From the NCBI GenBank assembly GCA_019309565.1, contig JAFDFZ010000017.1, forward strand, positions 39,296 to 103,295: a DNA stretch of 64,000 nt, given 5' to 3'. Under the pieces are notes generated by a model that saw only the letters and a program-made list of their open reading frames with translations, was not told where the DNA came from and searched no databases. The DNA is from Deltaproteobacteria bacterium (GTDB lineage Bacteria > Desulfobacterota > Desulfobacteria > Desulfobacterales > SURF-15). The position numbers were made by a program, and so were the translations under genes. Shown in pieces: positions 1 to 64,000 of the stretch. Each line of letters opens with the position of its first letter. Positions within the stretch are counted from its first letter, which is position 1.

Positions 1-463
1 CATTGTCTACGACTTTAAATACTTTGGGATGATTTTTCTGGGTCCCTATATTGCTTTTTGTCATTTTGGTCCCCTCCTTTTTGATGCTTTTTGGATTTTT
101 TGTTCAACCTATCTTCCCTTGATTGCAATGTTGGTACCAAAAGCGATATTCAATATATCTACTTGAATTAGTTATTATTTTTTAATAACCTTGGAAACCT
201 TACTGGGAAGAGCGATTGAAAAAAAGATTAAAGATGCAACAATTCCGGAAAGGATTAACAGGAAAACGTATAGAAATTGTACTAATATCAAATTGTTAAT
301 TGATTGTAGTTTTTTGATACCCTCACTGATTCATTTGTTTACAAATCCCCTCTCTTCTGTTTTGACGATGATTCATCATGCAAAACAAAGGAATCCATTC
401 TTGAAAAACTGCCTCAATATTTTCAGTTTTCGAAGAATCAGTTTTAATGCATAATTCATCAAA

Positions 464-508
464 GATTTCGAATTATTTCGAAAAAAGAATTTGAAAATCT
501 TCTAAAGC
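464..508 (+). promoter_or_regulatory. Candidate activator site (UAS) of a sigma54 regulator
   Basis: TTTCGAATTATTTCGAAAAAAGAATTTGAAAATCTTCTAAAG; resembles the motifs at 4524 and 16910; 85 bp upstream of the -24/-12 candidate at 591. Confidence 0.5.
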
Positions 509-590
509 GTACCTTTGACAAGCAACAATCATTTGATAATAATTTGCCATAACCATGCGAAGTTATTAATTTATATATCTTTCAGTTTTA

Positions 591-606
591 TGGCACACTT
601 CGTGCT
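591..606 (+). promoter_or_regulatory. Candidate sigma54 -24/-12 promoter
   Basis: TGGCACACTTCGTGCT against TGGCACGNNNNTTGCW; GG and GC spacing correct. Confidence 0.55.
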
Positions 607-843
607 CAAAGAAAACTTAAATTTCATTCAACGGCGGCTATATGGTTTTCAAAGGATTAGGAGTGCGAAACTTAAGTACCCGTTTCATAAGAGGTTGATG
701 GTATCGCATATCATCCTGGATGTACCTTGCGTGGCTAGTCCGCACTTTATGATGTGCAAATTCGACAGGTTTTTGATCAAATCGATATCAGGCTGGAGGA
801 AATAGAAGATTAGAATTGCTGTGGCGCAACATAGGTCACAAAG

Positions 844-1053
844 GTGGATGATTTTCTATCGGTTGCCATGCCGGCAAGAAATCTGGGAATTGCCGAAGCC
901 GATGGGTTCTCAGAGATGATCGTTCCCTGTTCGGCTTGCTATTCAAGGATGATGGTAGTCCAAAAACAGCTTGAATATGATATCGCTCTCAAAAGGGAGA
1001 TTAATCTAGAACTTACCAAAAAAATCCAAGGCAAAGAAGGAATTGCAAAATAG
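844..1053 (+). pseudogene. Fragment of heterodisulfide reductase subunit B (HdrB, CCG-domain)
   Basis: Peptide ...LSVAMPARNLGIAEADGFSEMIVPCSACYSRMMVVQKQLEYDIAL matches the internal part of HdrB (PARNLxIAE, PCSACYSRM); N-terminal CCG motif and C-terminal half are absent. Confidence 0.7.
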
Positions 1054-1112
1054 ACTGAACGAAGATCACTCAGATATAAGAATCTAATAGTGAAAGAACG
1101 AGGAAACAGACT

Positions 1113-1565
1113 ATGCCATTAAGCCCATCTCGCTTCATCAATGACTATGATCTCACCCTGAAGAAGCTTAAGGAAGCTCATCATTCAGAATGTTTTTTTC
1201 AGCGCAACTCACCTGTGGGCAATCTTCGTTTCAGCTTCTCTAAGGATGGTACTCTGATGGGAGAATTTATTTGTTCCACTGAACATCAGGGCTACCAGGG
1301 TATCGTCCATGGGGGAATCATTTCCGCGGTAATCGATGCTTCAATGGTACAATGTTGCATGGGACACGGTTTTATCACCTACACCACTGATCTCTCCATC
1401 CGTTACAGAAGACCGGTGATGATCAACACACCATGTGTTTTACAGACTCGAATCGTATCTATTGCCCGAAGAGTTCTGTTCTTGTTGGAAACTCGGATTA
1501 TGCAGAATGGTCAGGTACATGTTGAGGCTAATGGGCGCTTTTTCAAAGCAAAATATCCCTGTTGA
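1113..1565 (+). CDS. PaaI-family (hotdog) thioesterase
   Basis: 150-aa ORF with GYQGIVHGGIISAVIDASM hotdog motif. Confidence 0.75.
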   Translation: MPLSPSRFINDYDLTLKKLKEAHHSECFFQRNSPVGNLRFSFSKDGTLMGEFICSTEHQGYQGIVHGGIISAVIDASMVQCCMGHGFITYTTDLSIRYRRPVMINTPCVLQTRIVSIARRVLFLLETRIMQNGQVHVEANGRFFKAKYPC

Positions 1566-1685
1566 TTTTTATAAAATATTGTCGGAGAGAAACAAAACAA
1601 GTATAATTTTGATGAATTGGTCCTTTCGGATGATTTCAATTGGCGAAGGGCGGTTCTAATGGTTCAATCCGTATGAGGAGGAAAA

Positions 1686-2434
1686 ATGTCTCTTAATGGA
1701 AACAAAGGTAAAGCTTATTATGACGGAAAAGAAATTGAATTCAAACTTCCTGGGAACTGGAGCCTGCTGGTTAAGGCAGAGCCCAGAGCCGTTTCCGAGC
1801 TTGATAACATTTTTCTGAGGAGGTTGTAAGGGGAGTTCGGAATCCCATAAACGCAAAACCCTTAGCACAGTTGGCATTCTCTGGCATGAAGGTTGTCATC
1901 ATCAGCGAGGACCAGACCCGTCCATCACCTGTCGGCAACGTGGTGCTTCCAGTGCTGGGGGAGTTGAATGCCCTGGGAATCCCCGATGAAAATGTGGAAA
2001 TCGTGATCGGATGAGGCACCCACCGATCGCCGAGCCGGGAAGAAATCATTGCCAAGCTGGGAGATGAAGTGGTGGATCGTGTTCGGGTAAGCGTGCACTA
2101 CGCCGACAATAGGGATAATCTGGTACACATCGGTACGACAAGCCGGGGTACACCGGTTTGGCTCAATCGCACAGTAGCGGAGGCAGACATCACGGTGGTT
2201 ATTGGTACCGTCAATCCTCACTATTTTGCCGGATACAGTGGGGGGGGGCCTAAGATTTTGCTTCCTGGCGTCTCCGGCAGAGACACCCTGCGCAAGAACC
2301 ATGTTCTTATTCGAGACCCGAATACGGTGCAGGGCAAGATGGATGGCAATCCCATCTGGGAGGATATGCTGGAGGTGGCTCGGCTAGCGAAACTAACCTA
2401 TCTGGTGAATTTCGTGCATGTGGATGGGCACTAA
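1686..2434 (+). pseudogene. Degenerate LarA-like / DUF2088 nickel-dependent racemase family gene, N-terminal half only
   Basis: LarA-like blocks (ISEDQTRPSP, GTHRSPSREE, NPHYFAGYSGGGPKILLPGV, GNPIWEDMLE) spread over two frames with a frameshift near 1815, an in-frame TGA at about 2012, and truncation at FVHVDGH. Confidence 0.75.
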
Positions 2435-2471
2435 TTTAAGCCCTTTTGTTCGGTTGCTTGAACCAAAACGG

Positions 2472-2550
2472 TGAGCCCTATTGAATTGCGCTTTGAGCAC
2501 CCCTTTGGAGATTGAAGATCCTGCTTATCCGGGCTGCGGGATCTTCAATC
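2472..2550 (-). repeat. Dispersed GC-rich repeat D, copy D1
   Basis: GAGCCCTATTGAATTGCGCTTTGAGCACCCCTTTGGA plus hairpin ATTGAAGATCC..GGATCTTCAAT; related sequences at 15712, 29700, 37105, 59398, 62103. Confidence 0.6.
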
Positions 2551-2556
2551 AAAAAG

Positions 2557-3035
2557 CAGCAATTCTCGGTGAATTTTCTATGGAGCCGGGTGATTGGATT
2601 TTGAAGCGCTCAACTGTTTGAAGCATCGTAAAGTTGCCAATGGAGTTAAGTCGAATAAAATTTTTAAAGGCAAAATAATTACACCGAAGCTCTTAGGCGG
2701 CCATCCAATCGGAAACATCGAGCTTAAGGCACATGGGAAGTAGCGCTAAGTAGCGGAAGATCTTGATAGCTCTGGTTTAACCGCTTTGTTGACTCCCATT
2801 GTGCCGTCATCGAAGGATGGTAAAGTGTATTTTGCCTTTAAAAATTTCATTCGACGCCATCACACTAAGGCATTTCATAGAAATAGGGGGGTGCGAAACT
2901 TGAGTAACGATAAATCCATTCTTGAAGCCATGGCCAGGCTCAGTTTTAGGATCACTTTTGTACGAGTTTTGAGCGCGTAAAAATCTGCTTATCCGTTGAA
3001 ATTAAAGGTGTTTTATTGTTCACCGAGAATTACTG
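2557..3035. mobile_element. MITE-like element A1 (composite, 479 bp) with terminal inverted repeats and 9-bp target duplication
   Basis: Ends CAGCAATTCTCGGTGAA ... TTCACCGAGAATTACTG; flanked on both sides by ATCAAAAAG (2548-2556 and 3036-3044). Confidence 0.8.
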
Positions 3036-3056
3036 ATCAAAAAGGAACATACCGCA

Positions 3057-4445
3057 ATGATTACCTATACCATATATGTTGTTGATGATGAACAAACCAT
3101 CCGGGAAGGCATTACCATGGCGCTTGAATCAGATTACCGGATGAGGGCTTTCATTACTGCCGAGTCTGCACTTAAAGCCATTGAGAAAAAACCCCCGGAT
3201 CTTGTTCTGCTCGATATCGGACTGCCCGGTATGAGCGGAATTGAAGCGCTTAAGGAAATTAAGCGTCTTTACCCGCATATTCTCATCATAATGATTACCG
3301 CTTATGAAGACATCAATACTGTAATTTCTGCCATGAAATCAGGTGCATATGATTATGTGGTTAAGCCCATCCATATGGAGGGCCTGGAAGTTACCATCCG
3401 AAATGCTTTTCAGACCATCAGGTTAAGAAAGGAAGTTCAAATCCTTCAAGAGAAATACCTTAAGGAAAACCTGCCATGCTTTATAGCCGAGAGTAACGCC
3501 ATTCAGAATGTAATGGAATTTATAGACACGGTGGCAAAGAGCCCGGATACACCGATCCTGATCATGGGGGAAACCGGTACTGGCAAAGAGTTGCTTGCCA
3601 GTGCCATCCATTACAGAAGTCCCAATTTTAAAGGGCCTTTAATGACGGTGAACTGTGCTGCCATCCCGAAAGATCTTATTGAAAGTGAGCTTTTTGGTTA
3701 TGAAAAGGGAGCCTTTAGCGGTGCAAGTACATCTGGCAAAAAGGGCTTAATAGAGGAAGCGGCGAACGGAACTCTTTTTCTTGATGAGATAGGCGACTTG
3801 AGTTTTGAAGCACAGGCAAAGCTGCTAAGATTTCTTGAAGAAGGGGAGTTCTATCGGGTGGGAGGGACAAAAAAAATTCATGTTAAAACAAGGGTAGTTT
3901 CTGCAACAAATAAAAATCTAGATCGTATGATGGAAGAGGGCCAATTTCGAAAAGACCTTTTCTTTCGATTAAGCGTTATTAAGGTTCAAGTACCAACGCT
4001 GAATGAGCGCCCTGATGATATTCTAGCCCTTGCAAAGCACTTCTTGTATGAGTTCAGCCAAAAATTTGGTAAAGAATTTACTGGAATTTCTTCTCAAGCG
4101 CAGAGAGCCCTTGAGATTCACAATTGGACGGGGAATGTTCGTGAATTAAAAAACATTATGGAAAGAGGGGTTCTGGTTGGTAAGGGCCCGATTCTGCAGT
4201 TCGAAGACCTGGGCCTGACAGAATCTCCTGTAAATGACACCTTCCAGCCGGTAAAAGATGAATTCGTTTTTCCTCCTCTGTCTGAAACCGGCATCGATCT
4301 TTCCAAGGCTCAGGAATCCCTGGAAAAATATTATATTCAGGCAGCACTTCGCATGGCTAAAGGGAATGAAAGCAAGGCAGCCAAACTCCTCAACATAAAT
4401 CATCACACCTTTCGTTACCGCAGGAAAAAGCTAAGAATAACATAA
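3057..4445 (+). CDS. Sigma54-dependent response regulator (REC-AAA+-Fis HTH, NtrC/AtoC family)
   Basis: VVDDEQTIREG, LLDIGLPG, GETGTGKELLASAIH, ESELFGYEKGAFSGA, C-terminal HTH (AAKLLNINHHTFRYRRKKL). Confidence 0.95.
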   Translation: MITYTIYVVDDEQTIREGITMALESDYRMRAFITAESALKAIEKKPPDLVLLDIGLPGMSGIEALKEIKRLYPHILIIMITAYEDINTVISAMKSGAYDYVVKPIHMEGLEVTIRNAFQTIRLRKEVQILQEKYLKENLPCFIAESNAIQNVMEFIDTVAKSPDTPILIMGETGTGKELLASAIHYRSPNFKGPLMTVNCAAIPKDLIESELFGYEKGAFSGASTSGKKGLIEEAANGTLFLDEIGDLSFEAQAKLLRFLEEGEFYRVGGTKKIHVKTRVVSATNKNLDRMMEEGQFRKDLFFRLSVIKVQVPTLNERPDDILALAKHFLYEFSQKFGKEFTGISSQAQRALEIHNWTGNVRELKNIMERGVLVGKGPILQFEDLGLTESPVNDTFQPVKDEFVFPPLSETGIDLSKAQESLEKYYIQAALRMAKGNESKAAKLLNINHHTFRYRRKKLRIT

Positions 4446-4523
4446 CATCATCTGGTTATCTTAAAAAGCCAAATTGCTTTTAGTGTTGAATCGGTTTCAC
4501 CTGGGATTTTTGGATGGCTGGCA

Positions 4524-4563
4524 TTAGAAATTTTGCGAAAAGAAATTTCGAGGTTTTTCAATT
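4524..4563 (+). promoter_or_regulatory. Candidate activator site (UAS)
   Basis: TTAGAAATTTTGCGAAAAGAAATTTCGAGGTTTTTCAA; nearly the same as the site at 16910. Confidence 0.6.
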
Positions 4564-4646
4564 TTTATATATCATGCTTTCGATTAAATCGTCGTAAGAA
4601 GTATCAACTATCTAAAATCACGTGAATTATTTTAGGCAACTCCTTA

Positions 4647-4662
4647 TGGCACAAATCATGCT
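4647..4662 (+). promoter_or_regulatory. Candidate sigma54 -24/-12 promoter of the NifX/DUF1847/ferredoxin operon
   Basis: TGGCACAAATCATGCT; 84 bp downstream of the UAS core. Confidence 0.65.
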
Positions 4663-4790
4663 TTCTCACTGACAAGGAGGACAGGCAGGTCTTATAGCGA
4701 GCCAAAAAAACTTAAACTATACTATGCAGCCCGTATGACTGTGAACAGGAACATCAGTGATGATTCATACAAAGAAAGGAGGTTTTCAGA

Positions 4791-5213
4791 ATGAAAGTGG
4801 CAGTCAGCGCAACAGAAAAGGACTTGAATGCTGAGATCGATCAGCGTTTCGGGCGATGCCCTTATTTTATAGTAGTTGATACGGACGATATGAGTTTTGA
4901 GGCTTTTGAAAACGAGAGCATGAGGCTGGGGGGAGGTGCCGGGATTCAATCTGCGCAATTTGTGGCCTCTAAAGGTGCCAGGGTTGTAATAACAGGAAAC
5001 ATCGGGCCGAATGCAATGAGTACGCTTTCTGCTGCCGGTATTAAAGTGGTAACCGGCCAAACTGGCACCGTAAGAAAGGCAATAGAGGGTTACAAAGAAG
5101 GTAAGCTAAAAATATCAAGCGAGGCCACTGTCTCTGCTCCTTATGGTATAAGACGAGGCTCCGGTATGGGACGAGGTATGGGGCCTAGAGGAGGTATGGG
5201 GGAGAAACGATGA
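4791..5213 (+). CDS. NifX/NifB-family (dinitrogenase iron-molybdenum cofactor biosynthesis) protein
   Basis: MKVAVSATEKDLNAEIDQRFGRCPYFIVVDTD...; Gly/Arg/Met-rich tail; SD AAAGGAGG. Confidence 0.9.
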   Translation: MKVAVSATEKDLNAEIDQRFGRCPYFIVVDTDDMSFEAFENESMRLGGGAGIQSAQFVASKGARVVITGNIGPNAMSTLSAAGIKVVTGQTGTVRKAIEGYKEGKLKISSEATVSAPYGIRRGSGMGRGMGPRGGMGEKR

Positions 5214-5285
5214 ACAGCCCAACATAGTTTCATATAAGCAGAAGCAGATCCATCCGAATATTTCAACCATCTGTAAGGAGGAAAA

Positions 5286-6020
5286 ATGGATCAGGAGACA
5301 GAAAAAATCCCCCGATGTGCTGAATGTAAAATCGAAAAAACAATATGCCGACACGAAGACGGAAACGGACCGGTCTATTGCCCGACGATCAATTTTAGTG
5401 ACGTGGTCCAAGCCTCACGTTTAGAATATGACAGGCTTGAAATAAGAGATTTTGCCGTCAATGCAACCATTCAAGAGGGAGAATGTTATGTAAACAAAGA
5501 AAAGAGCAACCCTCATGTTCGATATGCCATAAAACCCAGGGTTCAGGAAACCATCGAATTTGCACACAAGATGGGTTTTCAAAGACTGGGGCTTGCTTTT
5601 TGCGGAGGTCTAAAACATGAGGCAAAGATTTTATCTGAGATATTGAAAGAACAGGGTTTTGAGCTGGCCTCCGTGGTCTGTGCTGTTGGAAGAACAGCCA
5701 AGGAATTTCTTAAAATTAAAGAAGAACAAAAAGTAAACCCCGGAGAGTATGAGGCCATGTGCAGCCCCATCGCTCAGGCAAAGGTTCTGAATGCTGTAAA
5801 CACGGAATTCAATATTGTATTCGGATTATGCGTTGGGCATGATTCTTTGTTTATGCGGTATTCTGATGCATTATGTACTGTACTGGTTGCAAAGGACAGG
5901 GTAACGGGGCACAATCCTCTGGCAGCGATTAACCTGTATAAATCCTATTACAGGAAATTGAAAGAGGAAAAATTCAATAAAGGAGGAAGTGTAACGGTTT
6001 CCATCGAAGAGAATGTATGA
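5286..6020 (+). CDS. DUF1847 domain metal-binding protein
   Basis: CAECKIEKTICRHEDG..YCPT and GLAFCGGLKHEAKIL, GLCVGHDSLF. Confidence 0.85.
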   Translation: MDQETEKIPRCAECKIEKTICRHEDGNGPVYCPTINFSDVVQASRLEYDRLEIRDFAVNATIQEGECYVNKEKSNPHVRYAIKPRVQETIEFAHKMGFQRLGLAFCGGLKHEAKILSEILKEQGFELASVVCAVGRTAKEFLKIKEEQKVNPGEYEAMCSPIAQAKVLNAVNTEFNIVFGLCVGHDSLFMRYSDALCTVLVAKDRVTGHNPLAAINLYKSYYRKLKEEKFNKGGSVTVSIEENV

Positions 6021-6034
6021 GGATCTGAAAGCCA

Positions 6035-6460
6035 ATGAACAGGTCAAAAACGACAAGGAAAAATGAGATTGAGAAACTCAAGACCAAGGTCAGAGCAATT
6101 GAAGCTAGGCTTTGCTATCTGAATATAAGGTTAAAAGACATTGAGCGGGGCTTTCCTTCATCCGCTTTAATAGCATTTGTGGATCAAGATAGTTGTATCG
6201 GTTGTGGAACCTGTCGGGATGTTTGTCCTGTTGGAGCCATTTCCATAAAGGAGGTGGCCGAGGTGGATCCGAAACATTGTACAGGCTGTGGCCATTGCGT
6301 CGCACAATGTCCACAGGGCGCTATTACCTTACATCCTGAAAAATTGAAAAATGATAAACAGGTTTCGGCGTGTCTTAAATTACCCCCGCAATTGCATAAA
6401 TCACATAGTAAAACGACCTGCATGCATGATTTATCAGTGCCTGACGCCAGCTCCTTTTGA
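6035..6460 (+). CDS. 2[4Fe-4S] ferredoxin-domain protein with repeat-encoded C-terminus
   Basis: CIGCGTCRDVCPVGAI and CTGCGHCVAQCPQGAI; last ~28 codons lie in repeat E1. Confidence 0.85.
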   Translation: MNRSKTTRKNEIEKLKTKVRAIEARLCYLNIRLKDIERGFPSSALIAFVDQDSCIGCGTCRDVCPVGAISIKEVAEVDPKHCTGCGHCVAQCPQGAITLHPEKLKNDKQVSACLKLPPQLHKSHSKTTCMHDLSVPDASSF

Positions 6461-6487
6461 GTTGTTTTTAAACAACGGTGTTAAGAT
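6376..6487. repeat. Repeat E, copy E1 (uninterrupted)
   Basis: TTAAATTACCCCCGCAATTGCATAAATCACATAGTAAAACGACCTGCATGCATGATTTATCAGT...AACAACGGTGTTAAG aligns along its length with the exon flanks of the group II intron. Confidence 0.7.
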
Positions 6488-6795
6488 TATATATCAATCA
6501 GAATTCATCGTATCCTTCAGATAGGATTAAATCTCAATATAAATAGCATAAAATGATAAATAATTATTGAATAATACAAAATAATAATTATATTATAGGC
6601 GTATGATCATAACTAAGGACTATAGTGCTTAGATAGTAAGAATGCAGATTTGCTTAAGAGATTTGAGCTTCGAGGCTGTTCTGGTTATGGGTACAAACTG
6701 TTAAAAATGCGGGTGACGATTTTGAGATGCCACCCCGAGGAAAAGATAGACACCGCCGTAGGTGGGGTGGTGGATTTTGAAAGGAGGTGTTTGTT

Positions 6796-7125
6796 ATGCC
6801 AGGATTTGATGGAACAGGTCCCAGGGGCGAAGGCCCAATGACAGGAGGTGGTCGTGGATATTGTAACCCCGCCTGGGCGGGATACAGGCCTCTATATGGA
6901 CGGCGATTTGGTTACAGCCGAGGTTATCGAGGGCGGGGTTTCCGAAGAGGCTTTGGTCCCGGTTATGGATTGGGAATAGATTATGCTCCGGGTTACGGTA
7001 TGCCTTATTCGCTGGATTCTTCAAAAGAAGTCGATATGCTCAAGGCCGAAGCGGAAGCCATGAAAAATGACCTTGATGAGATAAACAAGCGTATCGAGGA
7101 ACTGGAAAAAGAATCTTCCGAATAG
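6796..7125 (+). CDS. DUF5320-family small Gly/Arg/Tyr-rich protein
   Basis: MPGFDGTGPRGEGPMTGGGRGYCNPA plus C-terminal coiled coil; SD AAAGGAGG. Confidence 0.8.
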   Translation: MPGFDGTGPRGEGPMTGGGRGYCNPAWAGYRPLYGRRFGYSRGYRGRGFRRGFGPGYGLGIDYAPGYGMPYSLDSSKEVDMLKAEAEAMKNDLDEINKRIEELEKESSE

Positions 7126-7180
7126 GACTTCCTTAAGCCCTTCAGAGGATTTCAGGCATTTAAGTAGACCTCAAAAAGTG

Positions 7181-7214
7181 GCAATAGGGCGAGTCTTAAG
7201 ACTCGCCCTATTGC
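7181..7214. repeat. Perfect 34-bp palindrome between operon genes
   Basis: GCAATAGGGCGAGTCTTAAGACTCGCCCTATTGC is its own reverse complement. Confidence 0.9.
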
Positions 7215-7293
7215 AATGCGAAGCAAAAACCGTAAGCATGAAGATTGTGGATCACGTCAAGATCAGAAAACTGAGAAAGGAGACTATTCCCTC

Positions 7294-7479
7294 ATGTATG
7301 AAATTAAAGTGGATCCGGAAAAGTGCACGGGTTGCGGAGAATGCGTAGAAATCTGTCCAGAAGAAGTTTATGAGTTGGAGGATGAAAAGTCGGTACCGGT
7401 AAATGTAGAGCAGTGCGAGGGCTGTGAAAGCTGTCTTGAAGTCTGCGAGCAAGATGCCATCACCGTGACGGAAGTTTGA
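7294..7479 (+). CDS. 2[4Fe-4S] ferredoxin
   Basis: CTGCGECVEICPEE and CEGCESCLEVCEQDAI. Confidence 0.85.
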   Translation: MYEIKVDPEKCTGCGECVEICPEEVYELEDEKSVPVNVEQCEGCESCLEVCEQDAITVTEV

Positions 7480-7483
7480 TCAG

Positions 7484-8428
7484 GTGGATTTTTCAATCGC
7501 TTTTGGCCCAGTGCCTTCCAGACGTTTAGGACGAAGCCTTGGGATCAACAATATCCCACCCAAGGTATGCACCTATTCTTGTATCTATTGCCAGGTAGGG
7601 CGCACGATTGACATGCAGCTAGCGCGGCGTTCTTTTTATAGACCAGAGAAGATTAAACGGGCTGTTCAGGAAAAAGTTGAAAGACTCAAAGGGGCTGGAG
7701 AATCCATAGACTATCTTACCTTTGTTCCGGATGGAGAACCGACCCTGGACATCAATCTCGGTCGAGAGATCGATCTGTTGAAACCGTTGGGAATCAAAAT
7801 CGCAGTAATCAGCAACAATTCCCTTATATGCCGGCAGGATGTAAGAGAAGATTTGTTTAAAGCAGACCTGATTTCATTGAAGATCGATTCGGCATTTCCT
7901 GAAACGTGGCATCGGATGAATCGACCCATCAAATCGTTACATCTGCCTGAAATATTAGATGCGAGTCTTAAGTTTGCAAAGGAATATAAAGGAAAGCTTA
8001 TTACGGAGATGATGCTGGTTCGACACGTTAACGACAATGACAGGCAAATTAGGCAGATCGCTGATTTCTTAGTCGAACTTCAACCGGCCAAAGCATATTT
8101 GTCAATTCCCACAAGACCCCCTGCGTTGAAGTGGGTGAGGCCACCTGACAGAGATGTTATCGATCGCGCTTATAAAATCTTCCATGAGTTTATCCATCAG
8201 ATGGAATGTATGACTGATTATGAGGGAAATCGTTTCACTTCAACGGATGACATCGAGAAGGATTTGTTGAGCATAACGGCCGTTCACCCATTAAGAAAGG
8301 ACGCCGTGGATAGACTTCTAACTCAGGCAGGAGCCAATTGGGAAATCGTGGAAAAGCTAATCGCTGAAAATCGGATTGCCCAAGCGGAGTACGAAGGGCA
8401 GGTTTTTTACAAGAAAAGGATGAACTGA
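7484..8428 (+). CDS. Radical SAM protein
   Basis: GPVPSRRLGRSLGINNIPPKVCTYSCIYCQVG (CxxxCxxC) and a C-terminal helical region. Confidence 0.88.
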   Translation: MDFSIAFGPVPSRRLGRSLGINNIPPKVCTYSCIYCQVGRTIDMQLARRSFYRPEKIKRAVQEKVERLKGAGESIDYLTFVPDGEPTLDINLGREIDLLKPLGIKIAVISNNSLICRQDVREDLFKADLISLKIDSAFPETWHRMNRPIKSLHLPEILDASLKFAKEYKGKLITEMMLVRHVNDNDRQIRQIADFLVELQPAKAYLSIPTRPPALKWVRPPDRDVIDRAYKIFHEFIHQMECMTDYEGNRFTSTDDIEKDLLSITAVHPLRKDAVDRLLTQAGANWEIVEKLIAENRIAQAEYEGQVFYKKRMN

Positions 8429-8443
8429 GCCGTAGGATAAAAA

Positions 8444-10405
8444 ATGAAATCAGACAGCAGCATGCATGAAGTTTTGTTTCTTCCAAATAACAAAAAAATA
8501 ACCGTACGGGATGGAGAAACGCTCCTTCGGGCTGCCATTGAGGCAGGAGTCCACATTAATGCCTCCTGTGGTGGCGAAGGTGTATGTGGAAAATGTCGGG
8601 TCATTGTTGAAGAAGGAACAGTGCAGGGAGGGGTTACCGAAAAGTTGAGCAGGGAGGATTGGCAAAAAGGATATCGTCAGGCCTGTTTGTCACGTGTTGT
8701 AAGCGATCTTGTCGTGCGGATTCCAGTAGAGTCTTCCATAGATTCAAAAGTGCTAAATCTTCAGACCACGCCCCGGAAAACTGCTCGAATTCGTCACATC
8801 AATCTTGAAGAACTCAAGGAAAAAGGACTTTTCGTACCCCCGGTGGAAAAGCGGTACCTTGAACTGCCCGAACCCACCGTACAGGACAATCTGCCGGATG
8901 TAACCCGCCTGGTGAGTTATTTGAAATTGAAGCACGATGAGCATCGGCTTGAGGTCGATCTGTCGGTGATTCGAAAGATCCCCTCGGTTATGAGGGAAAA
9001 AGACTTTAAGGTAACAGCCACCCTTGCGCGGCCTGTTCGGGATATCGGCAAAACCCGCATTATCAATGTTCAGCCGGGCGATACAACCGACAGGAACTAT
9101 GCCATCGCGATGGACGTTGGTACTACCACCGTTTACGGAGAGGTTATCGATTTAAAAACCGGATCGATATTAAGTCAGTATGGGGATTTTAACGGGCAGA
9201 TCAGTTACGGAGAAGATGTCATCAGCCGGATCGTTTTTGCGGAAAAACCCGGGGGGCTCAACAAGTTACATGAAGTGGTCATAGAGACGATCAACAGGAT
9301 CCTTAAGCGAATTATCAAAAAGGCTGGAATCGACCCGGATGAAATCTCAACCATAACCCTTGCGGGAAATACCACCATGACCCAGTTGATGCTGAACATA
9401 GACCCTCGGTACCTTCGACGCTCTCCTTATGTGCCGGCAGCCACACTGTATCCACCTTTCCGGGCGGCGGATCTGGGAATGGAACTGGGTGATCATGTCA
9501 CGGCTCTTGTTTACCCTGCTGTGTCCAGCTATGTGGGGGGCGATATTGTGGCCGGTGTGATGGGCTCCGGCATGTACCGGACAGAGGAGTTGACCCTTTA
9601 CATGGATATTGGAACCAATGCAGAGATCGTGATCGGAAACAGGGATTGGCTGGCGTGTGCAGCCTGTTCGGCCGGGCCTGCCTTTGAAGGGGGAGGAATA
9701 AAACTGGGCATGCGTGCAATGGAAGGGGCAATCGAGGATTTTTCCATCGATCCACTGACACTTGAACCGATGAACATCACCATCGGCAACGTCCGACCAA
9801 AAGGTATTTGCGGCTCCGGTCTGATTACCGCTGTTGCGACCATGTTTGAAATGGGAATTATTGATAATCGCGGCAAGTTCAACCGCAATCTGGATACTGA
9901 GCGAATTCGCGAAGTAGATGGCATATACGAATATGTGTTGGCCTGGGCAGAGGAGAGCCAGATTGATAGAGATGTCGTACTTACAGAGCCGGATATTGAA
10001 AACCTCATTCGAGCCAAGGGCGCTATGTACAGCGGCTGTATGACGCTTCTGGAAGAAGTGGGCTTAAGCTTTCAGGATATAGATCGGATCATCATGGCCG
10101 GGGGCTTTGGCAGCTATGTGGATTTGGAAAAGGCCATGACCATCGGACTTCTGCCGGAAATCGACCCCGAAAAAGTAACATTTATCGGTAACGGCTCGTT
10201 GATGGGAGCCAGAATGAGTTCGTTGACCAATCGTATCCGGAAAGATGTGGTGGAAGTTACTAAGAAAATGACCAATTTCGAGCTCTCGGAAACACCTTCC
10301 TATATGGATCATTATGTAGCAGCGCTGTTTTTACCACATACAGATATGGATCAATTCACAAAACTGCAAGCACGCTTACGAGCTCGGAAAGAATTGAAAA
10401 ATTAA
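8444..10405 (+). CDS. ASKHA-domain / reductive activator of corrinoid protein-like (2Fe-2S + DUF4445)
   Basis: N-terminal [2Fe-2S] CGGEGVCGKCRVIVEEG; MDVGTTTVYGEVIDL, MDIGTNAEIVIGN, ACSAGPAFEGGGIKLGMRA. Confidence 0.88.
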   Translation: MKSDSSMHEVLFLPNNKKITVRDGETLLRAAIEAGVHINASCGGEGVCGKCRVIVEEGTVQGGVTEKLSREDWQKGYRQACLSRVVSDLVVRIPVESSIDSKVLNLQTTPRKTARIRHINLEELKEKGLFVPPVEKRYLELPEPTVQDNLPDVTRLVSYLKLKHDEHRLEVDLSVIRKIPSVMREKDFKVTATLARPVRDIGKTRIINVQPGDTTDRNYAIAMDVGTTTVYGEVIDLKTGSILSQYGDFNGQISYGEDVISRIVFAEKPGGLNKLHEVVIETINRILKRIIKKAGIDPDEISTITLAGNTTMTQLMLNIDPRYLRRSPYVPAATLYPPFRAADLGMELGDHVTALVYPAVSSYVGGDIVAGVMGSGMYRTEELTLYMDIGTNAEIVIGNRDWLACAACSAGPAFEGGGIKLGMRAMEGAIEDFSIDPLTLEPMNITIGNVRPKGICGSGLITAVATMFEMGIIDNRGKFNRNLDTERIREVDGIYEYVLAWAEESQIDRDVVLTEPDIENLIRAKGAMYSGCMTLLEEVGLSFQDIDRIIMAGGFGSYVDLEKAMTIGLLPEIDPEKVTFIGNGSLMGARMSSLTNRIRKDVVEVTKKMTNFELSETPSYMDHYVAALFLPHTDMDQFTKLQARLRARKELKN

Positions 10406-10557
10406 CTAAAATCCCGGTAATTATGGCAGCCCCCCCCTTGTTGCCGAGAAGAGCAGATAGATAGAAAATACAAACTGGAGAATTCTGAAAGCTGCACAGA
10501 TTGCGCCCATCCGGTAAATCCTCTTTGTTCTGTACGATCAAAAAGGAGACACATTTG

Positions 10558-11355
10558 ATGAAACTTGCGATTTCAGCAGATGGACCTGGTTTAGAAGCTA
10601 ATGTGAGCAATAAAATGGGCATGTCGAAATACGTTTTGATTATAGATTTAGAATCGATAAAAATCGAAGCGGTACCAAACCCGATCGGTCCAGGCCCAGG
10701 TGGAAGCAGCATGCAGGTAGTAGTGCTTGCAATTAGCAAGAAAGTCGATGCTGTGCTAACTGGATATTGCAGTCCCATTGCAAAGAAGTACCTTTTATCC
10801 AATGGTATCGAAGTTATAACCGGAGTCATCGGCACTGTGGGGCAAGTTGTTAAGGATTGTGAGAACGGGCTTTATCAAAACCACAAGACAAGGGATGAAG
10901 AATCTTATCGCCAAAGCCTCCGAATCTACAGGATTTCCATGGTTCATGCGTTGCAGCGCTCAAAAAATCAGATTGTAAACATCCTTCCTATCCTCACAGG
11001 AGTTGTGCTGCTTATCGGGTTGTTTAACGCATTTGCATCAAAGGATATGCTTATGTCTATTTTCTCAAGAAACAGTTTCAAAGATCTTCTATTGGGGGCA
11101 TCCTGCGGCAGTATTTTTGCTGGAAATCCCGTCAATAGTTATGTCATTGGAGGGGAGTTGCTGAATAACGGGGTCAGCCTGTACGCTGTAACTGCTTTCA
11201 TCATTTCATGGGTGACTGTCGGTGCAATACAGTTGCCGGCTGAGATGGCAGCGCTAGGCAAGGGATTTGCTCTTATGCGAAATGGTTTATCTTTTATCTT
11301 GTCAATGGTTATTGCCATGTTTACGGTTATTATTCTCAAGAGTATGGTAGGGTAA
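10558..11355 (+). CDS. NifX-like domain fused to half of a DUF318/ArsP-like permease
   Basis: N-term MKLAISADGPGLEANVSNKMGMSKYVLIID.. (NifX-like); C-term TM region GNPVNSYVIGGELLNNGVSLYAVTAFIISWVTVGAIQLPAE. Confidence 0.75.
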   Translation: MKLAISADGPGLEANVSNKMGMSKYVLIIDLESIKIEAVPNPIGPGPGGSSMQVVVLAISKKVDAVLTGYCSPIAKKYLLSNGIEVITGVIGTVGQVVKDCENGLYQNHKTRDEESYRQSLRIYRISMVHALQRSKNQIVNILPILTGVVLLIGLFNAFASKDMLMSIFSRNSFKDLLLGASCGSIFAGNPVNSYVIGGELLNNGVSLYAVTAFIISWVTVGAIQLPAEMAALGKGFALMRNGLSFILSMVIAMFTVIILKSMVG

Positions 11356-11378
11356 ACAGAGCAAAGGGCAAAGATGAA

Positions 11379-11891
11379 GTGATTACAATAAAAGGACAAA
11401 TTAACCGAGCGATATTTTTTCCGGGGATTATTTTAACCTTATACATACTTCTATTGATTATCACACCTGAAAAAGCGCTTGTGGCGCTTAAAAGCAGCAG
11501 CCAGGTATTTATCAGATTGTGCGTACCTCTGGGTGTAGTTTTCATCCTCATGCTGTTGTTTAATCTTTATCTTAAGCCGGCAGATATTGTAAGGTTTATT
11601 GGAAAGGAATCTGGAATAAAAGGCAAATTCATCTCTGCTTCGGCGGGCATTATCTCTGTGGGACCCGTTTATGCCTGGTATCCGTTGCTTAAAGAACTCA
11701 AAGAGAAAGGCGCTTCAAAGGATTTGATAGCCATTTTTCTTTGCAACAGGGCAATCAAGCCATTTCTTCTTCCGGTTATGATATCATATTTTGGTTGGGT
11801 ATATGTATCGATATTGACGCTATTCACGCTCCTTGGGTCTTTTATCGTTGGATATTGTATTCACATTCTGGTTAAAAATATAATAGAATAA
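11379..11891 (+). CDS. Second half of DUF318-like permease
   Basis: Multi-TM; GIKGKFISASAGIISVGPVYAWYPLLKELKEKG. Confidence 0.65.
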   Translation: MITIKGQINRAIFFPGIILTLYILLLIITPEKALVALKSSSQVFIRLCVPLGVVFILMLLFNLYLKPADIVRFIGKESGIKGKFISASAGIISVGPVYAWYPLLKELKEKGASKDLIAIFLCNRAIKPFLLPVMISYFGWVYVSILTLFTLLGSFIVGYCIHILVKNIIE

Positions 11892-12169
11892 TTTGGTTAT
11901 AAACAAAACCCAAATGAAATCGATTGGGCGGTAAAGGTAACCCGCTTCGCAGGCCTATGAAACTCGCGCATAAGGGGGTGTAACACCGAACAGCGCACCG
12001 ATTGAAACAAAACAGGGTTCAATAACAAATCGTTACGATTTATCGCAGCATATTCCTGCTGTTCGATGCAATGCCCCCTAATGCACTCAAACAGTCATAC
12101 TGCTGCGAATCGACTTACCTTCAACGCCTATTTAAATGCAACTTAGCCTTTGTATATAACCAGATAAAA

Positions 12170-12201
12170 AAATTTTAAAATATTTCGAAAAATTTCTAAA
12201 C
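12170..12201 (+). promoter_or_regulatory. Weaker candidate activator site
   Basis: AATTTTAAAATATTTCGAAAAATTTCTAAAC; shares TTTCGAAAAATTTCTAAA with the other UAS motifs. Confidence 0.35.
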
Positions 12202-12389
12202 GATTTATGTTATCAAAACCAGCCAAAAAACTGATAAAAGATAACTAGGCTTTTTCCGAGACTAAGCCCGGAAAAAGTGGCCTCTTCGAGGCAGTTGAAA
12301 TAAAAACCCAAAGGTATCGCTTCGCTCTTTCATTTTAAAAATAGATAAAATTCCTTAACTTTAGTTCATTTAAGCTCACCCCGTAGTTG

Positions 12390-14338
12390 GTGCGCCGGTA
12401 AAACCGGCGGAAAGTAGTGAATGAAAGTTTCATACGATGAAGACGTAGCGAGTCACATTGGCCCCGAGTCATGCGTGTACCACCGTAAGGGGGAGCGCGA
12501 AGCGTTGACAGGGGAAAGTGCGGGCCAGGTATTGAGCCGCGAAAGGGGGTTTGCTTCGAGGTGCCGACGGTGTCAACTTGCTCGGAAGGCAACACGGAAC
12601 ACATCGCTATCGCAAGAGGTGTTTCGGCCTCGCGTGGTCGTAGACCCTGTGCACGTACGGAAACTTTCCGCGCGGGAACCGGGAGATCCTGAGTCTGGCC
12701 GTAGCCGATGGCGATGCGGTCCGCGCTGTGAATCCCCAGGGAGCACGACAGCGATGAACGGACACAGGAAGTCGGACAGGCCCATAGACACCGAAGAAGC
12801 CGTCGAACAAAAGCAGGTGCGATTCCTGCCGGCGGAGACGGTGGAGGGAAGGGGCCTGACCAAGGAGAATCTGTTCCAACAAAACAAGTACTGTGCGCAG
12901 TACCAGAAAAGGAGCGGTCGTGAAGGCTGACTCGGTCAACTTGCCAAATGCGATGGAACGGATACGACAGGCAGCAAGTCGGGATAAACAGCTGCGGTTT
13001 ACCACGCTCTGGCATCACGTCTATAACACTGAACAGCTTCGCAAGGCTTACTTCAGCCTCAAGCGCAATGCTGCGCCGGGGGTGGACGGTGAGACGTGGC
13101 GGCATTACAGCGAGAATTTGGAGGCCAACCTTCAGGATCTCAGCAGCAAGCTGCAGCGCGGAGCGTACCGGGCAAGGCCGGTGAGAGGAGCGTACATCCC
13201 CAAAGCCGATGGTCGCCAGCGACCATTGGGCATCACGGTGCTGGAGGATAAGATAGTCCAACGCGCTACGGTGGAGGTGATGGAGGCGATCTATGAGCAG
13301 GACTTTGTCGGTTTCTCGTATGGATTTCGTCCTGGGCGCAGTGCGCATGATGCGCTCAACGCCCTGTATGGGGCCATCATGACGAGAAAGGTAAGCTGGG
13401 TGCTGGATGCAGACATTCGAGGGTACTTTGATGCCATCGACCACGGGTGGCTGATGAAGTTCATCGAGCACCGCATTGCGGACAAGCGCGTTGTGAGGCA
13501 CATCAAAAAGTGGCTCAACGCCGGTGTGCTTGAACAGGGGGCGGTGACGCATAAGGAGGGAGGCGTACCCCAGGGGGGCAGTGTCAGTCCCTTGCTGGCA
13601 AACGTCTATCTGCATTATGTGTTTGATCTGTGGGCTGATCAGTGGAGGTCGCAGCATGCCGAGGGTGATGTTATCATCGTCAGGTTTTGTGATGATTTTG
13701 TGGTTGGCTTTCAGTACCGCAGGGACGCTGAAAGGTTCTTGGCTGATCTTCGGCAACGTTTTCTGAAGTTTAACCTGCAGCTTCATAAGGACAAGACACG
13801 GCTGATTGAGTTCGGCCGGTTTGCGGCCGCCAATCGTAAACGCCATGGTAAAGGAAAACCACAGACGTTCGATTTTCTTGGTTTTACTCATATATGCGGT
13901 AAGACTGAGAACGGAAAGTTTATGGTGCTCCGACACACCATTGGCAAGCGGATGCGGGCCAAACTTAAGGAGCTTAAAATAGAACTCAAACGGCGTCTGC
14001 ATAACCCTGTACCGGTTGTGGCGGAATGGTTGCGTGTGGTGTTGCTTGGTCATTATCGATACTATGGTGTTCCAGGCAACAGTCGGAAACTGCATTCATT
14101 TTATTTCCAATTGGGTCGCATGTGGCATAAGGCGCTGCTTCGTCGCAGCCAACGCCATCGGCTTAACTGGAAACGAATGAGCCGACTCATTAATCGCTGG
14201 CTGCCACGACCGCGCATATGTCACTCATATCCTGATTTGAGTCTGTACGTCACTACCCGAGGTAGGAGCCCAGTGCGGTAGTTCCGCTCGCTGGGATCTG
14301 TTCGGGGGGTGCGAGGTAACTCGCATTCCTACCGCGAC
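12390..14338 (+). mobile_element. Group II intron (ribozyme + maturase)
   Basis: 5' GTGCGCCGG...; ends ...CTACCGCGAC; domain V-like GAGCCCAGTGCGGTAGTTCCGCTCGCTGGGATCTGTTC at about 14268; encodes an LtrA-type RT; boundaries supported by E1 as empty-site homologue. Confidence 0.88.
12893..14281 (+). CDS. ltrA: Group II intron reverse transcriptase/maturase
   Basis: RT blocks PKADGRQRPLGI, FSYGFRPGRSAHDAL, GGVPQGGSVSPLLANVYLH, RFCDDFVVGF, TFDFLGFTH; no HNH endonuclease domain seen. Confidence 0.93.
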   Translation: MRSTRKGAVVKADSVNLPNAMERIRQAASRDKQLRFTTLWHHVYNTEQLRKAYFSLKRNAAPGVDGETWRHYSENLEANLQDLSSKLQRGAYRARPVRGAYIPKADGRQRPLGITVLEDKIVQRATVEVMEAIYEQDFVGFSYGFRPGRSAHDALNALYGAIMTRKVSWVLDADIRGYFDAIDHGWLMKFIEHRIADKRVVRHIKKWLNAGVLEQGAVTHKEGGVPQGGSVSPLLANVYLHYVFDLWADQWRSQHAEGDVIIVRFCDDFVVGFQYRRDAERFLADLRQRFLKFNLQLHKDKTRLIEFGRFAAANRKRHGKGKPQTFDFLGFTHICGKTENGKFMVLRHTIGKRMRAKLKELKIELKRRLHNPVPVVAEWLRVVLLGHYRYYGVPGNSRKLHSFYFQLGRMWHKALLRRSQRHRLNWKRMSRLINRWLPRPRICHSYPDLSLYVTTRGRSPVR

Positions 14339-14535
14339 CATAAATCACATAGCAAAATGGCCCGCATGCACAATTTATCAGTAACTGAGGATGGTGCCTT
14401 ATGAATAGTTTTGCAACAACGGGGCTCACTTTAAACTTTAGTTCACTATTTGTCCCTACTAACATAGCATATAATTCAATACATCCCTCTAAGCACCTAT
14501 AGGTAATTACAACATCTATACAGTTTGACGGCTAT

Positions 14536-14551
14536 CGGCATACTTTCTGCA
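14536..14551 (+). promoter_or_regulatory. Weak sigma54-like -24/-12 candidate
   Basis: CGGCATACTTTCTGCA; GG/GC spacing correct but four mismatches. Confidence 0.25.
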
Positions 14552-14594
14552 ATATAAAAAACTTGATGGATGCTTTCAATTAAGGAGACTTAAT

Positions 14595-14846
14595 ATGATA
14601 AAAACAAATTTATATTCATGGCAGATTATTTTGATCCATATGCAAGAAGATTTAGCTGTAATGAAAGAAAAATTTTTAGTTGTCGAAGATGGATTAGATG
14701 CCGATGATCAATTTTTACAGTTAGTGAATAAAATTGAATCTGATATTGAAGAGTTATACAAATACCTCCAGCAACAGACCGTATCTTCAGATAAAGTCAG
14801 AGCTGAAGAAGATTACCAACATCTGTTAGATAATATACCACTCTAA
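14595..14846 (+). CDS. Small hypothetical protein (83 aa)
   Basis: Good SD (AAGGAG) and acidic helical ORF. Confidence 0.5.
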   Translation: MIKTNLYSWQIILIHMQEDLAVMKEKFLVVEDGLDADDQFLQLVNKIESDIEELYKYLQQQTVSSDKVRAEEDYQHLLDNIPL

Positions 14847-14872
14847 TCAAAGACCAAACATCTGCCAAAAAA

Positions 14873-15505
14873 TCATTTTATGCAACGCAGTAATCTGCTT
14901 TTTCCTGATGGGGTGTGCAACAAATGAACCTTTGAAAAAATTTTTTTGAAGGGTTCAAGACCTGCACCAAGAAGAGCCCTGACATCAGTGGATCCTACCA
15001 GGATCATTCGTATCTTGAACAGAAATCTTACAATCGGATGTTTAGGTGCTTCATGCTCCATTATCAAAACTGACGCCTGACCGGGTTTGACAACTCGCTT
15101 CATCTCCTTAAGAGCATCTGTTCGAACTGCACCTTTCAGTTCGTATAGGGCATAGGAGCAGGCAACCACGTCAAATATATCATTTGAGAATGGAAGCAGG
15201 GCTGCATCTGCCTCTATGAAAAGTGCCTTTTGGTTGGGATTTTTCTTTTTCGCTTTCCGAAGCATGCCGTGTGAAAAGTCAAGGCCTACTGCGGTACTTT
15301 TCGGGTATCTTTTGGCAAAGGTGAGAATTAAGCTACCGGTTCCGCAGCAGATATCCAATATATAAGGTTTTGCAATGCCTTCAAGCTGAGCGGAATCAAC
15401 CAAAATTTCGCGAGTGCTTTGCTCATCCCGCAGAGAATGAAGCGCAATAAACATGTCATAAAAATGTGAGAATAAGTCGTAGTATCTGCGTCTGCTATAT
15501 TGCAT
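14873..15505 (-). CDS. Class I SAM-dependent methyltransferase
   Basis: YILDICCGTGSLILTFAKRYP, VVACSYALYELKG. Confidence 0.85.
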   Translation of the reverse strand: MQYSRRRYYDLFSHFYDMFIALHSLRDEQSTREILVDSAQLEGIAKPYILDICCGTGSLILTFAKRYPKSTAVGLDFSHGMLRKAKKKNPNQKALFIEADAALLPFSNDIFDVVACSYALYELKGAVRTDALKEMKRVVKPGQASVLIMEHEAPKHPIVRFLFKIRMILVGSTDVRALLGAGLEPFKKIFSKVHLLHTPSGKSRLLRCIK

Positions 15506-15711
15506 TTCTGAGTGAATAACGGATTAAGAGATTTCCAGAAAAAGGCTCACCTTGAAACAGCGCCCATTAGAAAAAACTTCTAAAAAAGGTAACAGTTTGG
15601 CCTTTTGAAAAACTACGCTTACGGATCGTCTGGTCCTGCCACCGGTAAAATTTCCTTTTTTCATCGGGAAAAACTCGAAAAAAGGCTCGTAGAAAAGAAC
15701 CGTGCTTCGAT

Positions 15712-15844
15712 TTGAAGACCCTGCAGACCGGCTGAGCGGGATCTTCGCCTTGCTTCGACAAGCTGCGGGATATGCACTCGCTCAGTTGAATGCCCGAAGG
15801 GGTGCGCAGAGCGCAATTCAACAGGGCTCGCTGTTTCGGTTCAG
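15712..15844 (+). repeat. Dispersed repeat D, copy D2
   Basis: GAAGACCCTGCAG...GGGATCTTCGCC...TTGCTTCGACAAGCTGCGGG...GTTGAATGCCCGAAGGGGTGCGCAGAGCGCAATTCAACAGGGCTCGCTGTTTCGG. Confidence 0.65.
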
Positions 15845-15845
15845 T

Positions 15846-16652
15846 TTACTGTGAGATTCGGATAATCGCCCCAAGGCCGCCTTCAAGAAATCTATCCCTC
15901 CAGGCCTGCCGGAAAAGTGAAATGGCCTTATTTCCTGTGCAATGGCTGGGGGCGACCTTTTTTACGCCTAATTTTTTAAGTGCCTCAAGAATTTTCATTA
16001 TCTTTTCATAACTCATGCCGGATAGATGAAATCCACCCATTACAAGATAAACTGTATCTACGAAATGCTCATGTGCTTTTCTTACAATATTGACGATGCC
16101 AGGGTGTGAACAACCTGTAATGATTACAAGTCCTTTTGTTGTCCGAAGGATTAATGCCTGCTCTTTAATCCATCGTCCCATTTCTCCACTTGAGTAAGCT
16201 TGCTTCATAAGTAGGGTGGGATCTTTTATCACTTTGATGTTTGCTCCATAGCGCAAAATTTTCTGCTTATAGGAACCCGGAAAGGATTCCGGCAAACAAA
16301 CAGTAATATCAGAGTTTTGCCGAAGGAACATTTCTAATCCACCAGTGTGGTCGCCATGAATATGCGAGAGGAACACCATTTTCACTTCCATTGGATCTTT
16401 GTTCAAAAGAGTCATATTTTCAAGCAGTAGCTGACCGTTTCCACCCGTATCAAATAGGATCGTCTGCGCGGTACCTTCGATAAGACAAGAAAATCCCCAG
16501 GCGGCCCTCAACTGTTTCTTAAAAGGTACATTGTTATAAGTGACGGTAATGCTGATGGGGGAGGCCTGGGTTTTCCTATTTCCGTGTAACATAAAGAAGC
16601 CTGTTGAAAAAACAACCAGGATAAATACTATCATATAATCCCGATATATCAT
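15846..16652 (-). CDS. MBL-fold metallohydrolase
   Basis: FLSHIHGDHTGGLEMF, GCSHPGIVNIV, GGFHLSGMSYE, APSHCTG. Confidence 0.88.
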   Translation of the reverse strand: MIYRDYMIVFILVVFSTGFFMLHGNRKTQASPISITVTYNNVPFKKQLRAAWGFSCLIEGTAQTILFDTGGNGQLLLENMTLLNKDPMEVKMVFLSHIHGDHTGGLEMFLRQNSDITVCLPESFPGSYKQKILRYGANIKVIKDPTLLMKQAYSSGEMGRWIKEQALILRTTKGLVIITGCSHPGIVNIVRKAHEHFVDTVYLVMGGFHLSGMSYEKIMKILEALKKLGVKKVAPSHCTGNKAISLFRQAWRDRFLEGGLGAIIRISQ

Positions 16653-16909
16653 CTCCGAAACCTAAAAGATTCATTTGCCATTACTCGATTCAATCCTCAA
16701 GCTTTTTCAGCAAATCAAATGTTGGGGGGGTCGGATAAACCAGGTCATTTATATGATAATTCTGTTTTTCTTCTGTTATCTTGAGGGCAATCTTTATGCC
16801 ATAAAAGTGTTTATGAATCATAAAATTCTCTCAGCCCGAAAGGGATAAGGGCATCTTTTCGAATCGCCTTAAAATTCATTATAGACAATTTTGCTAAGAG
16901 GAAGGTAAT

Positions 16910-16949
16910 TTAGAAATTTTGAGAAAAGAAATTTAGAAATTTTTCTAAA
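16910..16949 (+). promoter_or_regulatory. Candidate activator site (UAS)
   Basis: TTAGAAATTTTGAGAAAAGAAATTTAGAAATTTTTCTAAA. Confidence 0.6.
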
Positions 16950-17031
16950 ATTTGGTATCCAAAACAGACTTGGAATCGGTTATAGTATAAAGTTCTTTGA
17001 AATCATTACACTTATTTCATCGTTTTTCCCC

Positions 17032-17047
17032 TGGTATCCATCATGCA
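17032..17047 (+). promoter_or_regulatory. Candidate sigma54 -24/-12 promoter
   Basis: TGGTATCCATCATGCA; 83 bp downstream of the UAS core. Confidence 0.5.
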
Positions 17048-17209
17048 AAGGTAAAAAGAGAAAAAAGAATATCATTAAAGTTTTAACCAAAACCAAACCT
17101 TGCTTATATCTTGAGTGGAGGTTAAAATATAAAGATTCTGAGCCTGAACTATTCTATTTGCCTGGATCGCGTATAATCTCTGTTATTCCAACAGGCCAGT
17201 GGAGGGTGC

Positions 17210-17932
17210 ATGAGGATTCTGGATGGCTTGATATCAGCACTGGAGTTTGACAGCGTTGTTCGAGACATCCGCCAGGGGGTCTTTTACACCGGAGTGCTGA
17301 CTCGAAATTGCGGTCTGGCCGCCACCCTTCCCCGGGATGCCCTGCACCAAGAAGCACCGCTGGTAAAAGAGCCCGGAATCTTAATGGAAAAAAGCGCTTT
17401 GGAGCTTGCGCACCTGGCCTATTCCTCCAGCCTGCTCGAAGCAGCTATTGGTATGGCAGCAATAAATTCGCTGCTTAAGATTGACCAGGACGTATGCCTG
17501 GAATTAAATGCTGCTGAATTGATCAAGGATAAAGGAGATGGCAAAAAAATTGCCGTTGTAGGGCATTTTCCTTTCATTCCCAGGCTGCGTGAATATGCCA
17601 AGGAACTATGGGTAATAGAGAAAAATCCGAAAAAGGGGGATTTCGGTGAAGAGATGGCCGACAAACTGATTCCACAGGCCGAGGTAGTAGCGATAACCGG
17701 CAGTGCTATAACAAACCATACCATAGAACACCTGCTTTCGTTATGTGATTCCAGGGCTTACGTTATTTTATTGGGTGGCTCTGCTCCGCTGTCGCCGATA
17801 CTGTTCGACTACGGTGTGAATGCTGTGTCGGGCACAATGGTTATTGATTCGGCTGTTGCGTTGCGGTGTGTAAGTGAAGGGGCAAATTTCAGGCAGATAA
17901 AAGGTGTTGTACGGTTGACCATGAAAAAGTAG
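17210..17932 (+). CDS. DUF4213/DUF364 (Rossmann-like, putative metal-chelation) protein
   Basis: LTRNCGLAATLPRD, AAINSLL, IAVVGHFPFIPRLRE, ITGSAITNHTIEHLL. Confidence 0.8.
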   Translation: MRILDGLISALEFDSVVRDIRQGVFYTGVLTRNCGLAATLPRDALHQEAPLVKEPGILMEKSALELAHLAYSSSLLEAAIGMAAINSLLKIDQDVCLELNAAELIKDKGDGKKIAVVGHFPFIPRLREYAKELWVIEKNPKKGDFGEEMADKLIPQAEVVAITGSAITNHTIEHLLSLCDSRAYVILLGGSAPLSPILFDYGVNAVSGTMVIDSAVALRCVSEGANFRQIKGVVRLTMKK

Positions 17933-18106
17933 GCTTCCGGCTCTCTTCTGTCAACCTTTGTGTCTGCTTATTGTTGTTTTTAGAGTAATATGTAGTGTAT
18001 ATATTTTTTCAAACTATATCGCTATTTCAAGGAGTAAGAAACCAGAAGGTTGGTGCTAGATAAGATTTTATCATAACGGTTAAAAAACCATTCTCATAAG
18101 GAACTA

Positions 18107-18550
18107 TTGAAAATGAAGCCATTTAAAGACATCGAAAAAGAAATGAGGGCATATGAAATCGGCCCATTGGAAAAGCTGGCAGTCCAGGATGCCGTTATCA
18201 TCATTGCAGTCTATGCAGCCCAAATCGACCCTCAAAACAGTGAAGAGGATATTAAGCGGATTGAAGCCCTGGCTGAACAATGCCCGCTGTGCGTAGAGAG
18301 AAAAGAAGGCATTCTTTCAAGGATAAACAGATTTGTGAATCTACTGCGAACAATCGACTCTGAGAAAGCGATAGAGGCTGTGATTAAAGTTTTAGATCCG
18401 GAATCAAGGAAAGAAGCCTTTAAATTGGCTGCTGAAGTTGTGATTTCTGGTGATAAACCGCCCATAAAGAAAAGGGAAATTCTCGATAAACTGGCGAGAA
18501 AACTGTCTGTTGACAATCAGTTTGCAGAAAAAATAATAAACAAAGAGTAA
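18107..18550 (+). CDS. Hypothetical helical protein
   Basis: 147-aa ORF in intergenic context; no confident family. Confidence 0.55.
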   Translation: MKMKPFKDIEKEMRAYEIGPLEKLAVQDAVIIIAVYAAQIDPQNSEEDIKRIEALAEQCPLCVERKEGILSRINRFVNLLRTIDSEKAIEAVIKVLDPESRKEAFKLAAEVVISGDKPPIKKREILDKLARKLSVDNQFAEKIINKE

Positions 18551-18768
18551 CATACACCCCACGGTCGCATTATGATTTAGATAATTTTTTCAAGGTACGT
18601 AAATTGGAAGCACATCATCCATTTTACCTTTTCTTTCCGAAACCGGATGCCTGAAAACTCCGTCTTTTCACCGAGATTTCACAGTTCAAATAAAATAGGA
18701 TGGTATTGCAAAAAAAGAATGGCGATATTTTATATTGGTGATCTTAAACAAGTTGAAAGAAAATTGCA

Positions 18769-19524
18769 ATGAATCTTCGAAGGGCCCTTATACATAGCTA
18801 TCTATTCTTTCCTTACGTCTGGCATAAACTCACCCGCAGCGGCCCCTTCGGCCGTAACCGGCCCGAGTACGTCAACGATCCGGTCATCTCAGATGGCAAT
18901 CCGCTTAAAGCTGCCCTTGCGCGGCACCACATCAAACAGTTTCACGAGTCCTCATGCTCGGTCGCCTCTGTGGTAACGGCTATCAATGCCATCCGTAAGC
19001 TGCAGTATCCGGATATGCCGCCCATCGGCCAGGAGGAAATCCTCGACACGGTCCGCACGGCCCACTGGAAGGAGCGGATGAGCAAAACGGGATATAAGGG
19101 AAGACGGGGGCTTCCTCTTCCGGTGCTGGGGGAGGTGGTCGAAGGCAGCCTTGCGGCATATCAAATCACATACCGGCACGTGGAAACCGTTTATGCCTCA
19201 AAAGACCCTGCTGAGGCCGAGACCATCCGGGAGGTTCTTCGTAAAAGGCTTTATGCGTTTGAAAAGGAGGGAAACTGCTTGATCATCGCTCATTTCGATC
19301 AGGGAGCCTATGTTCCGGCACTTAACATCCCCCATATCTCTCCGGTGGGCGGCTTTGATCCGGAGAGCGGCCGTGTGCTTATCCTCGATGTTGATCCGTA
19401 CCAGGAAACTGCGTACTGGGTTACCTTCGATACCTTCTACGCGGGCCTTGCCAGCAACTACAATCATGTTCTGCGTCTTTTCGGATACCGCTGCGGAGGT
19501 TATGTATTTATCGAGTTTGCATGA
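18769..19524 (+). CDS. Phytochelatin synthase-like Cys protease-fold protein
   Basis: ESSCSVASVVTAINA (Cys), HISPVGGFDPESGRVLILDVDP (His/Asp). Confidence 0.8.
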   Translation: MNLRRALIHSYLFFPYVWHKLTRSGPFGRNRPEYVNDPVISDGNPLKAALARHHIKQFHESSCSVASVVTAINAIRKLQYPDMPPIGQEEILDTVRTAHWKERMSKTGYKGRRGLPLPVLGEVVEGSLAAYQITYRHVETVYASKDPAEAETIREVLRKRLYAFEKEGNCLIIAHFDQGAYVPALNIPHISPVGGFDPESGRVLILDVDPYQETAYWVTFDTFYAGLASNYNHVLRLFGYRCGGYVFIEFA

Positions 19525-19729
19525 CTGCGACAGAGATTGAAGAACAGGGCCTTTGAGATTAGAGAATCTTGATAATCTGCTTTTCACCCACAAAAGCGAA
19601 TAAAAGATCCCGCTAAAGAAACTTCCAGAATTGCTGCCATCGCTCTATTATTTTTGTCCTGAGTTTGTAAATACGCTATCATATCTAAAAATCAAAGGAT
19701 GTATCTGTCGATTTTCAATTGAATGGATG

Positions 19730-20180
19730 TTGATGGTATATTGAGGGTTGTATTCGGGAGGCAGGTTTCCGGTCTTTCTGTTGATAGCGGAATTATCCAT
19801 CTGTCACCTGGGATGTCATCGGCATCAAGGCAAGGCTTGAAGAAGATGGATTGATTCATTACCGGATAGCAGATGAATACATGGAAAATGAGAAAGGATG
19901 CTACCTGTTCCATCCCAAAACCTCTGTGCTGCCATTGACAATGGGCGGGCTTATCCGCATGATGGACACCGCTGAGTTGAAGAAGGAGTACAATCTGGGA
20001 TAAGCAGGCCTTACATCGTGGAGAGATTACAGTTACGATGAGGTTGGGCCCAACAGGGAACGACTCGAAGCACTGCTCCATTTCGTTCAGGTCGATTAAG
20101 ATTTCTATCCTGATCTGCACCCCTGGTACGAGGACGAAGCACTCGAGTGGTATTCGGCACGATTGGTCGAGTTGAAGTAA
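19730..20180 (+). pseudogene. Decayed unknown gene with several stops
   Basis: Readable peptides (ARLEEDGLIHYRIADEYMENEKGCYLFHPKTSVLPLTMGGLIRMMDTAELKKEYNLG; DYSYDEVGPNRERLEALLHFVQVD; DFYPDLHPWYEDEALEWYSARLVELK) separated by stops. Confidence 0.45.
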
Positions 20181-20458
20181 AGCGAAAAAAATGAACCACT
20201 TATTGTTGATATCACAGGTTGATCTTTGTATCTTAAGCAGCAAGCAAAAAAGAACCTACCATGAAATGAAAGGCGGTTGAAAATAAGCCATCATGCAAAG
20301 GCTTTGGCAGAACGATTTTTAAATTTCAACAACGACATGATCTCGTTTGTGGAAAGCTGCTCACAGGAAAGAAGAAAAACAAAGTAATATATTGCCCATA
20401 TGTTGCACATGTGCTATTTTGTTATTTAAAGGTAAAGCTATATTCCAGCCTAAACTGA

Positions 20459-20653
20459 TAAGTTCCAAGTCCGGGGTTATAATGTTATAACCCATTCAAA
20501 CTGCTCAAGATACCGACCGAAAGGGATTTAGGAAGATTCATCATAAATAAATAGGTTAAATAAGATTATACTACAATAAATACGCGTCCTTTTAATACAT
20601 GGCATCTGTGAGTTTTAACCCAGAGCCCAGAACGATAAACCGCTCAACCTAGG
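20459..20653 (+). repeat. Intergenic element C, copy C1 (~195 bp)
   Basis: CCTAAACTGATAAGTTCC ... CCTTTTAATACATGGCATCTGTGAGTTTTAACCCAGAGCCCAGAACGATAAACCGCTCAACCTAGG; inverted homologue at 55202-55402. Confidence 0.75.
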
Positions 20654-20710
20654 TTCAGCATAAAGCACACAAGGAGTTTTAAAATTACCACACCCGAACA
20701 ACGCGAGACC

Positions 20711-20968
20711 ATGCTAAGAAAACCCATCCTCATGCCGCCGAACATTATCGATAAAATTGCCAAGATCGCGAATAAAAGAAAGGTTTCCTTTGCCGAAGTC
20801 GTCAGGGACGCGGTTGACGCTTTTGACGGCGATTTATCCTTGCAGGACGAGAACCTATTAGAAGCGTTGGCGGACACTATGGTTAAAACAACCCGGGAGG
20901 TTATTGAAAAAATTGACGCTATTGAAAAGCGGCTCGATGAGATGCATTCCATGCTGGAGGTTAAATAA
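20711..20968 (+). CDS. Ribbon-helix-helix-like small protein with coiled-coil tail
   Basis: MLRKPILMPPNIIDKIAKIANKRKVSFAEVVRDAVDAF. Confidence 0.6.
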   Translation: MLRKPILMPPNIIDKIAKIANKRKVSFAEVVRDAVDAFDGDLSLQDENLLEALADTMVKTTREVIEKIDAIEKRLDEMHSMLEVK

Positions 20969-21167
20969 TGGGTGTCAGCGAAAAGGTCATGGAGGCGTTA
21001 GGGGCGGGAATTCTCCTGAATGAAAGGATCCTCACCTTTGTCGACAAGGTAAACCGTATGGATCAGGAATACGGCATATGAACGAGCGGCTTATAAGGCT
21101 GGAAACCATGGTTGAAATCGTCCAGAAACGGCAGGCTCGAACGGAAAGATCGGAGATTGATTCGTAA
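20968..21167 (+). pseudogene. Small coiled-coil partner gene with apparent frameshift
   Basis: MGVSEKVMEALGAGILLNERILTFVDKVNRMDQEYG- continues in another frame as -HMNERLIRLETMVEIVQKRQARTERSEIDS. Confidence 0.45.
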
Positions 21168-21497
21168 ATTTCCTCAACCAAAATAAAAAGAGAAAGAGAA
21201 CAGAAGAGATATAACATTGGAATAAGTTACTTAATTTTTTATGGATGTCCCGCTTTCTACGCTAAGTGGGCGGATTAGGAAAGTCGGAAAGGAGGTGGTG
21301 GCCTGGTACTTGCAGGTGCATTTATACACAGCGCCATAATAACTTGCGCATTTATCTGTTGTAAAGTTGATTTTAAAAATCCAATATAGCGTTAAACACG
21401 CTGGATGCTGTGTGTGTATGCACAATGATTTATGTCGTTCTGTATAGTTCAGAGTTTAAAGACGCTAAATCAGTAATAAAGTCAAAAGGAGGTCAAA

Positions 21498-22583
21498 ATG
21501 AAAAAGATTAAAATTAAATTGTTATTGGTTTTAGCATTGGCTTTGGTGCTAGTATGGGCATTTGCTTTACCTGGTCCTGCGGAAGCTAGGAAAAAAATGT
21601 GGAGATGGGGGACGGCTGGTCCAGGAAGCACTGGTTATAAAGTGTCTGCCTTCATGGCAGATTTCTTGCGAAGGGGTATGCCGGATTATGACATTACCAT
21701 TTATCCATACGCTTCTACCACTGCTAACATCAAGAGCTTTTTAGTGGGTGAGCTGGAATCCGTATACTCGGCAGAGCCGGGATTGAGAAAACTATACTCG
21801 TTTAAAAAACCATTTAAGGGCTTTGAACCCAACGTAAAGCAGATGCCGGTGCAGTCTTTCTGGGCCTACACAATGGAAACACATATATTGACCTTACCGA
21901 AATGGAAGGACAAATATCGGACATGGGAGGATTTGGACGGCAAGAAAATCTTCATGACTAAGGCGGGATATATGAACCACATCAACATCTTCAGAGCTAT
22001 GAGGGACATCTGTGGCCTGAAGATAACGCACGTGGAGGTGGATATGACAAAAGTTGCGGATGCCCTGAGAGGGGGAACTATAGACGCCACCGCAGCTTAC
22101 ACAACGGCGACGGTATCCTTGCCGAGCTGGCTTAAGGTGCTTGATGTAGCCAGCCCCCTGCAGGGCGTAAACCCAACCGCAACACAAATCAAGAAGTTAA
22201 CAGCGGCAGGTTTTACTCCGGTAAAGATTAACATCAAGAAAGCCTATACTAGAGATCTTGGAGTGGATGAACTATATGGTGTGCCTTTTTACTTCGGATA
22301 CCACCACGGGCTCCGCTTCTCGGAAGAAGGCGTTTATAGAGCGCTTAAAGTATTTGAAAAAGAAGCAGCTGCACTATCTAAACTAGACCCTGGTTTTGGA
22401 CCACTAGCCGCAGACTTCGCTGGGTTCCAGGTCCGGGGGATAAGGAGCATTCCCCAGGTTCCAGTACATCCGGGATTGGCTGAGTATCTGAAGGAAAAGG
22501 GCCTATGGGACAAGGCCTGGATAATCGCTACTGAGGATACGATCAAGGCAGCCATAAAGGCTATGAAAGCCAAAGCGCGCTGA
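21498..22583 (+). CDS. TAXI-family TRAP transporter solute-binding protein
   Basis: Signal peptide; MWRWGTAGPGSTGYKVSAFMADFL; followed by fused TRAP permease. Confidence 0.88.
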   Translation: MKKIKIKLLLVLALALVLVWAFALPGPAEARKKMWRWGTAGPGSTGYKVSAFMADFLRRGMPDYDITIYPYASTTANIKSFLVGELESVYSAEPGLRKLYSFKKPFKGFEPNVKQMPVQSFWAYTMETHILTLPKWKDKYRTWEDLDGKKIFMTKAGYMNHINIFRAMRDICGLKITHVEVDMTKVADALRGGTIDATAAYTTATVSLPSWLKVLDVASPLQGVNPTATQIKKLTAAGFTPVKINIKKAYTRDLGVDELYGVPFYFGYHHGLRFSEEGVYRALKVFEKEAAALSKLDPGFGPLAADFAGFQVRGIRSIPQVPVHPGLAEYLKEKGLWDKAWIIATEDTIKAAIKAMKAKAR

Positions 22584-22775
22584 ACTTTTTGGAAAAGCAA
22601 GCGGTGTTTATACTGCCGCGATAAGTCAAAAACAAGACTCATGACTTTCTTTCCATTTACTTAGTTAAGTAGTCTTAAGCACTTATCATAGTGGGCTTAC
22701 CCCTGTGAAATCTCAGCAGCGGGTGAGCTCACTGTTTCTTGAGTCATATTGCCAGGGGGTGAAAAGGTGAAAAAA

Positions 22776-24743
22776 AATCCCTTGCAAGATAAAGCGTATC
22801 GATTGGCTGAAATTCGCAGATTCTCGACCCCCTGCTATCTTGTAGCAACTATGGTATATTTACTAATTTCATTACATTATTACACGACCGGCTTAGGTGG
22901 AGCCATGCTGCTCGCCGTAACTCTGGTCCCGCTAGCATACGTGCTGTGGGTTTTAAATTCCTTTGTGGTCGGAGAGCTGCCGTATCCCCGTCTAGGACTT
23001 AAACTCAATATTACAATCGCCAGTTTGTACATCGCTATCTGCATCGTTGCCGTAATATACTTGAGAGTGGAGTTTGACGCCCTGGTTTATGACAGAGCTG
23101 GTTTCTTTAATACTGCTGATAAAATAGTAGGGGCGATGATGCTTGGTCTCATTATCGAATACACCAGACGCGAGCATCGTTTGCTCTTTTATCTGATCCT
23201 TTTTCTCATGCTCTATTCCGTTTACGGGTGGGTCTTTCCAGGTATATTCGGTCATCCCGGTGTCTCCTGGACAAGAGTAATCACATCTTCTTCTATTGAG
23301 ATTACATTGGGCCTATTTGGAACCTATTCACAAACCGGGGTAGGCGTTATCGCTGCATTTTTCATGTTTTTAGGTATTGCACAGGGATTTGGTGTTCAGG
23401 AATCTATTGTCAAAACTTTCACGGGAATATTTGCCAAACGTAAGACCCTCATTCCACAAACAGCGGTAGTGACTTCGATGGCTATTGCTACCTGTAGTGG
23501 TTCAGGGGCAGCGAATGCGGCCATAACCGGGCAATACACTATACCGTTGATGAAAAGGGCTGGGTTCCCCGCCCTTTACGCTGGTGCAGTGGAGGCTTCA
23601 TCTTCGCTGGGAGGTCTGCTAATGCCGCCGGTAATGGCGATAGCCGGTTTCCTCATGGCTGACTTTCTAGGAGTGACGTATTTCGAGGTTATTGCCCGAG
23701 GATATGCCCCGGCCTTAATTTTCTTTGGTATCATATCCTTATCGGTTTACCTCTTTACAACACGCTTCGTGCGGGGAAGGGATATTGACCCGGATTCAGA
23801 ACTGCTTCCGGTTTTTCAAAGATTCTCCAAAATAGATGTGTTCAACACAGCTATTTTCTTTACCTTCATCGGTGTCTTGATCTATTTGATGGGTGTGCTC
23901 TGGTTCGACGCATCCAAAGCTGCGCTTAACATTGCGATCGGTCTCTTTATCGCCTCTTCTTTGCTCCGCATATATGTCCATGCTGGGACGATTTCGGATA
24001 AAATAAAGGAGTGGGCTATATGTTTGCGCCACGCCTTAGAGGCATTTGCCAGGGTCACAGCCCCGCTCATTCTTTTACTCGCCATGCTTGGGGTGATGAT
24101 AAATCTGTTCGTGGTTAGCGGATGGATGATTAAGCTGATGGGGATGCTGGCTACGATCGGAGAATTCAATGTCGTAGCTCTTATCGGAATGGGGTTTCTA
24201 ATTGGAGTCTTTTTAGGACTGGGGATACCGCCGTCGGCCTGTTACATACTGTCAGCCGTGGTAGTCATCCCCCCTATGACACGAATGGGGTTCAACCCTT
24301 GGGTGGCTCATTTCTTCTTATTTTTCATAGCGGTAATATCCGAATATTCGCCACCAACCTCACTTGTCGCTGCTGTTGCTTCGCGTATCTCAGGGGCCTC
24401 CTTTATGAAGACGATGATGGTAACGCTGCAGATATCGATTCCCTTTTTTTTCCTCACTTTCGCCATTTTCAACTGGGATATTTTGTTGTTGGAGCCTGGT
24501 TTAGCGCAACTGGCCGCTCTGGTTGTGCTAATTATTGGATGCTTGACAGCAGCTGCCGCCATCCATGGTAGGCTTTTTGAACGTAAAGAGCATGACCTTC
24601 CTTCAAGATTTCTTATCCTCGTATTGGCGCTGTTTATCCTGTTTTTTCCTAAAGGTATGCTTTCGGTATTGGCATTGATACCAGCGGTGGCTATGATACT
24701 GCTCGTGATCCGGCGAACAGAAAAAATATCGGCACGTTCTTAG
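22776..24743 (+). CDS. TRAP transporter fused permease subunit (DctQM/TAXI type)
   Basis: ~20 TM; ATCSGSGAANAAITGQYTIPLMKRAG, GGLLMPPVMAIAGFLMADFL, GIPPSACYILSAVVV. Confidence 0.92.
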   Translation, partial: NPLQDKAYRLAEIRRFSTPCYLVATMVYLLISLHYYTTGLGGAMLLAVTLVPLAYVLWVLNSFVVGELPYPRLGLKLNITIASLYIAICIVAVIYLRVEFDALVYDRAGFFNTADKIVGAMMLGLIIEYTRREHRLLFYLILFLMLYSVYGWVFPGIFGHPGVSWTRVITSSSIEITLGLFGTYSQTGVGVIAAFFMFLGIAQGFGVQESIVKTFTGIFAKRKTLIPQTAVVTSMAIATCSGSGAANAAITGQYTIPLMKRAGFPALYAGAVEASSSLGGLLMPPVMAIAGFLMADFLGVTYFEVIARGYAPALIFFGIISLSVYLFTTRFVRGRDIDPDSELLPVFQRFSKIDVFNTAIFFTFIGVLIYLMGVLWFDASKAALNIAIGLFIASSLLRIYVHAGTISDKIKEWAICLRHALEAFARVTAPLILLLAMLGVMINLFVVSGWMIKLMGMLATIGEFNVVALIGMGFLIGVFLGLGIPPSACYILSAVVVIPPMTRMGFNPWVAHFFLFFIAVISEYSPPTSLVAAVASRISGASFMKTMMVTLQISIPFFFLTFAIFNWDILLLEPGLAQLAALVVLIIGCLTAAAAIHGRLFERKEHDLPSRFLILVLALFILFFPKGMLSVLALIPAVAMILLVIRRTEKISARS

Positions 24744-24870
24744 GATGGCTATATTCGCTATCGTGCCGGCCTGGTTGCCAATACGGATTATGACCAGCAG
24801 CCGATTTATTGCCAGGCCCCGGAAAGAATCGAAGCATATTTATTTCTTTTTTAAAGAGCGAAATTAAAGT

Positions 24871-25905
24871 ATGAAAAGAATAAGAATACCAAAACCCATT
24901 TCAGGCGGCCTGATGCTTTCCTACAGATGCACGGCCGCATGCCGTCACTGCATGTATGGTTGCTCCCCGAAATGGTCAGGGGATTGGATAAGCACAGAGA
25001 AGCTGGAACAATTTCTGCCACAGCTTGCCAAAGTAATAGAGCCCAGTCCATATGGTTCACAATACATGAGCCTAAACCACGGGCTGCATTTCAGCGGAGG
25101 GGAGCCTTTTCTTAATTTTGACCTGCTTCTTAAAGCCGTTGAAATTGCCGACGCGCTTAAGATCCCATCTACCTTTGTCGAGACCAACTGCTTTTGGTGC
25201 AAAAGCGACGAGTTTACCCGGAGACGACTTCAGGCTTTGAAGAAAAAGGGGCTTAGAGGGATCATGATATCGGTAAATCCTTTTTATACCGAATATGTGC
25301 CGTTTGAAAGAACCGATCGATGCATCCGGATCAGCCAGGAAGTGTTCGGGCCGAACGTGATGGTCTATCAATTGGAATACTATCGCATGTTCACACAGAT
25401 GGGCATCTCAGGCAGGCTTTCGATGGATGAATATCTGAAACGGTTCGGACAGGCATCCTTATCAGACAGGGTTGAGCTTTTTTTAATGGGCCGCGCGGTG
25501 GATCGGCTGAAAGATCTGTACCCCGGCTATCCTCCTGAACGATTCTTTTCCACTCCATGCCAGCCGCCCATTCTGCGCAGTTGGCACAATCATTTTGACA
25601 ATTACGGAAACTTCATGCCTGGTTTTTGCGGTGGAATTTCGCTGGGCAACTGGTTTGAGCTTGATCGACTCGTAAAAGAAGGGATCGATCTTGAAAACCG
25701 TCCGATTTTGAACTATTTGGTCCATGAAGACATGAGAGGGCTGTTCGGCTTTGCCACAGATATGGGCTACCGGAAGCTAGAAGGGGGTTATGTCTCAAAG
25801 TGTCATCTCTGTCTTGATATCAGGAAATACTCAGTCTCAAGGGGTGATTTTGAAGAGCTCAGCCCCCGACAATTCTATGAGCAACTGTACAGCAATTCTC
25901 GGTGA
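24871..25905 (+). CDS. Radical SAM protein
   Basis: LSYRCTAACRHCMYGCSP (CxxxCxxC), LHFSGGEPFLNF; last codons in a repeat A end. Confidence 0.85.
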   Translation: MKRIRIPKPISGGLMLSYRCTAACRHCMYGCSPKWSGDWISTEKLEQFLPQLAKVIEPSPYGSQYMSLNHGLHFSGGEPFLNFDLLLKAVEIADALKIPSTFVETNCFWCKSDEFTRRRLQALKKKGLRGIMISVNPFYTEYVPFERTDRCIRISQEVFGPNVMVYQLEYYRMFTQMGISGRLSMDEYLKRFGQASLSDRVELFLMGRAVDRLKDLYPGYPPERFFSTPCQPPILRSWHNHFDNYGNFMPGFCGGISLGNWFELDRLVKEGIDLENRPILNYLVHEDMRGLFGFATDMGYRKLEGGYVSKCHLCLDIRKYSVSRGDFEELSPRQFYEQLYSNSR

Positions 25906-25906
25906 A
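25890..25906 (+). repeat. Solo element A terminal repeat
   Basis: CAGCAATTCTCGGTGAA, identical to the left end of A1. Confidence 0.7.
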
Positions 25907-25927
25907 ATCCGTGTCATAAGCCAAATC

Positions 25928-26764
25928 CTACCGCCCCTGGATGCGGCTTTTGGGATCAAGCACATCTCTTAATCCATCTCCCAGCATGTTGATTCCAAGC
26001 ACGGTGATACTGATCGCGGTTCCGGGAAAGAACATGATCCACGGGGCGACCCGCATCGAGCCCCTTGCCTCGCTGATGATGTTTCCCCAGCTTGGAGCAG
26101 GCGGCGGGGGGCCGACTCCAAGAAAGCTGAGCATCGCTTCGGCCAAAACAGCGTAAGCGAAAATAAAGCTCTGCTGGACAATTACCGGACCGATACAGTT
26201 CATCAGGATATGCTGTATCATGATTCGAAGTGTTCCAGCTCCAAGAGCCACAGCCGATTCTACGAAATACTGCTCTTTAATCGACAAAACTGCAGCCCGT
26301 ATCACACGCGCGGTTCTCGGAGTATAGGTTATGGTCAAGGCAGCGATGGCGCCCCCCTCGGAAGGACCGATGATGGAGACGATCGCAAGCGCAAGCAACA
26401 AAGAGGGTATTGCCATTAGCGCATCCAGAAATCTCATGATCGGGTTATCAAGCCGGCGGAAATACCCCGCGCAAAGCCCTACCCCGATGCCCAGGATGCC
26501 GGTTGCAATCGCCACCGACAAACCCACTCTAAGCGAGATGCGGGCACCAAAGATGACCCGACTCAATACATCTCTTCCGAATTCATCGGTACCGAAAAGA
26601 TGATCTGCACTGGGAGGCTTGAGCATGCTTGGAATATTCATCCCTACGGGAGGATAAGGAGCAATGACCGGGGCAAACACGGCCAACAAAACCATAAACA
26701 GAGTAATGGTTCCCCCGATCTGTATGGATCTGTTCTGGAAGATGATTTCTTTTATCAGCTTCAC
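25928..26764 (-). CDS. Dipeptide/oligopeptide ABC transporter permease (DppC-like)
   Basis: LFGTDEFGRDVLSRVIFGARISL; ALTITYTPRTARVIRAAVL. Confidence 0.92.
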   Translation of the reverse strand: MKLIKEIIFQNRSIQIGGTITLFMVLLAVFAPVIAPYPPVGMNIPSMLKPPSADHLFGTDEFGRDVLSRVIFGARISLRVGLSVAIATGILGIGVGLCAGYFRRLDNPIMRFLDALMAIPSLLLALAIVSIIGPSEGGAIAALTITYTPRTARVIRAAVLSIKEQYFVESAVALGAGTLRIMIQHILMNCIGPVIVQQSFIFAYAVLAEAMLSFLGVGPPPPAPSWGNIISEARGSMRVAPWIMFFPGTAISITVLGINMLGDGLRDVLDPKSRIQGR

Positions 26765-26793
26765 TTAAACCATCCTTATCGAAATTAAACGGC

Positions 26794-27735
26794 TCAGTCG
26801 TATCGGATGCGGGGATCCAAGAAAGCATACAGTATATCGACGATTAAATTGACAGAGGCATATGCAAAAGCGATGAAAATGATAACGCCTTGAACTGTCG
26901 GGTAATCGCGGCGGGATACCGCCTCCACCACCATTCTACCAACCCCGGGCAGTGTAAACACCTGTTCCGTAACCACGGCTCCTCCAAGCAGCAACCCGAA
27001 TATCAACCCAATAACCGTGACAATGGTAATCATGGCATTTCTTAAAGCATGGCGCAAAAGTACAACACTTTCCCTTAACCCCTTGGATCTGGCTGTGGTC
27101 ACGTAGTCTTCCTTAAGCACTTCCAAAACACACGAGCGCGTCATCCTTGCCAGCAGAGCGGCTTGAACAAAACCCAGAGAAAATGACGGCAAAATAATCG
27201 ACCGAACCCATCCCCCGAAGTCCTCTGTGATCCGGACGAAGCCACCACTTGGAAGCCATTTGAGCTGAACCGCAAAGAACAGGATAAGGTTCATTCCCAA
27301 CCAAAAAGTGGGAATAGAAACCCCAAGCGTAGCTGTCATCACCCCGATTCGATCCAGCCAGGAGCCCTGTTTAACAGCGGCGATCAAACCCAGAGGAAAA
27401 CCGATTACCAGCGCCACCACCAGAGCCCCCAGCGCTATGCTTGCGGTTACCGGAAGTTTGTACATGATAATTTCAAAAACCGAGCGGCGTGCATAAAGGG
27501 ATTGTAATTCACCGGTAAATAATTTTTTAAGCCAGTAAACAAACTGAAGGTGCAAGGGTTTATCTAATTCCAGCTGCTCCCGAATTTTCTGTATTGTTTC
27601 CTCAGAAGCCTTTATCCCGCCTATTACCCTTGCCACATCGCCCGGAGCCAGGTGTACCAGCAAGAAGCTTAAAATGGAGACGATTGTCAACACCCACATC
27701 ATCCAGATTAATCTGCGAAGAATGTACGCTATCAT
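26794..27735 (-). CDS. Dipeptide/oligopeptide ABC transporter permease (DppB-like)
   Basis: HLAPGDVARVIGG; ARMTRSCVLEVLKEDYVTTARSKGL. Confidence 0.93.
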   Translation of the reverse strand: MIAYILRRLIWMMWVLTIVSILSFLLVHLAPGDVARVIGGIKASEETIQKIREQLELDKPLHLQFVYWLKKLFTGELQSLYARRSVFEIIMYKLPVTASIALGALVVALVIGFPLGLIAAVKQGSWLDRIGVMTATLGVSIPTFWLGMNLILFFAVQLKWLPSGGFVRITEDFGGWVRSIILPSFSLGFVQAALLARMTRSCVLEVLKEDYVTTARSKGLRESVVLLRHALRNAMITIVTVIGLIFGLLLGGAVVTEQVFTLPGVGRMVVEAVSRRDYPTVQGVIIFIAFAYASVNLIVDILYAFLDPRIRYD

Positions 27736-27952
27736 ATTTTTTCCGGTATCAGGCTCTGTGTTTTTTCAAAGGGTTGCTATTTGTTTTCATAATCGATACC
27801 GCAAAAACCACCTGGTTCCTTTCTTCTTTAAATGATGTTTGCCAGGGTTTGACATCTTCCTTAAGCTTTGAAACAGCCCAAGGAAGAGGTCAAGGGTGGT
27901 GGCTGCGGCATTAGAAAAACAAAAGCTATTTCGGTGGTCTGCACGAAAAGCC

Positions 27953-29548
27953 TTATTTTTCTATCCATGTGTTCCAGAAGCTCCACAGATACCAGTTTGT
28001 GAAATGAACCTTACTGCTTGATGCATACAGCGTCTTGACCTCGCCGATATTGATCATGGTGACACTGTCTATGAAAAGCTTCATCATTTTTTCCCAAATG
28101 GCGAGTCTTTCCTTATAAGTCAAGGCCGCCATATCCTGTTCGACCAATGCCCTCATTTTGGGCCATTCGTACTCTTTAAAATATGTCCATTTCTTCTTGT
28201 CATAAAACCAGAGGTAAGCCATGTTTGGGTCCATACGAATCGAGCAGCCGCTGAATGCTATGTCCCAGGCGTCCAGGTTCGATCTGCGATCCAACTCCCC
28301 GGGCCAGTCATATACTTCCAGTTTGGTATTAAAGCCAGCACGGCCCATCTGGTCTGCAAGCACAAGAGCCGCCGCATACATGTAATAATAATCCGTGTTG
28401 GTGATGATGACGATCTGCTCTCCGTTGTACCCGGCTTTTTCCATAAGTTCCCGGGCCAACTCAAGCTGGGAGCCTTTGCCATAAAGCCCATGCTCGCAGC
28501 CATATGTGGAATAGAGGTCCGGTTGCAAATCCTGGTAAAAGAGGCTGCCGCAATCTGTTTTATAAAAGTCCTTATAACCTCTTGTTGCTGCCTGGAGCAT
28601 CTGTTCGGTATCGACTGCAGCCAGAACGGCCTTGCGCAGTTCAAGGCTTTTGCTGAACGGTCCTCTTGCCATGTTGAAGTATGCCTGGGGGATATAATAG
28701 GGCTCTACCGGGTAAAGTTTGATTGCTGGATTCTCTTTTAACCGCGGATAAGCAGTTGCAGGCACCTCGTCGGCAAAATCCACATCACCCGCTTCCAGTG
28801 CAGCGACCCGAGCAGAAGGTTCAGGGGTTGGAATCAGTATGACTCTGTCCAAATACGCTACCCGTTTTCCACCCAGACCTGTGGCTTTGGGAAAATCAGG
28901 GGGACTGTAATCTTTGAATCTTCTCAAAACAATTTTCTCTCCCGGTATCCAATCTTCAAGCTCGAACGGACCTGTGCCCACAGCCTCTTTCACCCCGATG
29001 CCGTTGACATCGGGCAGAGGATCCATTATTTCTTTAGGGAAAATAACCACGGCCTCGCTGGGAAGAGCCAGCAGAGACAGGAAAGCCGGGCCGCTTGGCT
29101 TCGTTAAGTGCAACGCAACCGTGTAATCATCTATTACTTCAACCTGCTTTACATTCAGGGCCGATCCCGAAGGGGCTTTCTTAATATATCTGTCTATGGA
29201 AGATTTCACATCTTCCGCTTTCATCTCCCCGTATCCTTTGTGGAACTGAACTCCTTTCCTCAAATAAAAAGTGTATGTTTTGTGGTTCGGGCTTACTTTC
29301 CAGTCATGAGCAAGCTGGCCGATGATTCGGAATTTGTCGTCAAACGTAACCAGAGTCTCCCAGATATGGTACCCCACCTGCCTTACGATGGTTTGTGTGT
29401 AACACATCCAGTCAATGGATTTTAACGAAGTACCGATCGCAACCCGCAGCTCTCCGCCAAACCTGGGCTCTTTTGCATAAGTCGTAAAAGATGACAAAAG
29501 TACAACCAGGCTTAGAACGAAAATAAATATTCCCTTTCTTCTTGCCAT
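27953..29548 (-). CDS. ABC transporter substrate-binding protein (family 5, DppA-like)
   Basis: Signal peptide MARRKGIFIFVLSLVVLLSSFTTYA; family-5 SBP architecture. Confidence 0.92.
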   Translation of the reverse strand: MARRKGIFIFVLSLVVLLSSFTTYAKEPRFGGELRVAIGTSLKSIDWMCYTQTIVRQVGYHIWETLVTFDDKFRIIGQLAHDWKVSPNHKTYTFYLRKGVQFHKGYGEMKAEDVKSSIDRYIKKAPSGSALNVKQVEVIDDYTVALHLTKPSGPAFLSLLALPSEAVVIFPKEIMDPLPDVNGIGVKEAVGTGPFELEDWIPGEKIVLRRFKDYSPPDFPKATGLGGKRVAYLDRVILIPTPEPSARVAALEAGDVDFADEVPATAYPRLKENPAIKLYPVEPYYIPQAYFNMARGPFSKSLELRKAVLAAVDTEQMLQAATRGYKDFYKTDCGSLFYQDLQPDLYSTYGCEHGLYGKGSQLELARELMEKAGYNGEQIVIITNTDYYYMYAAALVLADQMGRAGFNTKLEVYDWPGELDRRSNLDAWDIAFSGCSIRMDPNMAYLWFYDKKKWTYFKEYEWPKMRALVEQDMAALTYKERLAIWEKMMKLFIDSVTMINIGEVKTLYASSSKVHFTNWYLWSFWNTWIEK

Positions 29549-29699
29549 GATGTCCTCCTTTCTTTGAGAGGTTAAAAAAGGTAAGGATAAGATTCTGCCT
29601 GAGGTCAATGGAACTATTACAAAAGGTCTTTTTCCTGTCAACGACTAAATCGGTGAAATCTCGTTTACCCCGCAGATGCATATACGAGGGTCCAGGGCT

Positions 29700-29811
29700 T
29701 GAAGACCCTGCAGCCCCGAAAATCGGGATCTTCGCCCTTGTTGGGTCGTAGCCGATGGCGAAACCCAATTGCTTCGACAGGCTGCGGGGTATTCGCTCGC
29801 TCTGTTTCGTG
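29700..29811 (+). repeat. Dispersed repeat D, copy D3
   Basis: GAAGACCCTGCAGCCCCGAAAATCGGGATCTTCGCCCTTGTTGGGTCGTAGCCGATGGCGAAACCCAATTGCTTCGACAGGCTGCGGGGTATTCGCTCGCTCTGTTTCG. Confidence 0.65.
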
Positions 29812-29861
29812 TATTAGTAAATTTACTTGACAAACCCGTTTTCCAGTATAGATACTAAAAT

Positions 29862-29992
29862 CCAGGCTAAGAGGTTCATCGTTCCGTGTGGCGGGTTAAA
29901 ATTCCAGATGCCGCGTATTTTAACAGAAATCCTATGTTTTGTAGTATCATCTCTTTTAACTCATTTGTTTATGATCAATTTTCTATATTCCG
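29862..29992 (-). repeat. Element C, copy C4
   Basis: GGCTAAGAGGTTCATCGTTCCGTGTGGCGGGTTAAAATTCCAGATGCCGCGTATTTTAACAG...TTAACTCATTTGTTTATGATCAATTTT. Confidence 0.65.
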
Positions 29993-30013
29993 ATCGACAT
30001 AAGGAGGATTCAA

Positions 30014-30847
30014 ATGAGCGCAGATCAGTTTTTGTATGAAAAAATGAGCTGGCCTGAAATTGACACAGCAGCCCGGGCCGGTAAACTTGTATTGCTTCCC
30101 GTTGCAACCATCGAAGACCATGGCCCGCATCTACCCGTTGATACGGATGTGGTGATCGTGTCTGCAATTTGTCGGCGGACAGCCGAATTGATTCCTGAGG
30201 AGGTGGTTCTGAGCCCCACTGTGAAATTTGGATACAGTCCCCATCACATCGATTTTCCCGGAACGATTACCATCCGGTGGAATACTTTTGTTGAGTATCT
30301 TTTGGATATCTTAAGAAGTCTCATTCATCACGGCTTTCATAAGATTCTCATGGTCAACGGCCACGGTAGTAACGCACCGTTAGCCGAGATGGCCTGCCGT
30401 TTGGGGGTGGTTGAGCATCCGGACAGCATATGCGCCTCTGTCTCGTGGTGGGAGCTTGCTGATGTGCGAAAAGTGGTGGCAGAGATCAGGGAATCTGAAG
30501 TCACCTCTCATGCCTGTGAGCTTGAAACTTCTCTATACCTGGCGATAGACCCGAAACCGGTCAAAATGAACAAAGCCGCAAGGGACATCACCATGCCCAT
30601 GTCTGCCCATTTTTTCAGTGACCTTGTGGGTGGAAAACCGAAAACCGGTTTCAAGAATCCTGTTCATTTAACGGAATATTGGAGTACGGTGACGGAAAAT
30701 GGCGTGAGAGGCGATCCAACCAAGGCAACGGCAGAAAAAGGCACCGTTATACTGGATGCTGCAAGCAAAGAATTGGTTGAGGTTTTAAGGGAATTAAAAG
30801 AACGACGGATTCGCAAAAGGGTTCCCCATCAAAGTGGAAAACAGTAA
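30014..30847 (+). CDS. Creatininase family protein
   Basis: LVLLPVATIEDHGPHLPVDTDVVI, MVNGHGSNAPLAEMA. Confidence 0.92.
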   Translation: MSADQFLYEKMSWPEIDTAARAGKLVLLPVATIEDHGPHLPVDTDVVIVSAICRRTAELIPEEVVLSPTVKFGYSPHHIDFPGTITIRWNTFVEYLLDILRSLIHHGFHKILMVNGHGSNAPLAEMACRLGVVEHPDSICASVSWWELADVRKVVAEIRESEVTSHACELETSLYLAIDPKPVKMNKAARDITMPMSAHFFSDLVGGKPKTGFKNPVHLTEYWSTVTENGVRGDPTKATAEKGTVILDAASKELVEVLRELKERRIRKRVPHQSGKQ

Positions 30848-30863
30848 ACAAGAGGTATTCCAA

Positions 30864-32057
30864 ATGGAACAAATTGTATTTAGAGGTGGTAAGCTGATCG
30901 ATGGTACTGGAAAAGCTCCTGTCGAGGATGTGGCTGTGCGGATCGAAAACGGGCGTTTCAAAACAATCGGCAGCATGAATGAGGTCACCATAAGCGAAAA
31001 GGACACGATCATAGACACAACAGGCAAAACGCTGATACCCGGTTTGATAAATCTGCATGTTCACCTATGTCTTGAGCCTGATGAAGATTCTCAGAGTTTC
31101 TGTATGAAAGAGTCCACGGTCGCTATGGCGCTTCGATCCTTGAAGAATGCTCAAATCGCACTTACCCATGGCGTAACATCGGTACGAGACCTCGGGGCGA
31201 AGGGTGGAGTGAACCTTGAGGTTAAAAGGGCAATCGAAGCGGGTTGGTTTCAGGGCCCCCGGATATTTGCCTCCGGCCCCTGTATCACTGCGGTCGGCGG
31301 GCACGGTCATTTCATAGGAACGGAAGTTAAGGGGCAAGAGCAGGTGAGGCGTGCAGTAAGAGAGAATCTTGAAGCCGGAGCGGATGTTATCAAGTTTATG
31401 GCAAGCGGTGGACTGCTTACCTCAGGCGGGGAAAAGGAAATGGCCGTGCTGAGCCAAGCCGAGCTTGAGGCCGGGGTTGATGAAGCTCATAGGGCCGGGG
31501 TGAAAACCGCTGCTCACGCCACCACGGCAGATGGTGTGAGAGCCGCTGTGAATGCAGGCATCGATACGATAGAGCATGCCACTTTTTTAGATAAAAAAGG
31601 TGTTCGGCTCTTGAAGCAGCGGGGTGCGGCTGTTGTTATTACCCTTACACCACCCTATCTGATTGAGTTTATGGGTTCTGATACCGGCATCAAGCCAGAG
31701 ATTTTGGAAAAAAGCCGGGGACGGTTCAGCCAAAAGCTTTCAAGCTTCAAGATGCTGCTGGAAGAGGGGATACCGATCGGTGTTGGTTCTGATGCCGGAA
31801 CGCCTTTAAACGGACATCACGATTTCGCAAGAGAAATAGAATTGATGGTTCAGCATGGAGGGGTTTCCCCTCTGGAGGCCATCCGTTCAGCGACTCAACT
31901 GGGAGCCAGGCTCTTAGGATGGGAGGATCGCATCGGAACGGTCGACGAAGGAAAGCTTGCAGATCTTGTGGTACTCTCAGGAGATCCTCTTGAAAACATA
32001 GTAAACCTTCGCCGCATCGAAATGGTTTTTAAAAACGGAAAGAGGGTCTTGTTGTAA
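30864..32057 (+). CDS. Amidohydrolase family protein
   Basis: LIPGLINLHVHL, IGVGSDAGTPLNGHH, GKLADLVVLSGDPL. Confidence 0.92.
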   Translation: MEQIVFRGGKLIDGTGKAPVEDVAVRIENGRFKTIGSMNEVTISEKDTIIDTTGKTLIPGLINLHVHLCLEPDEDSQSFCMKESTVAMALRSLKNAQIALTHGVTSVRDLGAKGGVNLEVKRAIEAGWFQGPRIFASGPCITAVGGHGHFIGTEVKGQEQVRRAVRENLEAGADVIKFMASGGLLTSGGEKEMAVLSQAELEAGVDEAHRAGVKTAAHATTADGVRAAVNAGIDTIEHATFLDKKGVRLLKQRGAAVVITLTPPYLIEFMGSDTGIKPEILEKSRGRFSQKLSSFKMLLEEGIPIGVGSDAGTPLNGHHDFAREIELMVQHGGVSPLEAIRSATQLGARLLGWEDRIGTVDEGKLADLVVLSGDPLENIVNLRRIEMVFKNGKRVLL

Positions 32058-32085
32058 AAAAGGCATGAACTGAAAGTTCCAGAGG

Positions 32086-33258
32086 TCAACCCGAAAAGCG
32101 CTGCGGCCGTGCTTCAGCAAGATTCCAGATACCTGCGATGGGTCGCCCGCAATTTTTACACTTACCGTTGTTAAGCTCTAAAACCTTTACCCGGTAGCCG
32201 ATGCGCCGAATCAGCATCTTTTTACAATGAGGGCAATAGGTGTGCCCGGCCGGGTGGTCGGCAACATTTCCGATATAAGCGTAGTTGAGACCTTCCTCCA
32301 GTGCAACGCTGCAGGCCTTCTCTAAAGTGGAAACCGGCGTTGGCGGTATGCTTTTTAATTTATACCGCGGATAGAAGCGAGTAAAATGAATGGGAACATC
32401 TTCGCCCAGTTCTTTCCGAACCCATTGGCACATCGCCCTTATAAGCTCCATATCGTCATTTTTCCCTGGAACCAACAGGGTTACCAGCTCGGTGTGGATT
32501 CCTTTTGCGACCAGCCGTTTTATAGTATTTAGCACCGGTTCGAGACTTCCCTCGGTGATGCTTTCATAATATTCTTCCGTAAATCCCTTAAGATCGATGC
32601 AGGCCGCATCCAGGACCTCGCACAGATCATCAAGCGGTTTTTCGTTTATGAACCCGTTTGAATGCATCACTTTCAGAAGCGGCTGCTGTTTTATCAGCCG
32701 GCCGATATCGATCATATATTCTGCAAAAATCGTTGGTTCCACGTAAGTCGATGCAATGGATTCGCACCGATACTGAAGCGCGCTTGCAACGACCTGTTCG
32801 GGGCTTAATTGGTAGTTGTAAGTATCATCAGGTCTAGCCTGGGAGATTTCCCAGTTCTGGCAGAATTTGCAATCAAAATTGCACCCTGCCGTGGCAAGCG
32901 AAAACGAACGGGAAGAAGGAAGCACGTGGTAGAAAGGTTTTTTTTCAATGGGGTCGATGTGTACTGCACACGGATTTCCGTATACCAGTGAATAGTATTT
33001 TCCGCCCATATTTTCCCTGACCTCGCAATAACCTCTATCCCCTGGGGCCACCTCACATTCACGCGGACAGAGATCGCAGCGGATGATCTGATTGCCCAGC
33101 GACGTAAAATAGGGTGAAAGCTTCTTGCCGATCAGACCGCGCTTTAATGAAACAGCACCGGCCGAACCCCAAAAAGCAGACAAGCCCAGCAGCGTGGAGC
33201 CGGTGCAAACCATTGCACAGCGTGATAGAAATTCACGTCGTGTGGTACTGGATTGCAT
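32086..33258 (-). CDS. amrS: AmmeMemoRadiSam system radical SAM enzyme with Tat-type signal
   Basis: TRREFLSRCAMVCTGSTLLGLSAFWGSAGA; GCNFDCKFCQNWEISQ; CPHC and CKNC Cys pairs at C-term. Confidence 0.9.
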   Translation of the reverse strand: MQSSTTRREFLSRCAMVCTGSTLLGLSAFWGSAGAVSLKRGLIGKKLSPYFTSLGNQIIRCDLCPRECEVAPGDRGYCEVRENMGGKYYSLVYGNPCAVHIDPIEKKPFYHVLPSSRSFSLATAGCNFDCKFCQNWEISQARPDDTYNYQLSPEQVVASALQYRCESIASTYVEPTIFAEYMIDIGRLIKQQPLLKVMHSNGFINEKPLDDLCEVLDAACIDLKGFTEEYYESITEGSLEPVLNTIKRLVAKGIHTELVTLLVPGKNDDMELIRAMCQWVRKELGEDVPIHFTRFYPRYKLKSIPPTPVSTLEKACSVALEEGLNYAYIGNVADHPAGHTYCPHCKKMLIRRIGYRVKVLELNNGKCKNCGRPIAGIWNLAEARPQRFSG

Positions 33259-33274
33259 GAAATGCCTCCAACGT

Positions 33275-34216
33275 TTACTTTTTGGATTTTACCCACAGCG
33301 CTGCGGCCATGTATCCGACCACCTGTGAGCGATCTCCGGTAACATCTCCGGAGTTTGCCGCAAACAATACCCGGCTTACGTTTACACCTAATAGCCGGGA
33401 TGCCAGCATCACTGCAACCATGGGCCCGCCACCGCAGGCCTCGCTGATACCTTTTTTCAAATCGGAATATAGCCCCACGGGGTCCATTTCCTCCACCCGT
33501 TGCAAAACCCGGGCATCCAGTTTTTTCGCCTCATGATACGGATGGAAATGAGAGAGGTCGGTGCTTGCAACCAGCAGTGCAGATTTGCCCCGGATACAAC
33601 GTGCAAGGGTATCGGCGAGTTTCAGGCACGTTTCGTATTGCTGATCTCCCATCAGCAGTGGAACCAGCCTGGCATTTGGAAGCAACATCTTAATAAACGG
33701 GAGCTGAATTTCAATGCAATGTTCCATCGCATGCGCTTTGTAAACATATCGAATCCCGGGATCGGTTTGTTTTATTTCTTCAATAATTTTCCGGTCGATT
33801 GGAACAATACCCAACGGGGTTTTGTAGCCCCCCCGGTCGTAAACCGAAACGCCCTTGAAGACAGCTCGGTGACTGGGACCGACAACGACAACGGTTTGAA
33901 AAGATCTGTTTTCAAGAAGACGGTAGCCATGGGCGGCCACTTGGCCTGAATATCGATACCCGGCATGGGGTACAATGATACTAACAAGGTTTTCGACCTG
34001 CGGAGATGTTTTTACATTTTCTAAAAACCCGGTGATTTGCTTCCGCAGGGCAGCCGGCTCTGCCGGATACCAGGAGCCGGCAATCACCGGTTGCCGGGTC
34101 GGTTCGCCTGCCAGCAGCGGAGATGAAGTGGTTAAAAAGAAAAACAATATCCAAAAGCAGGCTATGACAAACGGTTTATAAAAGGGGTTCGTTTTGAACA
34201 CCGCTGCGGATAACAT
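33275..34216 (-). CDS. amrB: AmmeMemoRadiSam system protein B (Memo-like)
   Basis: AGSWYPAEPAALRKQI, VPHAGYRYSGQVAAHGY, VGPSHRAVFKGV; N-terminal signal. Confidence 0.9.
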   Translation of the reverse strand: MLSAAVFKTNPFYKPFVIACFWILFFFLTTSSPLLAGEPTRQPVIAGSWYPAEPAALRKQITGFLENVKTSPQVENLVSIIVPHAGYRYSGQVAAHGYRLLENRSFQTVVVVGPSHRAVFKGVSVYDRGGYKTPLGIVPIDRKIIEEIKQTDPGIRYVYKAHAMEHCIEIQLPFIKMLLPNARLVPLLMGDQQYETCLKLADTLARCIRGKSALLVASTDLSHFHPYHEAKKLDARVLQRVEEMDPVGLYSDLKKGISEACGGGPMVAVMLASRLLGVNVSRVLFAANSGDVTGDRSQVVGYMAAALWVKSKK

Positions 34217-34400
34217 CTTTTTTTACCTGAAACAACCAGGGCTTTCAAATATTGACTATTTTAATTTTATTCCCATAATCTTTCAACAATTATATTCCAT
34301 TAAAATCCAGGTCACCTTATGCTTGTTTATTGTTTAAGGCTGACGTATTATTTCGATCATCTGCTATGGATCTTACTGGATATTTGTAAAAGGAGATACG

Positions 34401-35294
34401 ATGAGCCGCGTTACGTTTCATAAAACCAAAGATCGCAAAGATGGAGTTCAAAAATCCTTAGAAGCCCTGGGGCGGAATCCCGTTAAAGGAAAATCGGTGT
34501 TTATCAAGCCCAATTTCAACACTGCAGATCCTGCTCCCGGATCGTCGCATAATGATACCTTGGCAGCCTTGATCGACGAAATCTGGGCCATGGGTGCGAA
34601 ATCCATTATGCTTGGTGATAGAAGCTATCCGTCCACTCGCTCTGTCATGGAAAAAAAGGGCATATTGCCCCTTTTAAAGGAAAAAGGAGTTGAGGTCATC
34701 GATTTCGATGAGTTGGATGATGCGGACTGGATTGAATTTAAACTCCCAGACAGCCACTGGCCAGATGGGTTCAGAATCGCCCGGCCGATCATCGAGGCCG
34801 AGTGTCTGGTTTCCACAGGCTGCTTGAAGACCCATCAGTTTGGAGGAATCTTTACCCTTTCTCTCAAGCTGCATGTGGGTGTCGTTCCCACAGGTCGAAA
34901 CGGATATCCTTACATGTCTCAACTGCACGGATCACCGCATCAACGGAAAATGATCGCAGAGGTCAATCAACCCTTTTCGCCGGATTTGATCGTGATGGAC
35001 GGCATCGATGTGTTTGTAGACGGTGGACCGGCCACCGGGAAGCGGGTAAAAGGAAATGTTTTTCTTGCCTCTACCGACAGGGTTGCCATAGATGCCGTCG
35101 GCATTTCGGTGCTCAAGACGCTGGGAAGCAATCCTGCGATAATGAATCGGGCGATATTCGAACAGGAACAGATTTCAAGGGCAGTGGATCTCGGTCTGGG
35201 AGTATCATCTCCTTCGGAAATCGAGATTGTTCCGGTGGATTCTGAAAGCCGGCAATATTGCCAGCAGGTTCACCGCATTTTAGCCGAGGGTTAG
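34401..35294 (+). CDS. DUF362 domain protein
   Basis: KGKSVFIKPNFNTADPAPGSSHNDTLAALIDEI, VSTGCLKTHQFGGIFTLSLKLHVGVVP. Confidence 0.88.
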   Translation: MSRVTFHKTKDRKDGVQKSLEALGRNPVKGKSVFIKPNFNTADPAPGSSHNDTLAALIDEIWAMGAKSIMLGDRSYPSTRSVMEKKGILPLLKEKGVEVIDFDELDDADWIEFKLPDSHWPDGFRIARPIIEAECLVSTGCLKTHQFGGIFTLSLKLHVGVVPTGRNGYPYMSQLHGSPHQRKMIAEVNQPFSPDLIVMDGIDVFVDGGPATGKRVKGNVFLASTDRVAIDAVGISVLKTLGSNPAIMNRAIFEQEQISRAVDLGLGVSSPSEIEIVPVDSESRQYCQQVHRILAEG

Positions 35295-35303
35295 TCTGGA
35301 GCG

Positions 35304-37088
35304 TTATTTTTCCCCGGGACGAATAAACAAAGATTTTTTGACGACGGCCCTTGTATAGGCTCCGATAATGTCCCTGCGGGTTAATATCCCTATTAACTTC
35401 TTTGGATTGTTGGAATCCACAACCGGCAGCAGGGAGAAGTCCCTGACGGAAATCTTTTCAAGGGCATCGAACAGGTTATCATCCAACGTGACTGTGACCA
35501 CTTTCGAGGAGGCGAGCTCTTTTACCACCACAAGATCCTTGAGGTTTTCGTCGAATACTGCGTCTCGATAGTCGATGTAAGATAGCATTCCCGTCAGGTT
35601 GCCATCCTCATCCAGAACAGGAAAAGAGTTGTGCTTGCTTTTTGATACGATATCCGCAAGCTGCTCCATGGTCAAAGACTCCGTTAAGGTTTCCACATTG
35701 GGGTTCATTACCTCTTTGACCGGAATGGATTTAAGGACATTGACTTCTTTTCCCGCCCGTATATCGATTCCTCTGCGTATCAGTTTCAACGTGTAGATGG
35801 ACTCTCTCATCATCTGACGTCCTGCTACCGTGCTGATGATGCAGGTTGTCATCAGGGGCAGGATAATTTTATAATCTCCGGTCATCTCAAAAATTATGAG
35901 AATGGCCGTAAGTGGCCCGTGGGTGGTTCCGCCCACCACCGCAGCCATACCGACCAGTCCGTAGGCACCAGGTGTTGCGGTCAGCTCGGGAAAGAGAGTA
36001 TGAACGCCCATTCCAAACAGGCTTCCTGCCATTGCTCCCAGAAACAGCGAAGGCGCAAAAATGCCGCCCGAGCCACCTGAGCCAATTGTTATGGAGGTGG
36101 CTAGAATTTTAAAAGGTATCAAAAGCAGCAGCACCCACCAGGCACTGAGCCCCATCAGTGCCTGATCGATGGCCCCATAGCCCACTCCCAATAGATGAGG
36201 GAATAGAAGCGACATGGCCCCCAGAGCCGCTCCTCCCAAAATGGCCTTTAGATATTCCGGGAATTTCAGTTCGTCAAAAATATCTTCAGTCCGGTAAAGA
36301 ACCTTGATAAAGATGACGGCAATCACTGCACAAAATAAACCCAATCCCAGATAGAAGGGAAATTCCCAGAAGCTTACCATTTTGTGCTGGGGCACAAGAA
36401 AAGCTGGAAAATCTCCAAGATAGTGTCGTGAGATCGCCGTTGCGGTAACAGAGGAGATAATAATCGGGCTGAAGGTGGCCAATCCGAAATCACCCAGAAT
36501 GATCTCTAAGGCAAACATTGAACCTGCTATGGGGGCATTAAATGTAGCGGCTATTCCCGCCGCAGCACCACATCCCACCAGTATTTTCATTCGATCAGCG
36601 GAAACATGCAGCAACTGGCCTATGGTCGAACCGATGGCCGATCCGATCTGCACAATGGGTCCTTCCCGGCCGACCGAGCCTCCGGTTCCAATGGTGATAG
36701 CCGAAGCCAGTGATTTAATCACAACCACACGTTTGCGGATAAATCCATTTCTCAATGCTACTGCTTCCATGACTTCCGGAACACCATGGCCTTTGGCTTC
36801 TCTGGCTCCAAAATAGACCAGCGGTCCTACCACCATACCGCCAAGGGCAGGCAGGAGGATACGTAAATACCAGGGAAGAGTTTTTACAACCTCCAGCAAG
36901 CTTTCCGAAGAGCCATATGCTATGGACTGGAAGAAATCGATAAGATGCCGAAAGCCGATAGCACCGTATCCACCACCAATTCCTACTGCAAACGCCAAAA
37001 CGGCCATGATGGTGTGTTCATTTGTACCTAGACGACTGAGTGATAATGAGTTTGGCAATGCAGGTAATTTCATTTGCAGCTCCCTCAA
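35304..37088 (-). CDS. ClC-type chloride channel with C-terminal CBS pair
   Basis: GTGGSVGREGPIVQIGSAIG, GSGGSGGIFAPSLFLGA; two CBS domains. Confidence 0.94.
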   Translation of the reverse strand: MRELQMKLPALPNSLSLSRLGTNEHTIMAVLAFAVGIGGGYGAIGFRHLIDFFQSIAYGSSESLLEVVKTLPWYLRILLPALGGMVVGPLVYFGAREAKGHGVPEVMEAVALRNGFIRKRVVVIKSLASAITIGTGGSVGREGPIVQIGSAIGSTIGQLLHVSADRMKILVGCGAAAGIAATFNAPIAGSMFALEIILGDFGLATFSPIIISSVTATAISRHYLGDFPAFLVPQHKMVSFWEFPFYLGLGLFCAVIAVIFIKVLYRTEDIFDELKFPEYLKAILGGAALGAMSLLFPHLLGVGYGAIDQALMGLSAWWVLLLLIPFKILATSITIGSGGSGGIFAPSLFLGAMAGSLFGMGVHTLFPELTATPGAYGLVGMAAVVGGTTHGPLTAILIIFEMTGDYKIILPLMTTCIISTVAGRQMMRESIYTLKLIRRGIDIRAGKEVNVLKSIPVKEVMNPNVETLTESLTMEQLADIVSKSKHNSFPVLDEDGNLTGMLSYIDYRDAVFDENLKDLVVVKELASSKVVTVTLDDNLFDALEKISVRDFSLLPVVDSNNPKKLIGILTRRDIIGAYTRAVVKKSLFIRPGEK

Positions 37089-37104
37089 AACATCATTTTA
37101 GAAT

Positions 37105-37176
37105 ATGCACTCACCCTGTTGAACCCCCGAAGGGATGCGCAAAAGCGCAATTCAACAGGGTTCGCTGTTTCGGTTC
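37105..37176 (+). repeat. Dispersed repeat D, copy D4
   Basis: CCTGTTGAACCCCCGAAGGGATGCGCAAAAGCGCAATTCAACAGGGTTCGCTGTTTCGG. Confidence 0.65.
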
Positions 37177-37208
37177 AAAAATATTTCTACAAGCCCTCCA
37201 GCATTATT

Positions 37209-38405
37209 TTACAGACCGGCTGTGAATCTGGATCGGTTACCATGAAGCGCGAACAAAGCTGCCAGGCCATATATTAATGCGGCGACTCCAAATACGCTTC
37301 TAATACTAAACCATATAGCGAATCCAGAGCTCAGCATGGGAGCGATACACCTACCAGCAGAGTTGACACTGGCGTTTATGCCATAGGTAGCGCCCTGAGA
37401 GCCTGGAGGGGTGTTAAGATTTATCAGTGCACCAAGAGCGGGAAGTGTTCCGCCTTCTACCAGTCCGGTGATTGCCTGTAAAAGTACCAGTTGCCATGCG
37501 GCCGTAACAAAAGCTTGGGGAAGATATACCAGCATTACTGCAATAAAGCAGCACGCAAGAACCCTTCCATGACCGATTCGGTCCCCGAGCCTTCCAAGCC
37601 ACACCGCACTTATAGAGCCGGTCAATGCCCTGAGGGCCAGAACCATGCCGGTGATTGTGGCTACTCCCTGGGTTGAGTCCATCAACTCCATCACGAATAA
37701 CGCCGCGATGGGAAATATAAGCGTTCGGCCAACGCTTTGAAGAAATGTTTCTGTATAGAGATGCAGCATTTTAGGGGCACGCAACAGGATGGAAAATCCT
37801 TTCATCAGTTTTGGCCTGCAGGACTTGGCTGCGGGATGAAAATCTTCATGCACCCAGAACACCACCAGCATACCGGACAGTGCAAGAAGGCTTCCGGTTA
37901 TCCAAAAGGATTCACGGAAACCCAGGGTGTCGCCGATAATTCCTCCGATCAAAGGACCGATGGCAACACCAGTCCATGCGCCCATTTGCATCAACCCCAG
38001 CGCTTCACCCGTATGCTCTTTGGGCGCGCTGGCGGCAATCAATGCATTGCCTGCCGGAACTATACCGGTAACAAAACCCTGGAGTAAACGAAGCAGCACA
38101 AGCTGTTCGACGCTTTTCACAAATCCCATGGCCGCAAGAAGAGCCGCACCCCCCAGCGCGGCACGAATCAGCATCAGTTTTCTTCCGTACCGATCTGCCA
38201 CCGCACCCCATAGAGGGGCTGAGATCATCATAGCAGCGCCCTGGGAGAAAAAGACCATTCCAGACCAGAATTTAACAGATCCCCCCGTCGATATTCGAAG
38301 CTGTTGTATATACAGCGGTAAAAAGGGGATAACAATGCTGAACCCCGCAAGAGAGAGCATTTGAACAACAAAAAGAATGTACAGGTTTTTCCGCCACTGC
38401 TCCAT
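37209..38405 (-). CDS. MFS transporter
   Basis: 12-TM pattern; GAVADRYGRKLMLI, GRLGDRIGHGRVLA. Confidence 0.9.
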   Translation of the reverse strand: MEQWRKNLYILFVVQMLSLAGFSIVIPFLPLYIQQLRISTGGSVKFWSGMVFFSQGAAMMISAPLWGAVADRYGRKLMLIRAALGGAALLAAMGFVKSVEQLVLLRLLQGFVTGIVPAGNALIAASAPKEHTGEALGLMQMGAWTGVAIGPLIGGIIGDTLGFRESFWITGSLLALSGMLVVFWVHEDFHPAAKSCRPKLMKGFSILLRAPKMLHLYTETFLQSVGRTLIFPIAALFVMELMDSTQGVATITGMVLALRALTGSISAVWLGRLGDRIGHGRVLACCFIAVMLVYLPQAFVTAAWQLVLLQAITGLVEGGTLPALGALINLNTPPGSQGATYGINASVNSAGRCIAPMLSSGFAIWFSIRSVFGVAALIYGLAALFALHGNRSRFTAGL

Positions 38406-38499
38406 GATGTTTTAACCGTTTAACGAGTTCCGATAGAGAATTTAAAAAAACTTTTTATAACACAAAAAAATGTGTGCGCCAATTTGGTTTGTTTCGATC

Positions 38500-38516
38500 C
38501 AGCAATTCTCGGTGAA
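38500..38516 (+). repeat. Solo element A terminal repeat
   Basis: CAGCAATTCTCGGTGAA identical to the A1 end. Confidence 0.6.
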
Positions 38517-38781
38517 TCGGAAACGGTTTGTAATATGGCGCTCACATATATATTTCACTCCTCAATCTGCCATATGGTTTTTCTATTACCCTTATTTTCG
38601 AGCTTTTCTTGATTAAAAAGGACAGGCTCATCCGTGGCAGGGCCAGAAGCTCGGACGGTATTTCAAAGGGTTAAACTGTTACAAATCGTCTATTGAGTTT
38701 TATTAAAGACCTATATAGCATAAAAAGGCAATCAGTGTTTTAAGCAAAATAAAGCAAAGGGAAAAAGGAAAGGGTTAATGT

Positions 38782-39096
38782 ATGGAGATTTTTTTGCTGA
38801 TTGTTCTTTTTATGGTGCTTCTCGTTGTTCTTCCATTGATGATGAACAAACGGGCCATCAAGCAAGTCATAAAGAGATTCAGAGATCGGCAAGCACTGGA
38901 TCCAGGTTCAGCCAAAACCATCGACGAATTGGATTTGAGACCCCCCTCCTTTAGGGAACGATTGATGCGCTTTCGGGATTATAAGCCCGCCGCGTTAAAT
39001 GGATTGGTCCGGGTCGGAATCATAAAGGTTACCGAGGATGGCCGGTTTTATCTTTCAGAAGAGAAACTAAGAAATTCGAAGATTGCCAATTTTTAG
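38782..39096 (+). CDS. Small membrane-anchored hypothetical protein
   Basis: N-terminal TM helix followed by soluble domain. Confidence 0.6.
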   Translation: MEIFLLIVLFMVLLVVLPLMMNKRAIKQVIKRFRDRQALDPGSAKTIDELDLRPPSFRERLMRFRDYKPAALNGLVRVGIIKVTEDGRFYLSEEKLRNSKIANF

Positions 39097-39106
39097 GCCA
39101 CCATAC

Positions 39107-40087
39107 TCAATTGATCACCCGGGAGATGGCATCGAGCACCCGGCGGTGTAAATGCCCGTTTGTTGCAACAATGCCGCTGTTGTTTCTAAGTGTTTTTCCT
39201 GTTGAAAAATCAAGAGCCCTGCCTTTAAAGTCGGTGACTTCTCCTCCCGCTTCTTTAACGATTATGGATCCGGGCGCATGATCCCAGATTTTTTCCTGAT
39301 AGTCTTTTTTTCGTGGCAGGCGCAGGTATATGGAAGCATCTCCGCGGGCAACCGCGGCGTATTTAACCTGACTGTCCATTCGAAGCGAAGCGGTGGTGAT
39401 ACCAAGAGACGCCAATATTCTCTGGTGAGTTTCATGTGCTGCATGTGCTTTCTCAAATGATTCGCAAAATTTTGCACACCTGCTGTCCGCAACGGAATCA
39501 ACGAAAACCCGTAGATCTGCCTTACTCTGAAAAATACGCATCCATGTGCCGCTGCCTTTTGTTGCATAGAGAATGCAGCCTATCTCATCCTCGGGTCTGT
39601 CAAGGCGGGCCGGAAGATTAGGACAACCAAGAACCCCAAGCACGACTTCTCCCTGTTCAACAAGCCCCAGTGCGATCGCATATTGATCTCCCCGAAGAAA
39701 TCCTTTGGTTCCATCGATAGGATCAACCACCCAAAATCGATCGCTAAAAGCCGCGCTTTCGGTAGAAGAGCCAATGCAGGTAATGATCCGGTTAGGTGTG
39801 GCGGTGAGCCCTGCATATCGAACAAGTTCCAATACCTGGTTGGAAAGATTCTGATCGTTTCGAAGATTTTCCGCCGTCTCTTCACCCACAACCACATCTT
39901 CCGGAAAAGCTTCCACCACCAGCATGTTGATAACTGCCTGGCTGCCGAAATCAGCGATGGTGACCGGAGAGCGATCCTGTTTTTCAATCACCGAAATCTT
40001 CTTCAGTCGCCTTTCGACACACAGGGATAGTTTCATTGCTTTTTCCACGGCAGCCAACGCAATATTCAGTTCTTTTTGATACGGCAT
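39107..40087 (-). CDS. 3'(2'),5'-bisphosphate nucleotidase / inositol monophosphatase family (HAL2/CysQ-like)
   Basis: VVGEETAENL, WVVDPIDGTKGFLRGDQYAIALGL, WDHAPGSIIVKEAGG. Confidence 0.9.
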   Translation of the reverse strand: MPYQKELNIALAAVEKAMKLSLCVERRLKKISVIEKQDRSPVTIADFGSQAVINMLVVEAFPEDVVVGEETAENLRNDQNLSNQVLELVRYAGLTATPNRIITCIGSSTESAAFSDRFWVVDPIDGTKGFLRGDQYAIALGLVEQGEVVLGVLGCPNLPARLDRPEDEIGCILYATKGSGTWMRIFQSKADLRVFVDSVADSRCAKFCESFEKAHAAHETHQRILASLGITTASLRMDSQVKYAAVARGDASIYLRLPRKKDYQEKIWDHAPGSIIVKEAGGEVTDFKGRALDFSTGKTLRNNSGIVATNGHLHRRVLDAISRVIN

Positions 40088-40252
40088 GGTGTAATTTCCT
40101 TTTCATATAATCGCTAAAATATAAAATTTCTTCTTTAATTTAAGCCACTGGCTTGTTAATTCATGAATAAGGAATCGCATGTTGACTTCATGGTCTTTAA
40201 CCTTTTATAGTACCCGATAATTTATTTTTTTGAAATTTTTACGTCAATGGGG

Positions 40253-40380
40253 CAGCAATTTTCGGTGAACAATGAAACTCGTTTAATTTCGCCGGATAAC
40301 CGGATTTTTACGCGCTCAAACAGTTGACCGCTTCAAGATCCGATCATCCGGCTCCATAGAAAATTTACCCAGAATTGCTG
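40253..40380. mobile_element. MITE-like element A2 (128 bp) with TIRs and perfect 9-bp target duplication
   Basis: CAGCAATTTTCGGTGAA ... TTTACCCAGAATTGCTG; TCAATGGGG at 40244-40252 and 40381-40389. Confidence 0.88.
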
Positions 40381-40441
40381 TCAATGGGGCGACAGAACGG
40401 TTAGGTGAGCAATAGAAAATATGGTGCAAGGAGGAGCAATC

Positions 40442-41260
40442 ATGAAGATATTCATCGACAGTGCGGACCTGGATGAAATTCAACAAGGCTATGGCTGGGG
40501 GGTGGTCGATGGGGTTACCACCAACCCGAGCCTTTTAAAAAAGGCGGTTGAAAAACGTGTCGGTACGGGTGAGAGAGTGGATTTGAAAGAATATATTTCC
40601 CGTATTCTGGAAGTTGCAGATGGAACTCCGGTAAGCCTGGAGGTTACCGAGGTTACGGGTGAAAAAATGATTGAGCAGGGCAAACGACTGCATGAATTGT
40701 TCAATCCCATAGCCGGAAATGTATATATCAAGATCCCCGTAAATCCTGCTTTCAAAGAAATCGATGCAACCCATTTCGATGGTATTCGTGCCATCCGTGA
40801 GCTTACCGCCTCCGGCATACCGGTGAATTGTACTCTCATTTTTACTCCGGAGCAGGCCTTTCTGGCTGCAAAAGCAGGCGCCAAATTTGTAAGCCCATTT
40901 GCCGGAAGGATCGACGACGACCTTAGAAAATCTGCCGGATTGCAGTTTGGCAAAGAAGACTATTATCCGGCCGAGGGTATGGAAATGGACGCTCGGCTGC
41001 TTGAGGACAATGGAATCGTCTCCGGGATTGAATTGGTGGAGCAGTGTGTGAAGATTATCGAACATTACGGATTTGCCACAGAAGTGCTAGCAGCATCACT
41101 TCGAAACCCCAGACAGGTGAGAGAATCGGCACTGGTGGGTGCACACATCGCCACGTTGCCGTTTGGCGTGATAAAAGATATGCTGAAGCATCATAAAACC
41201 TATGAAGGTATGGAGCTGTTCACGGCAGACATCGTGCCCGAATATGCGAACCTGAAATAG
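40442..41260 (+). CDS. Transaldolase family protein
   Basis: MKIFIDSADLDEIQQ..GVTTNPSLLKK, NVYIKIPVNP, GAKFVSPFAGRIDD. Confidence 0.93.
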   Translation: MKIFIDSADLDEIQQGYGWGVVDGVTTNPSLLKKAVEKRVGTGERVDLKEYISRILEVADGTPVSLEVTEVTGEKMIEQGKRLHELFNPIAGNVYIKIPVNPAFKEIDATHFDGIRAIRELTASGIPVNCTLIFTPEQAFLAAKAGAKFVSPFAGRIDDDLRKSAGLQFGKEDYYPAEGMEMDARLLEDNGIVSGIELVEQCVKIIEHYGFATEVLAASLRNPRQVRESALVGAHIATLPFGVIKDMLKHHKTYEGMELFTADIVPEYANLK

Positions 41261-41317
41261 ACCATAGGGGCTGATAAACCGATTTCAACTCATCGAAAGA
41301 ATAAAGAAAACATCGAA

Positions 41318-42697
41318 ATGCTGGAGTTTAATCAGGAACAAATCGACATCCTCTCAGGAATCGTCGGCTCTGAACGCTTCTCTGTGGGCGAGTCCAACCG
41401 AAAGCTTCACTGCCGGGATATTTCCCCTCATCGCGGCACGAACCCCGCTGGGGTTATCTGGCCTGTCGATACCGAAGAGGTCTCCAGGATTTTGTCCTTT
41501 GCCTATCGTCAGTCGATTCCGGTCACCCCCTGGGGGGCTGGAACAAGCACCGAAGGAAATCCCATTCCAACAAAGGGTGGGCTGGTGATGGACATGACAC
41601 AGATGAATCGTATCTTTGAGATCAGGCCACAGGATTTTCAGGTGGATCTTCAGCCCGGAGTCTTGCGCAAGGAGCTGAATCGAAAACTGGGCACATATGG
41701 TCTTTTCTTCCCACCCGACCCTGGCGCGGATGCCACGATTGGAGGAATGATCGCCAACAACGCTTCAGGGGTTCAAACCGTCAAGTACGGCGCGACGGCC
41801 GATTACGTGATGAAACTTGTGGTGGTATTGCCGGATGGAAAGGTGATTCATACGGGCTGTAAGGCCCATAAGTCCTCTTCGGGGTACTGTCTTACCAGGC
41901 TCTTTGTAGGGTCCGAAGGAACCCTCGGTGTTGTTACCGAGGCGACCCTTCGGGTAGCGGGGATCCCATCTCATACCCTGGCGGTTACCGTAACGTTTGC
42001 AGAGCTGAAAGATGCATCCGAAGCCGTGTTTGTCATGATCGGATCAGGCCTGGAACCTGCGGCGCTTGAGCTTCTGACCCCTGAACTTATCGGTTTGATG
42101 AACAACGAAAAGGCGTTGAACCTGCCTGAGGTTCCTTGCCTTTTTTGTGAGTTTCACGGCATAAGCCGGTCGGCGCTATTGGAAATCGCCGAACTTGCAA
42201 AAGAGTTATGTGAAGATTGCGGGGCGTCGGGGTTTAAATTTGGGATAGAGGAAGCTGAACGTAAGGAGTTGTGGCGGGCCAGGCACGAAGCCTGGGAAAC
42301 CATAAACCGATCTCATCCGGGAAAAGAGACCCTCATCGTTGATGCGGCGGTTCCCATATCCCGTTACCCTGAGATGATCGTGTTTGCTCAGAATCTTGTA
42401 GAAGAAAAACAGGTGCTTGGGTATGTTTTCGGCCATGCGGGAGATGGCAACCTTCATGTCGTCTTAGTGGGCGATCCGGGTGACGAACGGCAATGGAGGG
42501 TGCTGGAAGATATCAACCATCGCATCGTAGAGCGAGCCATCGAGGTCGGTGGTACGTGCACGGGTGAACATGGAGTCGGTATCGGCAAGCGAAAATTCAT
42601 GTCGCTTGAACATGGAGACAGTTACGATCTAATGCGCCGTTTAAAGGAACTGGTTGATCCAAAGGGTATCATGAACCCCGGAAAAATATTTACCTGA
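41318..42697 (+). CDS. FAD-binding oxidase (GlcD / D-lactate dehydrogenase family)
   Basis: GGMIANNASGVQTVKYG, VFGHAGDGNLHV, GGTCTGEHGVGIGKRKF. Confidence 0.93.
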   Translation: MLEFNQEQIDILSGIVGSERFSVGESNRKLHCRDISPHRGTNPAGVIWPVDTEEVSRILSFAYRQSIPVTPWGAGTSTEGNPIPTKGGLVMDMTQMNRIFEIRPQDFQVDLQPGVLRKELNRKLGTYGLFFPPDPGADATIGGMIANNASGVQTVKYGATADYVMKLVVVLPDGKVIHTGCKAHKSSSGYCLTRLFVGSEGTLGVVTEATLRVAGIPSHTLAVTVTFAELKDASEAVFVMIGSGLEPAALELLTPELIGLMNNEKALNLPEVPCLFCEFHGISRSALLEIAELAKELCEDCGASGFKFGIEEAERKELWRARHEAWETINRSHPGKETLIVDAAVPISRYPEMIVFAQNLVEEKQVLGYVFGHAGDGNLHVVLVGDPGDERQWRVLEDINHRIVERAIEVGGTCTGEHGVGIGKRKFMSLEHGDSYDLMRRLKELVDPKGIMNPGKIFT

Positions 42698-42770
42698 TGA
42701 TGCAAGAAGGATTAATTCGTGTCATTGTGTACTAGGTGATTATTTAACCGCACTGGAGGCAATATCAACC

Positions 42771-44120
42771 ATGGGGCAAAACCGATTTCGTGCTGAAGAC
42801 CTTATGGAGTTTGCGAAACATATTCTGGTTCATCCCCGGATCGGGTTTACGGAAAAACAGGCCCATGCCGCCTCAACAATTTTGGTGGAAGCAGATCTGC
42901 GCGGGGATTCCGATCATGGAGTGGCAGGAGCAAGCGGGATCTACGATATTTACCTTAAGGTAAACGAAGATGCGGCTGTCCCTGGTTTCAAAAGACTTTG
43001 CACCCCGGGTTATTTGCAACAACAGGGAGAGAAGGCAGATTTCAGTGTTGAAGATACCCGCTATCCCACTATTATCCATGTCGATGCCAGGGGGTTGCTT
43101 GGCGCATATGTCACGCTTGAGCTCATTCCTGAAGTGATTAGTAGAGCTAAGCGGTTTGGGTATGCAAAGGCATACATTCGAAACTCGACCCATTTCGGCG
43201 ATTGTGGAATATACACTGAAATGATTGCGGAAAAAGATCTTGCCGCAAAAGTTACGTCCACCTCCCCCGCCTGGACCAAGCCTTTTGTGGAATTGCAAAG
43301 GGATGAAAAGAAAAACGCACGGCGTTACAGTGGGGTGGAAAAACGCTTTGGAACAAACCCGATCGCCTGGTCCATCCCTTTCGATAAAGGTATTGTCACC
43401 ATTGATATTGCGGTAACCCAGCGTGCTGTAAGCCCTGCCATCGACGTTGCCAGATCAAACGCAGCTGCCCTGGGTATAACACAACCCATAGACGGGCAAT
43501 TTTTTATCGGCAAAGGAAAGCATAAAACCCCCCTGCGAAAGGTGCACCTTGGCTTATCGCGAATCGACAACGAACAGGAGCTGAAGAAAGCGATCGCCGC
43601 TTTTGGATATGATAATTCCATCGGATTGACTCCGGTGGAAAAGGGCTTTTTGAAAGGGCCCGACGGCGAAGACATATACTATCCTCTTGCCTTTGATGAT
43701 GTATTCAAAGAAAATTTCTGGATCGCGCCGCTGGGAGGAACCTATTTCGGATATAAAGGCTTTGGGTTGAATATGTTGATCGAGCTTGACAATGTTGTTG
43801 GGGGCGGTAATCCTGAGCTTATCCGCAGGCTGGATTCTGAAGGCAGGCCCAAAACGCCTGAGAGGGTATCCCATACCATTGAGGCCTATGCCATCGATGG
43901 TCTCTATTGCCTGAAAGAGGCTAAAGAAAGGCTTGGGCGCGCTGTGCGTGTGACCCGTGAATGCGGCAATAAACTTATGTTTCTGCCTGGAGAAAAAGAA
44001 CAAATCAAAAGACAAGAAAACCTGAAAAAGGGCATCCCGATGAGGTCCGAACAAATCGGGAAACTTAAGCAAATCGCCGAAATGCTGGATGTCCCCTTTG
44101 ATCTGAAACCCTTAGGATAA
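42771..44120 (+). CDS. Malate/L-lactate dehydrogenase (Ldh) family oxidoreductase
   Basis: HPRIGFTEKQAHAASTILVEADLRGDSDHGV; RNSTHFGDCGIYTEM. Confidence 0.88.
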   Translation: MGQNRFRAEDLMEFAKHILVHPRIGFTEKQAHAASTILVEADLRGDSDHGVAGASGIYDIYLKVNEDAAVPGFKRLCTPGYLQQQGEKADFSVEDTRYPTIIHVDARGLLGAYVTLELIPEVISRAKRFGYAKAYIRNSTHFGDCGIYTEMIAEKDLAAKVTSTSPAWTKPFVELQRDEKKNARRYSGVEKRFGTNPIAWSIPFDKGIVTIDIAVTQRAVSPAIDVARSNAAALGITQPIDGQFFIGKGKHKTPLRKVHLGLSRIDNEQELKKAIAAFGYDNSIGLTPVEKGFLKGPDGEDIYYPLAFDDVFKENFWIAPLGGTYFGYKGFGLNMLIELDNVVGGGNPELIRRLDSEGRPKTPERVSHTIEAYAIDGLYCLKEAKERLGRAVRVTRECGNKLMFLPGEKEQIKRQENLKKGIPMRSEQIGKLKQIAEMLDVPFDLKPLG

Positions 44121-44880
44121 AGCCCGAACCCGCTGAAGGATTTCCGGCAGCACCGCACCGGCAGAATCGTGAATCCTAACATCTGCCAGGTGATCATAAG
44201 GTGTGTCGTCGCGATTTATGATCACCAATTTAGCTCCCTTTTCTTTTGCGATCAGGGGCATGGAGGCGGCGGGCTGAACCACCAGTGAGGAGCCGATAAC
44301 GATAAAAAGATCACATTGAGCCGAACGGTGCATGGCCTCGGCGGTTTCTTTTTCCGGCATTGTCTGCCCAAAGGATATGGTGGCTGGTTTCAGAAGACCA
44401 TTGCAGACATCACAGCGGGGAACACGATCACCATCTGATATTCTTTTCTGGATCAAATCCCGGTCGTATCGTTTATGACAATCAAGACATGACACCGCAA
44501 GTGCCGTTCCGTGCAGTTCGATGACCCGTTTGGCAGAGCAACCCGCCATCTGGTGAAGCCCGTCGATGTTTTGGGTGATAACACAATCAAGTTTGCCCAT
44601 CTTTTCAAGTTCTGCAACGGCCAGGTGAGCGGCGTTGGGTTTGACCGATTTGACGGTATTGTAAAACTCGGTGGACATCTGCCAGTATTTTTCTCGGGCT
44701 GTTTCGCTTGAAAGAAATCGTTGAAAGGTGAAGTCCGAAGGATCGTATTTGGACCATATGCCACCGGGACTTCTGAAATCAGGGATTCCGGACTCTGTGC
44801 TGATACCGGCTCCTGTAAATACGACGATTCTGGATGATTCGAAAATTAAATTAGAGGCCATTTCGATAGGTGTTGGCATG
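44112..44880 (-). CDS. Sir2-family NAD-dependent protein deacylase
   Basis: VVFTGAGISTESGIPDFRSPGGIW, TQNIDGLHQMAG; CLDC..CDVC zinc site. Confidence 0.94.
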
Positions 44881-45030
44881 ATATCCTCGCTCTGTAATTT
44901 TATAAAATAGATCAAATTCCTTAACTTTCATTCCATCACTCCACTATTCGGCGGTCATAAATTCGACAAGTTGTGCGTATTAAGAGGTTTTGACATAAAA
45001 TGCAGAAAAATTACGACTAAGAACTCAAAT

Positions 45031-46167
45031 TTACGAGAGCCGATTGCGGTAGTCTTCGTAGTTAAAACTTCTGACAACGCGCAAGTTGCCGTTACGATCC
45101 CATATGGCGATGTCAGGCAGGCGAACCCCGTTAAAAGTGTTGTTCTTGACCATGGTATAGTGCGCCATGTCTTTAAACACAAGTTTTGACCCTATTTGCA
45201 GCGGTTCTGGGAATGAGTAATCCCCGATTACATCTCCTGCAAGGCATGTTAAACCCGCAAGCCTGTATGTATGGGGGTGTTCTCCGGGTTTTCCGGCATT
45301 CGCCACCTCCGGCCGATAGGGCATCTCCAGCACATCGGGCATGTGGGCTGCTGCAGAGGTGTCTAAAATGGCGATGTCCATTTTATTGTGGACTATATCC
45401 AGTACCGATGCCACCAATATACCGGCGTTAAGCGCTATGGCTTCTCCGGGCTCAAGGTATACTTCCACGTCATAGCGGCTGCGAAAGTAGTTGATAAGAT
45501 CACACAGCCGGTCCACATCATAGTCTTTTCTTGTAATATGGTGTCCGCCGCCGAAATTGATCCACCGCATTGAGCCCAAAAATAGCCCGAACTTTTCAAT
45601 AAATACCTGCAGGGTTCGTTCAAGCGCATCCACATTTTGCTCACAAAGGGTATGGAAATGAAGGCCCGTTATTCCTTTTAAATCCTGTTCGGCAAACTGA
45701 TCCCGTGTGACACCCAGCCTTGAAAAAGGGGCACAGGGGTTATAGATCGAAACACTCACCTCAGAATGCTCCGGATTGACTCGGATTCCGCACCATATGG
45801 TTTTGTTGTATTCACCGATCAGCGGGCCGTAGCGTTTCCACTGAGAAAAAGAGTTGAAAACAAAATGGCTGCAATAGCACAGCAGCTCTTTGAAGTCTGA
45901 TTCAGCATACGCGGGGGCACAGAGGTGAACCTCTTTTGAAAATTCCTCATAACCAAGCCGCGCTTCGTAAAGAGAGCTTGCTGATACACCTGACAGATAC
46001 CGCCGGATCAGAGGAAACATGCTGAACATGGCAAATCCTTTAAGCGCAAGCAGGATTTTGCAGCCGGCTCGTTTTTGAACAGAGTCCAGAATCTTCAGGT
46101 TTTCTTCCAGCACCGTTTCGTCCACCACATAGCAGGGAGTGCGAATATCGTTAACATCAATCTTCAT
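45031..46167 (-). CDS. nspC: Carboxynorspermidine decarboxylase
   Basis: PLP decarboxylase; LALKGFAMFSMFPLIRRYLSGVSASSLYEARLG, LHFHTLCEQ, NFGGGHHITR. Confidence 0.92.
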   Translation of the reverse strand: MKIDVNDIRTPCYVVDETVLEENLKILDSVQKRAGCKILLALKGFAMFSMFPLIRRYLSGVSASSLYEARLGYEEFSKEVHLCAPAYAESDFKELLCYCSHFVFNSFSQWKRYGPLIGEYNKTIWCGIRVNPEHSEVSVSIYNPCAPFSRLGVTRDQFAEQDLKGITGLHFHTLCEQNVDALERTLQVFIEKFGLFLGSMRWINFGGGHHITRKDYDVDRLCDLINYFRSRYDVEVYLEPGEAIALNAGILVASVLDIVHNKMDIAILDTSAAAHMPDVLEMPYRPEVANAGKPGEHPHTYRLAGLTCLAGDVIGDYSFPEPLQIGSKLVFKDMAHYTMVKNNTFNGVRLPDIAIWDRNGNLRVVRSFNYEDYRNRLS

Positions 46168-46197
46168 AACATGGGCACCTGTCCTTTTGAGATCCGG

Positions 46198-47379
46198 CTA
46201 TTCAATGAATTTCTCCGTCCAGGGCAATCCATAGACCGGCAGTTTTTCCATAAACGGCGTGGGATCGAATTCTTCCACATTATAAACACCCGCTGCTTTC
46301 CAAATCCCGGTAAGCATGAGCATGGCTCCGATCATTGCCGGAACCCCTGTTGTATAAGACACGGCCTGGGATTTCACCTCTCTGTAACATGCTTTGTGGT
46401 CGCAAACATTATAGATATAGTATTTTTTCTTCCTGCCGTCTTTTATTCCCTCTATCATGCACCCGATGCAGGTTTTACCTTTGTAGGTTTCGGCAAGGCT
46501 GCCGGGATCGGGCAGCAAAGCCTTTAGAAATTGAAGCGGCACAATTTCACAGCCCTTAAAAGATATCGGATCGATGCGGGTTAAGCCTACATTTTGAAGC
46601 ACCCTTAGATGCGTCAGGTACTCGTCTGTGAAGGTCATCCAGAAACGAATTCGCTTGATGGTGGGTATATTCTTTACCAGCGATTCCAGCTCCTCATGAT
46701 ACATCAGGTACATTTTTCTTGGGCCGATTTCCGGAAAATCGAAAGTGCTGTGCACAGATAGTGGATCGGTCTCGATCCATCGGCCGTTTTCATAGTATTT
46801 GCCGCGTTGTGTGATCTCCCGGATATTGATTTCCGGGTTAAAATTGGTGGCAAAGGGCTGGCCGTGGTCTCCTGCATTGCAATCCATGATGTCGATGTAA
46901 TGAATTTCGTCAAAATGGTATTTTTGAGCATGGGCACAAAAGACATTGGTAACACCGGGATCGAATCCACAGCCAAGCAGTGCCACGATGTTTCGCTCTT
47001 TGAACCTGTCATGGTAATCCCATTGCCATTTATAGCAAAATCTTGCTTCATCAGGTGGTTCATAATTTGCAGTATCCAGATAATGCACCCCTGTTTCCAG
47101 GCATGCATCCATAATGGAAAGGTCCTGATAGGGCAGTGCCACATTGATGATCAGATCCGGTGACACTTTTCGAATCAGGGAGATCAGCTCCCTGGTATTA
47201 TCGGCATCCACCCGGGCGACCTCGATGGGGCGATCGAGCTGTTTTTTGATCCGGATGCATTTTTCAAGAGTTCGACTTGCAAGAACAATTTCAGAAAAGA
47301 CTTCAGGGACCTGAGCACATTTATGGGTTACCACGCTGCCGACACCGCCGGCACCGATTATTAACACTCTGCTCATTTT
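46198..47379 (-). CDS. Saccharopine dehydrogenase-like carboxynorspermidine synthase
   Basis: MSRVLIIGAGGVGSVVTHKCAQ; adjacent to nspC. Confidence 0.92.
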   Translation of the reverse strand, partial: KMSRVLIIGAGGVGSVVTHKCAQVPEVFSEIVLASRTLEKCIRIKKQLDRPIEVARVDADNTRELISLIRKVSPDLIINVALPYQDLSIMDACLETGVHYLDTANYEPPDEARFCYKWQWDYHDRFKERNIVALLGCGFDPGVTNVFCAHAQKYHFDEIHYIDIMDCNAGDHGQPFATNFNPEINIREITQRGKYYENGRWIETDPLSVHSTFDFPEIGPRKMYLMYHEELESLVKNIPTIKRIRFWMTFTDEYLTHLRVLQNVGLTRIDPISFKGCEIVPLQFLKALLPDPGSLAETYKGKTCIGCMIEGIKDGRKKKYYIYNVCDHKACYREVKSQAVSYTTGVPAMIGAMLMLTGIWKAAGVYNVEEFDPTPFMEKLPVYGLPWTEKFIE

Positions 47380-47389
47380 CCCCTCCTTT

Positions 47390-47683
47390 TTAAAGCTTTT
47401 TTTCCACCGATTCAATCTTTCGATCCATACGACCAGGCTCGCCTTTTCTGTAATCGGCTTTGAAATTGATGTTGATGCGGTTACAGTCTTTCTTCAATTC
47501 CTTAAAGCACCTGTCAACCACAGCCATCACCTCCTCCCACTGTCCTTCGATGCAGGAGCCCATTGGATGGAGCTTGTGGGGAAGCCCGCTTTCATTTATG
47601 ATTTTTATGGCGCGTGCCACATAAGGACTTAAGCTTTCTCCCTTGTCCATCGGAAAGATGGCAAAATCGATAATAACGCTCAT
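47390..47683 (-). CDS. MTH1187-family thiamine-binding protein
   Basis: IIDFAIFPMDKGESLSPYVARAIKII, HPMGSCIEGQWEEVM. Confidence 0.85.
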   Translation of the reverse strand: MSVIIDFAIFPMDKGESLSPYVARAIKIINESGLPHKLHPMGSCIEGQWEEVMAVVDRCFKELKKDCNRININFKADYRKGEPGRMDRKIESVEKKL

Positions 47684-47939
47684 GGTAAAAATCCTCCTTT
47701 CTGTTTCAAAAAAGATCTAAAGTAATTAATACCGCCAGGCGGTTTCATCCCGCGGTTGCATAAAAAATAATGCAGATTTGTCATTTTGCCATGAACTATC
47801 GTCATTTGCCATTGTTATTAATATCATTGTGGAATTCGCAAATGGTAAAATCCAAAAAAACACATGGCAAAACACCGCCGGCACACGATTAACCCGGGCT
47901 TACAGGCTTCAGGCCGGGGTTGTCATTCAACAATGGGGT

Positions 47940-48650
47940 TCATTCAGATTTAGAAAAGTGCATTATGTAATTTACATGCACATTTCCTCCAAGCTTGTAT
48001 TGTTTTGTGAACGGATTGTAATTAAGCCCCGTGGCATCACGGAATGAAAGACCGGCTTGCTGCGCCCATCTTTGCATGTCCGAAGGCTTAATAAACTTCT
48101 TGAAGCTATGTGTACCCCTGGGAACAAGCCTTAGCACATATTCCGCACCGATGATGGCGAAAATATAGGATTTGATGTTGCGGTTTATGGTGGCAAAGAA
48201 AAGATTTCCACCGGGCTTTGCCAGTTTTGAACATGCCGTTACCACAGAGGATGGATTTGGAACATGTTCCAAGAGCTCAAGGCAGCAGATCACATCGAAC
48301 CTGCAGGGTTCTGTTTCGGACAGGGATTCAACCGATATTTTTCGATAACATATATGAAACCCGGCCCTTCGCATGTGATACCTTGCTGCCGATAATGCCG
48401 TCTCCGCCATGTCGATGCCGGTGACCTTCGCTCCAAGACTTGCCAGGGCTTCAGAGAGGATACCTCCGCCGCATCCCACATCAAGAACATGGCTGATTAA
48501 AAGCACAGAGCGGGATCGTATATAGTCAAGACGAAGAGGGTTGATGTCATGCAGTGCCTTGAATTCACCCTGCCTGTTCCACCAGCGCGAAGCCATCGAT
48601 TCGAATTTTGCTATTTCAGCCGGATCGACATTTTCCTTGCGGGTTGACAT
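47940..48650 (-). CDS. ubiG: UbiG-type O-methyltransferase
   Basis: FESMASRWWNRQGEFKALHDINPLRLDYI; VLDVGCGGGILSEALASLGAKVTGIDMAE. Confidence 0.92.
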   Translation of the reverse strand: MSTRKENVDPAEIAKFESMASRWWNRQGEFKALHDINPLRLDYIRSRSVLLISHVLDVGCGGGILSEALASLGAKVTGIDMAETALSAARYHMRRAGFHICYRKISVESLSETEPCRFDVICCLELLEHVPNPSSVVTACSKLAKPGGNLFFATINRNIKSYIFAIIGAEYVLRLVPRGTHSFKKFIKPSDMQRWAQQAGLSFRDATGLNYNPFTKQYKLGGNVHVNYIMHFSKSE

Positions 48651-48865
48651 GTTGGATAAGCATTCTTTTTAAGGCTTTCTCTGCCCTTTATGTGCCCAAA
48701 AGAATCGGGATCTCGAGCTTAAAGAGAAGTTTTCTTTACAAGTCTCTGGCTCATTTGTTATGCTTTTGGTTAAATAAATTATTTATCTTTTAAAAACGAT
48801 TCGTTTATCTGTCAAACAGATATTCTTATGGGTTGTTCGAAATCCTTTATATATAGGGAAGGCTT

Positions 48866-49681
48866 ATGACTATTAAGGGCGTTTGCGGCCGGCAGTCCAT
48901 AAAACGACCGGGGTTATGGTTCATATTCAACAGGGATAAGATGCTTGTAAGTACAAGAGGGGAAGCCGTATCGGTTCCTTTTGCAAGCAACCCGGCTGCG
49001 TTTAATTTGAAGCCTTACTGGGAAGTATACGTAGGTCTTTTCAACGATAGCCCTTGTTATTCAGCTCTTGTGAACGAAGGCGCTGAAATCCCTCCTAAAA
49101 TGCAGTTTCAAGGCCTAAGAGGGCTTTTCGGTAGGCTCAACGATGCGGTCTTTGGCATTGCAGGCCGGGCTTTGCAGCTTGTAAAATGGGACTATGCTCA
49201 TCAATACTGCAGCCGGTGCGGAAGGCCAGCCGGCGGTCGCAATGAAGATGGAGCGCAGATTTGCCTACACTGCGGTTATCTGTCTTACCCACGGATTTCA
49301 CCTGCGGTGATTGTAGCGGTACTCAAAGAAGATCGGATTCTTCTTGCTCATAACAACCGGTTTCCCAAAAAACGATACAGTGTCATTGCAGGCTATGTAG
49401 AAATGGGAGAAACTTTAGAGGGTTGTGTGAGACGGGAGATTCGGGAAGAAGTTGGAATTGAAGTCAAGAATATCCGATACTTTGGCAGCCAGTCCTGGGC
49501 GTTTACAAGTTCCCTGATGGTTGCTTTTACCGCAGATTATGCAGGAGGAGAGATTTCAGTGGATACCGCTGAAATTGAAGATGCCGGATGGTTTGCCGCC
49601 GATTCGCTTCCGGATATACCTGACAGGGTAAGCATCGCACGTAAGCTTATCGACTGGTTTGTACAGAGGCAAAGACAATAA
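48866..49681 (+). CDS. nudC: NAD(+) diphosphatase, NudC-type Nudix hydrolase
   Basis: CSRCGRPAGGRNEDGAQICLHCG; GYVEMGETLEGCVRREIREEVGIEV. Confidence 0.93.
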   Translation: MTIKGVCGRQSIKRPGLWFIFNRDKMLVSTRGEAVSVPFASNPAAFNLKPYWEVYVGLFNDSPCYSALVNEGAEIPPKMQFQGLRGLFGRLNDAVFGIAGRALQLVKWDYAHQYCSRCGRPAGGRNEDGAQICLHCGYLSYPRISPAVIVAVLKEDRILLAHNNRFPKKRYSVIAGYVEMGETLEGCVRREIREEVGIEVKNIRYFGSQSWAFTSSLMVAFTADYAGGEISVDTAEIEDAGWFAADSLPDIPDRVSIARKLIDWFVQRQRQ

Positions 49682-49708
49682 AAAAAGGGGCTCAAAGACC
49701 GGCTCCGG

Positions 49709-51118
49709 TCATTTATGCAGCTTTCCTCTTGATACGGATAAGAAAATACCTCCACTGCATAGGATCGTGAAAATAATAAACACAGTGTTCACGCTTTGAA
49801 TAAACAACGGGTAGTTTTCGGGTTTGATTTGAACCCTTCCGATGAACAGAGCAAGAATCAAGGTGGCAATACCCATGCTGAACATCTGTCCCAACAGCCG
49901 CATGGTGGCAACCGATCCAGCGGCGATTCCATAATATTTCTTCTCCACAGAGCTCATGATCGCATTCATGTTGGGAGAGGAAAAAAGCCCGAAACCAAGT
50001 CCGAGCAGCGACAGGCACGGAACGATGAATCGCAGAGAGGTGGCGAATCCCAGTGCGGTCAGCAGCAGCAGACCCGCGGCCGTCATCGCCATGCCCACCG
50101 AGGAGATGATTCTGGGCTCGGTTTTATCCGACAATCTTCCCGCCATAGGTGAAACCAGGGCCATCATTACGGGCTGTGAGATAAGGATAATCCCTGCGGT
50201 TTGAGGTGTAAGCCCCTTTATGTACTGAAGATACAGGCTCATCATGAAGGTTACGGCAAAAGTGGCACTGTAATTTATCAGCGCAGCCAGACACGAAAAT
50301 GTAAAGACACGATTTGTCTGAAAAAGCTTTACTTCAAACACGGGATGATGAACGGTCGTCTCCCATTTGAAAAAGGCGATAAACCCCGCAATGCCCACAA
50401 GGATCAATCCAACACTCAAAAAAGACGGCAGTCGTGATATGCCGTAAATGATGGCGATAAGCGTAATGCCGTAAATAGCGGAGCCTCGAAAATCGAATGA
50501 TTCTCCTGCGGCCTCCGCCCACTCGCCCTTGAGCTGATAGACAATTAGAAAGATGATAACGAGGCAAAAGGGGACATTAAACAGGAAGATGCTTCTCCAG
50601 GTGAAATGCTGGGTCAACAGCCCTCCGAAAAAAGGACCACAGGACACCCCTGCATAGACAGCCGCAACATTTATGCCCAAAACGAAACCACGTTCTGCCG
50701 GGGGAAACACCGAGGATAAGATGGCCATTCGGGTTGCAAAAAGCATGGAACTTCCAATTCCCTGAAAAACTCGAAAAAAAATAAACAGACCAATGGTAGG
50801 GGCGACCCCGCACAGAAGGGAGGAAATGGTAAACAGAATCATGCCCCAAAGGAACATTTTTTTCCTGCCGTAAATGTCCCCGAGTCGACCAAACGGCACC
50901 AGCGATACGGCGGCTGATAAAAGATAGGCCGTCGCCACCCAGCTCAACAAAATCGCATCTGCTTGAAGATCCTTTTGTATGGAAGGCAGGGCGATATTGA
51001 TCGAAGAAACCATATATGGAACAAGCAAAGAGCTTGATGTGGCAGTGATGAGGGCTGAAAATTTGGGGCCGCTTAAGTCCATGTCCGGCTCGTCATTGTC
51101 CCTTCGGCTTGTCCTCAT
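49709..51118 (-). CDS. MFS transporter (DHA2/EmrB-like)
   Basis: 14-TM pattern; GRLGDIYGRKKMFLWG. Confidence 0.9.
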   Translation of the reverse strand: MRTSRRDNDEPDMDLSGPKFSALITATSSSLLVPYMVSSINIALPSIQKDLQADAILLSWVATAYLLSAAVSLVPFGRLGDIYGRKKMFLWGMILFTISSLLCGVAPTIGLFIFFRVFQGIGSSMLFATRMAILSSVFPPAERGFVLGINVAAVYAGVSCGPFFGGLLTQHFTWRSIFLFNVPFCLVIIFLIVYQLKGEWAEAAGESFDFRGSAIYGITLIAIIYGISRLPSFLSVGLILVGIAGFIAFFKWETTVHHPVFEVKLFQTNRVFTFSCLAALINYSATFAVTFMMSLYLQYIKGLTPQTAGIILISQPVMMALVSPMAGRLSDKTEPRIISSVGMAMTAAGLLLLTALGFATSLRFIVPCLSLLGLGFGLFSSPNMNAIMSSVEKKYYGIAAGSVATMRLLGQMFSMGIATLILALFIGRVQIKPENYPLFIQSVNTVFIIFTILCSGGIFLSVSRGKLHK

Positions 51119-51461
51119 ACGGCCTGCCGCATTCTTTGCACCTGCCGTCTGATCCTATTACGCCGATACAGGCCGGATCACTGCATAAGGTGCGCCGTTT
51201 CCACTCCTCGTCATCGATGCCCTCCTCTTCTTGTTCGATATCCTCTTCTTGTGAATCGTCCTCTTCCGATTCCATCTCCTGCTCTGGTTCGATCGTGGTG
51301 TCGCTATCCGCAAAATCCGGAAAAGCTTCTCCCTCATAGGGCTTGCCGCATTCTTTGCACCTGCCGTCTGATCCTATTACGCCGATACAGGCCGGATCAC
51401 TACACAGCGTCCGCTTATCCCAGTCGTCGTTATTCCGGGAATCGTCTTTTTCTTTTTCCAT
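51093..51461 (-). CDS. Acidic protein with two copies of a Cys4 mini-domain
   Basis: RTLCSDPACIGVIGSDGRCKECG(K/R)PYE twice, joined by an acidic linker. Confidence 0.75.
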   Translation of the reverse strand: MEKEKDDSRNNDDWDKRTLCSDPACIGVIGSDGRCKECGKPYEGEAFPDFADSDTTIEPEQEMESEEDDSQEEDIEQEEEGIDDEEWKRRTLCSDPACIGVIGSDGRCKECGRPYEDKPKGQ

Positions 51462-51624
51462 ATTCCATCCTCAAACCGTTAAATGATTTTGCTCTCTGTA
51501 TATCTAAAATCCATTCTCAAGTCAAAACAGCTCCATGAAACAACAATTCTCTATGGAACGGCATATATTATTGCGCATATATACTCAGCATAAAGCATGT
51601 ATAATGCTATAGTGAATATTTAAA

Positions 51625-51752
51625 CCTAAACAGATCGGTTCGTACCAATTTATCTGTTTGAAAAGATTATGCCACAACACACAGGTATCCTTTTAATACG
51701 GGTATTTGGGGTTTTAACCCTGAACGCGGAACGATGAACCGCTTAACCTAGG
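51625..51752 (+). repeat. Element C, copy C3
   Basis: CCTAAACAGATCGG...CCTTTTAATACGGGTATTTGGGGTTTTAACCCTGAACGCGGAACGATGAACCGCTTAACCTAGG. Confidence 0.7.
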
Positions 51753-51866
51753 TCCTATAAATATACTCCAAAAGGGGGTTGCACCTGTAAGCGATTTCGG
51801 CGATATATACTTAATCGCAGATGCCGAAGAATTCTATTTTCATAAGTCGGAAAGGAGATTAGCGGC

Positions 51867-52838
51867 ATGGAAGAGATTCAAAAAGTTCTTGTTGTGGGAG
51901 CCGGTGTTATGGGACACGGCATCGCCCAGGTGTTTGCACAGCATTGCCTAAATGTGATTTTAGTTGATCGAAAAGAGGCGCTGTTGCAAAGAGCCCGGGA
52001 ATGGATCAGGGAGAATCTTCGGTTCATGGTTGAGCTTGACGAGATTAAAGACCATCAGGTGAAACCCATTCTCCATAGGATTCGATTTCAAACCGACATG
52101 CACAGCGCGGCTAAAGAAGCTGATTATGTGCTTGAAGCCATCACCGAAGATCTTGATCTTAAGAAACCCTTATTTCAGCAGCTTGGTGCGGTGTGCTCCG
52201 GGAACGTAATTTTGGCATCAAACACCTCATCATTTGATATCGGAGAGTTTTCCCGGGTTACAAGACACCCTGAACGTGTGATCGGCACCCACTGGTTCCA
52301 TCCTCCCCCCATTACGCCCTGTGTGGAAGTAATACCCGCAGAAAGCACCTCTCAAAGCACAATCGATCAGACGCTTGCTTTTCTTGAGCGTATGGGTAAG
52401 TATCCCACGGTTTGTAAGAATGCACCCGGTTTTGTAGCAAACCGCATTCAGTTTGCCATGGTAGCCGAGGCACTGGCTATTGTTGAAGAGGGACTGGCTT
52501 CGCCGAAAGAGGTCGATCGCATCGTAAGATCCTCATTCGGGTTTCGGCTAAGCGCTTACGGACCATTTGAAATCGCGGATCAAGCAGGCCTTGACACCTA
52601 TCGCAGCATTTTTCAATACTTATACGATAAGCTTAAAAAAGAACAATTCAGACCCTCCCCTTTGCTTGATAGGCTTGTGGACCAGCGGAAACTGGGGCTT
52701 AAAAACGAAAAGGGGTTTTACGAATACCGAAGCGAAGAAGTGCAAGAAACCAAAAAGCAACGGGACAGAAAACTTTACAGAAGACTTCGCTTGTTTCGAG
52801 ATGAACGTATAAAAGAAAGGAGGAGTTTCAATGAATAG
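51867..52838 (+). CDS. 3-hydroxyacyl-CoA dehydrogenase family protein
   Basis: VLVVGAGVMGHGIAQVFAQ, GTHWFHPPPITPCVEVI, GFVANRIQ. Confidence 0.93.
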   Translation: MEEIQKVLVVGAGVMGHGIAQVFAQHCLNVILVDRKEALLQRAREWIRENLRFMVELDEIKDHQVKPILHRIRFQTDMHSAAKEADYVLEAITEDLDLKKPLFQQLGAVCSGNVILASNTSSFDIGEFSRVTRHPERVIGTHWFHPPPITPCVEVIPAESTSQSTIDQTLAFLERMGKYPTVCKNAPGFVANRIQFAMVAEALAIVEEGLASPKEVDRIVRSSFGFRLSAYGPFEIADQAGLDTYRSIFQYLYDKLKKEQFRPSPLLDRLVDQRKLGLKNEKGFYEYRSEEVQETKKQRDRKLYRRLRLFRDERIKERRSFNE

Positions 52839-53607
52839 TATGTTCAATTTAAAGGGCAAAGTTGCCATTGTTACCGGTGGTAACAGCGGTATCGGAAACG
52901 GGATTGCCCGTGGACTGGCCTCTGCGGGAAGCGATATTGTCATTGCAGCGCGGGATGAGGCAAAAACAGCAAGAGCAGTGCAGGAGATCAAAGAAAAATT
53001 TGATGTCCGGGCAATGGGCGTTCGGGTGGATGTACGCCAGGAAAAGAGCATTAAAGAGATGGTTCAACAAACCGTTGAAGCATTTGGAAAGATCGATATC
53101 CTGGTTAATAATGCCGGTGTGAACATTCGGAAGATGCCGGAAGAATTTTCCCGGGAAGAATGGGACGAGGTGCTGGAAATCAATCTTCGGGGTGCATTTT
53201 TGTGTTCACAGGCGGTTTATCCCACAATGAAGGAAAACGGAGGTAAAATCATCAACATCGGTTCCATGACATCCATTGTGGGTGCTGCCAAGGCTGCGCC
53301 TTATTCGTGCAGCAAAGCGGCTATAGTTAAACTGACGAGCAGTTTGGCCATCGCATGGGCCAGGGACAATATCCAGGTGAATACAATTTTACCGGGCTGG
53401 ATCGATACACCGCTGACAGCGGGCTCCCGGAAAGCCTTTCCCGGTTTGGATAACCACGTAGAGAGCCGTACGCCTGCAGGCAGATGGGGAAGCCCGGAGG
53501 ATTTTGCCGGCCCAGCGGTTTTCCTGGCAAGCGCCGCTTCGGACTTTGTTACAGGTGCATCGTTGGCGGTTGACGGGGGATATTCTCAATCGACACTCAT
53601 TGTGTAA
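52831..53607 (+). CDS. SDR-family oxidoreductase
   Basis: VTGGNSGIGNGIARGLA, NNAGVN, YSCSKAA. Confidence 0.95.
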   Translation: MNSMFNLKGKVAIVTGGNSGIGNGIARGLASAGSDIVIAARDEAKTARAVQEIKEKFDVRAMGVRVDVRQEKSIKEMVQQTVEAFGKIDILVNNAGVNIRKMPEEFSREEWDEVLEINLRGAFLCSQAVYPTMKENGGKIINIGSMTSIVGAAKAAPYSCSKAAIVKLTSSLAIAWARDNIQVNTILPGWIDTPLTAGSRKAFPGLDNHVESRTPAGRWGSPEDFAGPAVFLASAASDFVTGASLAVDGGYSQSTLIV

Positions 53608-53622
53608 AGGAAAAAGATCACC

Positions 53623-54084
53623 ATGCAGCAAGGATTGTATTTTGAGGATTTCTTAGTAGGTAGCCGTTATTACACGGATAGAAGAACGATTACCGAAACC
53701 GATCTTGTCAACTTTACGACGCTTTGCGGTTTTTTTGAGCCTCTGTTTATGGATCGACCCTATGTGGAAAATCAGTCTCAATTCAAAAACCGCATCGCTC
53801 CTGGAGCATTGACTTTTTCCATTGCAGAGGGTTTAACCATCTTATCGGGCATTCTTCATAAAACCGGAATGGCGTTTCTTTCAGTGGAAATGCAACTTCT
53901 AAGACCCGTGTTCATAGGGGACACGCTGAGTGTTGAGATCGAAGTTATGGAAAAAAGAGAGACGAAAAAAGCGGACCGGGGCATCGTAACCTGTTTACAC
54001 CGTGTCGTTAATCAGGAAAAGGTTGCAGTAATGGAATATAAAATCAAGCGGATGATCAGGCGGAAGCCACATGAAACGGGTTGA
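53623..54084 (+). CDS. MaoC-like dehydratase
   Basis: YTDRRTITETDLVNFTTLCG, RIAPGALTFSIAEGL. Confidence 0.88.
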   Translation: MQQGLYFEDFLVGSRYYTDRRTITETDLVNFTTLCGFFEPLFMDRPYVENQSQFKNRIAPGALTFSIAEGLTILSGILHKTGMAFLSVEMQLLRPVFIGDTLSVEIEVMEKRETKKADRGIVTCLHRVVNQEKVAVMEYKIKRMIRRKPHETG

Positions 54085-54259
54085 TCCGCAAGGCTTGACC
54101 TCGGTTTACGGCTCTGGGAGGCATATACGCTGCCGCAGATGAGGTAAGAGACCGGAATGCAAATGCGGACAAAGCCACAGTTCCAGACGCTTCAAAATGC
54201 CATTGTTGGGTGAATTACAATATCTTATGTGTTCACCAAGAACTGTTGTCGCATGATGA

Positions 54260-54844
54260 CTATAACAGATTGATTTCTGTAATAAATTCCTTTGATGTCA
54301 GCACTTTTAAAAGAGGAAACAGAGGATTGCGGCGGTAGTTGTCCAGTGTTCTTTTGTGAATGGCCACCGAATAAGAAGCGGTGCAGTCTTCCAGCAAAAC
54401 AGCTTTGAAATCATGACAGACAGCGTCTAAAACCGTTGCCAGTACGCAAATATGGGTTGCAATTCCGGCCACGGCACAAAGGGTTACGTTTCTTTGCCTT
54501 AGCCAGGTTTCAAGTCCGGTATTGAAAAAAGCCGAAAATCTCGGCTTGGGAAGCCAGTAATCTTCATCTTTTCGATCCAGTTCATCAATGACTTCAGCCC
54601 CCCTGGTTCCTGCCAGGGAATGGGGATTGAGGCGGCCTTTAAATATGAAATCCTGCCGGTGAAAGGCGTCTGTTGAAAAAACAACGGGCCAGTCTCTGGT
54701 TCTGAATTTTCCGATTAAATAGTTGATGGGATCGATCGTCGGTCTTGCTAAAGAAGCTATAGGGTATTGCTTTTGATCATCAAAGGTGTCCTTGACCATA
54801 TCGATGATGATCAATGCCGGAAGCTCGTTTTCTTGATATGTCAT
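54260..54844 (-). CDS. Isochorismatase-family cysteine hydrolase
   Basis: ALIIIDMVKDTF, AVAGIATHICVLATVLDA. Confidence 0.9.
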   Translation of the reverse strand: MTYQENELPALIIIDMVKDTFDDQKQYPIASLARPTIDPINYLIGKFRTRDWPVVFSTDAFHRQDFIFKGRLNPHSLAGTRGAEVIDELDRKDEDYWLPKPRFSAFFNTGLETWLRQRNVTLCAVAGIATHICVLATVLDAVCHDFKAVLLEDCTASYSVAIHKRTLDNYRRNPLFPLLKVLTSKEFITEINLL

Positions 54845-55037
54845 GTCGTTGCCTCTTTCTGTTTAATCCAAATATCGAGAAATCTGATTGAAAAAATCAT
54901 TCTCGATTATTTTTTCGCTTGCCTTCTCCTCCGGATAGGTCCCATGGATATTCGCTTTGATGCTCAAAGTGTTTTCCGATACATAAATATCACTATAGGC
55001 AAAGTTCTGGTTGAACGCAAACATCAAGTGAATATTT

Positions 55038-55195
55038 CCAGCGCCTCTCGGTGAATGTGTAATTGTTTGTAATTTGCCGAGGGCTTTTAAGTCGAATAAA
55101 ATTTTTGAAGGCAAAATAATTACATCCAAGCTCTTAGTCGCCAGCCAATACAAAACATCTAAAAAATTTGATTCGACACCGTCATATAAGACTTC
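55038..55195 (+). repeat. Degraded element A relative sharing internal sequence with A1
   Basis: CAGCGCCTCTCGGTGAA then AAGTCGAATAAAATTTTTGAAGGCAAAATAATTACA (also at about 2645-2680) and AAAATTTGATTCGAC (also about 2845-2862). Confidence 0.6.
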
Positions 55196-55201
55196 TTAAA
55201 G

Positions 55202-55402
55202 TTTAGGTTGAGCGGTTCATCGTTCTGCGTTTCGGGCTAAAAACCACAAATGCCATCTATTAAAAGAATGCCCGTGGATTGTTGCATAACCTTACTTTAA
55301 CCCATTTGTTTATGATGAATTTTGCAGATTCCGCTCAATATCATGAGCGGTTTTAATCGGTTGTAACCCTCTAACCCTGAACCTGGAACCGATCAGTTTA
55401 GG
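55202..55402 (-). repeat. Element C, copy C2 (~200 bp)
   Basis: TTTAGGTTGAGCGGTTCATCGTTCTGCG...GGAACCGATCAGTTTAGG; reverse complement aligns with C1 end to end. Confidence 0.75.
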
Positions 55403-55530
55403 TAAAGATATTTTCATTGTCCTGCAAATTGCAATATGTTTTGTTTGCATCGAAAATTTTAACTGGTATCTTTTTCATCTTGACATCGTATTACCCCATT
55501 TGGCATAGCATAAAGACAAGGAGGCAGCCT

Positions 55531-57090
55531 GTGGATATCTGGATGACATTGAAAAAAGCGGTTTCATTATATCCCGACAAGGTCGCGGTGATAGACGGGG
55601 AACACAAGTTTACCTACGCTCAGGTCGCAGAGCGTATACAAGCGCTGGCACGCTTCTTTCAAACCCAGGGGATACAGGCAAAAGACCGTATATCGATTCT
55701 GGAAGTAAACTCCCATGTGTTTCTTGAAGCCTATTATGCGGCCGCCGGTATTGGGGCTATTTTAAATCCATTGAATTATAGGCTTTCTGCACGAGAGCTT
55801 GCATACATTATCAAGGATTCATACGCACAGTGGCTGATTGCCAATACCGAGTTTGCATCTGTTGTTCGGCAGACTTTAACTGAAGCACCTTCCATTAAGG
55901 GAGTTTTATGGATCGGCGACCAACCTGCCACAAACATTGATTGTTCATGCTATGTTTACGAGCAGATACTTTCATCCCATTTCGGGCTCTTCGAGCCGAT
56001 CCGTATATCGGAAAATGATATTGCTCATCTCTATTATACCAGCGGTACCACCGGAAAACCCAAGGGCGTGATACTTACCCATAAAAATGTATGTCTTCAC
56101 GCGCTGGGAACCATTGCAGAGCTTCGATTGGACAGCACCGATGTGTGGGGACACATTGCCCCCATGTTTCATCTTGCAGATGCATGGGCTACGTTTGCCA
56201 TCACCTGGGTTGGCGGAAGTCATGTGATGGTGGGCAGGTTCGATCCGGAAAGTGTGATGGCTACCATCCAGAAAGATCGTATCACGCTGAGCAATCTGAT
56301 TCCTACGATGCTGAACCTCATGATAAAGCATCCAGCGGTAAAATCTTATGATTTTTCAAGCCTTCGCGTCATTCTAAGCGGAGGGGCCCCCATCGCGCCT
56401 GAGCTTGTAAGAAGCATTATCGAGACGTTTGGCTGTGATTATATTCAGACTTACGGCATGACGGAGACCAGTCCCTATTTGACATTGAGCATTTTAAAAG
56501 ACCACCTTCGGCATCTGCCACAACCCGAGCAGCTCTGGTATAAGTCCAAAACGGGTCGGCCCTTTATTACCGTAGACCTGAAAGTTGTTGATGACAAAGG
56601 GCAAGCCGTGGCAGCGGATGACCGACAGGTGGGAGAGATATGGGTGCGGGGCGATACCATCACGCCCGGGTACTGGAATCGTCCGGAAGAAACCCAACAA
56701 GCGTTCTTTGAGGGTTGGCTCAAAACGGGCGATCTGGCTGTGGTGGATAAGGAGGGTTATGTCAATATTGTTGATCGGAAAAAGGATATGATCATAAGCG
56801 GCGGGGAGAATATTTACTCCATCGAGGTGGAAAACGTGCTCTACATGAACCCGAAGATCCTGGAGGCTGCAGTGTTCGGGGTGCCGGACGAAAAGTGGGG
56901 TGAAGCTGTCACCGCCGCGGTTGTATTAAAGCCTGGAGAAACCGCAACAGAGCAGGAAATAATCGATTTCTGCAAACAGCACCAGGCTTCATATAAAGCG
57001 CCCAAATCGGTACTGTTCCTAAAGGAGCTGCCAAAGACAGGATCAGGGAAAATTACCAAAAAGGCCCTTCGGGATCGATACAAAAAATAA
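55531..57090 (+). CDS. Acyl-CoA synthetase (AMP-binding)
   Basis: LYYTSGTTGKPKGVILTHKN, YGMTETSPY, LKTGDLAVVDKEGY; GTG start with SD AAGGAGG. Confidence 0.93.
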   Translation: MDIWMTLKKAVSLYPDKVAVIDGEHKFTYAQVAERIQALARFFQTQGIQAKDRISILEVNSHVFLEAYYAAAGIGAILNPLNYRLSARELAYIIKDSYAQWLIANTEFASVVRQTLTEAPSIKGVLWIGDQPATNIDCSCYVYEQILSSHFGLFEPIRISENDIAHLYYTSGTTGKPKGVILTHKNVCLHALGTIAELRLDSTDVWGHIAPMFHLADAWATFAITWVGGSHVMVGRFDPESVMATIQKDRITLSNLIPTMLNLMIKHPAVKSYDFSSLRVILSGGAPIAPELVRSIIETFGCDYIQTYGMTETSPYLTLSILKDHLRHLPQPEQLWYKSKTGRPFITVDLKVVDDKGQAVAADDRQVGEIWVRGDTITPGYWNRPEETQQAFFEGWLKTGDLAVVDKEGYVNIVDRKKDMIISGGENIYSIEVENVLYMNPKILEAAVFGVPDEKWGEAVTAAVVLKPGETATEQEIIDFCKQHQASYKAPKSVLFLKELPKTGSGKITKKALRDRYKK

Positions 57091-57254
57091 ACTGGCTTGC
57101 GTACCATACAAAAACCATTTTTCAGTCTCCCTTTTTGGTTGTTATAATCTCTAAAATACGCCTCCAGTTTACAATACAATGCGACGCAAATGAGCCCCCG
57201 CCGGCTTAAGTGCCTGAGGGGGGCCGTGTATTTGCTAATTCGACGGGAGATGAG

Positions 57255-58409
57255 ATGAAAAAAACAGCAGATATCGTTATCATAGGCGGCGGTATCATCG
57301 GGGTGAGTGTTGCCTACCATCTTGCCAGGATGGGGGCAAAGAACATAGTTCTGTTTGAAAAGGATCACATCTGTGAAGGTTCCACCGCCCTTTGTGCCGG
57401 TGGCATCCGGAGGCAGTTTACAAGCCACATTACCATGGAGTTTGCAATTAAATCCTTTGAAGTGTTTCAGAACTTTAAAGAAGAATTCGGTGTGGACCCT
57501 CAGTTTCGCCAGGTGGGATATCTTTTTCTGGCAACCAGTTCAGAGGAATTTGAGATATTCAAACAAAACATTGCTTTTCAAAACCGATACGGTGTCCCTT
57601 CCCGGCTCTTAAGCCAAGATGCTATCAGAAAGCTGTGGCCTTACTTAAACACCGAAGATGTGTTTGGCGGGGCATATTGTGAGACAGACGGATATGCAAG
57701 CCCCCATGAAGTTACCCACGCCATTGCAAGAAAAGCCAGAGATTTGGGCGTTGAAATCATTGAAGGAACCGAGGTGACCGAAATTGAAGTAAAGCACGGC
57801 CGGGTGGTATCGGTCAGAGCGGACGGGGATTCGGTGGAAACCCGTATTGTTGTAAATGCGGCGGGTCCATATGCGGCTGAGGTCGGAAGACTTGCCGGCA
57901 TTGATGTTCCGGTAAAACCGATTCGCCGTCAGCTTTTTGTCACCGATCCTTTCGAGCGTTTGCCGGAAGCCATTCCGCTTACAATCGATCATAAACAGAA
58001 CTTTTACTTTCGAAGGGAAGGGAAAGCAGTTCTATTATCCGGCCCTCAGGATGAAACCCCCAGTTTTAATCTGAATACGGATTTCGACTCCATGGTGGAA
58101 ACCGCGGAGAAGGCCATGTATCGTGTACCCGTGTTTGAACACACCAACATCGCAAGGGGCTGGGGAGGACTTTACGAGATTTCTCCCGATAATAATGCTA
58201 TTTTAGGAAGCGTTCCGGAGATCGGAGGGTTTATTTTGGCAAATGGCTTCAGCGGCCATGGGTTTCAGCACGGACCCGTGGCCGGAATGGTAATTGCCGA
58301 GGTTATTTTAAAAGGAAAATCAGAAACAATCGATATTAAATCGCTCAGTTATGAGCGTTTCAAAAAAGGGAAGCTCATCAGGGAATCTCTGACCGCTTTT
58401 CATGACTGA
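57255..58409 (+). CDS. FAD-dependent oxidoreductase (DAO family)
   Basis: IVIIGGGIIGVSVAYHLARMG, ALCAGGIRRQF, ANGFSGHGFQHGP. Confidence 0.92.
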   Translation: MKKTADIVIIGGGIIGVSVAYHLARMGAKNIVLFEKDHICEGSTALCAGGIRRQFTSHITMEFAIKSFEVFQNFKEEFGVDPQFRQVGYLFLATSSEEFEIFKQNIAFQNRYGVPSRLLSQDAIRKLWPYLNTEDVFGGAYCETDGYASPHEVTHAIARKARDLGVEIIEGTEVTEIEVKHGRVVSVRADGDSVETRIVVNAAGPYAAEVGRLAGIDVPVKPIRRQLFVTDPFERLPEAIPLTIDHKQNFYFRREGKAVLLSGPQDETPSFNLNTDFDSMVETAEKAMYRVPVFEHTNIARGWGGLYEISPDNNAILGSVPEIGGFILANGFSGHGFQHGPVAGMVIAEVILKGKSETIDIKSLSYERFKKGKLIRESLTAFHD

Positions 58410-58588
58410 TAAGCTCCATAACCGTAAATTCCTGAAGACAGGTCTGCAGATTGTGATTTGCAGACAGCACAGAGCGTCTTGCCAGCCGGCGGTGTCAGGA
58501 CAATAAATGGAGAATAACCGTTTGGCACCACCATCAGATCGCCTATGCGTCAGTCTGCCGTCAGGTTCAAAAGAAAAGGATATGAGAG

Positions 58589-59314
58589 ATGAAGACACGA
58601 GGAGGTAAAAACATTTACGGCTATCCCATCGGAATCTTGATGCTGGAAACCCGGTTTCCCAGGATACCGGGTGATATGGGCAACGCATCGACCTGGGATT
58701 TCCCGGTGCTGTATAAAATCGTAAAGACAGCAACACCCGATGCGGTTGTCAGAAAAGGCGATCCGCGGCTGCTGGATCTTTTCGTTCAGGCTGCGAGAGA
58801 GTTGGAAAAAGACGGAGTTCGGGCCATTACAACCAACTGCGGCTTTCTTGCCATGTTCCACAAGGAGATGGTATCTGCTGTAAATATTCCGGTTTTTACC
58901 TCAAGCCTCATGCAGGTGCCATTGGTCTACCACATGCTCAAACCCACCCAGAAAGTTGGCATCATCACGGTTCATGCAAAATCTTTAAGCAAAAAACATC
59001 TCTCATCGGTCGGTGCCGATACCGTACCGCATGTTATCATGGGCACCGAAGGAGAAGAAGAGTTCACCAAGGCGCTTTTGAATGACAAGCTTGAACTGGA
59101 TGTTGAGAAATCCAAATACGAGATGGTTAAGGTCTCAGAGCAGATGATATTGGAGTACCCGGAGGTGGGTGCCATTGTGCTGGAATGCACCAACATGCCG
59201 CCATATGCTGCCGATATCCAGGAGGAGATCGGTCTTCCGGTCTTCGATATCTATACGCTTGTTACCTTCGTCTATCATGCCGTGGTTCGAAAACGGTTTT
59301 CAGGAATCATGTGA
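58589..59314 (+). CDS. Aspartate/glutamate racemase family protein
   Basis: AITTNCGFLAMF, VGAIVLECTNMPPYAADI. Confidence 0.82.
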   Translation: MKTRGGKNIYGYPIGILMLETRFPRIPGDMGNASTWDFPVLYKIVKTATPDAVVRKGDPRLLDLFVQAARELEKDGVRAITTNCGFLAMFHKEMVSAVNIPVFTSSLMQVPLVYHMLKPTQKVGIITVHAKSLSKKHLSSVGADTVPHVIMGTEGEEEFTKALLNDKLELDVEKSKYEMVKVSEQMILEYPEVGAIVLECTNMPPYAADIQEEIGLPVFDIYTLVTFVYHAVVRKRFSGIM

Positions 59315-59397
59315 AGTTCAATAGTGCGATTTAGAAACACAGTCATGTGAGGAGGAGGGGGAATTTTTTTCTAACGCTTTAAAAATTGTGGAAGCAG

Positions 59398-59525
59398 CGC
59401 CAGCGAGCCCTATTAAATTGCGCTTTGCGCATCCCTTCGGGGGTTCAACAGGACGAGTATCGCCCGCAGCCTGTCAGATCGAAGCGGAGATTCCCCTTGC
59501 GTAGCGGGGGCTTAAGAGTCTTCAA
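59398..59525 (-). repeat. Dispersed repeat D, copy D5
   Basis: AGCGAGCCCTATTAAATTGCGCTTTGCGCATCCCTTCGGGGGTTCAACAGG...GCAGCCTGTCAGATCGAAGC. Confidence 0.65.
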
Positions 59526-59532
59526 TTGTCGA

Positions 59533-59685
59533 TCAGTGGAGAGGATTCCACTTCAGGCGCCCCCATATCTTTGGGATGTTTTTGCCATGAAAAAGAATAT
59601 ACCGGTTTATCCACTGGAGATAAGATTGTTCGGATCGAATACTATAATGTCTAATCCGGATTTTTGCACGAACCTGATCCAGAAG
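59533..59685 (-). pseudogene. Integron integrase (IntI) N-terminal remnant, frameshifted
   Basis: LLDQVRAKIRIRHYSIRSEQSYLQWINRYILFHGK then in the other frame HPKDMGAPEVES; homology ends there. Confidence 0.72.
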
Positions 59686-59916
59686 TTTTTGGTTAAGCTC
59701 GATGAAGGCTTGATATTTAAGTTTCATTCTTGCCTTTGCTAAAGCGGCCTTGGTTACAAAGCGTTTAGGGATATCAGAGTTGTCCAGGATGCTGAAAAAA
59801 AGTAATAAGCGAGAGCAGAGGGAGTTTTCTTTGGCGTTTGAAATCGGAAGGATGTTGTCGGTGGCGGTCAACAAAATCATCTGAAGTGATGATTTTGTTA
59901 ATCCGGGGAAAGTCAA
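59686..59916 (-). pseudogene. IS4-family transposase N-terminal remnant
   Basis: RFVTKAALAKARMKLKYQAFIELNQ, typical IS4-family segment (xxKARxKLxxxAFIELN). Confidence 0.6.
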
Positions 59917-60039
59917 GAGAAAAATTTAGGTCCAATAGTAAACGTTTTTTAAAAGCACTGTGATTTTAGGGTTATTATTTGACCTGTTTACTTGATTTCC
60001 CTTTACATAAACTGTTCTTTGAAAATTCGGTAAAGCATC

Positions 60040-61441
60040 CTATATATTGGAGAGCATATCTGATATAATGTCTCCTATTGGAACGGGGGCTGAGATCCTG
60101 GACTTAGTGTCTGTAATAACACTATGGGACCGCTCTCGTTCCGACCTTTTTTTACGCTGACGTCTGGATACCGGGGCCTTTGAGTCGTAGCTCTGAAAGC
60201 GGCGATCCTTGCTTTTTTTAGGATAGGCAGTAATATCCGGCAGCGAACGTTGCCTGTTTGCTGCATCGATTTTGGGATCAAAAGCCGTGTTGTTTTTGAG
60301 CATGCCATATATGATTCTAAGGATCTTATGCATACAGATACCGATGGCATCCATTTTGTGCTTTCCCTGCTGCAGGTGGTATTGATAAATGGGTTTGATC
60401 ACCGGGTTGTGCTCTATAGCCGATAGGGTAACGGTATAGAGGATTTTTCGTGGATTTACGCGACCCTGTTTGCTCATTTTAAATGAGCCGCTCCCATCTC
60501 CGCTGATTTTATAGACCGGATGCAACCCCCAAAAGGAGGCCAGCTTTTTAACGCTCTTAAGGCGCGCAACGCTTTGAATCTCAAGAATCAAGCCGATAGC
60601 CGATATATCACCGATGCCCGTGAACGTCTTGAGCAGGTTGACCTCTGGCACATCGCATTTGGCTGCCATCAAATCGGTTTGCGCGGCAATGGTTTTCTTT
60701 AGCTGCAGGATCTGGCCGGCAGTGGCGGTTACCAGATGCGCGGTGACCGGATCAGTGGCTGAAGCCACTGAGTGCTTAGCACCGACTATCAACTGTTTTG
60801 CCCGAGTCAGCGACACATAGGGTATTTTAGCCACGGTCTTATCACGGGCTTTTTTCAACTTGGCCGCAGTGGGGTATTTCAGCAACAGTTTTAACACCCA
60901 GGCTGGCATTGCGTCTTGGCAATAGCTTAGAAGCTCTGGATTGGCGGTATACAAAAGGCTTTGGAGCTGGTTTAAAAGCTGGGTGCATTGCTTGGTAAGC
61001 ATCTGGACAAAACCCCACTGCTTTCTTAGGCTAGCCAGTTGATCCTGTTGCTGATAAACGACCTTTTCCGGATGCGCGATCAAATATTCGGCAATGTTTT
61101 GGGCACTGATCTTGTCGGTTGTATTTTTCTTTAGATCCGCCTTGCTGTTGTGCATAACACCCAGTGGATTCAATCGGGTCGTTTTAATATTTAGCGATGC
61201 TTGGAGCCTTATCAAAGTGTTATACCAGTTGTTCTCGTAGCCACCGGTGCTTTCAACCGCGGCATACATGACTGTTTGAGGATGATCGGTCAAGAATCGA
61301 CTGACAATCTCATACAGACGGCTGTGGCCATCAAAGGTGTCGTCAAGTTGAAAACTTTTGACAACCGGTTGCTTCTGCTGGTTGATGATCAGGAAATCTG
61401 CATAGCCTTTGCTGACGTCAATACCTAAGTAAAATGATTTC
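60040..61441 (-). CDS. IS110-family DEDD transposase
   Basis: MKSFYLGIDVSKGYADFLI; VESTGGYENNW; FTGIGDISAIGLILEI; SD AAAGGAGG before MKSFY, so the ORF-track extension upstream is not coding. Confidence 0.93.
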
Positions 61442-61628
61442 ATTCCATTGCCTCCTTTATTCAGTATAGTGGAATGCCAGGCATCGTCATCCTTGTGATT
61501 ATCCGGTGTCGTGCACCAGGTTAATCCCCGACTTAAACCTGGCGGAAAGGAAGAAACTTTGTGACGGGCTCGCAGCCCAAGACGCAACCCTTCTCTTTCC
61601 GCCATATTTAGTGCTTTTACCGAATTAA
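61442..61628 (-). ncRNA. Candidate bridge RNA / structured leader of the IS110 element
   Basis: Stem GGCGGAAAG-AGAAG .. CTTC-CTTTCCGCC enclosing GGGCTGCGAGCCC with an internal loop; then CCAGGTT..AACCTGG and GGTGCACGACACC. Confidence 0.55.
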
Positions 61629-61698
61629 AGAAAGCCATGTATGTAACTGATTTTTGCGGTGCGGGGGGACACCCCCCGCACCCCCCTTTTCTTTTTTA

Positions 61699-61962
61699 TT
61701 ATTTATTTTGATCATACAAGAATTGCAGGCCATTTCGATCTATTTTAACCGTACTCCATGAGCGGGTATCAACCAGTTCTCCAAAATAGATCTCTAATTG
61801 TTCAGGGGTTAATTTATCTGGACAACAATCAAAATGTTCGCTGACCCGGCGCACAGCCCGGGAGTACGCGTCAATGGTTTTCTGACTTTTTCCCTGAAGT
61901 TTGATCAATCGTAAGTGGCGTTGATACAGTTTGTTGAATCGATTTGCTTCTGTAAGCTTCAT
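61699..61962 (-). pseudogene. Truncated tyrosine recombinase, N-terminal SAM-like domain
   Basis: YQRHLRLIKLQGKSQKTIDAYSRAVRRVSEHFDCCPDKLTPEQLEIYFGELVDTRSWSTVKIDRNGLQFLY then stop; no catalytic domain. Confidence 0.75.
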
Positions 61963-62060
61963 AATGTATACTCTTTCGTAGTTACATAAGACAGTAATGA
62001 AAACCTGCCATTAACACACGCTTAAACCAAATTTACAAGTTTAAGGCAGTACTCGTTATT

Positions 62061-62078
62061 TAACAACGGGGTGAATTA
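62061..62078. repeat. Solo element E end
   Basis: TAACAACGGGGTGAATTA resembles the E2 end CAACAACGGGGCTCACTTTA. Confidence 0.35.
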
Positions 62079-62102
62079 TCAGCAGCACAATCGTGCACTG
62101 TT

Positions 62103-62284
62103 TGGCCCGAAACAGCGAGTGTTCCCCCGCAGCGTGCTGCGGGAGAGCGAGCGAATCTAAAATTAGATCGTCTCATTAACGGAGGAAGATTCCCTGCAGC
62201 CTGTCGGAACGAATTGGGCTTCGCCATAGGCTACAACCCAACAAAGGCGAAGATCCCGTATTTTCGAAGCCGCAGGGTCTTCAA
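62103..62284 (-). repeat. Dispersed repeat D, copy D6
   Basis: CCCGAAACAGCGAGTG..., CCCGCAGCGTGCTGCGGG palindrome, GCAGCCTGTCGGAACGAATTGGGCTTCGCCATAGGCTACAACCCAACAAAGGCGAAGATCCCG...GCAGGGTCTTC; inverse of D3. Confidence 0.65.
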
Positions 62285-62531
62285 ATGCATTAGGAATCGT
62301 TCAGAAAGAGCTAATGTATCAGTAATCTTATCGAAGACTTTTAATTTTGTAACAGCATTTTATATCGAAGGGATGCCAGCTCTTTCTTTACGAGTCCTTT
62401 TGCATAAGTTTGCACGATTAAGTCGATGATGATTCATGAAGCGATCAGTTAATAAAATCATCCTTTTGATATACTTTAGGAGATAAGGAAATAATCAGAT
62501 TTTGAAATTTTCCCCGCCGAGCAGCGGCTTC

Positions 62532-62636
62532 GTTCAACAAGCCAGTTGAGCAGACGGCGAGAAGACCGTGGTTTTACGTAAAGGCCGTGCCATTTAGTTA
62601 TTCATTTAGGCCGCTGCTCACGCTTGACGATAGGCG
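62532..62636 (+). other. attC-like integron recombination site (upstream of cassette)
   Basis: GTTCAACAAGCCAGTTGAGCAGACGGC ... GCCGCTGCTCACGCTTGACGATAGGCGG; paired GAGCAG-CGGC / GCCG-CTGCTC arms. Confidence 0.6.
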
Positions 62637-62667
62637 GTTATGTTTCCAGCGAACAAGGAGTGGGAAG

Positions 62668-62907
62668 ATGAAGACATGGATGAAGTGGATCGTCTCTGAC
62701 CCATCGGTGATGATGGGCAAGCCGGTGATTGCCGGAACCCGGATCACGGTGGAGCTTATCTTAGAAAAGCTGGGTGCCGGTGAGACGATAGACGACCTAC
62801 TGCAAGCCCATCCTCGGCTGAAACGCGAGGCGATACAAGCGGCGCTGGCCTTTGCTGCTGAGGCTTTACGGGCTGATGTCGTGTATCCCGTTGAGGTGCC
62901 GGCGTGA
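62668..62907 (+). CDS. DUF433 family antitoxin-like protein
   Basis: IVSDPSVMMGKPVIAGTRITVELILEKLGAGETIDDLLQAHPRL. Confidence 0.9.
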   Translation: MKTWMKWIVSDPSVMMGKPVIAGTRITVELILEKLGAGETIDDLLQAHPRLKREAIQAALAFAAEALRADVVYPVEVPA

Positions 62908-63263
62908 AAATTCTGGCCGATGAGAATGTGGATTATCCCATCGTAGAGCAGCTGCGTGGAAACGGTCATCAAGTATGGTATGTTGTCGAGATGGAACCGA
63001 GGATTTCCGACAACGCTGTTCTGGATGTAGCGAACCGCGAAAAGGCGATATTGCTCACGGCCGATAAGGATTTTGGTGAGCTCGTGTTCCGTCAGAAACG
63101 GGTGACGACGGGTGTTATTCTCCTGCGGTTGGCCGGTATATCTCCAGGCTGCAAGGCGGAGATAGTGGCTTCTGCGCTTGCCACACACGGCGATGAAATG
63201 GAACAGGCCTTCACAGTTATTACCCCAGGAGCGGTTCGCATCCGACGTCAGGCAAGCGTGTAA
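62904..63263 (+). CDS. DUF5615 PIN-like protein
   Basis: KILADENVDYPIVEQLRGNGHQVWYV; LLTADKDFGELVFRQ; overlaps upstream gene by 4 bp (GTGA). Confidence 0.9.
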   Translation: MKILADENVDYPIVEQLRGNGHQVWYVVEMEPRISDNAVLDVANREKAILLTADKDFGELVFRQKRVTTGVILLRLAGISPGCKAEIVASALATHGDEMEQAFTVITPGAVRIRRQASV

Positions 63264-63278
63264 GGAAAAGATACCGCC

Positions 63279-63338
63279 GCCTAACACCCGCTGCAGCCGA
63301 CCCGTCTTCGGCGGGCGGCTGAGCTTGATCGATAGGGC
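63279..63338 (+). other. attC-like integron site (downstream of cassette)
   Basis: GCCTAACACCCGCTGCAGCCGACCCGTCTTCGGCGGGCGGCTGAGCTTGATCGATAGGGC; R''-type GCCTAAC and CAGCCG-A-CCCG / CGGG-C-GGCTG arms. Confidence 0.65.
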
Positions 63339-63374
63339 GGCGCTGCGCGCCGCCCAGTAGGAGGCGGTGGTCAA

Positions 63375-64000
63375 GGTTAAAGCCAAGTACTTGAGGTGTC
63401 TCGCAGCGGATATTACCGGGGTTGAATCGCAAGCCCAGTGGGCGACAGATGGAGAATAAGCGGTTGGATGCACAGATTCTTAAAATCTATGACAGCAGCA
63501 AGGGCCGTTACGGAAGTCCAAAGATCAGCCGAGAGCTTCAAGATCGAGGCCACAGGGTGAGCAGAAGCCGTGTGGCGAGGAGAATGCGAACTCTTGGGCT
63601 TCGCTCTAAGGTTCGGCGTAAATACCGAGTGACCACCGATACCAAGCATCAATTTCCGCTAGCACCGAATCTGTTGGTAAGGAATTTTACCGCACAGGCC
63701 CCTGACAGGGTCTGGGTGTCGGATATTACCTATTTGGCAACCCGCAGTGGATGGTTGTATTTTACGGTGATCATTGATCTGTTCTCACGGATGGTTGTTG
63801 GTTGGGCGCTTAGCAGCTCTTTGGGCCATGAGATGGTGCTTACAGCACTTAAGCGTGCAATACGCAGGTGTCGTCCGGGAAAGGGGCTTATCTTTCATTC
63901 GGATCGAGGCGTGCAGTATGCATGCACGGAATTTCGCAAAGAACCTGGTAAACATGGATTTATCCAGAGCATGTGCCGCAAGGGGGACTGCTGGGATAAT
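63375..64000 (+). pseudogene. IS3-family transposase OrfB, frameshifted near 63420 and cut by the window end
   Basis: VLEVSRSGYYRG then -1/+1 frame NRKPSGRQMENKRLDAQILKIYDSSKGRYGSPKISRELQ...RVWVSDITYLATRSGWLYFTVIIDLFSRMVVGWAL...FHSDRGVQYA. Confidence 0.85.

Follow-up and report, generated by a model that had tools for sequence, protein, structure and literature searches.

The response regulator encoded at 3057-4445 and tandem 18-bp sites at sigma54 promoters very probably constitute a real, previously undescribed gene control circuit, because the pairing of this regulator with these sites recurs in many related anaerobes. Together, the regulator and the sites mark a small cluster of genes for carbon-monoxide and iron-sulfur metabolism. 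The architecture of the sites, their specificity within the genome, their conservation and their covariation with the regulator gene are read directly from the DNA. Less directly, but with high confidence, we consider that the regulator would bind these enhancers as two dimers and activate the clustered sigma54 promoters with the aid of IHF-like bending.

Architecture of the tandem sites

In the window (the whole 64,000-nucleotide stretch of DNA analyzed here) and elsewhere in its genome, each real site consists of two 18-bp palindromes in tandem, of the TTTCGAAA-TT-TTTCTAAA type. The palindromes are 22-23 bp apart, which leaves a gap of 4-5 bp between neighboring 18-mers. The -24/-12 element follows 100-103 bp after the start of the proximal palindrome in the full sites of this genome, and an IHF-like block sits between the pair and the promoter (Table 1). 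An earlier note had described three palindromic motifs in this region, 84, 83 and 85 bp before -24/-12 candidates (sites A, C and B, respectively). Its sequences are all present where it placed them and these distances are correct. The three motifs are real, but they are the promoter-proximal copies; the distal partner located 23 bp upstream of each was left out.

Table 1. Features of the window discussed in the text.
Feature	Sequence	Position	Strand	Remarks
Site B, distal palindrome	TTTCGAATTATTTCGAAA	466..483	+	1 mismatch to TTTMGAAANNTTTCKAAA
Site B, proximal palindrome	ATTTGAAAATCTTCTAAA	489..506	+	23 bp after distal copy
Site B, -24/-12 element	TGGCACACTTCGTGCT	591..606	+	Model R1 E=1e-15
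4HBT thioesterase ORF		1113..1565	+	Pfam 4HBT; sole intact gene of decayed site B operon
larA fragment		2069-2434		Site B operon
Proposed regulator		3057..4445	+	Pfam REC PF00072, sigma54 AAA+ PF00158, Fis-type HTH PF02954
Site A, distal palindrome	ATTAGAAATTTTGCGAAA	4523..4540	+	
Site A, proximal palindrome	TTTCGAGGTTTTTCAATT	4546..4563	+	Degenerate; 5 mismatches, register kept
Site A, IHF-like block		4605..4617	+	6/9 matches to YAANNNNTTGATW; 42 bp before TGG
Site A, -24/-12 element	TGGCACAAATCATGCT	4647..4662	+	Model R1 E=8e-17
NifX/ORP-type protein (Nitro_FeMo-Co)		4791..5213	+	Pfam; first gene of site A operon
RACo/AcsV-like ASKHA corrinoid activator		8444..10405	+	Pfam RACo domains; site A operon
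Site D, single palindrome	TTTCGAAAAATTTCTAAA	12183..12200	+	1 of only 2 perfect genome matches; no good tandem partner
Dispersed repeat		12238..12379; right part ~14434-14481	+	At least 40 genome copies
Possible -24/-12 element	CGGCATACTTTCTGCA	14536..14551	+	Implied original distance to site D 95-122 bp, by repeat ends
Site C, distal palindrome	TTTAGAAATTTTGAGAAA	16909..16926	+	
Site C, proximal palindrome	TTTAGAAATTTTTCTAAA	16932..16949	+	Perfect match
Site C, IHF-like block		16990..17002	+	6/9 matches
Site C, -24/-12 element	TGGTATCCATCATGCA	17032..17047	+	Model R1 E=2e-16
DUF364/DUF4213 gene		17210..17932	+	Pfam; putative heavy-metal chelation; proposed target of site C

The spacing was assessed on 80 sites from relatives and the genome itself, 79 of which score at least 38 bits. 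In this higher-scoring set, the distance between palindromes is 22 or 23 bp at 77 sites, and the palindrome-to-promoter distance is 98-103 bp at 72 of the 79 (search window 92-117). Promoters of the form TGGCAY-N6-TGCW are present at all five sites of the genome and at 74 held-out sites, the promoter being a search criterion as well. Moreover, in 18 sites picked without using the IHF-like block, the score for this block peaks at exactly -42 (6.0/9, compared with a mean of 3.4 and an sd of 0.56 over offsets). The sites in the window carry modest matches, 5-6/9.

Specificity within the genome

Allowing one mismatch at most, TTTMGAAANNTTTCKAAA occurs five times in 5.47 Mb, and four of the occurrences are on the contig of the window (binomial P = 6e-7), although three of these four had motivated the motif and that at C281:30727 is new. 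A model combining motif and promoter (R1) gives exactly five strong matches in the 5.47-Mb genome, with E-values from 3e-20 to 1e-15; the next match is at 1e-4. All five full sites lie within 28 kb of one contig (C281:28.5-56.3 kb). Three are in the window; of the two others, both upstream, one precedes a receiver-domain gene and one the cooS gene for CO dehydrogenase. Real sites score 52-60 bits, compared with a best score of 15 in shuffled sequence (6.2 Mb) and control loci (2.1 Mb). Hence, the local regulon proposed earlier stands up to a count of motif and spacing in genomic and shuffled sequence. Near matches on contigs C132, C22, C9 and C164 were rejected as sites, as the tandem and promoter architecture is absent there.

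The proposed regulator and its predicted mode of action

The genome encodes RpoN (PF04552 match, E=2e-62). The protein encoded at 3057-4445 combines a receiver domain (E=3e-28) with a sigma54-interacting AAA+ domain and a Fis-type HTH, as in NtrC-type enhancer-binding response regulators. Its predicted sigma54-contact loop reads GAFSGA, as in most orthologues, and not GAFTGA. The change is conservative, but it counts against the favored reading, as do the degenerate proximal palindrome of site A and the modest IHF-like matches in the window. The HTH ends in NHHTFRYRRKK, with NHHTFRYR as recognition helix. The helix [NL]HHT[FY]RYR is present in most genomes with the motif, while paralogues with an SRDTFRYR helix are without sites. 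The correspondence has exceptions: G224, G396 and G432 have altered helices and yet carry sites, and G001 lacks a strong site although its regulator has the expected helix. Given the correspondence of helix and motif (NHHTFRYR against SRDTFRYR), the specificity of the regulator clade can be tested directly.

We infer that the regulator, upon phosphorylation in response to an energy- or redox-limitation signal, binds the two palindromes as two dimers. These would be placed two helical turns apart and approximately 100 bp upstream of the promoter. An IHF-like protein would bend the DNA approximately 42 bp before the -24 box, and we propose that the AAA+ ring can therefore contact sigma54-RNA polymerase, resulting in promoter opening and activation. 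The clustered regulon would comprise cooS and the receiver-domain gene upstream of the window, together with three targets inside it: the remnant with hdrB and the thioesterase gene (site B), the NifX/ORP-RACo operon (site A) and the DUF364 gene (site C). A GAF/PAS-like histidine kinase (L017:6777-8495) probably serves as the sensor; it lies just upstream of the receiver-domain site and is orthologous (56-59%) to kinases adjoining the regulator in relatives.

Conservation in relatives

A matrix built from the five sites of this genome only recovers 13 held-out sites (43-62 bits) at eight loci of relatives, beside orthologous regulators. In a sequence-only scan, 22 of 194 genomes of the order carry sites, and the presence of the regulator tracks the motif (Fisher P = 3e-8; P = 9e-4 with the training genomes removed). 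The favored regulator adjoins sites in many genomes, and in a separate sample of the phylum a close orthologue is present in all eight other motif-positive genomes. A close orthologue was not found in five motif genomes of the order (G028, G036, G115, G150 and G171), two of which are single-contig assemblies. Substitute regulators were sought in these five; the best candidates carry a different helix, FRSLRYR or FRSMRYR, and were rejected.

Alternative explanations

It could be argued that AT-rich intergenic DNA yields TTTNGAAA-like palindromes by chance, and that -24/-12 matches are common. Loose matches with three mismatches are indeed frequent (241 in the genome, which is below the 308 of a reversed-pattern control), and site D provides an example of a spurious promoter-like string. 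However, the full architecture, found five times in the genome and recurring in relatives at fixed spacing, is absent from the control loci and shuffled sequence, and chance is extremely improbable as an explanation. The tandem sites might instead serve as operators for a repressor or a sigma70 regulator, with a secondary similarity to -24/-12 elements. In Desulfovibrio, DVU2106 is reported to act through such a site as a repressor of its own sigma70 promoter as well (PMC3897727). Yet the -24/-12 element is among the best-conserved parts, GG and GC being present in 99-100% of the held-out sites (positions that were also search criteria), and its distance from the palindromes is strongly fixed. 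This reading is very unlikely.

Somewhat less improbable, but still unlikely, is that the sites are true sigma54 enhancers of another enhancer-binding protein, for example, the second response regulator on the contig (L017:16353-17810). This protein is encoded inside the cluster together with its own kinase, and the five motif genomes that lack a close orthologue of the favored regulator would fit such a reading. Nevertheless, its orthologues (at least 64% identity, 30 genomes) are present in only 5 of the 22 motif genomes (Fisher P = 0.24). It does not track the motif and was rejected as the binder, in contrast to the regulator at 3057-4445 with its far stronger association. Co-occurrence, the match between helix and motif, and the failure of this rival thus support the earlier assignment of the sites to the 3057-4445 regulator as the probable binder.

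Predicted target genes and relation to known regulons

The site A promoter precedes a NifX/ORP-DUF1847-ferredoxin-RACo operon. Its first product matches weakly the C-terminal part of MrpORP, and a NifX/ORP-type gene is also first in the site operons of G054 and G166. The RACo-like product scores 702 bits against NCBIfam AcsV (cut-off 800). Downstream of the site B promoter are an hdrB fragment, the 4HBT thioesterase gene and larA fragments, and the site C promoter precedes the DUF364/DUF4213 gene. In relatives the predicted regulon takes in Usp, CBS, Hsp20, HdrCB, ORP/Mrp and receiver genes. Targets repeated across genomes are the receiver gene, cooS (80-82% identical), HdrC/B and ORP; G000, G054, G124, G166 and G191 have targets of the NifX/ORP and Mrp-like kinds.

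In Desulfovibrio vulgaris, orp1/orp2 and DVU2106 are described as having sigma54 promoters, activator palindromes 88-131 bp upstream and IHF sites in between (PMC3897727; PMC4641369). Sigma54 promoters, upstream palindromes and ORP/Mrp-type targets are shared with the present system, as are the intervening IHF sites, here an IHF-like block at -42 between enhancer and promoter. However, DVU2106 is described there as a single-component regulator (PMC4641369), and the 3057-4445 protein, with its receiver domain, departs from the receiver-less regulator of that regulon. In a further difference, the predicted target set extends here to cooS, Hdr, Usp and CBS genes. Response-regulator regulons of D. 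vulgaris with sigma54 share, in the main text of the papers, the REC-AAA+-Fis organization, palindromic sites and motifs conserved with orthologues (PMC3333781; PMC4641369); a TTTCGAAA-type motif or a cooS/Usp/CBS regulon is absent from that main text.

NmpR of Myxococcus xanthus is likewise an NtrC-like response regulator with two dyad sites upstream of sigma54 promoters, and with universal stress and CBS proteins among its targets or neighbors (PMC11841059). It functions in an aerobe, in a phosphorelay with a heme kinase, and has oxygen-utilization targets. Its GCGCA-N5-TGCGC sites are separated by 14-15 bp, in contrast to the TTTCGAAA-type sites with 4-5 bp between 18-mers. A literature search for the TTTCGAAA site with sigma54, or for a sigma54 CO dehydrogenase regulon, returned nothing relevant. 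As judged from these comparisons, the predicted tandem-enhancer regulon is a new sigma54 regulon. More tentatively, it may be a conserved, dormancy-like regulon for energy limitation in anaerobes of the Desulfobacterota type. A single tandem enhancer code would then let one two-component regulator switch on CO dehydrogenase, Hdr-type electron-transfer, iron-sulfur ORP/Mrp, universal stress, CBS and Hsp20 proteins, and the system would be the anaerobic equivalent of DosR or NmpR.

Motif, spacing, regulator and recognition helix together offer a readable control code for mostly uncultured anaerobes in which almost no regulation is known. The code would link CO dehydrogenase, along with accessory genes for corrinoids and iron-sulfur centers, to a common switch, and model R1 can be used to annotate the regulon in further genomes.

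Site D and the dispersed repeat

A fourth enhancer/promoter pair, 12183/12278, had also been suggested. It was rejected because its -24/-12 string, TGGCCTCTTCGAGGCA at 12278-12293, falls within a dispersed repeat that is present in the genome at least 40 times and is interrupted here by a group II intron. A Pfam search with the ORF at 14595-14846 gave no match. The palindrome at 12183 may be an orphaned enhancer, separated from a candidate promoter at 14536 by the repeat and the group II intron.

Architecture and distribution of the tandem sites

Strong computational support was obtained for a real sigma54 regulon of a known kind, whose binding, signal, and physiological role are predictions. 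The sequences quoted in the earlier note were all recovered at the coordinates given, and its motif is real, but only half of it had been given: each site holds two 18-bp palindromes, 23 bp apart in sites A, B, and C of the window, where the promoter-proximal palindrome starts 100-102 bp upstream of the -24 box TGG. An IHF-like block, YAANNNNTTGATW, shows a sharp peak 42 bp before the TGG in 18 sites whose selection took no account of it (6.0 of 9 matches; mean over offsets 3.4, sd 0.56).

Coordinates of features (window numbering unless a contig is named)
Feature	Position	Remarks
Tandem site B	466/489	
Decayed operon	843-2434	behind the site-B promoter
Proposed regulator gene	3057-4445	
Tandem site A	4523/4546	
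Tandem site C	16909/16932	
Tandem site	C281:28529/28552	outside the window, same contig; precedes TGGCACGATTGATGCT and a receiver-only response regulator
Tandem site	C281:30705/30727	outside the window, same contig; precedes TGGCATGCTTCATGCT and cooS
Second kinase and sigma54 response regulator pair	L017:14804-17810 (C281:34804-37810)	within the cluster; L017, a locus on this contig
Site D palindrome	12183	perfect match
Dispersed repeat	12238-12379 and ~14434-14481	at least 40 genome copies; split by group II intron
Group II intron reverse transcriptase ORF	12893-14281	

Allowing up to one mismatch, TTTMGAAANNTTTCKAAA has five matches in the 5.47-Mb genome (288 contigs), four of them on C281, the contig carrying the window (G000:C281:39296-103295). 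R1, a covariance model that describes the full unit from sequence alone and was built from 18 sites, gives exactly five strong matches (E 3e-20 to 1e-15), all within C281:28.5-56.3 kb, in agreement with the local regulon proposed earlier; the next-best match is partial (E 1e-4). The own-genome sites were among the training sites and their E-values are optimistic, but the lack of further strong matches in this genome is informative all the same. A matrix from the five C281 sites alone, combined with a generic -24/-12 matrix, detected 13 held-out sites, scoring 43-62 bits, in eight relatives' loci (regulator orthologues at 67-72% identity), versus top scores of 14.8 in 6.2 Mb of Markov shuffles and 15.0 in 74 control loci whose regulators are more distant (2.1 Mb, read on both strands). 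Among 80 sites, the palindrome spacing is 22 or 23 in 77; of the 79 that score 38 bits or more, 72 have a distance of 98-103 (92-117 permitted).

The palindrome of site D had been paired with a promoter at 12278. This fourth pair fails, as the promoter string TGGCCTCTTCGAGGCA is part of the dispersed repeat. A group II intron (RF02005) interrupts the repeat, which resumes beyond it, and CGGCATACTTTCTGCA lies past the repeat at 14536, ahead of a small ORF. Without repeat and intron, 95-122 bp would separate palindrome and element, depending on the repeat ends. That distance would suit a possible enhancer now parted from its promoter by repeat and intron.

The proposed regulator

The proposed binder is a REC-AAA+-Fis protein. 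Among 194 genomes of the order, 47 carry it (E<=1e-130), 22 have R1 matches (E<=1e-6), and 17 have both (Fisher 3e-8, ignoring kinship), nine of these having supplied training sites. With training genomes removed, the regulator is present in 8 of 13 motif genomes (P = 9e-4, ignoring kinship). In a separate phylum sample, all eight other genomes with R1 matches (E<=1e-7) have an orthologue (64-76% identity) versus none of four motif-negative genomes tested. These associations uphold the earlier assignment. The recognition helix, usually [NL]HHT[FY]RYR in motif genomes, fits the motif distribution; no sites were found with SRDTFRYR paralogues or in NHHTFRYQ genomes. The sigma54-contact loop reads GAFSGA, not GAFTGA, and is kept in most orthologues of the clade.

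The contig's second enhancer-binding regulator, considered as the binder, shows no correlation with the motif (P = 0.24). No close orthologue of the preferred regulator was found in five motif genomes (G028, G036, G115, G150, and G171); the G115 assembly is fragmented, and G150 and G171 are single contigs. Tandem sites are kept in the latter two (L231 in G150; L224, G171:C1:624000-631600). Since both are single contigs, and the second G171 site (TCGCAC) has lost a -24 G and the receiver ORF there is short, a decaying regulon is possible but unproven.

Weaker tandem motifs (31-37 bits with R1) lie alongside a variant helix, NHHTFRYRHRK, in two genomes (L241 in G180; L242 in G068), ahead of acyl-CoA ligase or cytidylate-kinase-like genes, and may represent a diverged sister code.

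Related systems

Two described systems come nearest. One is formed by the IHF-assisted orp operons and DVU2106 of D. vulgaris (PMC3897727); the other is the NmpR regulon of M. xanthus, which has tandem dyad sites and involves Usp and CBS proteins (PMC11841059). Neither is identical to the present one: DVU2106 is classed as a single-component regulator, and the site read by NmpR is GCGCA-N5-TGCGC. The present motif was not found in the literature searched, which covered the text of freely readable papers; as far as shown there, the regulon is undescribed.

Proposed targets and signalling partners

The own-genome targets are the receiver gene, cooS (TIGR01702), an hdrB fragment with a 4HBT gene, a NifX/ORP-DUF1847-ferredoxin-RACo operon, and DUF364. 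The decayed operon comprises an HdrB-like fragment, the intact 4HBT gene, and LarA (nickel-dependent racemase) fragments; its enhancer and promoter are apparently intact. In relatives, sites precede the receiver gene (several genomes), cooS and HdrC/HdrB (both in G124 and G166), and genes for NifX/ORP, Mrp-like ATPases, Usp, CBS, Hsp20, CstA, PFOR, acyl-CoA ligase, NifU-like proteins, and kinases. The G054 site precedes the receiver gene and then the regulator gene itself, which suggests autoregulation.

In two relatives' loci (L022 and L026), the regulator adjoins a kinase that shares, over ~390 residues, 56-59% identity with the own-genome kinase immediately preceding the receiver-gene site; for the contig's other kinase the figure is ~31%. 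Members of the regulon tend to lie physically close together in other families as well. Several tandem sites fall within tens of kilobases in L209 (G115:C273) and L206 (G124:C89), neighboring Usp, CBS, starch-synthase-like, and Mrp genes.
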